Part shown: positions 1-64,000 of the stretch, in pieces
Numbering within the stretch: position 1 is the stretch's first letter
How the letters are laid out: the number at the start of each line of letters is the position of its first letter
Source of the DNA: Pomacea canaliculata
Lineage: Eukaryota; Mollusca; Gastropoda; Architaenioglossa; Ampullariidae
DNA: 64,000 nucleotides
Reading direction: 5' to 3'
Assembly (NCBI RefSeq): GCF_003073045.1
Contig: NC_037590.1
Coordinates: 35,534,327-35,598,326, forward strand
Position numbers and translations under genes: made by a program
The notes under the pieces: model-generated
Told to the model about the DNA's origin: nothing
What the model saw: the letters and a program-made list of their open reading frames with translations, nothing else
Databases searched by the model: none

Positions 1-3000
1 AGCCAGGGGTCAGTCAAGGGCACAACGCAGTACATCGCTCGTTGATTCATTCCGAAATCATTCTTACTCTCATCTTTGTTTCTGTGCCCTGTTCATAATT
101 CCTGAAGCGACTGAGACATTTGTATGCACACTTCGTTGCTGTCTTGCTGCACAGACTTATAAATCATTGTTAACCCCAAACTGCTTGTCATTATAATGAC
201 CTTTCGCACATTGACACTGTTACCTCCGTTATTTTTTTTTTTTTTCTTCATCCGCCTGTTCTCCTTACGAAATTATTCACCTTTTGTGAAAGAAAAGGAA
301 CTAGAATGTTTATGCATCTGCCTCATAACCTGGGTGACACTTCAAAACGGCAATGCACGCCACCCATGCAGTATCCACATCCCACCATCCCAAGAAGAGA
401 AGGAAGAAGAAATATATTCCCATATTTGGAAAGTATAATGGCATTATTGTTCCTGATGGGGCAAGACACTCGCGAGCTGAAGGCTGCCGTGTGCACTGGC
501 TCGCAGAACTGGTCATGTGACTTGCGATCGACACGCAAGATTGGCTGCTCGTGCTTATGTAGCACACACTATTCATGCTCCATGCACAGTTCAATAAAGA
601 ATCTTGAGAAAAATCAGTCTTTATTACAGCAATCGTGATGGATCGTCGCCAATGTGGGTTAAAGAACAGTGCACACCAATCGATCGTCACACAGAATCAA
701 AAGCTATTATTGTCATCGTCTTGCATCAAAGATGTGTAATTAAGTCTCCGCAGTCACATTAGCTTTCTCGAAGTCAGTCTCATGTGTAATCTGTACATCT
801 GGTGAACACTGCTTCTCTCTCTGCCGTGTACTTCGTAACTGCGAGGTTTTTATTTATTTATTTTTGTTTGTTTGTTTTAAAGGAAGGGGCAATCTATAAA
901 ATCTTTCCGTACATAAAGGGAAGTAAGTGTTTATGTCCTCATGTACTCTAAGCATACACATGCACATACACCTTGTCACTTAGTCAGAGTGGAAACTGCT
1001 TTTTGTTTGTTTGTTTTTGCATCAGAGATTAAATACTCCAATGTTAGAGTCGCTCAAGTAGAGAAACACAGATTGCTAGTAGGGGAGCAACTCTTCCATC
1101 CCTATAGAGTCTTCTTTATCGGCAGTTGTGTCCCCTAACCGATTGTGTGTGTGTGTGAGAGAGCGCCCAGCGTAGAAAATAGTTGTGATATGCATTTGTT
1201 TTTAAAGTACGAGAAAAAAAGTATCTAGCTAGCTTTAGAGAGAAAAAAAGAGAAAGAACTCTGACAACAGCAGTTTTCTGTAAGCTGCGTAGCATACTTC
1301 CCATCATCACTTGAGAGCCTGAATACTTTCAGCGCCCTCTGTTGCCTTTGCAGGACGGTGCGACATTGCTGACTCAAGGCAACACCAGCTTTACATTTAC
1401 ACTTTTTTTGTTATAATCTGTTTCTGCGAAAATATTCATACATTTCCTGCAGTTTTGTGTACAGGTGCCCCTGTGTCTACGCTGACTAACGATCGAGTGT
1501 CTGTTAACCAGGACTTATATTGACAAATAAGTGACTATATATGTTTAGCACATTTTTGATACGATCTTCGTGTAAACGACTTAATTGTCATAGTCACTCA
1601 TTTGACAACTTTTGTCCACTTATGATGGTGACTACAACCACATCGACCTAGCATCAGACGTATGGCCTCTCAAAAACTAATGCAGCTGAAGTGATGACGT
1701 GGCAGGAAACATTTCTGGCACGCCGAAATGTCGGCTCTGAAACACACATAAAAGACAATTATTGCTGGCTTGAAATTATCGTTCTCAGTTGGGTTGACCC
1801 CGTCCCTACCGACCTCACCCCTAATTTTGACCAGGCTAACGGAGGAAATGTAATTAGATGGACACCCCCCTTGTTCCACCTTTTAGAAGCTACAAAGCTC
1901 TCCTTGTGCGCCTAACAGCTTGCGAAATGCCGCAGAGTGCTTATGTGTAATAGTGTGTAAAACAAAAATGCCAGGAACTACGGGAACTTTTTTCTGACAC
2001 ATGCATGCACGCACACAATTAGCTGACACGCTCCCTCCATCCGCTGGCGTTATCAAACGAGTGCAATCTGTCGAGCTAAAGATAACTCGTGGCTTGTCGT
2101 CGACAACATTGCAGTAGCTCGGCTGACACTGCGCCACACGATGTACAAGAGGGGCTCGGGAAATGAGTAATGTTACCGCGGACATGATGGACTTGACGAA
2201 TCCCTGCCACATGTTCTACTTCTAAGCATTTCGGTTCCCGCGCTCGGAAAAGATCGGAACAGTTCGTGCGTTTCCGTCAATCTCCGGTCGAGAGTCGGGC
2301 GTTGACTGAGCCAGCGAGCAAGCCACGAACACGCTGTGTGTGTCTGTGCTTGAAGGGCGGTGGTGGTTGGGGAGAGAGGGGGGAAATTTGAATATGCATG
2401 AGCCGGATCAAACAGTATAAAGTCGAGAGAAATTCCCGTAAAAAAGGCGCTGCAAGGGATTTCCCGCGGTAATAGCATGCCCACAAGACAGTGGAGTGAA
2501 GTTAGCTGGACTTGCTTTGACACTCTGCGCTGGGGGACCACCAGTAACCACCTCTTTATACAGGTACTTCTGCCTTTTTCCTCCCAACCCCAAACCCCCA
2601 ACCCGGCACGAGGCACCATGTGTCTCGCGTGCTCCATCTCCGACTAGTCTTTGTTGTTTTTGTCGACCCTCGACTCTTCTCCCTGCTTCAACTCTCTTTG
2701 TTGACGTCGCATGGTCTTTGCTGGTGGTTGTGACCAATGAGCACCCGTGTGCTGTGAATTCTGGAATGATGCTGAGGTGTTGACACCAGTCTTACTACAA
2801 CTTACCACAAACTGTGAGTACTGTCTTTGAAAATGTTTTCATCCAGCTGCAGCGATTGTTCTTCTCTGTGTTTGAGTCTCTTCCCTCCGCGATGTCATCA
2901 TCATCGATTTACCTCTGCTAACTTACACACACGCGTCTGTTTTTGAACTAGCGGCGGGCCAGCCGATGTGTGATGTAGTTTACCTACTGCTACAGCAAAT

Positions 3001-6000
3001 GTATGAGCTGTGTGTCAGTAGTCGTATGTATTTTATTGGCTTTCTTACATGTAAGTGGGCCGCGGCGGAGCGAGTGGATTCTACACATAGCCGGCATACT
3101 TCAGTGATTTTTCCCCATTCACTGTCGCAACAGCGGTGAGCTGGATTTTGTTTTGGTGGTGGTAGTTGGTGGTGGTAAAGAAAGAAGTTTGTGTGTCTGG
3201 GAGGTGTAATTAAGTCTACCATAGAATACTCCTTTGTGTGCCCAGGTCAACTCATACCCGATGTTTAGACGATACGTAGCTGCTAATTTTTTTCAGTGCG
3301 TGACTCTTGTTTACCTGAAAGTTTACTCTCCGCTTAGTTTACCATCAGCTTAGTAAACGCTACCCGCTGTCCAGTGGATCCTAACCCTGTGTGATCAGGA
3401 CCAGTGAGTGGTTCATAAACTGTCATTGGACGTTGAGGAGATGGGGGCGATGTGGGTGGATCGAAGCATCAGCAGTGATCACGAGAGCAGCACGGGTGTT
3501 CAACCCCGACACCAGCTGCCTTGCTCGCAATTAAATTGAGTGTGACGTCTTCGAGTGTGACGAATGTTTGGTATTGATTTGAGGGCATGTCTGTGAATTG
3601 TCGAGAAGGATCGGTCTGTCCCGAGTCGTAATTACACTCGACACGTCGGTGATATGAGAGTGGGTGTACGTCACGGGATGTCCCCCGAGTTCTAGAAAGA
3701 TATTGTGTGTTTACTCTTTCGTCTCTCTCTCACACACACACATATCGAATCCCCTATTAGCTCGTGTGTCAGAGCGTTGCGACATTGTTTACTATCACCG
3801 TCGGTCACGTGACAAGTGTTGTACACTCTGGTAGACTCTCTGTTTGCTATCACCGTCGTCTCTGGGAGTCGTGCGTTTGTTGTCTGGCGGCTCGGAGGCG
3901 TGTGAGGTGTGCCAGGTGAGGGTGAGTCGTCTTTGACCGAGGTCCTGCTATCTCGTCTGTCACCGGGGCTAACGGTTCACAGTAACTGTCAAAGCCACAT
4001 CGTCGACGGCGTGTGATTGGTTTGATGAGGTCAATAAAATACGGACGCCATTCTTCACCTTGCATATATCGAGGGCACACGGTAATCACGTGGGGAGAGT
4101 GTGTGTGGTGGTTGGAGGGAGAGGGAGCAAATGCTGCACTACTTTACAGATCGGCAACTAAAGATTTATTTCGTTTCCGGAAGCATTCTATAAACATGCG
4201 CACGAGAGAGAGAGATCGTGCTAGAGCGAGAAGATGGAGACAACAATCGGCTGAAGGCAAATGTTCGGTGCGTTTGAACTGTGATAAAGAGGCCTCTTCA
4301 TTCGGTGTCACGTGGTACGCAAATCAAGAGGCGTGGTTCAGCTAAAGGTCAGCACAGCCGCCACCTTGTAATCGGTTCGTCGACGTTCAGGGTTTGCTTT
4401 CACTCATTTCGACAGAAACTTTCTTATGAAAGGAAGTTTACTGGCCGACCTACAATCCGAGCCAAGAAAAAATCAAAAACGTAATTGTTTCGAACCAGTT
4501 CAAATAAAATAATCGTGTAATTTACACCACTTTGGACAGTTTACATTTTGGGGAAAAAAGAGTTTTTTGTTGTTGTATGATCCCCCCCACTTTTTATTTT
4601 TATTTGCTGCCTACTTTTATTTCTGTCTTTCCTAATCCGTCTTAACACACCTTAGACATCATCAAGACTTGAATGTTTTCTGGGAGAGGAAGGAGGGAGT
4701 GGTGACTAGTAAGATGCGATGAAGCGAACAAAGTTCACGGAGACTGGGACAGAGGAGAGTCAATCCAGTCCTGATAGATGTCACAGGATCGATGTGCAGC
4801 CCCGCCTTGACCTGACCTGACCTGGTTTCAGTCCGCATGGGGGACGGTTTGTGTGAAGTGACGTCACTGCTTGCTTTGTCCTGCGTTTGTCGGGTCCGCG
4901 AGCTCGGAAGTCCTCGTCCCAGGTGCCCGACGACTGCAGCCGCAACTGCGACATTCCACCTTCCCCCACAACCCTCCCACAGACGTACGGAGTTTGTCAC
5001 GTGACTCGCTGTCTGGCGGCACCCATCGAGGGGTGATGACGAGTTTGTGTGCGTGCGTGTGTGTTAGAGAGATAGAAAGAAGCAAGGCTACTCGTTGGGA
5101 TCGTATCGACCTTCTGTCATTATTGGTCGAACCATTTCTTCAAGATTATATTTCAATGTACATAATTTTTAAATATTCCCCTTTCCACTTTTTCATTCCA
5201 CCCCTTCCGTTTTCAGCAACCCCCGCCCACTTCCTAAAAAGCAAGTAGATTGACATGCCGGATTTGAATTAGCAAGAGTGTTAGTCAGCATCACCCAAAA
5301 ATCGCCCACGAAGTGCGTGCATGCGCGTGTCCGTGTGAAAACGAGGCGAAACGCCCACGACAGAAGAGTCTCGACAGCAAAGCTAATATTCGTAAGAGAG
5401 ATGCGTGTGGTCCTGTCCACCTGCCGGTCACTACCGTAAAGGATGGCGGTCTCAGTCGGCGATGGCTGCTTCACCTTCCTCCCACTTCTGCCGACATCCT
5501 CCCCCCTGCTACCTCCCCTTCCCCATCCCCTGCCGCCCTGACTCCCCTGCATCGTGCTCTTCAGGCGCCATCCCACAAGGGCCACTCTTACCCTGAGTGT
5601 AAACACACCGCGCCAGGTGAACAGGTGATTGCTGAGAAGGTTGCCCTGAAGATTCAGCGCGTGCGTGTTTGTGTGTGTGAGTGTGAGAGTGAAAGAAAGG
5701 GGGAAAAAAGGCGGAAACACTAAAAGCTGTGTATAGACTGTACAATATTGTCAGTTCTTTTACTTTCATCAAGATTTAATGTATTGATGCCATCGTTTGT
5801 CTACTCCTCTCTGTTGGAGAGCGCGCGCGCACGTGTGTTCATGCGTGGAGGTGTGTCCGCTCAGCTGGTCTTGTCACTTGGAGGAAACGAAGGGAGAATT
5901 TAAAAGGCGAAGTAGCCTTGTAAATCGCCTCGTCGCTAAGGCACGACCAATGCAAACCGCCCGGACCTGACAGGCCAACAGATCTGCCGACAAGAACAGA

Positions 6001-6246
6001 TGGCGAGCAGGATGGAGTCACGTGACTGCACGAGATGGCTGTTAGGGCAGAAGTGACGTCCTGTCTCAGATCTGGTTTATGGGCGACGACGGTGAGGAGG
6101 GAGGGTGAGACAAAAGTGTGGTGTGCACGACAAACACTTCCGCGCGCGCACACACACACTCACACACACGCACACATTCCAGAAGATGTAGAGCGGAATG
6201 ATGCTGCACTGAGGTTTGATCCGAGCACCTCGTGTAGGTGTCTTCA
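1..6246. other. Intergenic stretch, possible untranslated exons only
   Basis: I see no protein-coding exon here. It contains CA/TG and CT microsatellites (near 1146, 3727, 5822 and 6149), a TATAAAG at 2416-2422 in a promoter-like context, and a strong donor-like gccag/gtgaggg at 3915 after a GC-rich run, which could end a 5' untranslated exon of the downstream SLC4 gene. Three copies of GTCACGTGAC occur at 3804, 4996 and 6017. Confidence 0.4.
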
Positions 6247-6254
6247 CTCTAAGT

Positions 6255-7534
6255 CAGCGGTTCTCAACCTTTTACTTGTGGCGCCCCCCCTGACGAACAC
6301 CGGTACGTCCGCGACCCCCCTTAGCCAGCAAGGTCGGTGGAAGAGTGGGGGGGGGGGAGAGGGAGCCCTAGCTAACGTCGAACGCCTCGTCGAGGAAATC
6401 AATGCAATTCAACAACGGAAGAACAAAGTTCGTATCTGCAAGAAGTATAACTGTTAATGAAATGTTACTAAAGCAAATTCTGTGGCGGTAATAAATATTA
6501 TTTTATTAGTTTAATTAGACTTAGACACTCACTTTGATTAATGAGAAGGTTGAGCCTGCTTGCTGTTGCATAGAGAAGCGAACCTGTGTGCGATGTTCGT
6601 ACCCACTGCTTTTCGCAGCTCAGCCTCTGCGTCCACACGATTTCTGTATTTCGACTTCAGTGCTGCCAATGCTGAAAATCCTTGCTCACACACATACGAA
6701 GTTGAAAACGGCAGAACTTTCATTGCTTTCTCAGAAAGCACCGTTGACGCTAATCCAGAATGTTGGCACTGGTGTTGTGTGGAAGACCATTTTCAGAGAT
6801 TGGTCACCCGAAAGGTCGATGAGCTGCTCTTCTTCTTGCGTGGACAACCCGCTTGTGCTAGGATCAGCCAGAAATGGATTACGAATCCAATCGTATTTAG
6901 TCACATCAATTTCAGCGAAGTAATGCTGAAACCTTTCTTGCAGTCCGTTTAGATGGGCAATAATTACTTTTGTCACCTGATCAAGATTCAAGTTGTCAGC
7001 CTTGCACTTACACAAGCACGGAAACATATCAAAAATATTTTCCTGGCGTATCTTTTGCGTCCACAACGAAATTTTTCTAACGAAACATTCATCTTGTCAG
7101 TTGTTTGTAATATGGTGGTGTCTTTCCCTTGCAGAGAAGTATTCACAACGTTCAGCTTCAGCGTGCCTTTTAGATGTTTTTTTTTTAAAAGAGAGGTGAG
7201 ACTGGAGAGGGAGAGGGAGTCAGCGATGAGGGAATGGGGAATAGAGAGGGCAAAAGGCGAGAGGAGGGAGATTGGACTATTGGAGGCTTAATTGTTGAGA
7301 GGGGGATTGTGTTTTGAGTTTTGGAAGTGAGAAGTCACTGCATATCGAGACAGTGTACTTGAATAGGGAGAAGAGATTTGGAGTTTGAGCCCCCTCACCA
7401 CTCGGTTACACAATGTAAACTAATTTCACTAATACCAGTATAAGAAACTTTTAAAAAAGGACCACCTTCGCGACCCCCTTGTAGGCACGTCGCGACCCCC
7501 CAGGGGGTCGCGCCCCACAGGTTGAGAACCGCTG
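6255..7534 (-). mobile_element. hAT DNA transposon with intact ends, internally decayed
   Basis: Both ends carry the same 16-bp inverted repeat, CAGCGGTTCTCAACCT (6255-6270) and its complement (7519-7534), of the form seen in many hAT elements. The element is flanked by an 8-bp target-site duplication ctctaagt at 6247-6254 and 7535-7542, the hallmark length for hAT. Inside, on the minus strand, is the C-terminal part of a ZBED5/SCAND3-type transposase. The ends are perfect, but the catalytic N-terminal two-thirds is missing, so it is a non-autonomous or dead copy. Confidence 0.95.
6538..7168 (-). pseudogene. hAT transposase C-terminal remnant (ZBED5/SCAND3-like)
   Basis: Minus-strand reading gives NTSLQGKDTTILQTTDK, then IFDMFPCLCK, YDWIRNPFL, STQEEEQLIDLSGDQSLKM, FWISV, then LSEKAMKVLPFSTSYVCEQG, FSALAALKSKYRNRV and TNIAHRFASLCNSKQ. 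These match the hAT transposase C-terminal region, including the dimerisation domain. The pieces lie in at least three frames, with shifts near 7066 and near 6735, so the gene is broken. Sequence beyond 7170 inside the element is T- and GA-rich and not transposase-like. Confidence 0.9.
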
Positions 7535-7542
7535 CTCTAAGT

Positions 7543-10500
7543 GGTTCTGACAGCAGCTTTGTTCACGCACTTCCGAGCACGTGCTGCCAGGAACCTTTGG
7601 CAACGTAGATGGAGAGCGAGGGTCTGTAACACTCGCTAACTGAACACACACACACTCTGACATCATCTCCAGCTTGTTCCCCGCCTCCTCCTTATTGTTC
7701 TCCGTAGTTTTTATTATTCTTGATGATTTCAAATGAGTTTTAACGCACGCTGCCTCTCCGAAGGTGTTTAATCACTCGTCCTCACTTCCTCACAGATCCG
7801 ATAGACATTTCCTTTTCACTTGCGTCAGGAGACTTCTGCGTCCATCTGAGGTCTAGAGATGTGTTACTGATTTCACCACGAACTTGTATTACTGGACAGC
7901 TTGCAGACGAGTTTTCCAGTTAACTACTAAAACGAGGCTGGTGTATACGCAGCTTCCGGTTTAGTCAAATTCCTTGTTAAGGCTCGCCGAGACTAACAGC
8001 GGAGAACTTTGCAAGAGGCTAAGCATTGGTCTCGGCAGACAGACAGCAGTCCACCCATACATGTCCGTGAATTTATCCGGAAACGCGGTTGGGTGAGTAT
8101 CTCAGCACCGTCAGGCGCACTAGCAGAATACACACCCTTGTGGCGGACTGTTGGCCCCAAGTTGACCTTAGAATGTTCACCGGACTCCACCGGAAAGGCG
8201 AGGTCAAGGTAGAGAGGAGGAGATGGATACTGCCTTCAGTTTGCTCTGGCCCCAAGATAAGCGGGGTCTTTCACAGTTCAGCGATCTTACGGGTAGGATT
8301 CCCTTCCCTTGTTTTATTTTTTCTTCTTCGTCTATTTCTGGTCTATCACAGGTCAAAGAGGTTTGACCTGCCATCCTCTCCCCACGGTTAACCTTGACTT
8401 GCCTCCCTACTGTAAACGGCGAGTAGTGAAGTGCACATGCTTGTACCTATGGTCACGTGATCTCCGAAGATGAAGGAGAGGAGAATGTTCGTCACGCCTC
8501 GGTTGTGGGGTGTGTAGGAAACTATCATTTTGAATCGTGAGACACTTGTACGTGTTACTCAAAGCTAGAACCATTGTACGAAATTTATTTAGGTTCTGTT
8601 CCAGGAATAATAACTAACCGATTTCCGCTACATGTGTTATTTATTTTTTGCTACTTTTTATGCTAGTATTTTTTGTTAGATGACTTTTCAACTGATGTTG
8701 GTATGAAAAAAAAAGGGCGATAGAAAAACGGACTGGCATTAGAATGAAAGACGAAAATTAATACGAGGAAGGACGATCGAAGAATTAGCCTGATGTTAGG
8801 ATGACCAAATACGAGGCTGATGGTATAATCAGAAATAATCAGAATGTTTTAAATGCTGAGCTCGGCAGTTCTGTGTCGAATCGAATGCACGCACAGATTG
8901 GGTGTTGTGTCCTATGACTGGCAAGTCCTATATGCGTGTCGTGGTCGATAAATCGTTGTCGAGTTGGCTCTGGCTGATGGTCTACTCAACCCACCTTGCC
9001 ATTTTCCCTCTAAAAAAAGAAGTAGACGAAAGACTGAGGGTAGATGCTGGAGGTGAGAATGTGCGTCACTGACGACATCGACTGCGCCGTGCAGCTTCCA
9101 GACAATGGCAGGAGCAGTGCAGTCCAAGACAGAAAACATTCATCTACTAATTCTCAGTCCGTCCTTACTGCGTTGTTTGGAATGTTGGAATGCTTGCTAC
9201 ACTTACACAAGTTTTTTTTGGGGGGGGAGGAGGAAGAGTTCACTGCTTGTAAGGTCGTCGTGAGACGGATTGGCCTTCGAAATCTGTTTTTGCTTTTCGT
9301 CGATTGAAAAAAAAAAAAATCCTGGTGAGGGAGGTTTAGTCGTAACATGTTTGTTGACAATAAAACGATGTCAAACTGAGGTGACAATGGAGAAAACAGA
9401 CATGCTTTGTTACACCGTAGTCTACCCGGGGTGTGGACGCGGTTTCATGGCGGCAGTGTTGTACATAATGTCAGTCGTTCACTCGGAGCCACAAGTCGCA
9501 CTTGCAGGGCCAATCAACTTTCTTTACTTGACCAGCTACACGGTCCTCCATATTCCCCTTCCATCCTAACATCCAGTGCACTCGACATAGAGTCGCAGTA
9601 GTTGTCTTTAGTCCGTGGGCAACTATTTTCAAGCTCTCTGGCTGTGGTATGCAATGCCTTGGATGCCATGGCTGCCAGACTTAGGAGGATGTCCCTGTAC
9701 ACCTGCCAAACTGCAAACAATTACATCAGTACCTTAGAGAATAATAGTAGTGGTGTACATTCTCACCTGCAACATTGTTTCCTCGAGTGACACCTGCTAT
9801 GCAGGACGAATGTCTTGCTTATCTGCCAAGTAAATGTGGTTTTTGGACTACACGTGCTCGCTGAACTGTGAAGATTTGAAGTCTCTTCCAAGTAGGTTGT
9901 TCGGCTTCAGAGCATGAGATGGTTTGCCCGACTGTGACCATTCCCTCCTCCAGTGTCCCCTTCCTACACATAGAAACCTGGTCTGTCAGACAAATACAGG
10001 GTTTGGGCTCCGCCCTCCACGTGTCCGACCTTAGACACGATGTACCACTTCCATTTCGCAGCCCATTACGGCCTGTAGCTAGAGGCGACTGTTTAGCTTT
10101 CCCTCCCAGTGGAAGAACTAAATCCACATGTTCTGCTGCTTGACCTTTCGTGACGCAGGTGAAGAGGGTCAGAGATAAACCGAAATGTTTTCTCTCGACA
10201 AAGTCTGACGAGTCACGTAGCGGCTGGTTGAGTTGTTTACGGTTGGAACGTGCTTCAGACTCTGGGGTGGGTTCACCACTGGACTATCGGGGACTGTCCG
10301 GTGCCGCCATGTTAGAGGCTGTCTTTTTTCACCAACACCGGGAGAATCCTGGGCTTAGGTGTAATCTCGGGGCTTCTGTGTGGATGACTAGACACCTGTT
10401 CACACGGATGGTCGTCGGGATTTTTTCATCAGGTACTTAAGGTTCCCAACTCTTCCTCGTCCTCCACTTTCGCCTTTCATAGCGAGAGTAAGCTATTTTC

Positions 10501-13500
10501 TATCTACAATCAAGGAACATGATGACCGTGGTACCAAAAACGTGGATCTCTCTTTCTCTCGAGGAAGGGTCTGGAGGCATTCAGTCAAGAAGGACTTCTG
10601 TTGCCGAGGTATTGTTGACCCTTGTGCGTGAATTCGTGATGTCACCGTAAGACAACATTCTTTCAACATGCGGTTGGTCAGTCAGGGGTGAGAATAGTTT
10701 AAGAGGAGGAAGACCTCCATTCTGGGATGCTTTGGAGTAGAGCTGTGAGGGCGGGTACCATCAAAATCAGTTATTCTGGGACAACATGTCATCGCCACCA
10801 GAGACAGAGAAGCGATTTGAAGTTTCCTCGCGCTCAGCGTGTTTTGTCTGCGCACTTGGGTAGATGCCTGCGTGTGTGGCTGATCTCAGGGAGGGTACAA
10901 TGGGGTAAACACTCATCGTCTTCTATCTGCAGTTAATCCTACCTCTCCTCCACCTGTTGGGTAGGGTAGCAAGAAGGGTATTGTCGATCAAAGTGGCTGT
11001 TCACTCAGTGAAGCAGACCCACGTGTGATTAAAATACTTTGTTGCATAAGACAGGATGTGATGATGAGTCGTGGTGATGAGTAGACACATCGACTTTCTG
11101 ACCTCTCTTCCTCCCCCAAACTGCGCATGCTCATGCAGAAAATATACTCCAGCCGCTCATCGCTACATCGTTACTATTGGCAACGCCTTAATCATAACGG
11201 TATCACCCAGTGCACGTGACTCACCCTCTCCCCCCATTACACATATTTTCACACAATTAAGGTGGGGCCCACATAAAGGGCTTGATGCATGCTGAGCACT
11301 TTAAACCTCAGGGAACTGCAGTGACTTCATTCAGACTGCTGGTCCTCCTGTTCGCTTGGTGGCAGGTTTTCGCCACCCGATCTCTCTGTACGGGTAGACG
11401 ATGCAAACAAGACGAATGTTTACCTTTTAAGAAAGGGTGGAGGTGGCAAGGTGTAACCCTATTCACAAGTGTTGCAGTGTGACACTATTCAAAAATCTCG
11501 TGTTTGTTATGATGGTGATTACTATTATTATTTTCTTCTTTTCAAAACAGCGGAAGAAGTATAAAATACATTCGCTGCGCTCCCCTCTAGTCTGGAGTGT
11601 GTTGATTTCCAGTTTCTCACATCCTGTTTGTCCGTTGTCGGAGGCGAGGGTGGTAGGGGTATGGGTGTTGGGAAGGAACATTTCATTCGAGTCACGTATC
11701 GTATTTCACCCCAGCAACGGGTGGCAGGGTGAGAAAGTTTAGGCTTCCAGCACTGATTGACTCTTGTCAGTATGGGCGGGCGTCTGGACGGCTGGGGCAC
11801 AACAGTCTGTGTGAGATACTTGCTCAGCCGGACGTCCTGTCGATTGAACTTTACTGTGACCCATGAACTTGCCCACACGTCAGTCGGGTGCTCAGTGCGG
11901 TGGTCTGTCCCACAAAGAACATGGTTAGGATACAAACCTATCGGAGCTTTCAGGAGGTGAAGATTACGGAAGTCGTTTTTGTGAACTAGTCACCGTTTGT
12001 AATATTGATTTACTCAACCCGGACACCCTGGTAATCGAACTTGACCTGAATCAGTCTGATGTGAATTAGCTCCGGATTAGTTAATGTGGTGATAGGAAAA
12101 CGGTTTAGTGGGCATTCAGGTGCTTTGGGGGCACGAACGTTCATTAATGTCTTGTGTTTGGGCATCTGGCACGAAACAGGTTTTCAGGTGAGTCAGAAGG
12201 AATGAGACATTAAAAGAAAATGTACCATGTACGTTGGACAGACGAGCCATCAAGAATGACGAATGCAGAGTATCTGAGAACTGCCCGAGTGACAGATCTT
12301 GGCCTGACGATAAAACATGATGTGAAAAGAACAATCTTTTAGTCGGTTCTTGCACACCGCGGCGTCTGTGGCAAGTAGCAAATAGATTCCTGGTCAAGAG
12401 AGGTCGACGCCTCACCCCCACGCTTGCTTGTGCCAGATAGCATCAGGACTGCAGACCACAAGTAAAAGTCACACAGAAGACTCGTTGATGAGACGTATCC
12501 ACGGCAAGCATGTCTCTATCCGTTCCCTGTAGGAGGCTGTAGTTAGGAGAGAAAGTCGTTCTCCTTATGAGAAAGTCGTTCTCCACGTTTCTCCTGGGCA
12601 ACGGCTTACCTCTGCTTCACAACAACCGTCTCAGCCGGTTTGACACTGTTTATTATTCATGAAATTTCGTCGTCTCAAAATCGAGAAAAGAAAGGAAGAC
12701 ACGGATCTGCAAACAGGTTAATTTGAATATATTTGTGTTATTTCTTTTTGTATCTGTCAGTTTGACATTTATGTTCTCTCCGTTTGGCTCTCCTCTGCAC
12801 TGTTGTCCGAGGAAGGGGTAGACACACTTTTAGCTCTGCGCTGGTTGTTCGGGTAGGGTGGGAAAGCGAGGGGAGTGGGCTCACGTTCGCGTCGGAGCTG
12901 ATTTTTTTTTCGGAGTAGTGGGATGTGGGGTAGGGGTGTGTAGGGGAGCAGGTGGAGTGGGTTCACGTTCGGTTCTGCACTGCCAACATGGCCGTGGCTG
13001 CCGAGGCAAGAAACTCAACTCCTCAAAGGCGGCGCTGTGCTTGTGGCCAGTGTTGTGGCTCTCTCCTACACTCATCTTCTTGCCCTAGGGTGGTTGTAGC
13101 AGTTTGCTTGGTGTCCTGTGCCACCAGACGATACCTGCCCTCGGATGTGAATTTAAGTTGCAGACCCCGCGACTAGGGCCGACTCCTCGCGACGCTAAAT
13201 ATAATCCGCGTGAGAAGGGCTCAGCGACACAAATCACGAGCCTCGAGGCCCTCGCCATGCCTGTCGGGCTGTGACGTCACTGCGTCTCGTCTGTCGCCCT
13301 GCTTTTTCTCTCTCTCCTTTTTTTGAAGAGGTGGCGGATGGTGGTGATGGGTGGCGGGTGAGGGAATGTTCGCTAGGATCCGTCTGTACCAGCGAGGTGT
13401 GACCAAGCACAATCGTTTCACAGGATGTCTACTTCAGAGTTCCTTGTTGTTGTGGGGGTGGGCCGCCTGCTGCTTTCGAGATAAGTATTGAAGTAGTTTT

Positions 13501-14957
13501 ATAGCAGGATGCTAGAAGGCAGGCGATTGGAGGAGCAGCTGGTTGGGTGGACCGGTAGCATGACTGTGTAACTCTCTTATCTACCTTGTCCACAATGACA
13601 AACTTTGTCGACTGCTGCTTTCATGGAATCCCCCTTACGACCACCACGTGACCATCAGTACAGGTAAAGGTGTGACACCAACACCGCGACAGTCGTGTTG
13701 TCCTGGATTCAGATCTTGTCTTAGAGTATACTCTATGATGAACTCACCTTTTCAACTGCTTACAGGACTAGTTGGCAAAGATTTTTCTCTTTGTTCATCA
13801 GTTTCCTCCCTTTTCACCGTTTTGTTTTTCTCTAGGAGGTGAAAATCACTTGGATGAAGTACTTCCTGTCAAATAAAGCAACTCAGCAATTTGCGGGAAA
13901 ACACGAGGCACCTAAATGTTTACAATGCCTTCACGAAAGAATAAAAGAAAAACTTGAGGAAACTAAGGTGGAGTGAAGGACTAGACGAGTGGGATGCTGG
14001 CGGCACAACTTCCCCTCACCTCTGTATTCTAGTTGTAAGTGCCTCGCTACCCAGACCCTACACCCAGCTCACCTCGCTCCTCTTCCTCTGATGGTGGTAG
14101 AAAAAAGAGGAGAGAGGTGGAGAGAATGGGTAATGTTAAAGGTTGGTTTGTAGGTGAGTCACCAGGAGCAAATGTTTGTCTGATGTGTCGTGTATGTGTG
14201 CGTGTGTGTGCGCCCACTCGTTCGCGTGGTTGACACATTCTTCGCGCATGTTTCTACCCTGGCAGGCTTCTAGAAAAATACCCGACAAACATCAGAGAGT
14301 AATGGAGCTGTCTTAGTGATGAGACGTTTGTAGGCTGCTGGGGACCCATAGACTCGTAAATGATGGAAATAACAAGCGTGAGTGAATAGAAACCACCCGT
14401 CAGTGAGATAGATACCCTGTAATAAAGATACCCTGTGTTTATCCTGGTGAGTAACACAAACTGCAATGCTGAGGTGGATGAGACTCAACAGTTGTTTAAC
14501 CGTCAGGTTTTGATCCCTATCTTGTCAATTTGTGAGAACAGTAATTGAAATAGAGGAGTTACAGATGATGTCCCATGTATGTCTGAATGAGTGAATGAGT
14601 GAATGACTGAAGAGATAAGAAATGTCTTTGTACTGTGAATGTGCCGAAGACGACTTCTGTAGCCGACTGAAGTGTTTATGTGTAATCATGTGACCAACAG
14701 TACAGTTCAGTTGACATTAGGACATTGCCACATCATGAGTGAACTGTGTGTGATCACAAAGGATGGACTGTAGCATATTTCAATCAAGAGGCAATAGTAA
14801 CGGGACACAGCGATAAGCTGCGACATACTTCAGTCATGTTTCAGTGGTATTGGGGCATTGCGACAGCCAGGGTAGGATTTCCGATAAGATGCTTCGATTA
14901 CATTTATCAGATGTCGAAACACTTAAAGGACAACTCCATACAAGGTGTCCTTTTAAA
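7543..14957. other. Intergenic stretch, nothing assigned
   Basis: All open frames are short, lack conserved motifs and have no consistent splice partners. I see no RNA gene or recognisable element. A CpG-containing stretch near 13160-13280 is not supported as a promoter by anything else. Confidence 0.4.
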
Positions 14958-15343
14958 CCCTCCCCAGCTCACCCTCCCTATCTCACCATCCCTAGCTCAC
15001 CCTCCCTAGCTCACCCTCCCTAGCTCACTCACCTAGCTCACCCTCCCTAGCTCACCCTCCCTAGCTCACCCTCCCTAGCTCACCCTCCCTAGCTCACCTC
15101 CCTATCTCTCCTAGCTCACCCTCCCAGCTCACCCTCCCTAGCTCACCCTCCTATCTCACCCTCCCAGCTCACCCTCCCAGCTCACCTCCCTAGCTCACCC
15201 TCCCTAGCTCACCCTCCAGCTCACCCTGTCCTCTCACTCCCTAGCTCATCCTCACCAGCTCACCCTCCATATCTCACCCTCCTAGCTCACCCTCCCCAGC
15301 TCACCCTTCCTATCTCACCCTCCCTAGCTCATCCTCACTATCT
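14958..15343. repeat. 14-bp minisatellite
   Basis: About 385 bases consist of near-tandem copies of cctagctcaccctc with variants (tatctcaccctc, ccagctcaccctc) and small length changes, roughly 27 copies. One strand is strongly C/T-rich. No gene overlaps it. Confidence 0.95.
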
Positions 15344-18300
15344 CAACTGTTGGCATCACTAGAGTGTCAATCACAATATACGATCTTAAAGCACACCATT
15401 GTAATTGTTGTTTATCGTTTTCAATACAATTCACTGTCTACTGAAACTGGAGACAGACTATCTGATTGCTAAAGTTTCTAACACTTTTACTTATAAAGAC
15501 ATATAGACACTAAACCCAAATGGCGCGATCGCTAGTGTATTTTCATTGGCCGTTGCCATGAGACACGAGAACGGTACCAAGGGACCGATTACAGTCTGTT
15601 TTCCCCATCCCCTCCCTCCTCCCATTGGCTCGCGTTCTGGATCCCGGAAGATCGTTCGACGCACGCAGCGGAAACTGGTGAAGTTTAACGGAAACAAGCG
15701 GAAGTTGTACGGAAATTAGCGAGGTGCGCAAGGATACAGTTGGCAAAGGAGTGAGATTCATACGCGTGTAGTGCACGTTGTCAAGGACTGAGTGCGGAAG
15801 ACCACATGCGTTGTGGCGCACAGAAAGATGGTCGAAAACATATTTTAAAAATGCTTTTATTTATTTATTACTAATTTTGATTGAGACAATTGTCTCCCTG
15901 GATTTTTTTTTTCTCACCGCTGAGAGCGAAAAATCATGTGCACCTGCACTGACCCTTTGACCCCGTTTTGACTAAATTAAATAACATTTCTGTTGCTGAC
16001 CAACAGACTTTTTTTCTCACTGTGTGTTTTGTTTGACTTTTGTAATGTCAGCGTCTGTAAACGTTGATTCCGTACCGGGCGTCTCCTGCGTTAACGTTGA
16101 GAACGGTCTTGTCGGTTTGTCACGTGACAACAGAGGGCTCAAATAAATATCTTCTCTAGACTTAAAGTTGCTGAACTGGAACGATCAGAAACCGAATCTG
16201 GATAATCAAAAAACAACCGCTGAAAACTTCAGTCGTGTGTGGCTTGGTTACAAAGAAACCGCGGTCAGTGATTTCATGATTTATTCTTGAAGACATTATA
16301 GAAAGACAAAGTATTATCTAGGTGACGGCTCGTTAAAATTATTACAGTTTTTATTGTCAGTTTATTTTTAATTTTGATACAATGTTATCCTTTTTGTAAA
16401 TTTCTGTGGGTGCTTGTGTACGGACGAAAACTGAAACAGAAGTTTTATTGCTTTTGAAATGTGATAGGAGTTCGACGATATTTTGACAAGATCGGAGTAT
16501 ATTTCAAACGCCAGAGAAAAATTTCAACTTCAACCTTTGAGTAAGGGTGAAAAAAGGAAGAGGGACGAAAAGTACCCGTACAGACATAAAGGAAGTCAAT
16601 CACAAAGACCAAGAGGTGCGGCGAAGGAGGGAGTGGTGGAGTGGGGTTTGGAGAAACCTTTTAAGATAAAGAATAGAGATTACACCAAAGCAGGATGTGA
16701 ACCCCATTTATGATTTCTTTTAGGACATTTGATGGTATTCATTTGTCATGGGCTGCTTATCTTAAAGGTGTAGAGTTGGTAGATAGCAAAAAGTATGTGA
16801 GAGAGAGAAAGAGAGAGACGGGGAAGCTACCTGTTGAAGATATAGAGAAGGGATTTAACTTTAATGACAACATTTAAGACATCTTAACGAAACTTCTCAT
16901 AAATTTTAAGTCTTTATGTTCCTCACTCGTGTAGTTGTCTGAATTTATTTAACCAGTGCTATTTTCTTACTGTTTGAGGCAACATTTTGTGGTTGTTTTG
17001 CCTACAATTAGTGCTCAGCTTCTCCGAAATACGAGAAGACTTGTCCATGGTTACTGGCAGCGGGAAGACCTTTATCCAGTCCCCCAAATAAGTCTCAAAT
17101 ATTAAAAAAAAATGGTGTAGCAAGAAGAATAACAAGCATGGTTGTTTCCGAGTGCTGTTATTGTGCTGTGTGTGCGAACGTGTACTAAACACTGACTGGC
17201 AAGCTCTGGTAATTAAGTGTCTCGACGAGTCAGCAAGACGAGCGCCAGATGCTGTGAGCTCGAGCTGGAGGACGGCCCGCGGGTTGCGGGATGAGAGAAG
17301 ATTGAATTAAGACTACTTCTTGCTTGGACTTATGTTCTACACCCTTCTTTGCTAATCTGTCAACTTGCGTCACACAGTGCTGCACCTTTGACCTCTCGGT
17401 TGCTTTCGTCAACGAATTATTGACCAGCCCCACACCCTCGTGAATTAGTATTGACTAACCTCTCGGTGTGGCTAATTACTGTTGGCTAATTACTATTGGC
17501 CAGTCAGCTTGCACTCGGTGACCTACTATTGACCAGAGTGCTTGCTGGTGTCTGTAGACTCTTGCCCACTTTTCTGATTTCTGTTTAGCCCCTATCCTGA
17601 GGACTGGTGGGAGTTTCAGGACGACTAAGTGCGCTGGGGTTTTGGGGCAGGTGTAATGCGACCCAGACAGGTGAGGTAGAGGGGGGGGTTGTTGTTGTTC
17701 CTGCTGAAGGCGGGGGAAGGAGGGACAGAGTGCTCATTCATAACCCAAAACAACCAGCTCGTGATTGGGGGGATGGGTGGAGGATGGAGGGTGAAGCGTG
17801 ACTATACATCAGCGCCACCTGTCGCACATCATTGCTCTTTAATGGCGGCACCTGAAAGACTCGAGTCGCGAGAGACAAACGAGAGTTGACAGAAACAGCA
17901 GCAGCAGTTAGAACCTCGCTCTTCTGGTTTGGACTGTTGGCGTCGTCATCATCATCATGAAGGTACCACGTGATTACCTGTAGACGGCGCTGCATTCTGG
18001 TAACACGGGGAGGAAAGATTCGTGCATGTGTCTGTGTGTGTGTGTGTGAGAGAGAGAGACGGACAGAACGCGTGTGTCTGTGTGTTTGAGAATGAGAAGA
18101 GGAAGAGAGGTTTGGGAGGAACAACTGTGACAGTGTCGTTGTCGTCCGCGCCATCTGTGCGCTTGTGATTGATCGAGAAGTTTCTGCTGATTCGCACATT
18201 TTGTCTGGTGGTGTGTCCTCCCCGCCATGATACACTTCGTCAGCTGCGGGGGTTACTTCTTATTTATCCTCTCTTCCTTAACTGTCAATTGGCTGTTGTG

Positions 18301-20645
18301 GATTTGACCGCGAGACACGGAATGGACATCATTTGATTGGAAACCAGTCAGCAGAGCTCATCAGCGACGAGAGGAAAGACAGACAAGGTTAGGCCCATAA
18401 ATTTATGTGTCATTTGTAAAATCTTTCTATTTTTTTTTTTCTCTCTCTCTCTCCACACCCTCCACTCTTTCGTCAACCAACACAGAGTATAATTACACCT
18501 GCGACATTCGTGTTTGGAGTAGGAGGGAAGGATCATTTGTTTGTGGATTTCGTAATGCTAGTCGACTGCTGCTTATTACCTGTCTTACCTGTACAGACCT
18601 GAAACATTAGTCTGTCACACCTTGTAAGCAAACAAACACACGCACGCGCCATGTGCGCACAAAAGCTTGTCCGTCACGTGATGTGATGTTCATGACGATG
18701 AACATTTGTCCTCGCTCCAGTTCACTTTGTACTCCTTCCATCTAGCTTTTTGTATTCGTTCTGTTTCAAGTTTCTCTCGAACTATTTAGAGTTTTTTCCA
18801 GTTTTGCGATGTGGGTAAATTCGCGGATAAACTTCCCCTTCCTCCAAATTCATCAATAGACGATGTTATCGAGAATATCGCAGTTTTGGCTATTTTAAAT
18901 ATATTTAGTTTGAGATAAAGGTGAATGATCACAACTTTGTTTATTCTGAAATGAAGTTTGTCTGGAAAAAAAAAGAAATAGCAGGGTTACTTTATGTAGT
19001 CGCAACAGAAAGCAGAGAGAATGATGACATTCAATATGCGAGGTGACGATGCAGTTTTGTCAAAAGCAATATCTTTTTCATTTCATTTTATTGGCTATAA
19101 GCCCAGGGGACACTTTCAGCCATAACATCAGATAAAACATACATCACAGGATAACAATCATGTCAACAAATGGGGACAATATGGCAAAGAGACACAGGTG
19201 ACTACATGAGACTTTAGTTTCACAGGTAACAAAATTTTGTGGTTGGATTTTGAGAAAAGAATCGACTCCCAAGTTCAGATTTTGTTATTGTTTTCTTTTG
19301 GTCGGGGTACGCTGGGTGCATGTCGGTGCAAAATCGTTTCAACTCACAACCCCAAGTCACTAAGTGCTTGACATCCTCATAATTCACAAGGGTTACTCAG
19401 AAAAATATAATCCTTTAACATCGCAGTTGGGATGACGAGGCATCAGACAGTCCGCGATGATGGAACGATAATAAGACAAAATAAAAAATGTCCAGCATGA
19501 CTAAGGAAGGGGTCCGCTTCCTCCTGCTCTTGGAGGGTCCTGGCAAGTCCGGCACGAGTGAGGAGCAGACTCCTACACGAGATAAAAGTGCGCAAATAGC
19601 GGGTGTTACCCCCACAGCTGGCGCGCCCGTGATTCGAGACGAGAGTCTGCCCGTCATGGACCCTCCCCATCCTGTACCTCCACTCACCACTCCCGTCTTC
19701 TCTCCCTCCTCCTCGCTTCATCTACAGATTTATCTTAGTCAGCTTACAGAAGTAGGTTTCACTCAACTCCTGCGAGGGTTTAAAATGATTCCGTTTGTTA
19801 GGGGCGGAGGTGGGAGTGCGTGGGTTCATCTGACCTCATCTTAATGTTTTCTGTTGGCGTCAGCAGGGAAAATTCTTGTATTTAGCAACATGTTACACTT
19901 AGTCTGTCCCTCTCTCTCTCGTACACTTTTCTTCTGAGAGAGGGAGAGGTAATTAGACTAGCTTTACAGGGGAAGAGTGGAAGAACAGGTGCCTTAATCC
20001 AGCGATGAAAGTGCAAGTAGCATCTGCCGTCAATGAGACCCACTTCGTTTGCTGTCCAACCACTTTTATGGTGTTTACAATTTTTCTACAAAAAAAACAA
20101 CAACAACAAAAACAAAAACAACAGCAACAACCAAAATGAGTTTTAAGAATGTCGGTGAGTTCATTCCCAGTCGGTTAACGAACTCTTGGGAATGTTCAGA
20201 CACTGAAGTCTTTCATTCTGATTCTGTGCCAGATATTACATTGCTTCTGTATCCTTCACCCCTCACATACCCTGTCCACCCCCACACCACGCCAACAACT
20301 TTCTTATCTTTATTATTAATGTATTAAACTATAACTCTTTCCTGTGTGTGAGAGAGGATTTCTTTCGGGGCACGACCTCTTGTACAGAAGCAGATCACGT
20401 GTCTTGATATCATGTGAGACTATGTGTTAATGTCGTACTTAAAATTCATTTAGTGCATAAACAGAAACTCCATCCGACTGAAGGTACCCGAGTCGGGTCA
20501 CGTGGTGAAACAGTAGACGAAGCACTAACTAGTGAAGGTGAGTGGCCGTAAACTCTCGGCAACGCGGATTTTCTCTCAAGTCTTCGGTCGGCGCTGGAGT
20601 GAGAGGCGAGTTGAAGGAAGGAGCGTGTCACGAGGCTGACGGAGG
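15344..20645. other. Intergenic stretch, nothing assigned
   Basis: No coding exon recognised. There are GT/GA microsatellites at about 18028-18058 and 18436-18455, and an A/C-rich run at 20090-20130. The stretch 19067-19240 has the feel of an old interspersed repeat, but no family can be named. Confidence 0.35.
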
Positions 20646-20824
20646 GAAACCAAATCGTGAACGGGTGGCGCAGGGACGAATCGGTTGTTCGCATTTTCTG
20701 CCGAAAGAAGGTGAAATGTGACGTAAAGGTAGGAAACAAAATCTACCCCGGGTGGCGCAGCCACGCGTTTATGCCAGACCTGGAATGGGGCGAGTCGGAA
20801 ACAAAATCGTAGACGGGTGGCGCC
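20646..20824 (+). repeat. Three-copy GAAACAAAATC...GGGTGGCGC module
   Basis: A module starting GAAACMAAATC and ending GGGTGGCGC begins at 20646, 20733 and 20798. The spacings (87 and 65 bases) are uneven, so this is not a plain tandem array. It leads into a GC-rich stretch (about 20800-21300) rich in CpG. Confidence 0.6.
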
Positions 20825-23800
20825 GAGAAATGCTAGATCGCGAGCTGCACGTGCGAGACATCGCAAGGTGTCGTCGCCCTGCGTCGTCAATCACACGCTC
20901 GCACGCGCGTGCAGGAATTTGAGACAACCTCTCTCTCTCTCCTCACTTCCCCTATATTTTTCTTCCCCTCCTGCCCTCACTTCTCCGTCCGTTGAATCCT
21001 GCGTCCTGTCCGCCGGCCGGCCAGTCAAGCGCCGGGTTGTGTGCCGTGCGCCAGGCCGCGAGACGGGCTTCGCTAGGGGGCGCTGCTGTGTGCGTGCATG
21101 GCGCGCGCGGTAGTCAGGAAGTGCGAGCGCCGCGAGGTGAACGTTCTGGGTCTTGTGACCAAGCTGCAAGAAACTCATCCTGTGGCCGCCATCCTCCCGG
21201 CCAGGCCGTCGCCATATCAGCGGCGCTCACGGAACTGGTCAGCTGATCGCCTCCTGTGACTTTTCTGGAAAGAATTGCGAGTCTGGAGGACACATCCTGA
21301 CATCCTGGTGCTGTGCTGATGGTAGATTGTTGCCTTATTGGCACTCGACGGCAGGAGTGAGCGAGGTACTTCAGTACTTTCTTTTTTTATTGTGTGTATC
21401 TTTCATTCCGAATCTTTGCCGATGGCGGACTATTTTTGGAAAGTTAAGAGGGCATATTTATATCAAACATTTGCCGTCGTTTCCAACCGAAAGTTAACAA
21501 GCATACCCGAAGTTCTTCCTTTTGTACTGGACTCTGATATTTATACACCTAGAAAACAAGTTCGTCTTCGGGTGTTGCTTCATCCCATATTTTATTACGA
21601 AAGCTGATGTTTCCGGGTTGTGATGTACGACGGAGCTCGGTCGTGATGACGGTAAGAAGACGTGGGCATGTCGCTGTCGTAAAGCAGGACATGATGTCAC
21701 GTAGGTTTTGTCTTATGTAGATCACGTGGGACAGGATGTCCTAGCACGATCTGGACAAAAGACATTGTATCTCCACAGACACGTCATGAAACTTTAAAGA
21801 GATTTATAACTCAAGACGACATCCTAAAGACAGAAGAAATGAGCGAAACTTTTAGTAGCAGTGCCACTCAGCATACAAGAGTTTGGTATGGTTTATGTCT
21901 GAAGTTTTCTGATTAGTTGACTTGTTCACGTGACCTGAACCTCGCGCTAGTCATGACCTCTTCACGATGTTTCTTTCTTTTCGCTCCTTCTATCACTTAT
22001 TGTGCAGCCTACTAGCAAACATTTGCCACAGGGCCCAAAGATGTTCTACTCTCCTCCGAATGCTGACCTTCTGAAAATGTTCCCTGCACTTAATTAAAGC
22101 CGTTAATTCCCTCGTGCACAAGGTGACAGCAGCATTCGAGCGACAAATGTACAGAGGACGCGGTTTATTTTAGACTCTCCGTACTTCCTGTCACTCACCT
22201 GAGCACGCACGAGACTCGTGTCCACGTGACTGGCAAGATTTATTTTCAGACTGGCTAAGTTGGTGACATACATTTCCGGCTTGCTTAAAAGATTGCTTTG
22301 ACCTTTCAACCCCAGCTGCTGTCTACGATGGCTTGACGGTAGAATAAATGCTGTAGAACAGGTGACGTCACCTTGCTGGTGAACGACAGCAACAACAGTA
22401 GCAGCCACAGCGAGAGCTACACCGAAAACATCGACTACAACCAAAGCATCAACTACAACTACAGCAAGAACGACAGAGAAACTCTCAACATGAACAGCAG
22501 CAGCGGCTACAACCTTAGAAAGAAGCTCTCCTCTGAACGTCGACTACAACACCACCAAGAACTCCAGCAGTTACAACCGCAACAAAACTACATCAAAACA
22601 ACGATCACAACCACCGCAAGATGTATAGCAGTAGCAGCAGTGTCTACCAGAGACATGAGGTCACAACTGGTACCCGTTCTCCTGATACGGGTGTTACTGT
22701 TAGCAGCGGTGGTATCAAAGAAACGATCAAAGGGCAATGTCGAAATTAATTATACCGAAGAATACAGTGCGATTCCATGCTTGCACCTCCCGGCAAAGTG
22801 TAGTTTGTGTGCCCCCCCCAGGACAGAGAACAAAGTGTAGAATCTGTTCAACACAAGGAGAGACAAAAACAAGATGTCTCTCGGGGTCATTTCTTTGTCT
22901 GGCTTGCGTCAGTCTGTCTTCGGGTGAACAAACTTAATTACCTCCCCACCTCGCAAAATTTCACAGAAAGAACTCTGTGTTTCGTGGGTGTTTCAGGCTC
23001 ACCCCTCCCCACTCACCCCCTCTCTCGTTCTTTATTTGTTCTTTATTGCCGTTCTTCCACCCTTCCCTACCCACACAGCTCTCATTCTGTGACCGATTCA
23101 TCCTTTAAACAACTTCAAAAGCATTTCATGATCCGCCAGACCATAATTATAAACGAGGTTTTCGGTATGAACTAATCACCTAGTGTCAAGTACATTTATT
23201 GTAGTATGAACTCTGCCACTGTATTGTACTGCTGTCGCTGTCGTCAGTGCTGCTGAACATTTGTGGAGTGGACGTTGTTGTTGTTATTGTTGTTGGTGTT
23301 GGTGTTTCCCCTCCTTTCCCCAAACCGATCGTGAGGTTCACCATTTCTGTAAAGTGGGTGTAAATTTTTGATTGGAAGTGTTTTCCATAAAACATAATCA
23401 TTTACTTATCGCCTCTGTGATAAAGGAAGACAAGCATATTATCTGAACTCTGACCTCTCGCTTTCTCTCCTTCCTCCTTACTTGCTTCTTCCACTCCCTT
23501 CCTCTTTCTTACTTTCAGTTCCTCATTCATCTCACTTGCTTTCTTTCAGTGCAAGTTGTCTTCTCAAGTCTTAGAGTTCGTTCTTTTTTTCCCACCACTT
23601 GGGTTCAGTCTACAGGTAAATGTAGTCATAAACTTTATTATCCTTCTGAACGAAACGAACAATTTCTGCAAGTGAGCAATCTTCGCTTTATGGGTTACTC
23701 GGGTTACCTGGGGTACATCCTTGCCTTCTGTTCTTTTTGCCCAATTAGTCATGTCTAGACTCGAGTGTTAGAATGCCGTGCGGCTGTTTTTATTTACATC

Positions 23801-24355
23801 CGAGAAGCAGGCCACAGCTTTGCAACACCTTGTTTATTGTTGATTGTTTACAGCATGTTTGGGACAGCCGACGTCACCCTGCGGCGTTTTTACCTGGTCA
23901 GGAATGGGGTGGGTCGGTCGTTAGGAGGACCACGCTTATAGCGGATGTTTCTTGTTCCTCCTATTTTTCCATCTTTCTTCTTTCTCATACACACCTTTAC
24001 CTCTTATGACAAACTAGTGTCGCGTGGTCTTAAGAAACTGCGTATTCGTTTTAAGTTTTGAGACATCGTTGAGAAGTATTTTTTAAAAAAATCCCAAACA
24101 GTATTCCTTATAGATAAGACAGTCTGCAGTGATCTGTCATTCTTTAAGTAGAAAAAAAACAACAACTGGTAAACACCAGGAATTCGGTCACAACTCAAAC
24201 TCTTTTTTTAGTTTAATTGCATCATCGCAATGTGCTTGCTGACTACGATGCCATGACACCTTACAAAAGGTAGTAACATCTCAACTTCGTCAGTAATCTT
24301 CAAGCAAGACTTATCAGTGTTGTAACCTAACTGTAACCCTTGACCTGTGTGACAG
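20825..24355. other. GC-rich then AT-rich stretch upstream of the SLC4 start
   Basis: From about 20800 to 21300 the DNA is GC- and CpG-rich compared with its surroundings, which would suit a promoter of the SLC4 gene, though no start site can be fixed. From 22373 to 22630 it is rich in AAC/AGC/CAA triplets (low complexity). No conserved protein is seen. Confidence 0.3.
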
Positions 24356-24415
24356 GACACAGTGCTCTAGAGCGCAGTTACCGTGACAACACACGTGCGG
24401 CGCTAGACCACCACC

Positions 24416-25044
24416 ATGGACTCACTACACCCAACGGCGGCGGAGAACGGCAGCGTCCCGCTCCGCGACATGGGCTCGCGCCGAGACTTCAACGAGGAGG
24501 AGATCGACGTCAGCGGTGAGGAGAAGCCCTCGACACGGCTTACACTCATTGTTTTTACCTCTAATGTCGTTATCGTCACTTTGTACATTACTATGGAATG
24601 CAAGGATGAAACAGAGGGATTAAAAAATTGTGTGTGAGAGATGGAGGGAGAGAGGAACAAAAGAAAATTAAAGCAAAAAACAAAACAAAAGAAAAGATAA
24701 ATAAAAATAATGAATGAATAAAAAAAAATCGGAAAATCGAAAGCGAAAGACACTCAAAGAAAAGAATCTCGGTTCACTGTTAAAATATCTTCAGGTTGAT
24801 AAAATATTGTTCATTGCGTGAACGAAGAGGAAAAGGGTTAAAGAAGAGTTTGGATGTTTGTGTTGCTCTGTGGTTGTCATGTCAACGCTGTGTGTGTTTT
24901 TTTTCACGTGCAGCGGACAGCCATCGCGCCACCTACATCCACCTGCGACTACCCAAGCGACCTCGACGACCTCACCGGGGCAGCAGTCACTCCCGCAAGC
25001 GCCAGGCCGAGAAACCGAGCTCTGTGGTGATGCCGTGAATCCAG
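24416..25044 (+). CDS. SLC4 exons 1-2: N-terminal leader
   Basis: Exon 1 (24416-24515) encodes an acidic leader starting [12 protein letters not shown] and ends in phase 1; an acceptor-like tgtgtgacag just upstream suggests its 5' edge is near 24356 and that non-coding exons lie further upstream. Exon 2 (24914-25044) encodes [18 protein letters not shown] followed by a basic stretch, matching the HTxYIGVRVP and Arg/His-rich segment of Na+-coupled SLC4 proteins. In the conserved frame exon 2 meets TGA at 25036-25038, six bases before its clean donor (ccag/gtaaag). The exon is 131 bases and would need 132 to feed the next exon in phase 1. Confidence 0.85.
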
Positions 25045-28000
25045 GTAAAGAGACGACACCTCGTCTTTCATTCTGTTTACAGCTCTAGGGTTAATTTTTA
25101 TTTTCTCTCCATTGAATCCAATAGACTGAATAAAACTCAGTTCAAAATATTATTCCTCAGATGCTTGTACCTGATATTTTGACTTGTATCTCGAGAACGG
25201 AAGAGATTGTTGAGGGTTGGAGGTAGCCACCCAGTGTTTTGCTTTATCTAGTCATTAGAAAAAAATATTCCATAGACTGTCTCTAGTACATAGTAAAAAA
25301 GTTAACACCCTCTCCACCCTCATCCGCCCCTTGGGAAAATTAATTGCCCATGCAATGCTCTGACTGCATTTAGTAAACACAGAATGTCTAGATTTTTTTA
25401 AAGGTTTTGTTTGTGTGTGTGTTCTGTCAGTGAGTTTTATCCACTTACAATTTTAAACCAGTTATTATTTTTTTAAAGCTCGTAGTCTTGCATTTCTAAA
25501 GCGATGATGTAAATTAAATATTTTTTTAAAAAACAGTCGGATAGAGTTGGTTAACATATTTTCAATAAACCCAAAGGACATGATGGGGCTAAAGAAATGC
25601 ATGATCACTAAATGTCGATTGTAAAAATTAATCTTGGTGGGTGAGACCACCGCAAGTCTGACTTTAATGTTGAGTAGCATGGTTAAGCAGAGTTCAAACC
25701 CAGCTGAAGACAACAGGAGAAATCGTTTTAGGAACAGCCCGAATTTTTTTTAACTGTTTGATGACCTCATGACCCAGCAACCTGTTTGCTTTGATCCAGA
25801 TCCCGGCCTGTCCTTTCCAACCCCTTGCATCTCGACGTGAACGAATACTAACATACCTGCTCGACCTTTGACCCTGTTCATGTGTGTGTGTGTGTGTGCG
25901 CCTGCAGGCGCATTTGCACTAGCAGGTACGCACTGAACATTAACTGTCGAGCTAAGAATATTTTTAGAAATAAATACTTGTATTTTGTAGCATCCTTCTA
26001 AACATTCTTACATATTTCCAAATGGCGAAATGTGAGACGTAGATGTAAAACTGTTTACTTCTGTAGACATTAACGCAGGTTGAAAGCTCTTTTCTTACAC
26101 GAAAGGTGGCAATGACACACCTTTAGAGTAGTTATCCCATACACAGACAGTGGTTGTGGGTGGGGGACAGAAACTGAAATACTCGGTGAAAACTACTATC
26201 ATCCCTGTTACAAGATATCGCATCCATAAAAAGGTGTGTCAAGTCAAGATCCGAACCACGGATATCAGGTTCTTGCTCTCAGCGATAGAGTTGTCGGGGG
26301 CAGGTGGAGTTGAAGACACATGGACACATCGTTGAACAACAACCGTATCGGTGTCCAAGGTGTAATCTTTGTAGTTCAAATTGCTTGTCAAACACAATCA
26401 GAATGAAAGCCACGAGAAATATTTTACAGATGATGGGATTTCAAATGTCTGACTCACTCTTTCAGATCCAGTCTCAACATTTGTTCCACCAGGTGAAGAC
26501 ATATGACAAGTTTTGTGCAATGCTTTTGCTTATGTCATGTTTAAAAACAGATGATACGGTGGTATTTGGTGCCTGTGTATGTGTTGCAATTACAACATGG
26601 GTGGTCGGTGTACTTATTTAGTTAAAATACTTATGTCGATATCTATTTGGAATGCATACAGTAGCATATGGGTGTTACCGATCTTACTATAAATGAATAA
26701 GAATGTATGTGTATGTAAATATATCAGTACAGTGCTCAGATGATAAACTGTCATTACGGAAGAAAAATATTGTCGTATGCCAAGATTTGACCCCACACAC
26801 AACTACTATAAACAATGAAACGAAAAATTTGTTTTAAGCACAAATGAAATAAAACCAAATTGGACCTATCAACATCCATACCAATAATGAGCACTGTACT
26901 TGTTTTTGCGATGTGTATTGGGCTTATTTAGAGCTCTTCACACAGCTAGTATTATGGGATGGATTGTACTGAATACTAAGGTGGCTGTGTCTGTGATATA
27001 TTGGTGCTTTACACAACGGAAGCTTGTCCCTGTCCTCATCCTCAAAAACATAAATTTCTCCAGCAATTTTTTTTAACCAGATCATGAGTTGTCTTGTGAC
27101 AAGTAGTTATTGCTCACGATTAAACCGTCCATCGGGAGGTTTAATTGTATTGGTGCTCGTTGCCATGACACTGGACAAAGCCCAGCATCAGGGAAATCAG
27201 AGTCGTTATACTTGTTGTCCCCTCCTGTAGCTATAAAACTTCTTGTAGTCAAGGATACCACAGTCCTCTCATTGTTTTGATGACAGGCCAACACTTTAAG
27301 CATATTGTTTATATTTTCTTTTTGCCTCTATTTCACTAGCTCCCTGTGTTTAATTAATCAGTTAAAGAACTTTGTTCATTAGTTACCTCTCTGTCATGCC
27401 AATTAACTAGTCTCGGGTTTCTCCAGCCTTCCTCAAACGCAACAAGAACTCGTTTCTCAAGGCAGGTGAGACCAGGTTGGGTCTGAATCTTTGTTGTTTA
27501 CATTCTTCTTTATAGACTTCGATATTCTGCTTTATATGGGATGTCTTGCCTATGTATAGTTCCTGTCTGTGATTGAAATAAATTCTCCTGCATGACCACC
27601 TCTCTCTTTAGCATGTACTTGGGCATGTTCCAGTTTCGTTTCCTTTTGTTTAGCTTTGACTTTACTTTCTCTTTAGTTTTGTTTTAATTTGTTTTTGTTT
27701 ATTTATTTTTTTTTTTCTTTTTTTTTTTTTTTGTTGTTTTTTTTGTATGTTTTTTGTTTTTTGTCGCTTGTGGCCAATGACTCTTGTCAACCATTGCTTC
27801 ATATCGTCTGCATGAAGATATGTGTCCAGAGAAGACAATGAAGTGGATGACATTAACAATTAAAATGATCGAAAAGCAACTATGACCAGTTTGAAACACT
27901 ACCTTGCATGTAATAATATCAATATCTGCGTAAACTAACTAGTTCATAGCATGTTTGGAGGTTTGTGCATCATTTGTATCGAACTAAGATTTTAATTGTT

Positions 28001-31000
28001 TAATAAATTCTATTCGCAATCCTGTGGTCGTGCACGTGAGTTTGGAAACCAAGAACGCAAACGGATGGCAACAGCTGTGAACTCTTCTGAAAGCCTAAAC
28101 AAAAAGCAGCATCTTTTAACAGTTCAATTTTTTTTAATCTTTCTGAACCTGTGGTCTGTATAATGCCATTTTCACCTCTTTTGAGTTGTTGAAGTATTTG
28201 TATGTGTCCGCCTAATTGTTGCATGGTATAGTGATAATAGTTGGTGGGCTTCATAGTAGACACTGATGGTGATGTCATTTTCGTCGGTGTATGATTTAAA
28301 TATGTATTAATGCCCTGATATATGCATTTGCTTGTTTTAATGTAAACAAACATAAAACTGAAGCAGAATTTTGTTAGAAGCTATTCATTGACATGTAAAC
28401 AGATGCAGGCATTCTTGTTAAATGGTAACAGTGTTGAAGCCACTGTCCCGACAATGTAAACAAATTGAAAGGCTAAAGATTTATTAAACATTTATTTAAG
28501 CAATTTTTTGAGGAGGAGCTGACGATACTGTATATAGACATAGTCTTTACTTCCTTCCTCAACTTTTCATTGCTATATACGTCCTAATAGTGGATGCCAT
28601 ACTTAGAATTCAAAGATGTCGCATTGAGCAGAACGATGACCTTACTCGTGATGACCATAAACCATCTTTTGTTGCGGGAGGGTGAATATATTTTGTTTAC
28701 CTGTATTTCCTTTAACTGTTTTGGTGCCGAGCAGCCAGTCTTTCGCCGAGTGAGCAGATACAGATCCTGCTGGGAGAAGGCGATGACAGGGATCAGGCCC
28801 CGAAGGTCTTCTGTCAGATGGACGCCTTGGAGAAGCCCACAGAGTCCTACCAGTGGAAGGAAACCGCTAGGTGTGTGTTTGGTCCCTCCACCTCTTGTCT
28901 GTGTTTGTTGTCTGCACGTGTGTGAGCGTGCACGCATGCAATTGTATGTGTTTGTGAGAGACATTATGATGCTTTACAAGCTTACAGGTATACCAAGACC
29001 TCGAAGCAGATGTCGACTTTGAGCAGGCCTAACATCGTGCCTTTTGACCTCTCATCCTTGACAGGTGGGTCAAGTACGAGGAGGATGTGGAGGAGGGAGG
29101 CGAGCGCTGGTCCAAGCCGCACGTGGCCTCTCTGTCCTACATTCCCTCTTCGAGCTGCGGTCTGGACTGACGGCCGGCGCGTGCATGCTGGACATGGATG
29201 CCCAGAACATCTTCCAGTTCGCTGACCTGCTGCTGGATCACATGATCAACAAGAAGTTGCTGGAGGAGGGCCTGCGGGCGGAAGTGCGATCCGCTATCGT
29301 TGCCCAGCATTCCTTTCAGCATGCCAAGCGCCGACGACAGTCCACACCGGACGGAGATGGCGCCGCCATGTTCCGCCGTCTGTCCATGAAGCGGACTCTG
29401 TCGGAGATCGGCCGGTCACTGTCTGTGAAGAGAGGTGAATAATGAATAATAAATATGTCACACCTACTTTTTTTTCAAACATTAAATGCAATGCTATATT
29501 GATGAAAGGTGGACATCTTCAAAGATTTTATTATAGTTCGTGCTTGTTGTTTAGATGCTTCAATATATATTGAGTCTTGTAATTTTTGAAACCTGTGACT
29601 TGGCAAAGAACACTTAGTACTTTGGGGGAGAGTTGTGGTGAGTGGTGCTCATTTCTTGATGGAAATTACATCATGGAATTGCATTGCGTGTTGCTGTCGT
29701 TGCAGACTCCCACGGCTCCATGGCACGCATGCGCAATCCAAACAGTCAGCCCAACCTGGAGATGATGAACGGAGACCTGGTGGAGTCTCCTTCTTCCACC
29801 AGGGTTATGCAGAATAAAAGCCATCATCATAATTAGGTTAAAGTTTGTCTAGGAAAGGCGTTGCTCAAATCATTTTCTGGGGAGGTAGAGGGTCATGACC
29901 TTAATGCTTGTCACGTGGTTCGCTTGAGAGTTTTCTGTATTTTGATAAAGTCCGCATTGACAAGGGTGTAAGGGAAGTGGAGTTGAAGGCGGAGGTGAAC
30001 CTTAGTGCGTTTGGCTCAAACCTCACTGATGTTTTCATATCACTTTTGAGTTCTCTCAATTGAAGGGATAGTTACTAAATGGAGGACTAGGACGGAATAC
30101 GCGCTCGCGCATACAAACTCACAATTAAATATTTCTTCTTTAATAATCGTCGACAGAAAGTAATAAAATAAGAAGGACGAAGAATAGTTTTATTCGCGCT
30201 TTTATTTCGTTCCCAAAACTCTCGTGGTGTGCTCATTCTAGTTTGTTCAGAAGTAAATATAGCTTGGGGCGGAGTGTAAGAGGTTATACAGTCCACGTGA
30301 CACTGAAGTGCTCCCCGGGGCATTAGGTTTAAACTTTGTGCGTCACGTGCTTTTGAAAAGCCGAGCTTTGACCTACTCACCCTTGACTCCAAAATCAGAT
30401 AACTATGTCCCATAACCCAAACGAAAAGAAGAGGGAGGGTTGTAAGTTGAGCAAAGAGAGGGAATGAAAATAGAAAGAAGGGGCAGCGAGAAAAGAGACG
30501 GAGGATGAAAAGAGAACGAAATTATTTTTTTTAATAAGAAATAGACGAAGGGGAGTGGAAAGTTTAGCTTTTTGGTGTTAGTCGTGAAGGATGGGGAGAA
30601 ACTTGTTTCCAACATCGTAGCATTGTCGGTGGTTGAGATGGCAGGCTGTGGGGTTGATATCGTGGTGTGAGACACAGAAGAATGTAGGTATTCGGTTGTC
30701 TACAGCAGCAGGAGGAACAGCCAAGAGGTCGCACGATCTAAAGTAGTTTTTCGCGATAATTGAATTTACATCGCGTGATTACTTGTCTCAAAGCTCTCGC
30801 CGACCCCAGAATACCCGAAAACCCGAGGCAGACATAGTTCTGGCGCGGTGCCAGGAATATTCAGACACGAACTTCTACCGTGCTCAGCATCTCCCAGACC
30901 CTCTCATCACCTAATTGCGTCTGAGAACAAAAATAAATAAATTGGACTGGTAATGGGAGAAAGGGGGAGCGAGGGAGGGATGAAAGTGGAAATACTAAGT

Positions 31001-34000
31001 CGCAACATGCGATGTACACAGTGGAAGGGAACCATTGTACCGTGAAGTTTATCAACCCTGCTCGAGAAGTGTCTTGGTGTTTGAACATCGTTCTTTTCTG
31101 TCTGCAGCTGAACCAGCAGTTCATGCGGAAGATTCCAGAAGGTTCTGAGGCGGCCAACATCCTGATTGGTGAGATGGAGAATCTCAGGTACCAGGTGGTG
31201 GCCTTCGTGAGGCTGTGTGATGCTCGCCATCTCGGGACATCACGGAAGTCCCGGTTCCCTCACGTTTCCTCTTCCTGCTGCTCGGACCCAAGGGAAGTCA
31301 CTCCAAGAACCTGGAGATCGGCAGGTCCATGTCGACCATCATGGTCGATGAGGTGCGTGGGTTGAAGCCTCACCTTTTCTCTTGTAAAACTTGAAAATTC
31401 CTAGTGTGTATCTGGTACAAATTTTATAATTCAATAGAAGGCACTACTATACCAGAGCCATACTAAAACATTTGAGAAAAATTAAATGAAAGGATTTTTT
31501 CTGAAGGGAAGAAAATAAATCAAGTGCTTTTTAAATGTAAGAGAAAAAAAAGAGCTTAATCAACAATATGAAGACAGGAATGAAGAAGATCTTCAAGATC
31601 TTCATCCATCAGTCTCTTGGTTATTGCTCACATTACTACCTGACATGTAACTGTTGGTAGGTGTTCCGGGAGGTGGCATACAGGGCGCGAAGCAGACAGG
31701 ACATCCTGGCAGGAGTGGATGAGTTCTTGGATCAGGTGACGGCCCTCCCACCTGGAGAGTGGGACCCCAAGATTAGAATCGAACCGCCACAAAGTGTCCC
31801 GTCACAGGTATGTAACATTGTTCATTGTCCGTGTGTGTGGGCAATTTTATGTATGGATAGAGATATCAATATTTATGTAACCAGGCTCTGAACACCCTAA
31901 GTCATCATTAGGATGTTAGGTTAGACTTTGCTCGGTGCTAGGATATTCAAACCTTCTTTTCTCTTTCAGGACCAAAGGAAAGCTCCTCCGCCTGCGGCAG
32001 GGGAGGAAAAGGAGGAGGAGGAAGAGGAATCTCACTGTGATCCCACGCTACAGCGCACGGGCAGGTAAGATTCAGTCAGAGAGGAAGGACTGTCATGATT
32101 GTCCACCTGCCTCACATGCCGACTGCTCGACTAATCGCACGCATAATGATAATCAGGCAGAGGATCATCATGGAAATATTTTTTCTAATGTGTCTGGAGG
32201 TTGGGGAAGTAGCAGGTTGAAGAGGAGAGTGTGGATCTTTCGTGGGTCCTGGTTTCGTACTGTGACCCTTCGACCTTTTTAGAAAATGTGAATATGTTAC
32301 TGGCAGATGATTTTTTTTTTCGCAGAAAATGCGAGACCAAGAATGAAAAGTGAAGAAAGTTAAGAACTCACTTGAAGCTTGGACGAGTAAGATTGTTACC
32401 TGTGCCTTATCTCTGTGTGCAGGTTGTTCGGTGGTCTGGTGTCGGACATCAAGCGGAAGCTGCCTTGGTACCCCAGCGACTTCAAGGATGGTCTGCACAT
32501 CCAGTGTGTGGCCTCTGTTATCTTCTTGTACCTGGCCACCCTCACACCCAACGTCACCTTTGGGGGACTGCTTGGCCAGGCCACGGACCAGTACATGGTG
32601 AGGCCTTCACCGGGTTCAAAACCCGACGGTTATGGATGCGTGTGTGTGTGTGTGCGCGTGATGCAAGTGGACACAAGAAAGTTCGGCTGATTGCGAAATG
32701 CACTTTGACTTGCGGAGGACACATTCATGTGAACGGATTTTTTTTAAGCTCCAGCATGTGGCAAGTTTAACAACTGGGAAAGGTCGTTCCAGCGAAATTC
32801 TCTACATATGTCGTGAATTATTAAGCACCACAAGCACAGGAGGGCTGGCTGCTTGTCAACCGCAGATGGCCAGACCTAGCATTAATTCCACGCACCACCA
32901 TGCACTTTCTCTTCCTCCCAACTGTCTCGTTCCATCGCGTGAACTTCGAGACCAAGATTCTCCCGTCCATCCCCTCCACCATCCCAGGGAAAAAACTGTT
33001 GGGTCTATTTTTCACTTACAGAGCATGAAGTAATACTGTGTGTGTTGTGGCTGACTGTCACCTTTGCCATCTTGCAGGGGACCATGGAGTGCATTTTTAC
33101 GGCCTCGGTGGTCGGGGTGCTGTTTGCTCTCTTCGCTGGCCAGCCTCTCAACATCCTGGGCAGCACGGGCCCCATGCTGGTGTTGGAGATGATTCTCTAC
33201 AATTTCTGCAAGTGAGTTGCCCAGCGCCAGGTATGCACTACAACACTGTAGTGTGATTGCCGTTTGATTGCCGTCACGCATCAATGAACACGCATGCTCG
33301 AACATAAGACAGATTCATGGATAGAAGACTTGAATATGCACACAGACGGACATGCAAGTACTTGCGCACGTGCTAACTCCACGATAAAAATAAAACTAAC
33401 GTGTACTCAGTCTGATTGCATTTGTTTTCTTTTTAATGTGTGGTTCTTTTTGTGTGTTGTTACCAGGGAGAACCATCTGGACTTTTTGCCGTTTAGAGCC
33501 TGGATCGGCATCTGGACGACAATTTTCATGCTGCTGATCGTGGCCTTTGACCTGTCGGCCCTCGTGCGTTACATCACGCGCTTCACCGAGGAGTCGTTTG
33601 CTTCCCTCATCGCCATCATCTTCATCGCCGAAGCCTTTAAGAAGCTTTTCGGGATCCTGGACGAGGCGCCGATCAACACGAACCCTGGAGTGAGTAGACA
33701 GGGTTCTGCCATGACAGCTTGTCGAATCAGTCGACACTGGAGTTAGGAACGTTAGGAACGTTAGGAACGTTATGTCAGATTGCCTGCATGTGCGCGCTTA
33801 GAACGTCTGGACTCTAACGGTTCTCTCACTTTGTCTGCAGGCGCCGCTCGACTACGACTGTTCCTGCTACCCGCCCAACACCACCTTCAATGACGGTAAC
33901 ATCACCTTCCCCAACCTGACCGACACAGTGACAACCGTGACGTCACTGCTGCTAGGCGACAACAGCACGAGCGGCGAGATGTTCAACGTCACCGACGTCA

Positions 34001-37000
34001 ACACCACTGACCTGGGCGTCAACTGGACGTCGCTGACCAAGGCCATGTGCAAGGTGAAGGGCGGCGTGCTGCACGGGACTGGCTGCGACACACCCGAGTA
34101 CAAAGCCGACGTCTTCTTCCTCTCCCTCATCCTCTTCTGTGGCACCTACATCATCGCCAGCTCGCTGTCCGACGCCAAGACCAGCTCCTTCTTTCCTTCA
34201 GTCGTGAGTTTTATCAAGTGACCCCACCTTGACCTGAAACACCCACGAGCGACTTGACTCCTGACCTGGACAGACGTGACCTGAGAATAGCTTTCATTCA
34301 AAAACATATCAGCACGGTCGACAACTCAGTCGCTGAACTTTGCGAAAACTGAAAGCACAAACAACCACATTAAATTTATAGGATAAATATAAACAATGAT
34401 ATAAATTTCAGTTTTAGCTTTAATATACAGCTGCCTGTTCAAACCTGTCAGTAGCCTTATCGCATCTCCGACCCTTGTCCACAGGTGCGTCAGACGATGA
34501 GCGACTTCTCGGTGTTGATCGCCATCTTGCTGATGGTGGGCACCGACGCCATCATCGGAATCGAAACGCCAAAGTTGACAGTGCCAGTGGAGTTTAAGGT
34601 CAGTCAGACTCCTTAAATGTTTGTTTGTTTGTTTGTTTGGTTGGTTGGTTGGTTTGGTTGGTTGGTTGGTTGGTTGGTTAGTGTTTTTTTTTTGTACCTC
34701 TTATAAACCTTTTACTTTTAATATACTTCTCAATAATAATAATTATCGTCGTCATCGTATCTGCAGCCTACACGCAATGACCGGGGCTGGTTTGTTAACC
34801 CCTTGGAGTGACAAGAACCCTTGGTGGCTGATCCTGGCAGCGACAATCCCAGCAGTGCTGGCCGTCATCCTCGTCTTCATGGACCAGCAGATCACCGCTG
34901 TCATCGTCAACAGGAAGGAGAACAAGCTGGTGGTGGGTACCTTGCTTTCATCCTTCGTTTGTAACCTCTCCCTTCAAGTAGACCTCTGTTCTGTTCTAGT
35001 TTATATTTTTACTGTATTACTAATTAATGATATTCTCTTTGTGAAAAGTATTTTTATCATTTTGTCGTCTTCTCTTAAAGCAAAAGTCAGATGATGGCAA
35101 CGAAAAAAAAAATCATGGTTGGCTATGCTGGAGGCCATGTGACTGTTAGTGTAGTTGTTTGCTTGATGTCACATTTCAGAAAGGTAGCGGCTATCACCTG
35201 GACATGTTCGTGCTGGCCATCTGCATCCTCATCTGCTCGTTGATGGGCCTCCCGTGGTACGTGGCGGCCACGGTGTCCGCGCTGGCTCACATCATGAGTC
35301 TTAAGAAGGAGTCCGAGTGCACTGCCCCCGGCGAGCGACCAACTTTTCTTGGTGTCCGGTGAGTAGCCCGGCCAGTGAGTGGTGTGGTGTGTCAAATGGG
35401 AAGAGCAGAAGTCAGTCTCTAAGTGTGTGAGGTCTGTACATTTTTTAATGTGAATATGTGTTACAGAATTTTCACAGATATGTTTGTCTTCCTCAGATGA
35501 AAAAAAAATGCATTCGAAGTCAAATAATCCATGTTCTTTGAGATCAGTCACTGACCTTAATCTTTTAAATTTTATTTACGAATGGATCCAGCTTTTGTCT
35601 TCAGAAATAGTAAAACAATAGTTTATACTGCCTGTTGCCTACAGGGAAAACAGACTGACCGCTCTGCTGGTGGGTCTGCTAAGCGGATTGTCCGTGCTGT
35701 TCACCTCAGTTCTTAAGGTTTGGAAATCCGCTTAGAGTTAAATTATTATTGTTGTTTTTTGTTTGAGTTGATATAATCCTGAGTGTGACACAAACCTCTT
35801 ATGATGCAGACAGGACACATGAGAGTGAAGATGGGTGGGAGAGAGATAGAACTTTTTATTTACGAAAATTCTAGAATTAAGGAGTCAGTGTGCTTTTATT
35901 TTACATGTAGACCTTTCTTCTCCAAAGGGAAAGTATGCTAATCTACTACAAAAGCTAAGGGTAGCAGGATAAAACAAGAATGTGGCTTAGGAACACATGG
36001 GTAGACCTCAGTACAAGGGTCACAGGTGTCAGACGGGTGCAGGGCTAACGACTACGATGACTTTGTTGCAGTTTATCCCTATGGCTGTCCTGTACGGTGT
36101 GTTTCTCTACATGGGTGTCGCTGCCCTCAAAGGCATGCAGGTAAACAAACAGCTGTTTAACACCCCGAGTACCAATCGTCTTGATCTACCTCTTTTATGA
36201 AAAAAAATTGATTATATTTTTACTGTGGAAGTTTAGTTGATTATTGTTTTTTTAACTACTTATAAATGTGATATCGTATTATAGTGTACAGTTATAATAA
36301 TAATAATAATAAAAAAAAAATAAATGATAATATTCAATAAGATGGATCGTCTACCTTCAAATGTTTCGTCACGAAAGCTGTTTCTTTTTTCTACAGTTCA
36401 TCGACCGTGTCCTCCTCATCTTCAAACCGGCCAAGTACCAGCCGGACTATATTTACCTGCGTCACGTGCCCATCAAGCGCGTGCATATTTTCACTGCCAT
36501 CCAGGTGTGCTGCCTGGCCGTGCTCTGGGTCATCAAATCGGTCAAGTCCGTCTCAATTATTTTCCCCATCATGGTGAGTGGCTTGTGGTGTCAGATTGTG
36601 TCAGAAAGTGGTTTTATCAACGGAAACCCTTATTTTTAACATTACACATGTGTGATAATAATTTCTTTATTTTAATGTATACAAGGCCGTCTGGCCCATC
36701 AATAGCAAATACATGTGTGTGTGTGTGCGCGCGTTCGTGTGTGTGTGTATGTGTGTGACATCTCGCTTTAGCAGCTGATGTTATGTTGCTGCAACTCTAT
36801 CACAGTCGAAATACAATGCGCGATGTATATTTGTTAATCTCTGGTAATCTGAGTCTTTGCTCCACCATGTTAACATGATACCAGAATTTCGTAAGCATGG
36901 TTAGGTGCTCTCTCCACAAAGAGCATCTGTAAGCTCGAAGAACCTTTTACACACACACACACGTACATATACACTTTCTCTCTCACTCACTCTCTCCTCG

Positions 37001-38552
37001 CGAAATAATTCCACACGTACAATCCAAAAGCAAAAAAAAAAAAACACAAAACAAACAAAAGCAAAACAAAATTTAAAAAAAACACAAAAACAAAACAAAA
37101 TATACAAAAAACAAAAAAATAACAAAAAACAAACAACACAAACACGCACACAATAAAAGTTTATCTTAGCTGCAAAGCTCGATTTTCATGTCACAGCTTC
37201 TGGACAAAAAAAAAAGGATCTTATGTCTACATGGGCGGCGAGAGATCTTGTTTCTTTGTTATATTATCTTTCTTGCTTCTGCTCTGTGTGTGTTTTGAGA
37301 AAGTTGAATGGGGTGATTATGGAGAGCTTATGGCGAGGCTAAGACCCGAGTGCTGTGCTGTTGATAGGTACTGGGCACGTGTTTTGTGCGCAAGGCCATG
37401 GACTACATCTTCACCCAGCGCGAGCTCAAATGGCTTGATGACATCATGCCGGATGCAGCCAAGAAAGAGAAGGAGGACAAGATGAAACTACAGGGCCTGG
37501 ATGACGAAGAGAAAGAGGTGAGAGAGCTTGCCACAGGTCACGTGACACTTTCCGTTCTCTAGAGAATCTCCTACAAACATAATGCACAGAAAAAATCAAC
37601 AACGCTGACGTCAGGCTTGTACTTAGATACGTTTATCTCGTGAAAGCCTCAGGGGGAGAGAAAGCTAGGACCACTTGTTTAAGCAGGCGTATCCGTGTAC
37701 AAATATGACCTCTTTCTGTGTATGGTAGCCTCGAAAATGGGAGGAGATGTATTAAACCAGATTTAAACAATCAGTCTCTTGCACTGAGCTTTTTCAGCTA
37801 TAATAAGCAAATTTTACTAAGGGGTGGGTTAGTGTTTTAGTTTGATTTTATTTAATGCACCTTGCCGAAGTGATGAGCCTCATTCTCCTGCTGTGCAGAA
37901 TGCGAGTCTGCTGGGTGAGGAGTATGACCGGCTGATGGAGATCAAAGTGCAGCACGAGCGTATGGGCGAGAAGTACGGACAGCGCGTGACGCGTCGCGCC
38001 TCCCTCGACACCGACCGCGTCAACATCAGCGAGGAGATGACTCGCACCGGCATCTGGATGCAGCTTCGCAACAACAAGCCTGAGTTGGAGGAGAGTAACA
38101 GGTCAGAAGCCATGGGCTTGCTCTTTTTCTTTCTATTCCCCCGCCATCTCTCTCTCCTGTTTTCCATTTATGTTTGTGTAAACAAAGCAAAGAGCCTCGG
38201 AAGCAATAAATCATGGGATTAGCTCGGTACAAAATCTTTGATGACTTTATTGGGGCTGAATGGGATGTGTATGTGTGATTTGAATGACTGAGTAAAGTAT
38301 GTAAAATCTTAATCGTGTTTTCGTTAGCTGCTCGTGGGCAAAGCAATGGATTGCTTCAATTTTGTAAGATTCGCCCTTCTCTTACCTGTTTCTACAGCAG
38401 ACTCCCCACCAACCCATCCACCCATCCATCCTCTTTCTCATTGCAGACATCACCGAAAGAGACGAAGTGAGAAAAACAACATCGCCAACGCAAACGATAA
38501 GGCTGCCGCCTTTTATTTACAAGACGACGAAGACCACGATCCAAAAGCATAA
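24416..38552 (+). CDS. Sodium-coupled bicarbonate transporter, SLC4 family (gene span, about 22 coding exons)
   Basis: This gene carries bicarbonate (with Na+) across the plasma membrane. Exons I place: 24416-24515, 24914-25044, 27427-27465, 28735-28870, 29065-29434, 29706-29803, 31108-31352, 31661-31807, 31970-32064, 32423-32597, 33078-33211, 33467-33689, 33841-34203, 34495-34598, 34767-34932, 35180-35358, 35645-35717, 36072-36140, 36397-36573, 37368-37517, 37899-38101, 38447-38552. They give about 1,160 codons, normal for Na+-coupled SLC4 proteins. Family landmarks seen are WKETARW and ERWSKPHVA in the cytosolic domain, [44 protein letters not shown] and YIYLRHVP-like [10 protein letters not shown]. 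The start ATG sits in a strong Kozak context (ccaccaccATGG). Four exons are off by one base relative to flanking splice phase. I cannot tell electrogenic NBCe from electroneutral NBCn/NDCBE types. Family assignment is very secure. Confidence 0.96.
25908..25925 (+). CDS. Possible 18-nt cassette microexon of the SLC4 gene
   Basis: An 18-base segment is bracketed by cctgcag and by a cag/gtacgc donor. It is phase 1 at both ends, so it could be added between the leader exon and the 27427-27465 exon without changing frame, contributing about six residues (GAFALA). The upstream tract is a TG repeat rather than pyrimidines, so this may be chance. Confidence 0.2.
27427..27465 (+). CDS. SLC4 small exon linking leader and cytosolic domain
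   Basis: This is a 39-base exon between tttctccag and a gcag/gtgaga donor. It is phase 1 in and phase 1 out and encodes [12 protein letters not shown]. Joined to the next exon it reads into [16 protein letters not shown], the expected SLC4 segment ahead of the cytosolic core. The exact phase match at both ends supports it. Confidence 0.7.
27670..27768. repeat. T-rich low-complexity stretch
   Basis: Nearly 100 bases of T runs broken by single G, A or C in an SLC4 intron. Open frames here encode only Lys runs on the reverse strand and are not genes. Confidence 0.85.
28735..31807 (+). CDS. SLC4 band 3-like cytosolic domain exons
   Basis: Five exons (28735-28870, 29065-29434, 29706-29803, 31108-31352, 31661-31807) encode the N-terminal cytosolic domain. 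Visible blocks are [93 protein letters not shown] and [17 protein letters not shown]. Two exons need one extra base: near 29134-29136, between VASLS and LHSLFELR, and near 31233-31237, where [10 protein letters not shown] should continue [11 protein letters not shown]. Adding one base to each restores the splice phase required by its neighbours. The donor after 29803 (AGG/gttatg) is weak. Confidence 0.92.
31970..32064 (+). CDS. SLC4 acidic linker exon
   Basis: This exon encodes a Pro/Ala then Glu-rich linker ([16 protein letters not shown]) ending TLQRTGR, the usual junction just ahead of the first membrane segment. It runs from an acceptor ctctttcag to a gcag/gtaaga donor and keeps phase with the next exon, which begins [12 protein letters not shown]. 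Confidence 0.9.
32423..33689 (+). CDS. SLC4 first membrane-domain exons
   Basis: Three exons (32423-32597, 33078-33211, 33467-33689) encode the start of the transport domain. [20 protein letters not shown] leads into the first helix. [12 protein letters not shown] follows, then [20 protein letters not shown] in the ion-path region, then [20 protein letters not shown]. These motifs are characteristic of SLC4 membrane domains. All junctions have clean GT-AG sites and matching phase. Confidence 0.95.
33841..34203 (+). CDS. SLC4 large extracellular loop exon
   Basis: A single 363-base exon encodes the long loop between membrane segments. It carries seven N-glycosylation sequons (NTT, NIT, NLT, NST, NVT, NTT, NWT) and four cysteines (the CSC pair, MCK and GCD), the cysteine count known for the loop of Na+-coupled SLC4 members. 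It ends in a helix reading [19 protein letters not shown]. Confidence 0.95.
34495..37517 (+). CDS. SLC4 later membrane-domain exons
   Basis: Seven exons (34495-34598, 34767-34932, 35180-35358, 35645-35717, 36072-36140, 36397-36573, 37368-37517) complete the transport domain. Landmarks are [115 protein letters not shown] and [16 protein letters not shown]. The exon at 34767-34932 carries one surplus base at about 34804-34806, just before SDKNPWW; removing one base makes its length 165 and restores phase with the next exon. Confidence 0.94.
34618..34680. repeat. TTTG/TTGG tetranucleotide microsatellite
   Basis: A run of tttg units passes into a run of ttgg units, in the SLC4 intron before 34767. 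Confidence 0.9.
37030..37142. repeat. A-rich low-complexity stretch
   Basis: About 110 bases of A runs broken by single C, G or T, inside the SLC4 intron before 37368. It follows a CA-repeat and TCTC tract at 36950-36995. No coding signal. Confidence 0.85.
37899..38552 (+). CDS. SLC4 cytosolic C-terminal tail exons
   Basis: Exon 37899-38101 encodes a charged tail ([20 protein letters not shown], then [15 protein letters not shown], comparable to the VNISDEM block of family members). The last exon, 38447-38552, is basic then acidic and ends DDEDHDPKA before TAA at 38550-38552. The final residues do not resemble the PDZ-binding ends (ETSL-like) of some vertebrate paralogues. Confidence 0.93.
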
Positions 38553-38883
38553 ATGATGGACTAGTCGATGGATTTGTCATCTACTTTTGACATCAGTGCA
38601 GCTGGACTGGGCCACGCCTAGCTCATCAGTGGATCCTTATTTTCACACTATTCGTCTCGACAGGAGACAGCAAATGGCCGCCATGTTTCCTCTCTCGTTA
38701 AAAGTTTTTTAGTTTCAAAAATTATTGGTTGAAGCAGTAACATTTCCCGTTTTATTTAGACAATGTGATGGCGATGTTTTTGTGATGAACTAAATCGGTT
38801 GTACAGAAAATCACAAAGACATCAAACGATATGGCAAACAACTTTTTGTTTTTTATTAAAAGGAGAATATTATATTTAAATTT

Positions 38884-38889
38884 AATAAA
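38884..38889 (+). terminator. Poly(A) signal of the SLC4 gene
   Basis: A canonical AATAAA lies about 330 bases after the SLC4 stop codon in an A/T-rich stretch. It is the first such hexamer I see downstream of the stop. Confidence 0.55.
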
Positions 38890-41602
38890 TATATATAAAT
38901 ATGTATATTTAGAACGGCAGCTTATAACATGTCATTGTTCATGATTAGTCCGTAGAACATTCTAGTGGCAAGGTCCCAGTGAAGAAAGGTGAAGGTCTTT
39001 TGATAGCAACGACTGTCGCGTGAAGGCCACAAAGGAAGTGACTGGCACACTGCTCAGTGAGCATGCTGAGTGTTGCTCAGTGAGCATGCTGGGTGTTGCT
39101 CAGTGAGCATGCTGGGTGTTGCTCAGTGAGCATGCTGAGTGTTACTCAGTGAGCATGCTGAGTGTTACTCAGTGAGTATGCTGAGTGTTGCTCACGCCGA
39201 TGTTCCACCAACCGCAGGGACTCATTTCTTTTTTTCCAGATCAGCCCACCTTCTCGATGCCTGCGATGATCAGGCGTTTCCAGATCGATGTGATATTATG
39301 TGCATTTATTCTCTGCAATTTTCGTTTGTTTCATTTTAGAAAAAATGATTGGGAATCTGGTTAGGTGTGATGCTGACTATTTTAATTTTAAAGAAACATA
39401 CGCTACAATCAAGTTTATGTTTATTTCCATGATCGTGGGAGATCACGTGGTCTTTTTTAGGTGGAGTTGGGGAAGATGTCGAGGGTGAAGGTCTTGAGAC
39501 TGGGTGACTGCGCCCTGCTGTGCCTTGTGAAAGTGCCTATCGTTGAATAGTTGTGGTTGCACCTGTGCTCTGCATTCTTTTTTCTTTTGCTGGGCATCCT
39601 GTGTATTTACCTGCCATGAAAAGCTGACTCGTTCAGCGTCTGGAGGGAAGATAGTGTCCATGGAGGACATTGTCCTGGATGTGAAGAGTCACTAACGCGT
39701 GCATCACATCGAGGAGCGGGGTAGCAGAATAAGAAGGGCAGGGGTAGGGTGGGGTGGTGTCAATGACCGAGCTTCTCCCACGTCATAGACAGGCCAGTGC
39801 ATTTATGCCAGTGTTGGTGAACCGTGGAGCAGTCAGGAATCAATCCACGATTTAGCCCGGTTTTTTTTTTTTCTTTGAGAGATTCGAGGTCACGTGATAA
39901 TTAGTCAACAAGCGATACACAAGTCTTCCCACATTCCTGCCCTCCAATCCACCCCAATCCCACCCCTTATTAAACATTACAGTGTTGAGTTATGGTCATA
40001 GTACATCCGGGCTATACGTGGGTGTGCTCGCACTCTTATCTCTCTCTCAGCCATTCACCTGTACACACGCTAGTTTTTACTCTTAATTTCACCTGCACAA
40101 GAGGGCTTGAGTACTAGCAATTATTATTTACATGTCCTTGTTTTGCTCTTTACTGTAAAAAAAAAAGCACAATACATTATGCAATAGTTTTAGAACGAAA
40201 GATGATTCTTGCTTCGTCACACCACACCTCTCTGACCACTGTTGATGACAACCTGTTGGTGAAGGATTGAGTGAGACTCGTGTGTATCATGTCACGTGCC
40301 GGACTGCAGGTAACACCAGGTGATCACAACGGTTTCCGAGAAGTTAAGCCCTCGAGTTCACGTCGACCTCCATCACTGTACTTTAACAGCTAAATGTTTT
40401 CCTATTTGTAAAGGTTTATACCAATGTTTTAATGAAAGATGTTGGCTATTTTATAAGCAAATTACTGTGAGTTGTTATAGTTTTATTTACTATATCCAGC
40501 ATCATCAACACACTATTGTATGTATGGAAGATTGTGTGAGAGAGAGAGAAACTAAGAATTTGTAGGTTCTTCAAGAAATGTACAAGTAGAGAAAAGGGAC
40601 TGTAAATACTACATCACGAGGCCCGAAATATCGGAAATTTAAAAAAAAAAAGATCTGTATGTTTTTAACCTACGGCAACTGAAATGTTGGTTCAGAAATA
40701 ACAGCTATGAGTGACCCTTAAACAGCTTTAAAACATTTAATTTGCTTCTTACACCGATAGAACTGAAAATTCGGTACAGATGGAACTTTGTGTGTATGTT
40801 ATAAAAATATGTCTTAATTTTTGCTGCAAAATAAAATGTTTCTGTTACAAGTGTCCCTTCCATGTGCAAGCTAAGCTCACTTGACATTTTATGGTTCATA
40901 ATGTTTCCCAACCTTTTATAAAATAATTTATATTTAAAACGTTTATCGGATGCTTATTTTAATAATAATCTGACCAAATAGAGTATAGACCTGTATAAAG
41001 AGATCAAAGAAGTGAATTATGAACACGAAATATCAAATAGTTTTGTCTTTATTAGCTCTGTACTATTAGCATATAGTAATTTTTTTAAATAGGTATTCAT
41101 TTATAATCAGTGTTTCATAATCTACAAACTAAACATGAATTTTTTTTCGTTGCTTGGGAAAATCGTTGTTTTTATTTGCATCATTTAGGAAATTTTGAAG
41201 TTTCTTCAAAAAGACAGTATTCACCTGTAAATAACAGATACTCATGTCACCAAACAATTTTTTTCCCGAGGATGTAACAAAATAGTTTTTGGAGAGAGTT
41301 CAGTGTTCATGTGTCATACTATGAGCCGCTTTCATTCCGACTCAGTGAATGGACATAATTTTCATGAGTTTATTTTTCTATGAACCTAGAAAAGCTGTTA
41401 GCAGCTGGCTTTGTGCCTTGATCGACGTCTAAGGTTCTAAGTTAATTAATACATCCTCCTGTACATAATTCCATTAATAAAACTCGAACCGGACAATTTA
41501 CAATTTTCCTGCCTCACAATATTTTACCTTGTACATTTGACGGAAAAATAAAGGAGATTAAAATTTTTGACTGTGTGGCTTTTCTTTTTTTCGTTTTCCT
41601 TT
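38890..41602. other. Region between the convergent SLC4 and Pif-like genes
   Basis: Apart from the 23-bp tandem repeat there is no gene. The stretch 40600-41550 is A/T-rich. There are no conserved frames and no RNA gene that I recognise. Confidence 0.5.
39052..39189. repeat. 23-bp tandem repeat, six copies
   Basis: Six consecutive 23-base units based on gctcagtgagcatgctgag plus tgtt fill exactly 138 bases, with a few substitutions between copies. It lies about 160 bases beyond the SLC4 poly(A) signal. Confidence 0.95.
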
Positions 41603-41608
41603 TTTATT
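41603..41608 (-). terminator. Poly(A) signal of the Pif-like gene
   Basis: The complement reads AATAAA about 65 bases after the TAG; a second AATAAA lies at 41624-41629. Either could serve. The short 3' untranslated region fits. Confidence 0.5.
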
Positions 41609-41672
41609 TTCTGTACAAAAATATTTATTAATGGTGAACACATTCTTGCAAAAATGTTGATCTTCGAGGGCT

Positions 41673-42916
41673 CTACGGGACGCAGGCTGCGAGACTGAAC
41701 TGCAAGAAACATCAGGATAATGCTTGTCAGTACAAGAAGAAGAAATACGAGATGGAGGGATGAAAAAAAGAGAAAAAGAAAAAGTTTGCTTTGTTCTCAC
41801 CTCATCAATCTCACCCCGGAACGGGTGGCCTTGTTGCAGGCAATTGCCGATGGTCAACGGCGCCTCTCTGGGTAACAGCGATCCTTGACAACAGAAAAAG
41901 GACTGATCAGAAATACGAGGGGAAAAAAAGATGCTCGAGAGAAGATATCTGCAGACTTTCTAAGAGGGTATAAACGCATGCAGTGAGGCTCACTCACACA
42001 CACACACAAACACAAATAACAAGTGCAACCAGAGACAGAAAAGCCACATCATCCAAACTTCCAGAAGATGACTCACCGGTCAGAGGCAGGTGTCTCTGTA
42101 TTCCGTTAGAATATCCGATGAGTTTATTGCCGTCGTAGACAAACTGAACATCATTCATGCCTGGTGTCTGCAACAAAAGTAGTTAATTCATGTTACATAT
42201 GAGACAAACTTAGTGAGGGTCTCCGGTAAAACCACATTACATAGCAGGTCGCTCGAATCATCATGAAAGGATTAATGACCAGCTGTTAATCTCGAGCACG
42301 ATTCGCATTTCCTAATCCTATACAACGTAATGCAACATCAACATAAGTAAATACAAACTTAGAGGAACTTTTAACATTAACAGGACATTCATTTATTTGT
42401 GTAGGTCTCTTTCTCTAACGACTGTCTGTTTCGATTTACAAGTCCAGTTTTTCCAGGTAGGAATTTCTCGCACTATGGATAAAGCGTTACCCTGTACCAT
42501 GGTATCAAAGGTAAAGAGAGGTAATGCGGGTGGGGTAGAGAAGCGGGTGGAACAACTGTAATCCAAATTAAATATCATAGCCCATAAACTAAAACGAAGC
42601 TCATGGTAGATTTTCCACGTGGAAAAAATATTTCATTAGCCTGCGCGCCAGGGTGTGTGAGTAGGCTTCACAATCACTGCTGTGTGGTTTCCCCTCTTTT
42701 CTTTGGTCACGTGCCATACCCAACTCACAAAGTGTGAGGACGGGCCCAGCCTCTCTCAAACAACCTCACGTGCAGTGTGAACTCACAGCTGGCAGGGTCA
42801 GGGTAGCTCCAGATGTGTTGCTGGTAGTCCTGAGGGTCAGTCGCACGTTGTTCTCTGTAGCTTGCAGCAGGAAGGAGGGTGCATCCCCCCATTTCCCAAT
42901 GGCATACAGTTGCCTA
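41673..42916 (-). CDS. Pif-like LamG domain, C-terminal half, and protein C-terminus
   Basis: Exons 42787-42916, 42077-42167, 41801-41865 and 41673-41699 supply the strands missing from the earlier half: LYAIGKWGDAPSFLLQATEN, VRLTLRTTS, DVQFVYDGNKLIGYSNGI, LPLTG, LTIGNC and FRGEIDE. The DG-x-NG and F-x-G-x-IDE pattern is typical of LamG folds. The last exon adds FSLAACVP and a TAG at 41673-41675. The acceptor of the 41801-41865 exon is a weak cagag that I chose because it fits phase 1. Confidence 0.8.
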
Positions 42917-45900
42917 CTATGTCTTCATACATGGTGATGCTCCTTTTCAACCTTCACATTCCAAAACAAAAAGCGGCGGGAATGCAAATAAAATGACATA
43001 TTTACAAAGGAAAGGAAAGTGTTTCTTTCTTGCTAATAGAGATCACTACAAATGTACTTCACAACTATTTAAAAATTACAAAGGCACAGATCAAACATTG
43101 CTACTCAGCTGTTTTGATTTCCTCAATCATGAAATTACTTTTGAAATTAATAGTTAATCCTAATGCAAGACTGCTTTTTACATGCCAAGGTTTTGTTCAT
43201 TCCAGGATTGTGCACGGATAAAAATTCATATAATCATACCTGCTTCCACTGCCAGGATTGGAAGAAGGCATAAGCGCCCTGACATCAGCAGGGATCTCGC
43301 CACTTCCACTCCTGACCGTGCCATCCGGCATAGTCACCTGCCAGGACCGCTTCACCTGACCCCCTCCACTGACGCCGCTGCTACCAGATGTCAAGGCTAA
43401 AAGGTCGGCGGGCATTTCCCCGACACCTGTGCGCCGTGTGCCATCGGGCATGACCACACTCCACCGTCGTTCCGTCCTCCCGCTAGTACCTGCGTTTATC
43501 ATAGCCTGCAGATCCGCCGGCATCTCCCCTTCACCTGTCCGCAGCGAGCCATCTGGCATCCTCGCGCTCCAACTTCTTTTTCCCGAGGCGCCAGCGAGGG
43601 AGGTCACGTCCGAGGGCGTGTCCCCACTTCCGGTCCTCGCCATTCCGTCGGGCATCGTCAGGTTCCAGCGACCTCGTCTCCTGACAGCCGCGTCTCCAGC
43701 AGAGCCTGACTGTGCAGACAGTCCACGACCCTCCACGTGTCCAGAACCTCCTCTCGCGCTCAGCAGAGACTTCAGGTCGGCAGGCATCTCTCCCACACCC
43801 GTGCGCTGCGAGCCGTCGGGCAGCGTCACGCTCCAGTGACTCTCACCTTTGACCGAGGCTTGGCCAGCTTCCAGGAGGGCCTGGACGTCAGCAGGCACGT
43901 CTCCAGTGCCGGACCTTACCGAGCCGTCAGGTAAGGTCAAAGTCCACTGACGCTGAGTGGCTGTTGCACCCCGACCATCACCCGCGCTCTCTGTCGCACT
44001 CCTTGGCCCTTGGACTGACTTCTGCTTGGCGCCTGTGTGTTGATGACCCCCCTGACTACCTCTGTTCCCAACCCTGTACCCAAGGTAGTTGGATCCTGAC
44101 GTTTGAGCGGCATCCCCGCCAGCAGGTGACCCTCCGGTCATGTGATGCAAGGCCGCCTGACAGCAAAAGCAAATTTACTGCCACACCGTGATAAACAATG
44201 TTTCTAAATTCTACTTCTTAAAAAAAGAAGCTACATAAAAAGTTCGATTATTAATGAAAATGCAAAACATTTCCTTATAATAATTATTGGAATTCTTTAC
44301 CAACCTTGAAAACGTCTGCTGGCGGTTCGCCGATGCCGCTAGAGAGGACACGCCCATCCTGGCTCATCAGCTGCCATCCCCGGGTTCCATGCGCCTGGTG
44401 AGACTGCTGTACGATTGTCACCTCCGAAACGGATTTATAGAACTCAGGTATCTCCTTGGGAACGATTCCATACCCAGAATTCAACACTTTTCCGGTAGAG
44501 TCAATTATAAACCATCTGTAGACAGCAGATCTTCAAATGCGTTACCTGAATACACCATGTTGCTAGATAATATGTTCAAATTTAATAGAAAATCGTTCTG
44601 TTAAATTCTTGTGATATAAGAATCTTCTTACATGTCTGAAGACATTGTCAATACCATACATAAAAAATAGTTTACACAATTGTAAATATTGGCAAGAAAC
44701 TTTTCAATTTTTAACAAACCTTTCCTGTGTCGCAGTCTCCGTGCTTTTACTGCCGCCGGATTTGTGAAAAAGGTCCTGCAGGTGATCAGGAATCTGGCCG
44801 TGGCCAGTCAGGCGAGTGCCATTGGATAAAACCACCTCCCACGTGACGTTGGTCGTGATGACGGGCAGGACGATCGAGCCCCGCACAAACTGGGTCACGC
44901 CAGAGGGCAGGCTGCCAACGCCCTCGACCAGCGTCGATCCGTCTGCGCGTTTGATGCTCCAGATGGCGCCATCGACGCCTGCGTCCGACTGCTGCAGCAG
45001 GACGCCGGAACGCAGGTCGCCATACTTGCTGAGGACATCTGCCGGCAGATCGCCGGAACCGGTTGCGAGAATCTCGCCGCCTGAGGACAGCACCGCCCAG
45101 CGTGTCACTGATTTCCTTTCAGACGACAGAACTTGGTCAAGCTTCAACTGCTGTACGATGCTGGCGGGAATTGACCCTTGACCGCCTGTTGCATTGCTAC
45201 CGTCAGTTTTGGACAGTTTCCACTCCACCACCTCAGGGCCTACTGTTTTTCACTTCCAGCAGTTTTCCTGCAACAAGACATAACATCCGAGTTATTTATG
45301 GAACGCGTTCAGGAATCAAAGACAATCTCCAGCTATCACATTTTTTCAGTAAAACTTTAATTTTCTTTAAAACGCTGGATCTTCCAAACTGCTGCTAGTT
45401 TCAGAATCTGAGTTTGTTCAACATACCTGGAGCGAATCCTGCATACAGGTTCCTAATGTCGTCGGGAATGTTTCCGATGCCAGACTTGATGACTTTGCCG
45501 GTGGGAAGCATTATGAACCAGTGTGATGTCGGCGAAGCTCGCAGCTGGAAGCTGTACTGGCTGGCCACATCAGCTGGCACCTCCCCTGACCCAGATCGCA
45601 TAACTCTACCGTCCATGCTTACCACCTGTCGAGAAGTCGCCACACAAAACTCATGAGACTGCTAAGTAATGACCTCGGCGGACTTCGAACCCATCCTCTG
45701 GTGATAAGCTAGTCGTCGCTAAGGGACTGATAATGATGTTGATGTTGACTCTTACAGGTTACAGCAATAATTTAAAAAAAAAAACAGTTATGACTTCCAA
45801 GTGTCACCACAAGTTACCTGCCAGCTGCCCAAATCGGCGCGTGATGGGGCCGGAGTGAGGACAAGGAACTGGCCCCGCCTGTTGGGCACGAAGACCACGC

Positions 45901-48900
45901 CCCCTGACACTGTAGTGTCGGTGATGGTTGCCATGCTGCCCAAGTCCAACATGGTCATCTCCTTGCCACCATCGGGCCAGGTTCCTCCCGCCGTCTTGCC
46001 AGCGTCCTGATGAATGACCGAGCCGTTGGGCAGGACCATCAGCTTCTCGAGAGCAACCGTCTGCTGACCAGAGGGCAAGACTGGGTCAAGTCCTTGATCT
46101 TGCACCTCTCTTCCGATGAATGTTACGTTGTGCTTGGTGGCGGTCTGGCTGTCGAACCAGTCCTGAACAAAAGTCAGTAAATAAAAATAAAATAATAGTT
46201 ACTAGACGATTTCCTTAACATAAATAAAATTACAGTCTACCTTTGATTGATGGCCAAATGCAAGTAGCCTTATTGACTGGGAGCGCAGTTTGTGGATTTA
46301 GCAGTTTACGAAGCGACTTACCTGGAACCCCCAGTTATAGTGATCATTCCAAATGAAGTTTGAAGGACTGCTGTGGTTGCAGACGATAACGGAGATGGAG
46401 AACAAACTTATTCGAAAATGGTCAGCAGGCAAAGTGTTAATCTGCACTCGCCCGGAGCCATTGAAGTAGGCGGTGCCATGCTGGCTGAAAGCCACGCCTT
46501 CTGCGCGTGCTGGGTGACGTTGCAGAGACTGATCCTCCACAGAGCCATCAAACTTGATGTGAAGAGAGGACTGACAGCCTGGACATACGAAAAAACTAAT
46601 CATCGATCATCAATCATCATCATCATCATCATCAACACCACCACCAACAACAACAACAGATGAAAAGATAAACTACAAAATTAATTATTTGATGCACGTA
46701 GCAGTGCTGACGAAGTCAGATAGCAAACCTATTGCAACTGTAGATTCACAGGCGCACTGACTGTGTCTGTACACCTGTGCCTGGACGACAGGGACGAGTC
46801 ACGTGACCCTTCCCTGGAATCAGCTGGAGATAGTTGTAGACACTGTGTGGATCAGGCCGATATTCACAGGCACCTGTTAACAAAACTCCATATAATTAAA
46901 CGAGCTGTTATTTTGTGATGTGTTTGATGGCTAACATATATATAATTTTCTTTGTTCATTGATCATTAAAATAAGTATTTTAAAAGCATCTATTTCAGTC
47001 GAAAATGAGGAAAAAAAAATGAATAAATAAGCTTTAATTAACCAAATTAGAGGTATGATGGGTACTTTGAGAATTTCAAGCAATGTTTACAAAAACTTAA
47101 ACATTCAAGCAGAAAGCATGGAACCTCAGTTTTAAAAGTACACAAGTTCCGACGCGCTGACATATTGTCTCTAATTCATTTTTATTTCTGATAAATGAAA
47201 AAATTTCGAAACCAATAATGTACAGCCAAAACAATGTGCAAATATGATCATAAAACAGACCAGTGTACAGGAAAAAACATAGTACAAACAATGAGAGCTA
47301 AATTCTTTGGGTTTATTCCTGATTAATGAACAAATTTAGAAGGGCCCCATTGACGAAAATTGAGAGTCCTCCAAACTTTTAATGTGCAAACTGTACGCAT
47401 ACAATAAGCAAGAAACAAGCTACAGCAGACGACAAACAGACAGACATGGTTCATTTCAGCAACTGTCAGGAATAATCAATTGAACTGTAGCTTGCAATGT
47501 GTCACTGACCGCTGGCCTGCAGTGTCCACTCCAAAGAACAAGCATCTCTACAGCTGGCATCCGACACACAGCCGCCATCTTGGCTGTAGCGATGGCCTTG
47601 CTGGCAGCACTGGGGGACCGAGCGCCCTCCTCCACATGTCCAGTACTCGCCACACCCCGCTGTCCCGTATTGTGAGTCCAGCCCTGAGGTTGTCCCCGAC
47701 AAGGGTCTAGAGAAACAGAAACAGCGGTAATAGGTATGGGGTGAGCAGTCAACCAGTGGCCGGGACTAGCATGTATCAGGGTTAGTGATTGTCAGTGATT
47801 GAGTGAAGGGGGGTTCACTCCTCATTAACACTATTCTTGTGTACGAAATCGAAAATAATTTATGCATCAGTTGTCTCTGGACAGTTCTGGAAACATAAGC
47901 TACATCCACACTTGGGTACCTGAAGGGCAATCCACAAACAGGGCGTCTAGACAGGCCACTGCCTCGGAGCTCCAGTAAAGACCGAAGGGACAGGAAGTGA
48001 CCACTGGCTTGTACCCGCCGTTCTGCGGGTAGCAGGTCACGTACTTGGTGCAGTCGGGTGGATAAGAGTTGTATCCGACCCCGCCAACCTCCAGACACTC
48101 GCGACACAGCGCTGCATGCAGATTACAGAGCATCAGATCACCACTGTCTCAAACCTTATTTACATTTATTATCAAAGCACTCGATTCTCTGCCTCACAAT
48201 ATGTGATTGAAAATAACTAAAATGAAGTAAAGTAGATATTTCTACTGTTATAGATTTCACGTCTGAGTGCAAAGTGGCAAAAATTATACTTTTTAATTAA
48301 AATTGTGCTGACACTGATTAGCAGTTTTTCTGCTCTCCCTTGATGTTTGTTTGTTTGCCGGATGTCTATTGTCAGCTGTGCCATTAGGACAAATTTGTAG
48401 ACGACGGTCGTATAAACATTTTTTATATTTAAACATGCAGGGTTAGCGAGTACTTACCGGGTATTGACGGTGTTGTAGACACAGTAGGAGGCGGGATCGT
48501 TGACACAATGACTGAAGCGATCGTGAACACAAACAAATACACTTTGAAATTTAAAGTTTCAACACAAATACAGCCCTTGTTTGAAGGCTTTAAATAAGGT
48601 TAATAATTACAGATATTTTTGTATCTACGGGCAACTGCCTACCTCACAGCGACTTTGCATATTGTTTATGACATGAAGCACGACTGAAATTTTCATTCAG
48701 ATTTCATGTAAATTGGTCATTTGAAAGATTCTCTCTAGGTCAGGTGTACATGCCTTTCAATGCTTCCTATACAGAATCAGGTTATAAAGTCGAATGGGTT
48801 TTCACTGTCCTCTTACCCTCGCAAATCTGGTCTCGGAGCGTTTCGACGATGTCGATGAGAGCAGAGAAGTCAGAGACGTTGAAAAGAGTCGAAGGTGACG

Positions 48901-51900
48901 AGGCCATGGCCTCCAGCTCCGTCTGCAGGGTGCGCTTACCCACCCCGATGACCAGCATGACGATCCCACTGGCAGTCTTGGCCAGGCTGGCCTCAGACTT
49001 CGTCTGGTGGACGTTGCTGGACTTCCCGTCGGTGATGACAATACCTGAGTGAAAAGGAGTCTAGAATAAGCATTAACTCGCTATCATGTCTTTCTTTCAC
49101 AAAATTTCACAAATCGTCATCGGGGTGTTTATCATCATCGCCATCATCATGACATCATCCCCTCCTTTTGTGACCAACCTATATGGGGAATGCCTGGTCG
49201 TCCGTGCGTGGCGAACATTCCCCGCAGCGCTTGCAGGCCCAGGGCCGTGTTGGTGCGGCCCAACGGAGTCTGTCGCAGCCCCGACACCCTCCTCTTCAGT
49301 TCCGCCTTGCCAAGGAACGGCTTGATGGGGATGGTGTCGCCCACGTTAGAGCTGTACACGATGATGCCCACATGAATGCCCTCGTCACCCACCTAACACC
49401 AGAAACCACACGTGAGGTCGTCGGTCATATACTGTGACTCTTGTCGTCATTGCATTTGGGGGCTTATTTAATGACATTCCAGCAGTTATTACTTTAACGA
49501 ACAAAAAAACTCGACAACGTGGTAAGGTATAAAGAAAAGGGGAGGAAAACGACTTATGATTATTTTTTTTAAATACCTGAGTCAGCAGACCTAGAGTGAG
49601 ACGTTTGTCAAACAGGTAGAAAAAGGTGTGCTAAAATAAGGTTCAAGTATTTAACTGTTTAAATTTATTGCTCTGTGTTTTTTTATCTCCACTACTCCTC
49701 TCTATCTCCCTCATCTTCCCCTTCCTCTGTCTCCCGGAAGCGGTTGATCTGTCACATAAAAGTAAACACAGCAATGGCTGAATCACCTCCAGACTATTGA
49801 TGAGGGTAGAGACGAAGATGCGCCCTCTGTCCCAGTCTTCCGCTTGGATGCTGTGCGAACCATCCAGCAAGAACACGACATCAGCTGGCTGCTGGCACGA
49901 GATGGCTGCAACAGACCACATGTCCATCAGGCCTTGCACGAGTCACGTGACAGACTGCCGAGAGCTGCAGAAGACTCGGCACAAAGCCCCTCATTTAAAC
50001 AATTACTGCAAAAAGCTAAAGAAACTCAGCAGATGTTGCACAAATCTTGTATTGTTGAGACACCTGACGAGCAGCAGTTTTTTTTCTACCTGTCACATAG
50101 GGGTAAGCAACTTGTGGCAGGGCAAGGCAGCTTTACTGATTATGACATCGGCAGTCAGTATAACTGGTTTGTGACACTGTCAGTCGAAGCCACTACAACA
50201 CCAGTGAGGTATTCAATGCAACGCCTGTAGTCTGAGATCACGAAGCCAGTAAACTATCTCAGGGTGTCCTCAGCAGGGTTTGAATGTAAATGATGCTCAA
50301 GAAAGATTTAGTCAAAATACCTGCAGGAATATTAGAACAGAAACCTATAAAGCTTGCGACGAGGTTAGGAAGCAAAAAGTCTAGTTTAACCTGTTGAACA
50401 ACCTTTGCAAAAAAAGAGTGACATAATTAGAGATGTCTTTAGAAAATCACTTCATCAGCACAGACAAAACACAACCTTCTTAGCAGTCCCTTTTAACTGG
50501 ACACATGTTGTGGAATATTTAGTCCTGACACTCGTATACAAACTAAATAAAGATCGCCAAGTCCCGTAGTTGACAATGTCTGCTCGGGTAGAGAGGTCCT
50601 TGTCTCAGCACGAAGCTGGCTGGTACAGGTGACTGTTAACAAACTCACGTGGTAAGTAAGGTGTTGTTGTTGGTGATGGCTCCACTGTAGTTGCGGTAGT
50701 TGGTGGGATCGTTGGTTCGAGGCTGGTCATCGGTACAACTGAAACAAATATCTTATTTTTCCTGTTTGATGTCATTCACTTACAGGAGGAAGAGGAGGAG
50801 CGTAAAACGTATGAAGTGTCTTCCATACCCTGCCATACACAAATAAGAAACCAGTTCCCACACTGTGATCTATTTAAAAAAAAAAAACCACCCCACCACC
50901 ACCATCAAATATAAACATATTCAGAAACAAAACTAATGACCAAACGGTATGCACGCGACACACTCCAGACGAATCTCGAACATTTCTGAATAGCCTCTGA
51001 CAAAGTTCAGAGTCAGACCAAGAAGGTTCATGCCACAATCGTAAAACTTTTAAGATAAGCAGTCCGGAGATAGGATGTTCATTCCAAGCCAACCTTTGCA
51101 GATGAGGTCACTGATTTCCTGGACAACGTTCTGGAGCTGAGTGAAGTCGCTGACCGTGAAGAGACGGTTGTGGTTGTGGTCCTTCGGGGCGATCTCTTGA
51201 AGCTCGTCCAGGTAGGTCTCATTGCCTACCCCCAGGGCGATCATGGTAATCTTTTCTACCTGCGGAGTGAGTAGCACCTTTTAAGTTGTTGTTTTAATCT
51301 TTTAGGGTTTTGGTTGCTCGTTTGGCGAAGTCTTGACGAATATTATTCGGACTGATGACTGATTATTAGGCGATCGTTGCTTCCTTTTGCGAAGAGTAAA
51401 TCGACGAGTTTTATGAAGCTAAACATGAACATGTCCCAAACTTTATTTAGTATTCTACATAGAGGTATAATTTATAAAGGGTGCATCTGCCGGATATGAC
51501 AATTTACTCTTACCCCGTGGTACAGAGCTGTCATTGTATAAAGAATGTATATTCAATATGATAGGTGCTGAACCTGCCTTCTGAATTCTGAAGCCATTCG
51601 TTCTAACCATTAGGCTATCATGTATGTATGATTGTATACAGGTTGTACATTGTGTATCCAGGTCTTACTGTACATCTGCTCTTACCGTGCGAGCGTTGAG
51701 TGCCTCTTGAATGGTCTTATGGACGTCATCAGACCGGCCGTCAGTGATAACGACGGCGATGGGTATGGCGCCAGGCCGGCCCTGGTTTGCCACCATAGAC
51801 CTCATCCGAGCGACAGCAAGTGCTGTGTCTGTGCCTGCAACAAGAAGCAGGTGCTGAGACAGGCAGCGAGACCTTCTGGGCGATGTCTAAATATTTTTGT

Positions 51901-52540
51901 TTTATTTTACGACTGTAGGTTCGCTCTTGAACTCCAAAGCTCGTCAACTCACCCTGACCATCCTGTTCGAGTCCCCGTAGCATGGCCTTGAGCTGCGTGC
52001 GCGACTTGAAGGGTTGAAGGTCGATGACCTGCCCGATGTCCGTGCTGTACACGATGACACCCACGTGAATAGCGCGTGGTCCGACGGCCAGTGAGTCGAT
52101 GAGGTTGGCCACAAATTCCTTCTCTTGTTGCCACTCGCCGGGCTTGATGCTGCCCGAGGCGTCCATCAGGAAGACCACGTCAGCAGGCATGTCACAGCGA
52201 ACCACTGGCAGCACGTGCAGGGGCAGAGCGGTGAACATAAGTGTAGCATTACTTTTTTTTTTTTTTGTTGTTTTGGTGGGTGGGTAGATATGAATCCATG
52301 GCACTCACATTTAAAACATGCGTTCATCCCCTCTTTCACACTCCTGTTACGTCATGTCACGTCACATAATATCGTGTCACATTCCAACGTGTCATTCTAC
52401 ATCACTCACATCACGTGAACTTTGCTACTTTTAGAGTTCAGGTAACATAAAATCACACCACAAACTTACTCTGTTGTGCCGAGAGAGGAGTAACCGTTGA
52501 AAGCAGCATGACAGCTCCAAACAGTTTCGCTGCAATCATT
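41673..52540 (-). CDS. Pif/BMSP-like shell-matrix protein with internal Trp-led repeat array (gene span, 22 exons)
   Basis: This is a secreted, probably extracellular-matrix protein. Minus-strand exons from the start: 52471-52540, 51953-52204, 51686-51834, 51094-51259, 50649-50738, 49787-49905, 49179-49392, 48817-49044, 48458-48511, 47920-48111, 47510-47706, 46775-46873, 46322-46578, 45818-46162, 45427-45625, 44720-45267, 44305-44515, 43240-44156, 42787-42916, 42077-42167, 41801-41865, 41673-41699, totalling about 1,540 codons. Domain order is signal peptide, VWA, Thr/Pro linker, VWA, linker, peritrophin-type chitin-binding domain, Cys-rich segment, first half of a LamG fold, about 740 residues with 14 short repeats, second half of LamG, short tail. 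VWA-chitin-binding-LamG is the layout of molluscan Pif/BMSP proteins, which bind chitin and calcium carbonate. The acidic C-terminal part of nacre Pif is not seen. Two exons are off by one base. Confidence 0.87.
43240..45625 (-). repeat. Coding array of 14 Trp-led repeats in the Pif-like protein
   Basis: Exons 45427-45625, 44720-45267, 44305-44515 and 43240-44156 encode 14 copies of a motif of about 24 residues. Each has a WxVxMPDG-like half and an RTGxGEMPAD-like half, separated from the next copy by Ser/Gly-rich spacers. The first eight copies (in the three smaller exons) are diverged, for example WFIMLPTGKV with IPDD. The last six, all in the 917-base exon, are close to identical: WTLTLPDG, WSVTLPDG, WNLTMPDG, WSARMPDG, WSVVMPDG and WQVTMPDG, each followed by a GxGE/D-xP-AD half. 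Exon 44720-45267 carries one extra base in the CCC run just before the stretch PEVVEWKLS. I do not recognise the motif as a named domain. Confidence 0.85.
45660..45712 (-). repeat. Degenerate tRNA-like fragment
   Basis: The minus strand carries TTAGCGACGACTAG (box A-like) and GGGTTCGAAGTCC (a good box B) about 25 bases apart, in a Pif-like intron. No convincing acceptor stem is seen; it may be a SINE relic. Confidence 0.3.
45818..46162 (-). CDS. Pif-like spacer exon before the repeat array
   Basis: This 345-base phase 0-0 exon has no family I recognise. It contains LMVLPNGSVIHQDAGK and later TWPDGGKE, which could be a decayed copy of the downstream repeat, and ends GSW-Q, so the first clear repeat straddles its 3' junction. 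Its open frame, clean splice sites and matching phase support it as coding. Confidence 0.75.
46322..46578 (-). CDS. Pif-like LamG domain, N-terminal half
   Basis: This 257-base exon encodes SSLHIKFDGSVEDQS, then GVAFSQHGTAYFNGSGRVQI and a strand reading FRISLFSISVIV. These are the first strands of a laminin-G-like jelly roll of the kind found after the chitin-binding domains in Pif. The remaining strands do not follow here; the exon continues into NHSSPSNFIWNDHYNWGFQ and then into the repeat region. Confidence 0.75.
46775..47706 (-). CDS. Pif-like Cys-rich exon and second chitin-binding-like exon
   Basis: Exon 47510-47706 encodes a Cys-rich segment (CGEYWTCGG, QCCQQGHRYSQDGGC, DASCRDAC). It must enter and leave in phase 1, but its length of 197 is one base short, and its first codons (DPCRG) lie in a different frame from the Cys-rich part. 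Exon 46775-46873 (99 bases, phase 1-1) encodes CEYRPDPHSVYNYLQLIPGK and RPCRPGT, consistent with the second chitin-binding module that precedes LamG in Pif proteins. Confidence 0.7.
47920..48111 (-). CDS. Pif-like peritrophin-type chitin-binding domain exon
   Basis: One 192-base phase 1-1 exon encodes a compact chitin-binding type 2 module with the expected six-cysteine spacing plus one extra cysteine at the start (ALCREC). Recognisable parts are YPPDCTKYVTCYPQ, VTSCPFGLYWSSEAVAC and LFVDCPS. The aromatic residues around TKYVTCY and GLYW fit sugar binding. Confidence 0.88.
48458..48511 (-). CDS. Pif-like second Thr/Pro linker exon
   Basis: This 54-base phase 1-1 exon encodes STIPPPTVSTTPSIP, resembling the first linker exon and joining VWA2 to the chitin-binding domain. 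Confidence 0.7.
48817..49905 (-). CDS. Pif-like VWA domain 2 (three exons)
   Basis: Exons 49787-49905, 49179-49392 and 48817-49044 encode a second VWA domain. It has DGSHS after DVVFLL, GRTNTALG, and ITDGKSSN as MIDAS elements, then IVMLVIGVGKRTLQTELE and LRDQICE. The split positions differ from VWA1 in detail, but the first junction again falls after the INSLE/SLAV helix, so tandem duplication is plausible. Phases are 1-0, 0-1, 1-1. Confidence 0.92.
50649..50738 (-). CDS. Pif-like Thr/Pro-rich linker exon between VWA domains
   Basis: This 90-base phase 1-1 exon encodes a Thr/Pro/Val linker (PTIPPTTATTVEPSPTTTP), a likely site of O-glycosylation. Confidence 0.75.
51094..52204 (-). CDS. Pif-like VWA domain 1 (three exons)
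   Basis: Exons 51953-52204, 51686-51834 and 51094-51259 encode a von Willebrand factor A domain. The metal-binding MIDAS elements are present: DASGS after DVVFLM, a GTDTAL threonine segment, and ITDGRSDD. The domain closes with ITMIALGVGNETYLDELQ and VVQEISDLICKG. Flanking cysteines (VRCDMP and LICK) fit a disulphide-closed secreted VWA. All phases agree (1-1, 1-0, 0-1). Confidence 0.93.
51558..51621 (-). repeat. tRNA-like sequence in a Pif-like intron
   Basis: The minus strand begins ATGATAG and ends CTATCAT, a perfect 7-bp acceptor-type stem. It has a box A-like TAGCCTAATGGTTAGAACG and a short box B-like AGGTTCAGCACC. At 64 bases it is short for a tRNA and the T arm is degenerate, so a SINE head or tRNA pseudogene is more likely than a working tRNA. 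Confidence 0.4.
52471..52540 (-). CDS. Pif-like exon 1: signal peptide
   Basis: The ATG (complement of 52538-52540) opens MIAAKLFGAVMLLSTVTPL, a hydrophobic stretch ending SAQQ at a plausible signal-peptidase site. The donor A/gtaagt leaves phase 1, matching the first VWA exon. Confidence 0.8.
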
Positions 52541-55500
52541 CTCGTCACAGTCTGCTGACAAAGAATATGGGGAAAAATCTTTCTTTCCTCTCGGAGCACG
52601 TTTTTCTCTCATAATTTAAGGGTAGTTTATGGATCAAAATATGACAACTCGTTGCCCACTAAGCAGCAACTTTGAGAACTGAATGAAGTTCACTTGGTTT
52701 CAAAATGTATTTAAGACACCTATTGAATTAAGTTTTGCAGCAAGGACACACCAAAAAATAAATAAATAAATAAAATCAAAACAAGAAAACAACAACTTAC
52801 GACAGCCGGTTGAGGGTTTTACAATTTTGAGGTTAGAAAGAAATTTTGTTAGTTTGTAAAATACATACAGTACAGTGCAGAGATTTCCTGCACTCGTTCA
52901 CATCAGACCGGACTCCCTACCTTACAGGTCCACGCGTAGATTGTTGATACTGAGACCTGAACCGGACTACAGGGAGCGACAACTGGCGAGAACAACGACA
53001 AATTCGCACAAGGCACACAAACCAGTTTGATGAGAGACTCATCAGTCAAGACCGTCACTCTGGCGCCATGAAGGTCTGATACTTGAGGTCAAGACAAAAT
53101 AGCACAATTATATATATAACAGCAAGTATGTATTGAATGTCTGACTTTTCGTGGATAATTATTTATTATTTATGCGAAAAGATAAGATTTTCTGTTTAAA
53201 AAAAATAATGTTTAAAATCAAAATTTTTTTGTAGACCTTTCCTGTGCTTTTTTCATTGTGGATTTGATCTGTTTGCCGTCCTCTCCTGTGAAACACAAAC
53301 GAAGCTTTCAATACATTTTTTGTTTGTTTTGGATACACACCCGAAGGTAGCATATCAATCTAGTACAATCCCTTTGTTATTATCACTTTATATTCATGCG
53401 CTCAATGCCCGATATAACATGAAAGGGAAATGTTATCTGCGCATGCTCAATCTGCTGAGACTATTTCTGCTCTTTACACACGAGAGTATCATCCCTAACC
53501 TCATCGGACACTTCGTGATTTTCGTCCTGAGAGAAACTGCTGCATTCCCTCTCCTGTCTTGATGGGGGTGGATGTTGACGCTGATGTTTGCTGACACCGA
53601 CACGCCCTCTAGTGTGTGACAGAACGAAAGGTGACTTGAGGTGAGTGAGAGACATGTCGAGTGTGATGATCAGTGCAAGCGCGAGTACTCGACACCCTTG
53701 TCCCCACGTGTAACATTTGTAGCGTCCCTTTAAGAAAAGAATTCAAAGTCTATTGATATTCTTAACTAATCAGTTTCCCGAGTAGCTATGCTGAAGAAAT
53801 TTATATCTGGCTTTCATAATCGTTTTTTTCAGTAGGATATTACAAAGGGCTAGAAAAGAAAGGAAAGTAATGCAACTTGAAGAAGCAATGACATTGGTAA
53901 ATTCGTTTTTGAAACGGCACTTAGATTTTTCTTGCTAGACATCATGGATTCCTTTCTGTAGTTTTTTTAAAAAAGTTTTCTTCTTCCTCTTCTTCTCTCT
54001 CCCTCTTTGTGCTATCTTAATGGTGTTTATGTTTTATGTGATTTTTTTTGTGTTTGCTTTTTTTCTTTTGTTTTTTAAATTAACATTTTTCATTTCTCTT
54101 AGCGAATTACAAATGACTAATTGTCTCACATTTTCCCAACTTTAATCTTATTGCACGATGCTGCAGAATGGACGATGGAGGCAAGTTCAAAGATGTGTGG
54201 CATGTCACTACAGATAAGAATAAACTGAACGCCTCCTCCTGTCGCTTCCTCTGGCCGTCACATCAAAGGACATTGTTAGCGGCTTGCCTGAGGCCGAGTT
54301 GCAAGGCCAGGTAAGGTTTTTAGGCTAGAAGAATGTCGGACTGCTCCAGCAGGTTGTATCGTGGCAGCCTGGAAATCACTAGCGAAATACTTCATCCTTT
54401 CTTGTTTCTCAGTCATCTGTCTCCTTGGCAGTAAGTGTTCTCGACTTTCCGTTAGACACAAAAAAGAAGAAACCATTTTGTTAATAGATTTGTACAGTGA
54501 AACTTTTCCCACAGATTTTCTGCTTTGTGAAATTAAACTCACTTTTTCAACCTATCAAAACTATGCATATTTCAATCATATTGTGTCATAATAAGACACT
54601 CGTAATGCATGGACAGTTTCAATGGATAGAGGTGACTGAATGTGGGAAAACATACAAGACTCAACAATCAGAAATGCAGTCACAAAAGGTAAAATCACAT
54701 TTCGTATAATGCATAACTGAACGATGAGTTAATGGTTCAATTGCAGAAGGACCAAAATCTGTTTTTAAAAATACATGGTGTTAAAATGAGAAGATGTTAA
54801 AATAATCACAGATTTTTTATATAAACATTTATTTTCCATTAACACATTGCATGTTTAAACAATTTATACCTGTTGCAATATAACAAACATATATAAACAA
54901 TATTAAAAACATAGGAGGTAATCCATGTCAAAATATATATAAAGATCTAGTCACTGTTTAAATTCTAGTCAACAAGTTGCATATAATAGTAGCCACTGTT
55001 TTACAAATTTGTCTTCTTTCATTTCCAAGCGTGCATTAAAAATTTCAAGTTTATATTTATGCTGCAGTATCCGAATGAATATTTAGGGTGTGTGTGGATT
55101 TATGTGAGTATGATTTAGAAAGCAGTAAAATTAAATCCAGGACTGCATCCAAATAAAACAAGGTGTTCAGTTAAAATTATCATTGTCATAATCCCACAGT
55201 TGTCCAGAAATCCTGGACATATTTCCATTTCCAAAATATGTTGAATGTTTTCTTTTTTCACATCTACAGTAGTCACAAGCATCACCCTTCTCTATACCAT
55301 ATTAAATAAAATTATTTTTTCCCTAGTAGTCTATGCAGCAATCACAGATTCAGTATTCCGGTTTATAGGCCAAGCTGACTGTAGTTGCTGTACTTCCTTA
55401 TCTTTCACTTGAATGCAGATAAGCGTACTTTGGATTTCAACTATCATTCCATGGATGTGTATTTATAATATAAATAAGTTCGTGATCAGTCCTGTTGCAC

Positions 55501-55605
55501 TTTTTCCACTCTAGGCGCAAGAGCTCTGCAGCAAAGGCAGATAACCGTGGCCTGTGTGTGCAACCAGCTTTCAAACAGTTCCACTTGATTCCTTCCTCAG
55601 ACATT
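52541..55605. other. Region between the divergent Pif-like and C45-like genes
   Basis: This should hold both promoters and 5' untranslated sequence, but no core promoter motif stands out. AT-rich and poly-pyrimidine tracts occur at 53150-53240 and 53960-54090. The only coding-like stretch is the short one at 54168. Confidence 0.4.
54168..54316 (+). other. Short open stretch with donor site, unassigned
   Basis: An ATG at 54168 opens about 48 codons (MDDGGKFKDVWHVTTDKN onward) ending at a ccag/gtaagg donor-like site. An alternative frame reads LPLAVTSKDIVSGLPEAEL. It lies between the divergent starts of the Pif-like and C45-like genes and could be a 5' exon of the latter, but no splice partner can be shown. 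Confidence 0.2.
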
Positions 55606-55683
55606 ATGTCAGGTGTACACCAGATACTCACACTTGTCATTCTGCTAGCGCCTGTTGCACACACCGCAGAGTGTCATGGCAAG
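55606..55683 (+). CDS. C45-like gene: putative signal-peptide exon
   Basis: The ATG at 55606 begins MSGVHQILTLVILLAPVAHT, a good signal peptide, then AECHGK and a donor aag/gtaaaag in phase 0. A cttcctcag just upstream suggests a 5' non-coding exon before it. The next exon, which ends firmly at 56215, has no acceptor that fits phase 0, so either an exon is missing between them or one base is wrong. Confidence 0.6.
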
Positions 55684-58600
55684 GTAAAAGTGTTTACATG
55701 CAAATAAACTTATTTATGATTGGTTACAGACGATGAACAACAACCTGAAGGATAAAGTATGAGGTCACTAAGAAACACACCTGTTTTACTTTTCGCAAAT
55801 GGTGTTCAGAAATACCAGATGTAACACCATAGTTGATCTTTTATTACAATTCTTTGCGTTTATTTTTTATGATCATTGTTCATTCCAAGAGACATCACGA
55901 AATATGTCTTTGTATTGGACGATGCATCGTTTGCACGAAAGCTCTCTGTGAAAGAGAGAGAGAAAGAGAATGTGTGTGGGAGTGGTAGGAATGTAGGTGT
56001 CTGCATCAGTGTTTGTGTAACGACTTGAGGAGGTATTTCGACATGGGAAAAAATATGTTGTGAACTCGTCGATGTTTCGGTTAGCCTGACCCAAAGCTCA
56101 GCCCAATCTGACTCCAATCTACTCCGGGTCGCCACGACTGGTAACACAATCAGCAATGGCAAGCACTACATCGCTGGGGAGGGCGAGGACGCCTTTGACA
56201 TCATCCACATCTGGGGTGAGTTAATGGTGTCTACTCACATAAGTGCTGCTGAATCTTTTCTTATTCTGAATGTCCGGAGAACGTCCTTTAGGGAACCGAT
56301 CAATTGTCATAAATAATGGCCGATGTAAGCAAATCGGTATTGTCAGAAAAGTTTTACGAAAATGTCACGTTCAGACTAAAAGAAAAGACACGTGAAGACA
56401 TTTGTTTGCATCATTAATACTGAAAACTTTATTCAGATAAATTTATGGGTTAAACTCTATAACGCCCTCGTCCCACATTGTTCCGGTCTCTACTAGCCGC
56501 TACTCCTACCTACATATGCTGTCAGAATCGGATGAACTCTCATTACTGCAACAAATTTACGATAACTAGTCTGAATCAAAGTAATGTTCTGTTTGGTGTT
56601 CACAAACCATAAGCCAAGATACAGCACGCACGCTGGATAAAAATCTCCCATTGTTCCTGAAAAAAGCACGTGCGTTGCATTCGTTAACAACTAGTCTAGA
56701 CAAACACTCTCAGTGTCTGAGACAAGATTGTACATCCCAGGCACATTAGGAACTACCAGCCAAGACAGCGAGTGCCTTTGTTGTCCTAAGGCAATTAGCT
56801 ACTGCAGACATTATTGTCATCTGCAATTGAAAATCGTGAAGGCGTGCAGCTGTTTGGGTGCACAAATAACAGTTAGACACTTGCTACTTGTGCTGTACAC
56901 TGAGTGCACATCTCCCTGGTCGCCATCTTCGTGTCCGTGTAACGCAAGAGGATTCAGTCTACGAACATACTTTGTTTTGGCAAAAGTGTCGAGAAATAAA
57001 GTGCAGATAAAGCAGATTTTCATAAGACAGCACCACGGTTTAATATCAAACAATCGGACGTTTAGTCTACTCTGGGAATTAAACTTTCGTTTGGAGGGCA
57101 GATAATTGACTAATTAGATAAAGCATGTCGTTATGATTTCCATTCTTCTGAGAATCCGGGTTCAAAACTTGGGAAAGACCTCTATAAAAAGTGAAATTTA
57201 AAATTACTTTAACATAAAGAGATTGCCTCATGGTGTTTTGATCGACTGATTTAAACATCCACGGGGATGAAACTTTTTTTTTTTAAAAAAGCAATCTTCT
57301 TCTGTCAGGAACCCCGTATGAGATGGGTCGAGCTCATGGACTTCTCATGGGAGACAAAGTAAAAATCATGGCTGATGCTGTTTGGAGTTATCTCGAACAA
57401 CAGATTGTGAGTTAAACGATTATCTCTATCCATTTGTATGGTTAAAGTCTTTCAACCACTTTTCCATTTATGAAGTCAGTGCTTAACGACGGTTCCTCAT
57501 TGTTGTTCTCATTGTCCTCCTAAACGCCTCTGTCTTCTTATCCACCGACCTTTATTGTGTGTATCCGTGAGGAGATAATATCATGTATAACCAAGGTTTG
57601 ATATCTGGTCATGTCAGATCAAAGGTCAAAGGTGCCTAGTGCCTGGTGTTGCTATGTTCTGAATCTCAGGTTTCGTAATTCTTTAATGTTGTCGGAATTT
57701 TCAGGCTGGTTTTTTTTTCTTAACTGTCATTTTAACATTCGAAAATATGACACGAATACTTCGCTTCATTTCCAGATTGATCCTATAAATCGGACGATCC
57801 ATCTACAAGAATGGTTCTTGGAGGATGTTGCAAACTTTGGGTAGACCTGTTTTTTAAAAGTTCACCAGCCTGTTATTTTGTCTCAATGTTTGCACCATTT
57901 TCCCATAATTTCCAGGAAGGAAGTTTATACCCCCACCCACCCCTTATCTAATAAGCCACAACATTTTACTATACAATAAAGTGTTGAGAAATTTCGATTA
58001 GCTATAAAGTAATTTTTAATCTTCTTTAAAAATCGTGACTAGGCTATGGAATGGGATGTTTTTAAAAGCTCGTGTTATATGTTACTTGGATCTGTTCTCA
58101 GACTGGATGTAGCCCTTGACCTGGAACTACTCGCCACAGACAAGTACACAGGTGATTACTTCTTCGAGGAGGCCAGAGGACTAGCAGAGGCCGCTGGAAT
58201 AGACTATAAGGTGGAAAAATCCGAGAACATTCTGTGTTTTATTTTTAATGTGCTAAAAGATAACGGTTGCAAGCAGAATTGCTTCCTTTATAATTTTTAT
58301 ATTTCTCGTGCTTTTTAAAAATAAAAATAACTTTTGTTTCAATGATTGTTCATTAATGGAGAACTGTACTTCTTCAAATTTCATCGCTGTGGTCTTTTTG
58401 AAACAAAGGCTTAACTGTTATGGAATTTTTGTACATATGAAATGTTTCAATCAAAACTTTAATTGATAAACATTTTACAATTTTGCATAAGCATTTAAGA
58501 CACAACAATAGATATAATGCTACAGTATGTTTACACAAGAGACAGTTGCAGGACTTAATTTCAGCGAATTTATTCTCACAGAAACTCCTTCGTATCCACA

Positions 58601-61600
58601 TGATTGGTGAACTCACGTAAGTACCATGTCGTCTGCTTTGTTAACTGCTCATTAACCCCTTCACAATACTTAAGGCATTGAAACAGCCGTGGAACTTCAT
58701 TAAACAGTGTTTATTATATGAACTTCATTAAACACTGTTAGTTTCAAGAACTTCATGAGACAGTTTTATTCACATGAGCTTCATTGAAGTTAGTCACAGG
58801 ACCGTCAGCAGATGGTGTCTGTTATATGAAAATCATTCGACAATTTTTATTACAGGAGCCTGATGAGAGCATGAATTCACTAAAACTGAATTTGCAGAAA
58901 AGGTTCGTGCTCTATGGTCGGTGCTTGGGGTGGAAGTGTGTCTACTCCAGACTCTCTCCTGCAGCTGCGCGCTCTGGACTGGGTAGTGGACGGTAATTGC
59001 ATAAGTCATTTTTTGTGATAAAGGCTTTATTTTGTTCGAAGAAAGTCTTGCGTTCTGTCAATTATTTCAGAATCTTTGCTAATCCTGCATAGCCATAGCG
59101 ATGTGTAGTTCGTGTTTCTTTTCTTGAAATTGAATCTTTCTGTTTTCCCGCCTTCTTGGGTCATCATCAACCTTTACATTTGTACCTTTGAGCCAGAAGA
59201 GAGGTGAGCTGAAAAATAACAACTGAAATAGACTTCTTTTTTTAGTTGTACAAGTAATGTATTTATTTTTTAAACGCTTATCGTAGGTCCTTTCAAAGAG
59301 CACCCACAAGTGACTGTCTATCACCCGACTAATGTTTCTAATGGTCATGCCTTTGCAAACTTCGGGTGGACATCCTGGATCGGGTCCATAACAGGTAAAC
59401 TCTGAATCTCTATTCACATGTCAGTTACTGCGATGCATAATACAGGTGAGTATATTTTAGAGATGTGATAAGCTTTATATGTATATAGAGAGAAGCACAT
59501 CTTCGCTGGCTGAGAAATAAAAGTAAAGATCAAAATTTGTAATTTAGAGCTCGCTTGTTTCTCCTGTGTAACATTGTTCTTCACAAACTGCAAAGTTGTG
59601 CCCAAACTACAAACTGTTAATCGTTTAGTTTGTTAAAAGTGGGCACAAGCTATATAGTTCCAGGTGGTATGACTATACAGAACACATACACAAAAGTGTT
59701 AGATATTTTATTATAGACAAAATAGGGGCCAGATAATTTCAGGAGCCAAGTAAAATGATAGGAAGTAGTCTGTAAATAGAACTTAAGCGTCCAAGTCCAG
59801 TAGAACCTTTCTCAGTTAAAAATCCATTTTTTTAAGAAGAAGACTGACACTTTTTACTTGTGAAAATTAACAAATTGTCCAGTCAGACCTTTTGCACATG
59901 TGAGTGAAAGAACTGTGAAATATTGAATGTTGTGTCGTTCGGCTGGCCAGGCATGAGCTCACAGCGCATGGCCATTTCCGAGATCGGCGTGTCGTTTCCC
60001 GATGAAAGTTTTGGAAAGGAGTCGCGGTTTGGAATTCCATTCACGGTCAGTGAACAAACTCAGTGAACGCTCTACAGACCTCACTATTAGCTAAGCCTGG
60101 GATGAGGGGGAAAATCAGTGTTTAACACAGAGCCAGGAACTAAACCTATATAAAGGCATAGCTAAGCCTGGCGAAACTCAGAAAAAAAGAATGGTTGGCT
60201 TCTGAAAATCCACCATGCCGACGAAATGGTCATCTTTATTAATTTTTAATTATGTGAGGAAAAATAATCATCCGGTATTAAAAATTTTCAGCAGTAGTTC
60301 AGTACTTTATTCAATAGTTTCAGACAGACCAGCTTGTGCACTACATCTTTAAAAACATGCTGGGTCCATCTGTTATCAGTTTGTTCTTAGGGACATCCTA
60401 CAGTTCGACAAAACACTCAACGACAGCATCAAACGGATTACAGAGGCACACCGTACATGTGACCTCATTCTCGGAGTGGGTGATGGAAAGGTATTCTAAC
60501 ATGCGACCTCATCTTGAATGTATGCGATATGTGTGACCAGAAGAAGGGTTTAGGTGATTATGATCACAGCCTTAAGTGCATTGTAAAAGGAATGTTAAAC
60601 CCAGTTGGCTATATCATTGTCTCCCCGTTAATCCTACTTTACATCAATAGAAATAAACTATTCCTACACAGTACAAGCATAGAGAAGCAGCTACTGTGGT
60701 TATATTTTACTGAGTAGTTCAGCAGCTGCGGCATATGATCAGTATATAAACTGTAAGCAACAGATGTGTAGATGAACATCACGGCATACTGTCTTCTCCA
60801 TTATGCAGGAGAAGGAATTCCGCGGCATACAGTATTCTGCTTCTGTGGCAAACTTCTTCACAGACACCAACTTGGAGCCAAAACAAGATTGGCATCCTCG
60901 AATTACAGATATAGTTTACTTCGGTGAGTTTTTCCGACATCAATGATTAACGTTCCAACGAAGAGTAAAATCCCTTTACATCATATAGCTTTTTGTGAAA
61001 ATGATCATTACATATTTTATACATTTTTTCCACCATACGTATCGGTGCTTATAACAAGGCAATGGAGATTATTGTAATCCCTTGCATTGTTGTTTCTCGT
61101 GGACTGGTGTCAGGGATGGACTGGTTGTGCCCTGGGTACAGCGAAGTACTGGCGCGGCAGCTTACCCTCTACCATGGCAACCTCACAGCAGAACTGTTGA
61201 TGAGAGAGGTGGTTCCGATTGTTCAGACTGGCAGTCTTCAGGTGTGGTATTCGTTTATCAGTCAGTTTATGTGACATGGCGAAGTAAGACAGCAGTATCG
61301 ATAAGTTCACTGTGTACAGCTGCGACAGATGGCCGAGAAAAGATAGGCGTAAGGCGCATGCGCGTCCGACATTAACATCATTAACAGCGCTCATCAACAA
61401 TAGCAGATTAGAAGGGTATTGGGGAAAAAATCACATTATCAAGACATTTAAAATGACATTTTCTTTGGCTCCCTAGGTGGCAGTATACAATCTCACATCT
61501 AACATGGTGCTGCTGGCCAACGCGCGTGCTAGTTATGAGACAGGGCCTGACAACGCTTATGAAAGGTAAGTGCTACGAAAGTTCTTGTTCTAGACAGCGT

Positions 61601-62636
61601 TCTGCCTGATATTCTTAGGGATATACACGTTTATAAAAGGGCAATCAATGCATGAGTAAATATAGAGGCCCGAGGTCAGATATACTTGCTGTAGTTCGTG
61701 CACACTACTCTCTTGTGATGCACGCACGAAGCACGCATGCACACGTTTTGGTGCAGACGATGCGGAAACGGTGTGTGTGTAGGGAGGGGGGTATAGGTGT
61801 TTTGTCCCGACCCAGCAACTAAGGTTATATCACGGTAAGGCAGCCACCCTGTAACCAGATGACGCATGCAGAGAAAGAACAGCGTGCCCGAGACGAGAAC
61901 TGAACCCCAGACAGCCAACCTTCCCTGTATTGGTGACAACCGCTGACCTTTGCGCCACCGGGGCAGAAGCGGAAGTCAGAGACGACTAACAATGCTCGTG
62001 CTATTTCAACACTTTTATGCGTGGAAAGACGAGATAGCAGCTGTCATTATACAAACATAGTTGCTAACTAGGACAAGCATCAATGCATGTGATTATGCAA
62101 GGCGATGTGAGACTAAAAAAAAACAACCCCAAAACGCGTCCATCCACAGCGTACAAATGTCACACATGTCATCCGTCCACCAAACCAGGCCAGCCACATA
62201 TTACCTCCGCCTTCACACACATAGCCCTTTCAGGGGTAAGACAGGGTATTTTCCCCCTTTTGACCCAGCGTTCCTGATTCCGTACAGGGTCGGAGAAGGT
62301 ACGGCGGCAAGGGAAAGGAGATGGGTATCCCTCACAAAAAGCTGGCCTCCAGACAAGTGAGGCCCCTAACACCTCACTCCCCAAAGACCATAAGGTCATG
62401 AGATGTTTACCTTTCGCACCATCACAGCCACTGTACCGCCCTAAGGTCAACATTTGATGTCGAAATACCTTTGCCCCACAAGTAATTAAGTCAAAGATAA
62501 TGATTTGAAATGAAGATCGCCAAGCTTTAACGAAATCTTTGAGTGTAATTTTTTCTGTTTTCTCCTCAGGCAATATGTGGAGCTAAACATGACGGAGTTA
62601 TTTGAAGAAAAGCCCCCATCAAATTCGATATATTAA
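55606..62636 (+). CDS. Secreted C45-like Ntn hydrolase, 'protein dcd1A/B-like' (gene span, about 14 exons)
   Basis: Exons: 55606-55683, about 56083-56215, 57309-57406, 57776-57840, 58102-58210, 58582-58616, 58898-58992, 59287-59394, 59951-60045, 60380-60490, 60809-60923, 61114-61241, 61477-61565 and 62570-62636, about 440 codons. A signal peptide (ILTLVILLAPVAHTA) is followed by YIAGEGEDAFDIIHIWG, TPYEMGRAHG, WFLEDVANFG, ELLATDKYTGDYFFEEARGL, IHMIGELTKGSCSMVGAWG, LQLRALDW, GHAFANFGWTSWIGSITG, MAISEIGVSFPDESFGKESR and ILQFDKTLNDSI. YEMGxxHG and a Cys in a GSCSM context fit Ntn-type acyltransferases/amidohydrolases of the C45 kind; related proteins are called dcd1A/B in many invertebrates. Substrate is unknown. 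Sequons NRT, NVS, NLT (twice) and NMT fit a secretory or lysosomal route. Phases agree from the third exon onward. Confidence 0.85.
58898..58992 (+). CDS. C45-like gene: exon with the predicted nucleophile cysteine
   Basis: The exon begins at tttgcag/AAAAGG and joins the short exon 58582-58616 (KLLRIHMIGEL) to read GELTKGSCSMVGAWGG. The cysteine codon TGC at 58908-58910 is the likely N-terminal nucleophile exposed by self-cleavage in this superfamily. The exon ends LQLRALDWVVDG, another conserved block. Confidence 0.8.
61800..61970 (-). mobile_element. Candidate tRNA-derived SINE
   Basis: On the minus strand the sequence opens GCCCCGGTGGCGCAAAGG, resembling a tRNA acceptor stem plus box A, and about 60 bases later has a box B-like GGGGTTCAGTTCTCG and a closing TCTCGGGC that can pair with the start. 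It lies in the last intron of the C45-like gene. Copies elsewhere cannot be checked here. Confidence 0.45.
61980..62520. other. Repeat-like sequence in the last intron of the C45-like gene
   Basis: The 62170-62460 part, with a ccctttTGACCCAGCGTTCC-type core and a CCATAAGGTCATGAG end, has the look of an interspersed repeat and may belong with the neighbouring SINE candidate. No family can be named and no coding capacity is seen. Confidence 0.25.
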
Positions 62637-62817
62637 TTTGCCGGTCTGCACAAAGCAGCAGAACCATTAAACCTCCCCCACCCTCTATCTTTTTCGTCTA
62701 CTTTTTCTCCAATCCTCTCCCTCCAACTAGTTTCTTTCTCTATTATCATTGTTGTTAGATTATAAAAAAAAATAAGTGCACTAAAGACAAGTAACAATTT
62801 CTGCAACAAAATCTTTA

Positions 62818-62823
62818 AATAAA
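62818..62823 (+). terminator. Poly(A) signal of the C45-like gene
   Basis: AATAAA lies about 180 bases after the TAA at 62634-62636. Confidence 0.5.
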
Positions 62824-64000
62824 CCTACTATAATATTGTGTCCGTGCGTGTGAGCCTGATTACAAGGAAGTGAGTGGAACAGCTGTTGAAGAATAATTAA
62901 GGACGACTGTACTGAGATTGATTTGATTGTTCGTGTAACCGACAGTACGACCAGAATGTTACCCAGCCGCAGGGAATTTAAATAATTTAGACCACGCATT
63001 GGAATTATGCCTTTGCCAACAGCCTTCGCATCTTCCAGTAATTCTAACAAGACCGTAGCAATGTAAAAAACTAAAAGATAAAGATTCTGACAACCTAATG
63101 GATATTAAGTGGTTCAACGTGCCTAGGATACGGAATGCGATGTGTGGAAGGCAGAGCTCTTCTCTGTCCCTGATAAAGCAGGTACCTGTTTCTGCTAGAC
63201 AGATGCTGGGTGGGCAGGGGGAGTTCTCCTGCCAGACCCAAAAGCAACAACCTTCTCCTCAGTCGTGCACACTGGCCACCAGACTACCGAACCTCCTTCA
63301 GAATCAAGAGGAAGCAATTACACACTCCTCATCCTACAGCTGCCGAAAAATTTCTTCCTGGTTTTATTTTAATGACAATGGTAGCATTGTATGTGATATA
63401 ACTTATCACTTTCATTGCACTGACATATTGTAATTTCTTAGAGTCATTGGACAACTGTCCGAAGACTCAGCTTTTGTGTGTTTTTTTGCATTTTTGCACA
63501 CTGTTCTTGAAAAAAAAGGGAGTAAAAACTGTACACAAATCTTTAAAAAGCATTTTTTTAATACATGAATCTTACGGTTTCGTAAAACCGTAGTTTTGGT
63601 AATTGGTAATTAATCACACACACACACACAGACCACACATTTTTTTTTTAATGTCGCATTCAACTCTGGCAAGACACTGTTAATATCTGTTAATATCCCA
63701 CATACCACACTCAGACTGGTACACGCGAGTGCGCTTGCGGAGAATGTGAAATATGCTCCTCTGGCAGAGTATGTTTTACGTATAATGGTAATAAGCAAAC
63801 ACATGTTATATTTATCCTTGTACACAAATTATTAAGGCCTCCACAAGAGCTGTCTACCCGCCTAATAAGTCTGAGTATTTCAGAGAAATGCAAGGACTAG
63901 ACTAAAACAACGAACAAAAAATAAAATGTACCTCATTGTATACTGATTATAAACTGAGTCCGGATGCCCAGTTACCAAAAGGACAGATTTTAAGGAATCT
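62824..64000. other. Downstream stretch, nothing assigned
   Basis: No conserved frame or RNA gene is seen. There is a CA microsatellite at 63614-63632. An open stretch at 63098-63433 has no recognisable motif. Confidence 0.4.

Follow-up and report, generated by a model that had tools for sequence, protein, structure and literature searches.

A minus-strand gene in the window analysed here, a 64,000-nucleotide stretch of the Pomacea canaliculata genome, encodes VWA domains, chitin-binding domains and two putative LamG (LG) parts, and between the LG parts lies an array of 14 units of a 27-residue, Trp-led repeat. A split LG domain with a long insert is known for the Pif/BMSP family of shell proteins (PMC11291548, in its available sections); its filling by Trp-led units is the unusual part. 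On balance we think that the gene product is a BMSP-like secreted shell-matrix protein, in which the array would form a string of mini-domains that loops out and engages in many weak contacts. Within this well-studied family of shell proteins the LG insert varies greatly, and it is located in the carbonate-binding half of both Pif and BMSP. An insert built of repeated, apparently small folding units would be a compact, expressible module for probing the role of this slot, and lets one ask whether acidity is needed for mineral control or repetition is enough.

Gene structure and reading frame

The gene comprises 22 exons (A to V, all on the minus strand), with its start codon at 52539 and its TAG stop at 41673; the introns, 101-743 bases long, are GT-AG in 21 of 21 cases. 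The encoded order is SP-VWA-VWA-CBM_14-CBM_14-like-LG, the signal peptide having been recognized by eye. This order is that of the Pif/BMSP family, and the preliminary description of this DNA had already called the protein Pif-like.

That description had also assigned five in-phase exons totalling 2,220 bases to the array, which does not hold. The acceptor at 45267 that this length implies for exon P leads into an in-frame TGA 11 codons on (by eye), and the open chain, which uses the acceptor at 45242, is 2,195 bases long. Since this length leaves a remainder of 2, skipping of the array would put the LamG C half out of frame. The acceptor at 45242 scores -1.5, versus 10.1 for that at 45267; those of exon S (-4.7) and exon U (-2.0) score lower still. 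The acceptor of exon Q scores 2.9, and a stronger one (7.2) located 30 bases upstream (44545) gives in-frame stops by eye.

Exon K (47510..47706) has 197 bases where the phase needs 198, and the frame at its start differs from that at its end. The break is unavoidable in the full-length exon; a shorter version that uses the acceptor at 47659 (score 2.0) is in frame by eye, minus the first Cys. The break is most simply explained by a sequencing error in a short G run, though it may be a real lesion.

This frame break, together with the in-frame stops that follow the strongest acceptors of exons P and Q, would fit a decaying gene copy or a faulty assembly, in which the array and the LamG C half do not end up in the same protein. 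We regard this as quite improbable, given that the other 21 exons read open with the chosen acceptors over a coding length of 4.6 kb with canonical splice sites, that the chain ends together with the LG domain and an AATAAA (41629) follows about 44 bases further on, and that runs of four G and five A, places where sequencing errors are frequent, lie next to the breaks at exons K and P.

The shell-matrix gene has a tail-to-tail neighbour in the exons of an SLC4-type bicarbonate transporter (29062-36636, plus strand). Band_3_cyto or HCO3_cotransp was matched by 8 of the 10 ORFs scanned, the unmatched two lying elsewhere, at 58 and 61 kb. The pairing of transporter and shell-matrix gene may be a coincidence. 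Between the two, positions 39051-39194 hold 6.3 copies (95% matches) of the 23-bp unit TGCTCAGTGAGCATGCTGAGTGT, and a 14-bp minisatellite with 29.1 copies (82% matches) of the unit ACCCTCCCTAGCTC is located at 14957-15345.

VWA and chitin-binding domains

Exon A (52470..52539) provides the start Met and, judging the translation by eye, a signal-peptide-like N terminus. The first VWA domain is encoded by exons B-D (51094..52204; Pfam VWA, E 5.1e-37) and the second by exons F-H (48817..49905; E 4.7e-35), with by-eye DxSxS motifs reading DASGS and DGSHS, respectively. The two domains are 44% identical to each other, and the first matches 26 distinct PDB sequences at E<=1e-10, including proximal thread matrix protein 1.

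Two chitin-binding regions follow. Exon J (47920..48111) encodes a chitin-binding peritrophin-A domain (CBM_14, E 1.7e-05; 25.3 bits, above the Pfam cut-off of 22.1), while the second, Cys-doublet domain in exon K is chitin-binding-like (CBM_14, E 0.1; 13.2 bits, below the cut-off). By the bands given in the available text of PMC11291548, the E values of both would fall in the CBM_14L1 class. Exon K contains the Cys doublet (VPQCCQQG) in its reading frame, and PMC3374290, as far as its accessible part goes, describes such a doublet for the second chitin-binding domain of Pif/BMSP. Exon L (46775..46873), by eye a two-Cys linker, connects the chitin-binding and LamG regions.

The location of VWA domains in the N-terminal part of a putatively secreted protein (secretion signal by eye), the CBM_14 and CBM_14-like domains downstream of them, and the Cys doublet in the second of these all agree with Pif/BMSP proteins. 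The two tandem VWA domains likewise agree with the gastropod form of BMSP, though they are non-diagnostic because Lgi236719, which lies outside the BMSP clade, also has two (PMC11291548, same sections).

The putative split LamG domain

On the single minus-strand chain, the candidate LamG N half is followed by the five array exons and then by the LamG C half. The C half opens in exon S (42787..42916), where the Laminin_G_3 match begins at position 45 of 151, and continues to position 139 through exons T (42167-42077), U (41883-41801) and V (41699-41673), the last of which carries the TAG. Two of the C-half exons first proposed, 42787-42916 and 42077-42167, stand as given; the exon near 41.8 kb starts at 41883 and not at 41865, and the last exon had been overlooked.

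The proposal of a split LamG domain itself fared differently for the two halves. The C half matches Pfam Laminin_G_3 (E 2.4e-05, 25.0 bits) under the cut-off of 27.6, and 530 of 2000 shuffles match the published Pif C fragment as well as it does. The N half (exon M, 46322..46578) matched no Pfam family at E up to 1 and no NCBIfam family at E up to 10. Exon M is nevertheless a candidate for the N half by its position, by the motif LHIKFDG...D.S...AYFNGSG discerned by eye, and by a match, though a modest one, to the LG N fragment published for Pif, with which it has AYFNG in common and which 12 of 2000 shuffles match as well.

The LamG parts are separated by 731 residues, a correction of the roughly 740 given initially. 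That an array has grown inside a LamG loop stands as regards the split loop, but the emphasis on the split was misplaced: an insert at this place is usual in the family (PMC11291548), and what sets this one apart is its content. As reported in the available part of that study (Shimizu et al. 2024), 34 of 50 Pif/BMSP proteins have LG N and C parts, 2 of the 34 have a complete LG, and the conserved LG parts are credited to Suzuki et al. 2013. The inserts range from 138 to 1,438 residues, and are characterized there by their composition and low-complexity stretches, being Asp-rich in Pif and containing Thr- and Gly-rich low-complexity stretches in BMSP.

Anatomy and conservation of the repeat array

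The count of 14 Trp-led repeats was confirmed exactly in the five exons between the LamG parts. The insert starts in exon N (45818..46162), which ends within unit 1 (W at 45823). Exon O (45427..45625) contains the remainder of unit 1 (to 45554) and unit 2 (45520-45443), exon P (44720..45242) contains units 3 (45222-45145), 4 (45099-45022), 5 (44961-44884) and 6 (44841-44767), and exon Q (44305..44515) contains unit 7 (44514-44437) and unit 8 (from 44376), the final residues of which lie in exon R. In exon R (43240..44156) a G/S-rich linker is followed by units 9 (43946-43872), 10 (43835-43761), 11 (43667-43593), 12 (43571-43497), 13 (43463-43389) and 14 (43343-43269). An arrangement of one exon per repeat is ruled out, as the units ignore exon borders. 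All 14 units share the W, the turn Gly, the two Gly of GxG and the Pro without exception.

A profile built from units 9-14 alone was run over exons N-Q, with 1000 shuffles as the control. Units 1, 2, 4, 6 and 8, five of the eight held out, scored above the best shuffle (21.2, 6.0, 13.1, 8.1 and 5.9 bits, respectively, versus 5.3), the matches for units 4 and 8 spanning only about a dozen residues. Units 3 and 5 scored below the best shuffle (1.2 and -1.9 bits) and unit 7 was unreported; a match of any kind occurred in 538 of the 1000 shuffles. The repeat units are thus beyond chance. The profile of all 14 units recovers 14 of 14, the next six-frame match in the window having an E value of 0.61, versus 1.2 for the best shuffled frame.

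Among units 9-14, 70% of silent sites and 30% of replacement sites differ (dS about 2.0, dN 0.38), and among units 1-8 the figures are 71% and 52% (dS 2.2, dN 0.90), with the reservation that the comparisons between units are not independent of one another and that dS is close to saturation. The protein sequence of the unit has been kept while its DNA drifted. A young tandem amplification of DNA is ruled out because the silent sites are near saturation.

Other features were noted within the array exons. In exon N, the stretch EKLMVLPNGSVIHQDAG resembles half a unit minus the Trp; it scores only 1.1 bits with the profile and is possibly a decayed fifteenth unit. In exon R, the basic sequences RRRGRW and RTERRW precede units 11 and 13, respectively. 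By analogy these might be protease sites; the precursors of Pif and BMSP are each cleaved into two proteins (PMC3374290, PMC11291548, both in their accessible parts).

Predicted fold of the unit

AlphaFold2, given the 14 units as an alignment (32 residues), predicted a strand-strand-helix fold with a mean pLDDT of 81.9 and a pTM of 0.40. For a two-unit stretch (9 rows), the unit fold appeared twice, with a mean pLDDT of 76.7 and a pTM of 0.35. The alignment rows of both models come all from one gene, and the models were run without a shuffled control. The low pTM of the two-unit model is compatible with separate beta-beta-alpha beads. The conserved Trp is likely to form the core of the mini-fold, rather than an exposed ligand contact.

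In Foldseek searches against solved structures, neither the single-unit nor the two-unit model had a match at E<=0.001; at E<=10 there were 101 and 596 matches, respectively.

Searches for relatives of the repeat

The preliminary description knew of no named domain matching the repeat and suggested profile searches as a check. Exons N, O, P, Q and R matched no Pfam family at E up to 1, and searches of Pfam, NCBIfam, PHROGs and the PDB placed the array in no described family, the weak matches being read as chance. Among NCBIfam models (E up to 10), exon P matched a flavodoxin model (E 2e-4; 21.4 bits versus a cut-off of 160 bits, the best stretch being 19 residues long), and exon R matched two surface-protein models (E 0.14 and 0.2); all three were read as chance. 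Exon R matched six PHROGs families, the best being tail-tube (E 8.7e-07), with no stretch passing alone, which was read as summed weak repeat matches; exons P and N matched no PHROGs family. A profile search of the PDB gave 43 sequences at E up to 10. The best was PkwA, a WD-repeat protein (E 9.4e-05), followed by matches at E 0.0048 and 0.038; no stretch of the PkwA match passes alone, and it was read as chance.

Bacterial genomes yielded 60 pattern matches and no relative of exon R, and plasmids yielded no match; both searches reach close relatives only. No such repeat in an LG insert was found in searches of the open-access literature, and none appears in the available portions of PMC6003135, PMC13394694 and PMC7142155. 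The repeat sequence may well be present, though unremarked, in published gastropod data.

Function of the array

In the mechanism that we propose, the array fills the insert slot of the family between the two LG parts, which most likely pair into one LG sandwich; the start of the C-half match at position 45 of the 151-position Laminin_G_3 profile is among the points in favour of the mechanism. The 731-residue insert would then loop out, its 14 beta-beta-alpha mini-domains of the predicted fold strung flexibly together. The protein would be anchored to chitin through its chitin-binding domains and would bind other matrix proteins through its VWA domains. The bead string, sitting in the slot that is part of the carbonate-binding half of Pif, could provide many weak repeated contacts, be it through self-association or with a matrix partner or a carbonate surface. 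Most likely, the array would serve the chitin-anchored matrix protein as a multivalent scaffold that loops out from it.

The composition of the insert bears on what these contacts might be. Its 731 residues include 69 acidic and 66 basic ones and no Cys, with a pI of 6.6, and G, S and D make up 14.5%, 11.5% and 5.9%, respectively. The mineral- or chitin-contact module suggested initially is unproven, the insert being neutral and without Cys, unlike the Asp-rich insert of Pif. According to the available text of PMC11291548, Pif80 contains a partial LG and the insert, and both Pif80 and BMSP100 bind carbonate. The array itself could be imagined as the calcium-carbonate-binding part, doing the job of Pif80/BMSP100, with PDG turns and E/D-x-P-A-D helix caps aligning weak acidic crystal contacts. 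The slot is the same as that of the insert of carbonate-binding Pif80, and BMSP100 binds carbonate as well, though the low-complexity stretches in BMSP inserts are rich in Thr/Gly and not in Asp. The near balance of acidic and basic residues, the pI and the low Asp content nevertheless make this unlikely: the analogy with Asp-rich Pif80 is weak because the insert is neutral, and the composition speaks against an acidic mineral binder of the Pif80 kind.

The W-to-W spacing in the array varies from 32 to 94 residues, and the units appear separate in the two-unit model. Both points would suit a passive, extensible spacer, in which the units merely keep the loop compact and protease-resistant between its chitin-bound and partner-bound ends. 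Unit residues are conserved over nearly saturated silent sites, which argues against a mere spacer, though a folding constraint alone could suffice to conserve them; we hold a spacer to be a minor possibility.

Beyond the preferred scaffold reading, we put forward tentatively, and at less than even confidence, that the 27-residue unit represents an undescribed, disulphide-free and apparently metal-free beta-beta-alpha family, and that the variable LG insert evolved in this lineage from disordered sequence to folded beads, giving an ordered modular organic scaffold in a mineral-facing slot.

Comparison with Pif and BMSP proteins

Proteins combining VWA, chitin-binding and LG domains have been termed 'ancestral Pif', retained in bivalves, gastropods and brachiopods (PMC10543319, in its available part). 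The tandem VWA domains, a BMSP trait, suggest that the Pomacea protein is nearer to BMSP than to Pif. It resembles the BMSP subfamily (M. galloprovincialis BMSP and L. gigantea Lgi140660) in its tandem VWA domains, its CBM_14 and Cys-doublet domains, and the long insert parting the putative LG domain. BMSP is described as having three or four VWA domains (accessible text of PMC9635652); bivalve BMSPs differ from the Pomacea protein in having four rather than two, while the Lottia BMSP-clade protein Lgi140660 likewise has two in tandem (PMC11291548). The inserts differ as well, with Thr/Gly-rich low-complexity stretches in BMSPs and 14 predicted folded, Trp-led units here (PMC11291548).

The number of chitin-binding domains in limpets is given differently in the available sections of two studies. 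The second domain is inferred to have been lost from limpet BMSP in PMC7747718, while it is predicted in all limpet relatives by Mann et al. 2012 (PMC3374290). The Pomacea protein has two, the second below the cut-off, and thus keeps a domain that limpet BMSP has lost by the former account; this, like the figure of three or four VWA domains, counts against a BMSP assignment.

Pif (Pinctada fucata Pif97/Pif80) is similar in having VWA and chitin-binding domains and, as is probable here, a split LG domain, and by eye a comparable strand precedes the insert, with VFIKMKYKED ending the Pif N fragment and FSISVIV at this place here. Unlike the Pomacea protein, Pif has a single VWA domain and an insert rich in Asp, Lys and Arg, whereas the insert here is neutral, with G/S-rich linkers and predicted ordered units. 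The single VWA domain and Asp-rich insert that mark the Pif subfamily are therefore both lacking, the D content of 5.9% comparing with 21-26% in Pinctada and Unionida (PMC11291548, as available). Another gastropod shell protein, Haliotis laevigata idb_25730, resembles the Pomacea protein in its VWA domain, two chitin-binding domains, ConA/LG-like domain and repeats, but differs from it in having TSP1, one listed VWA domain and G/T repeats (PMC6003135, in the part available).
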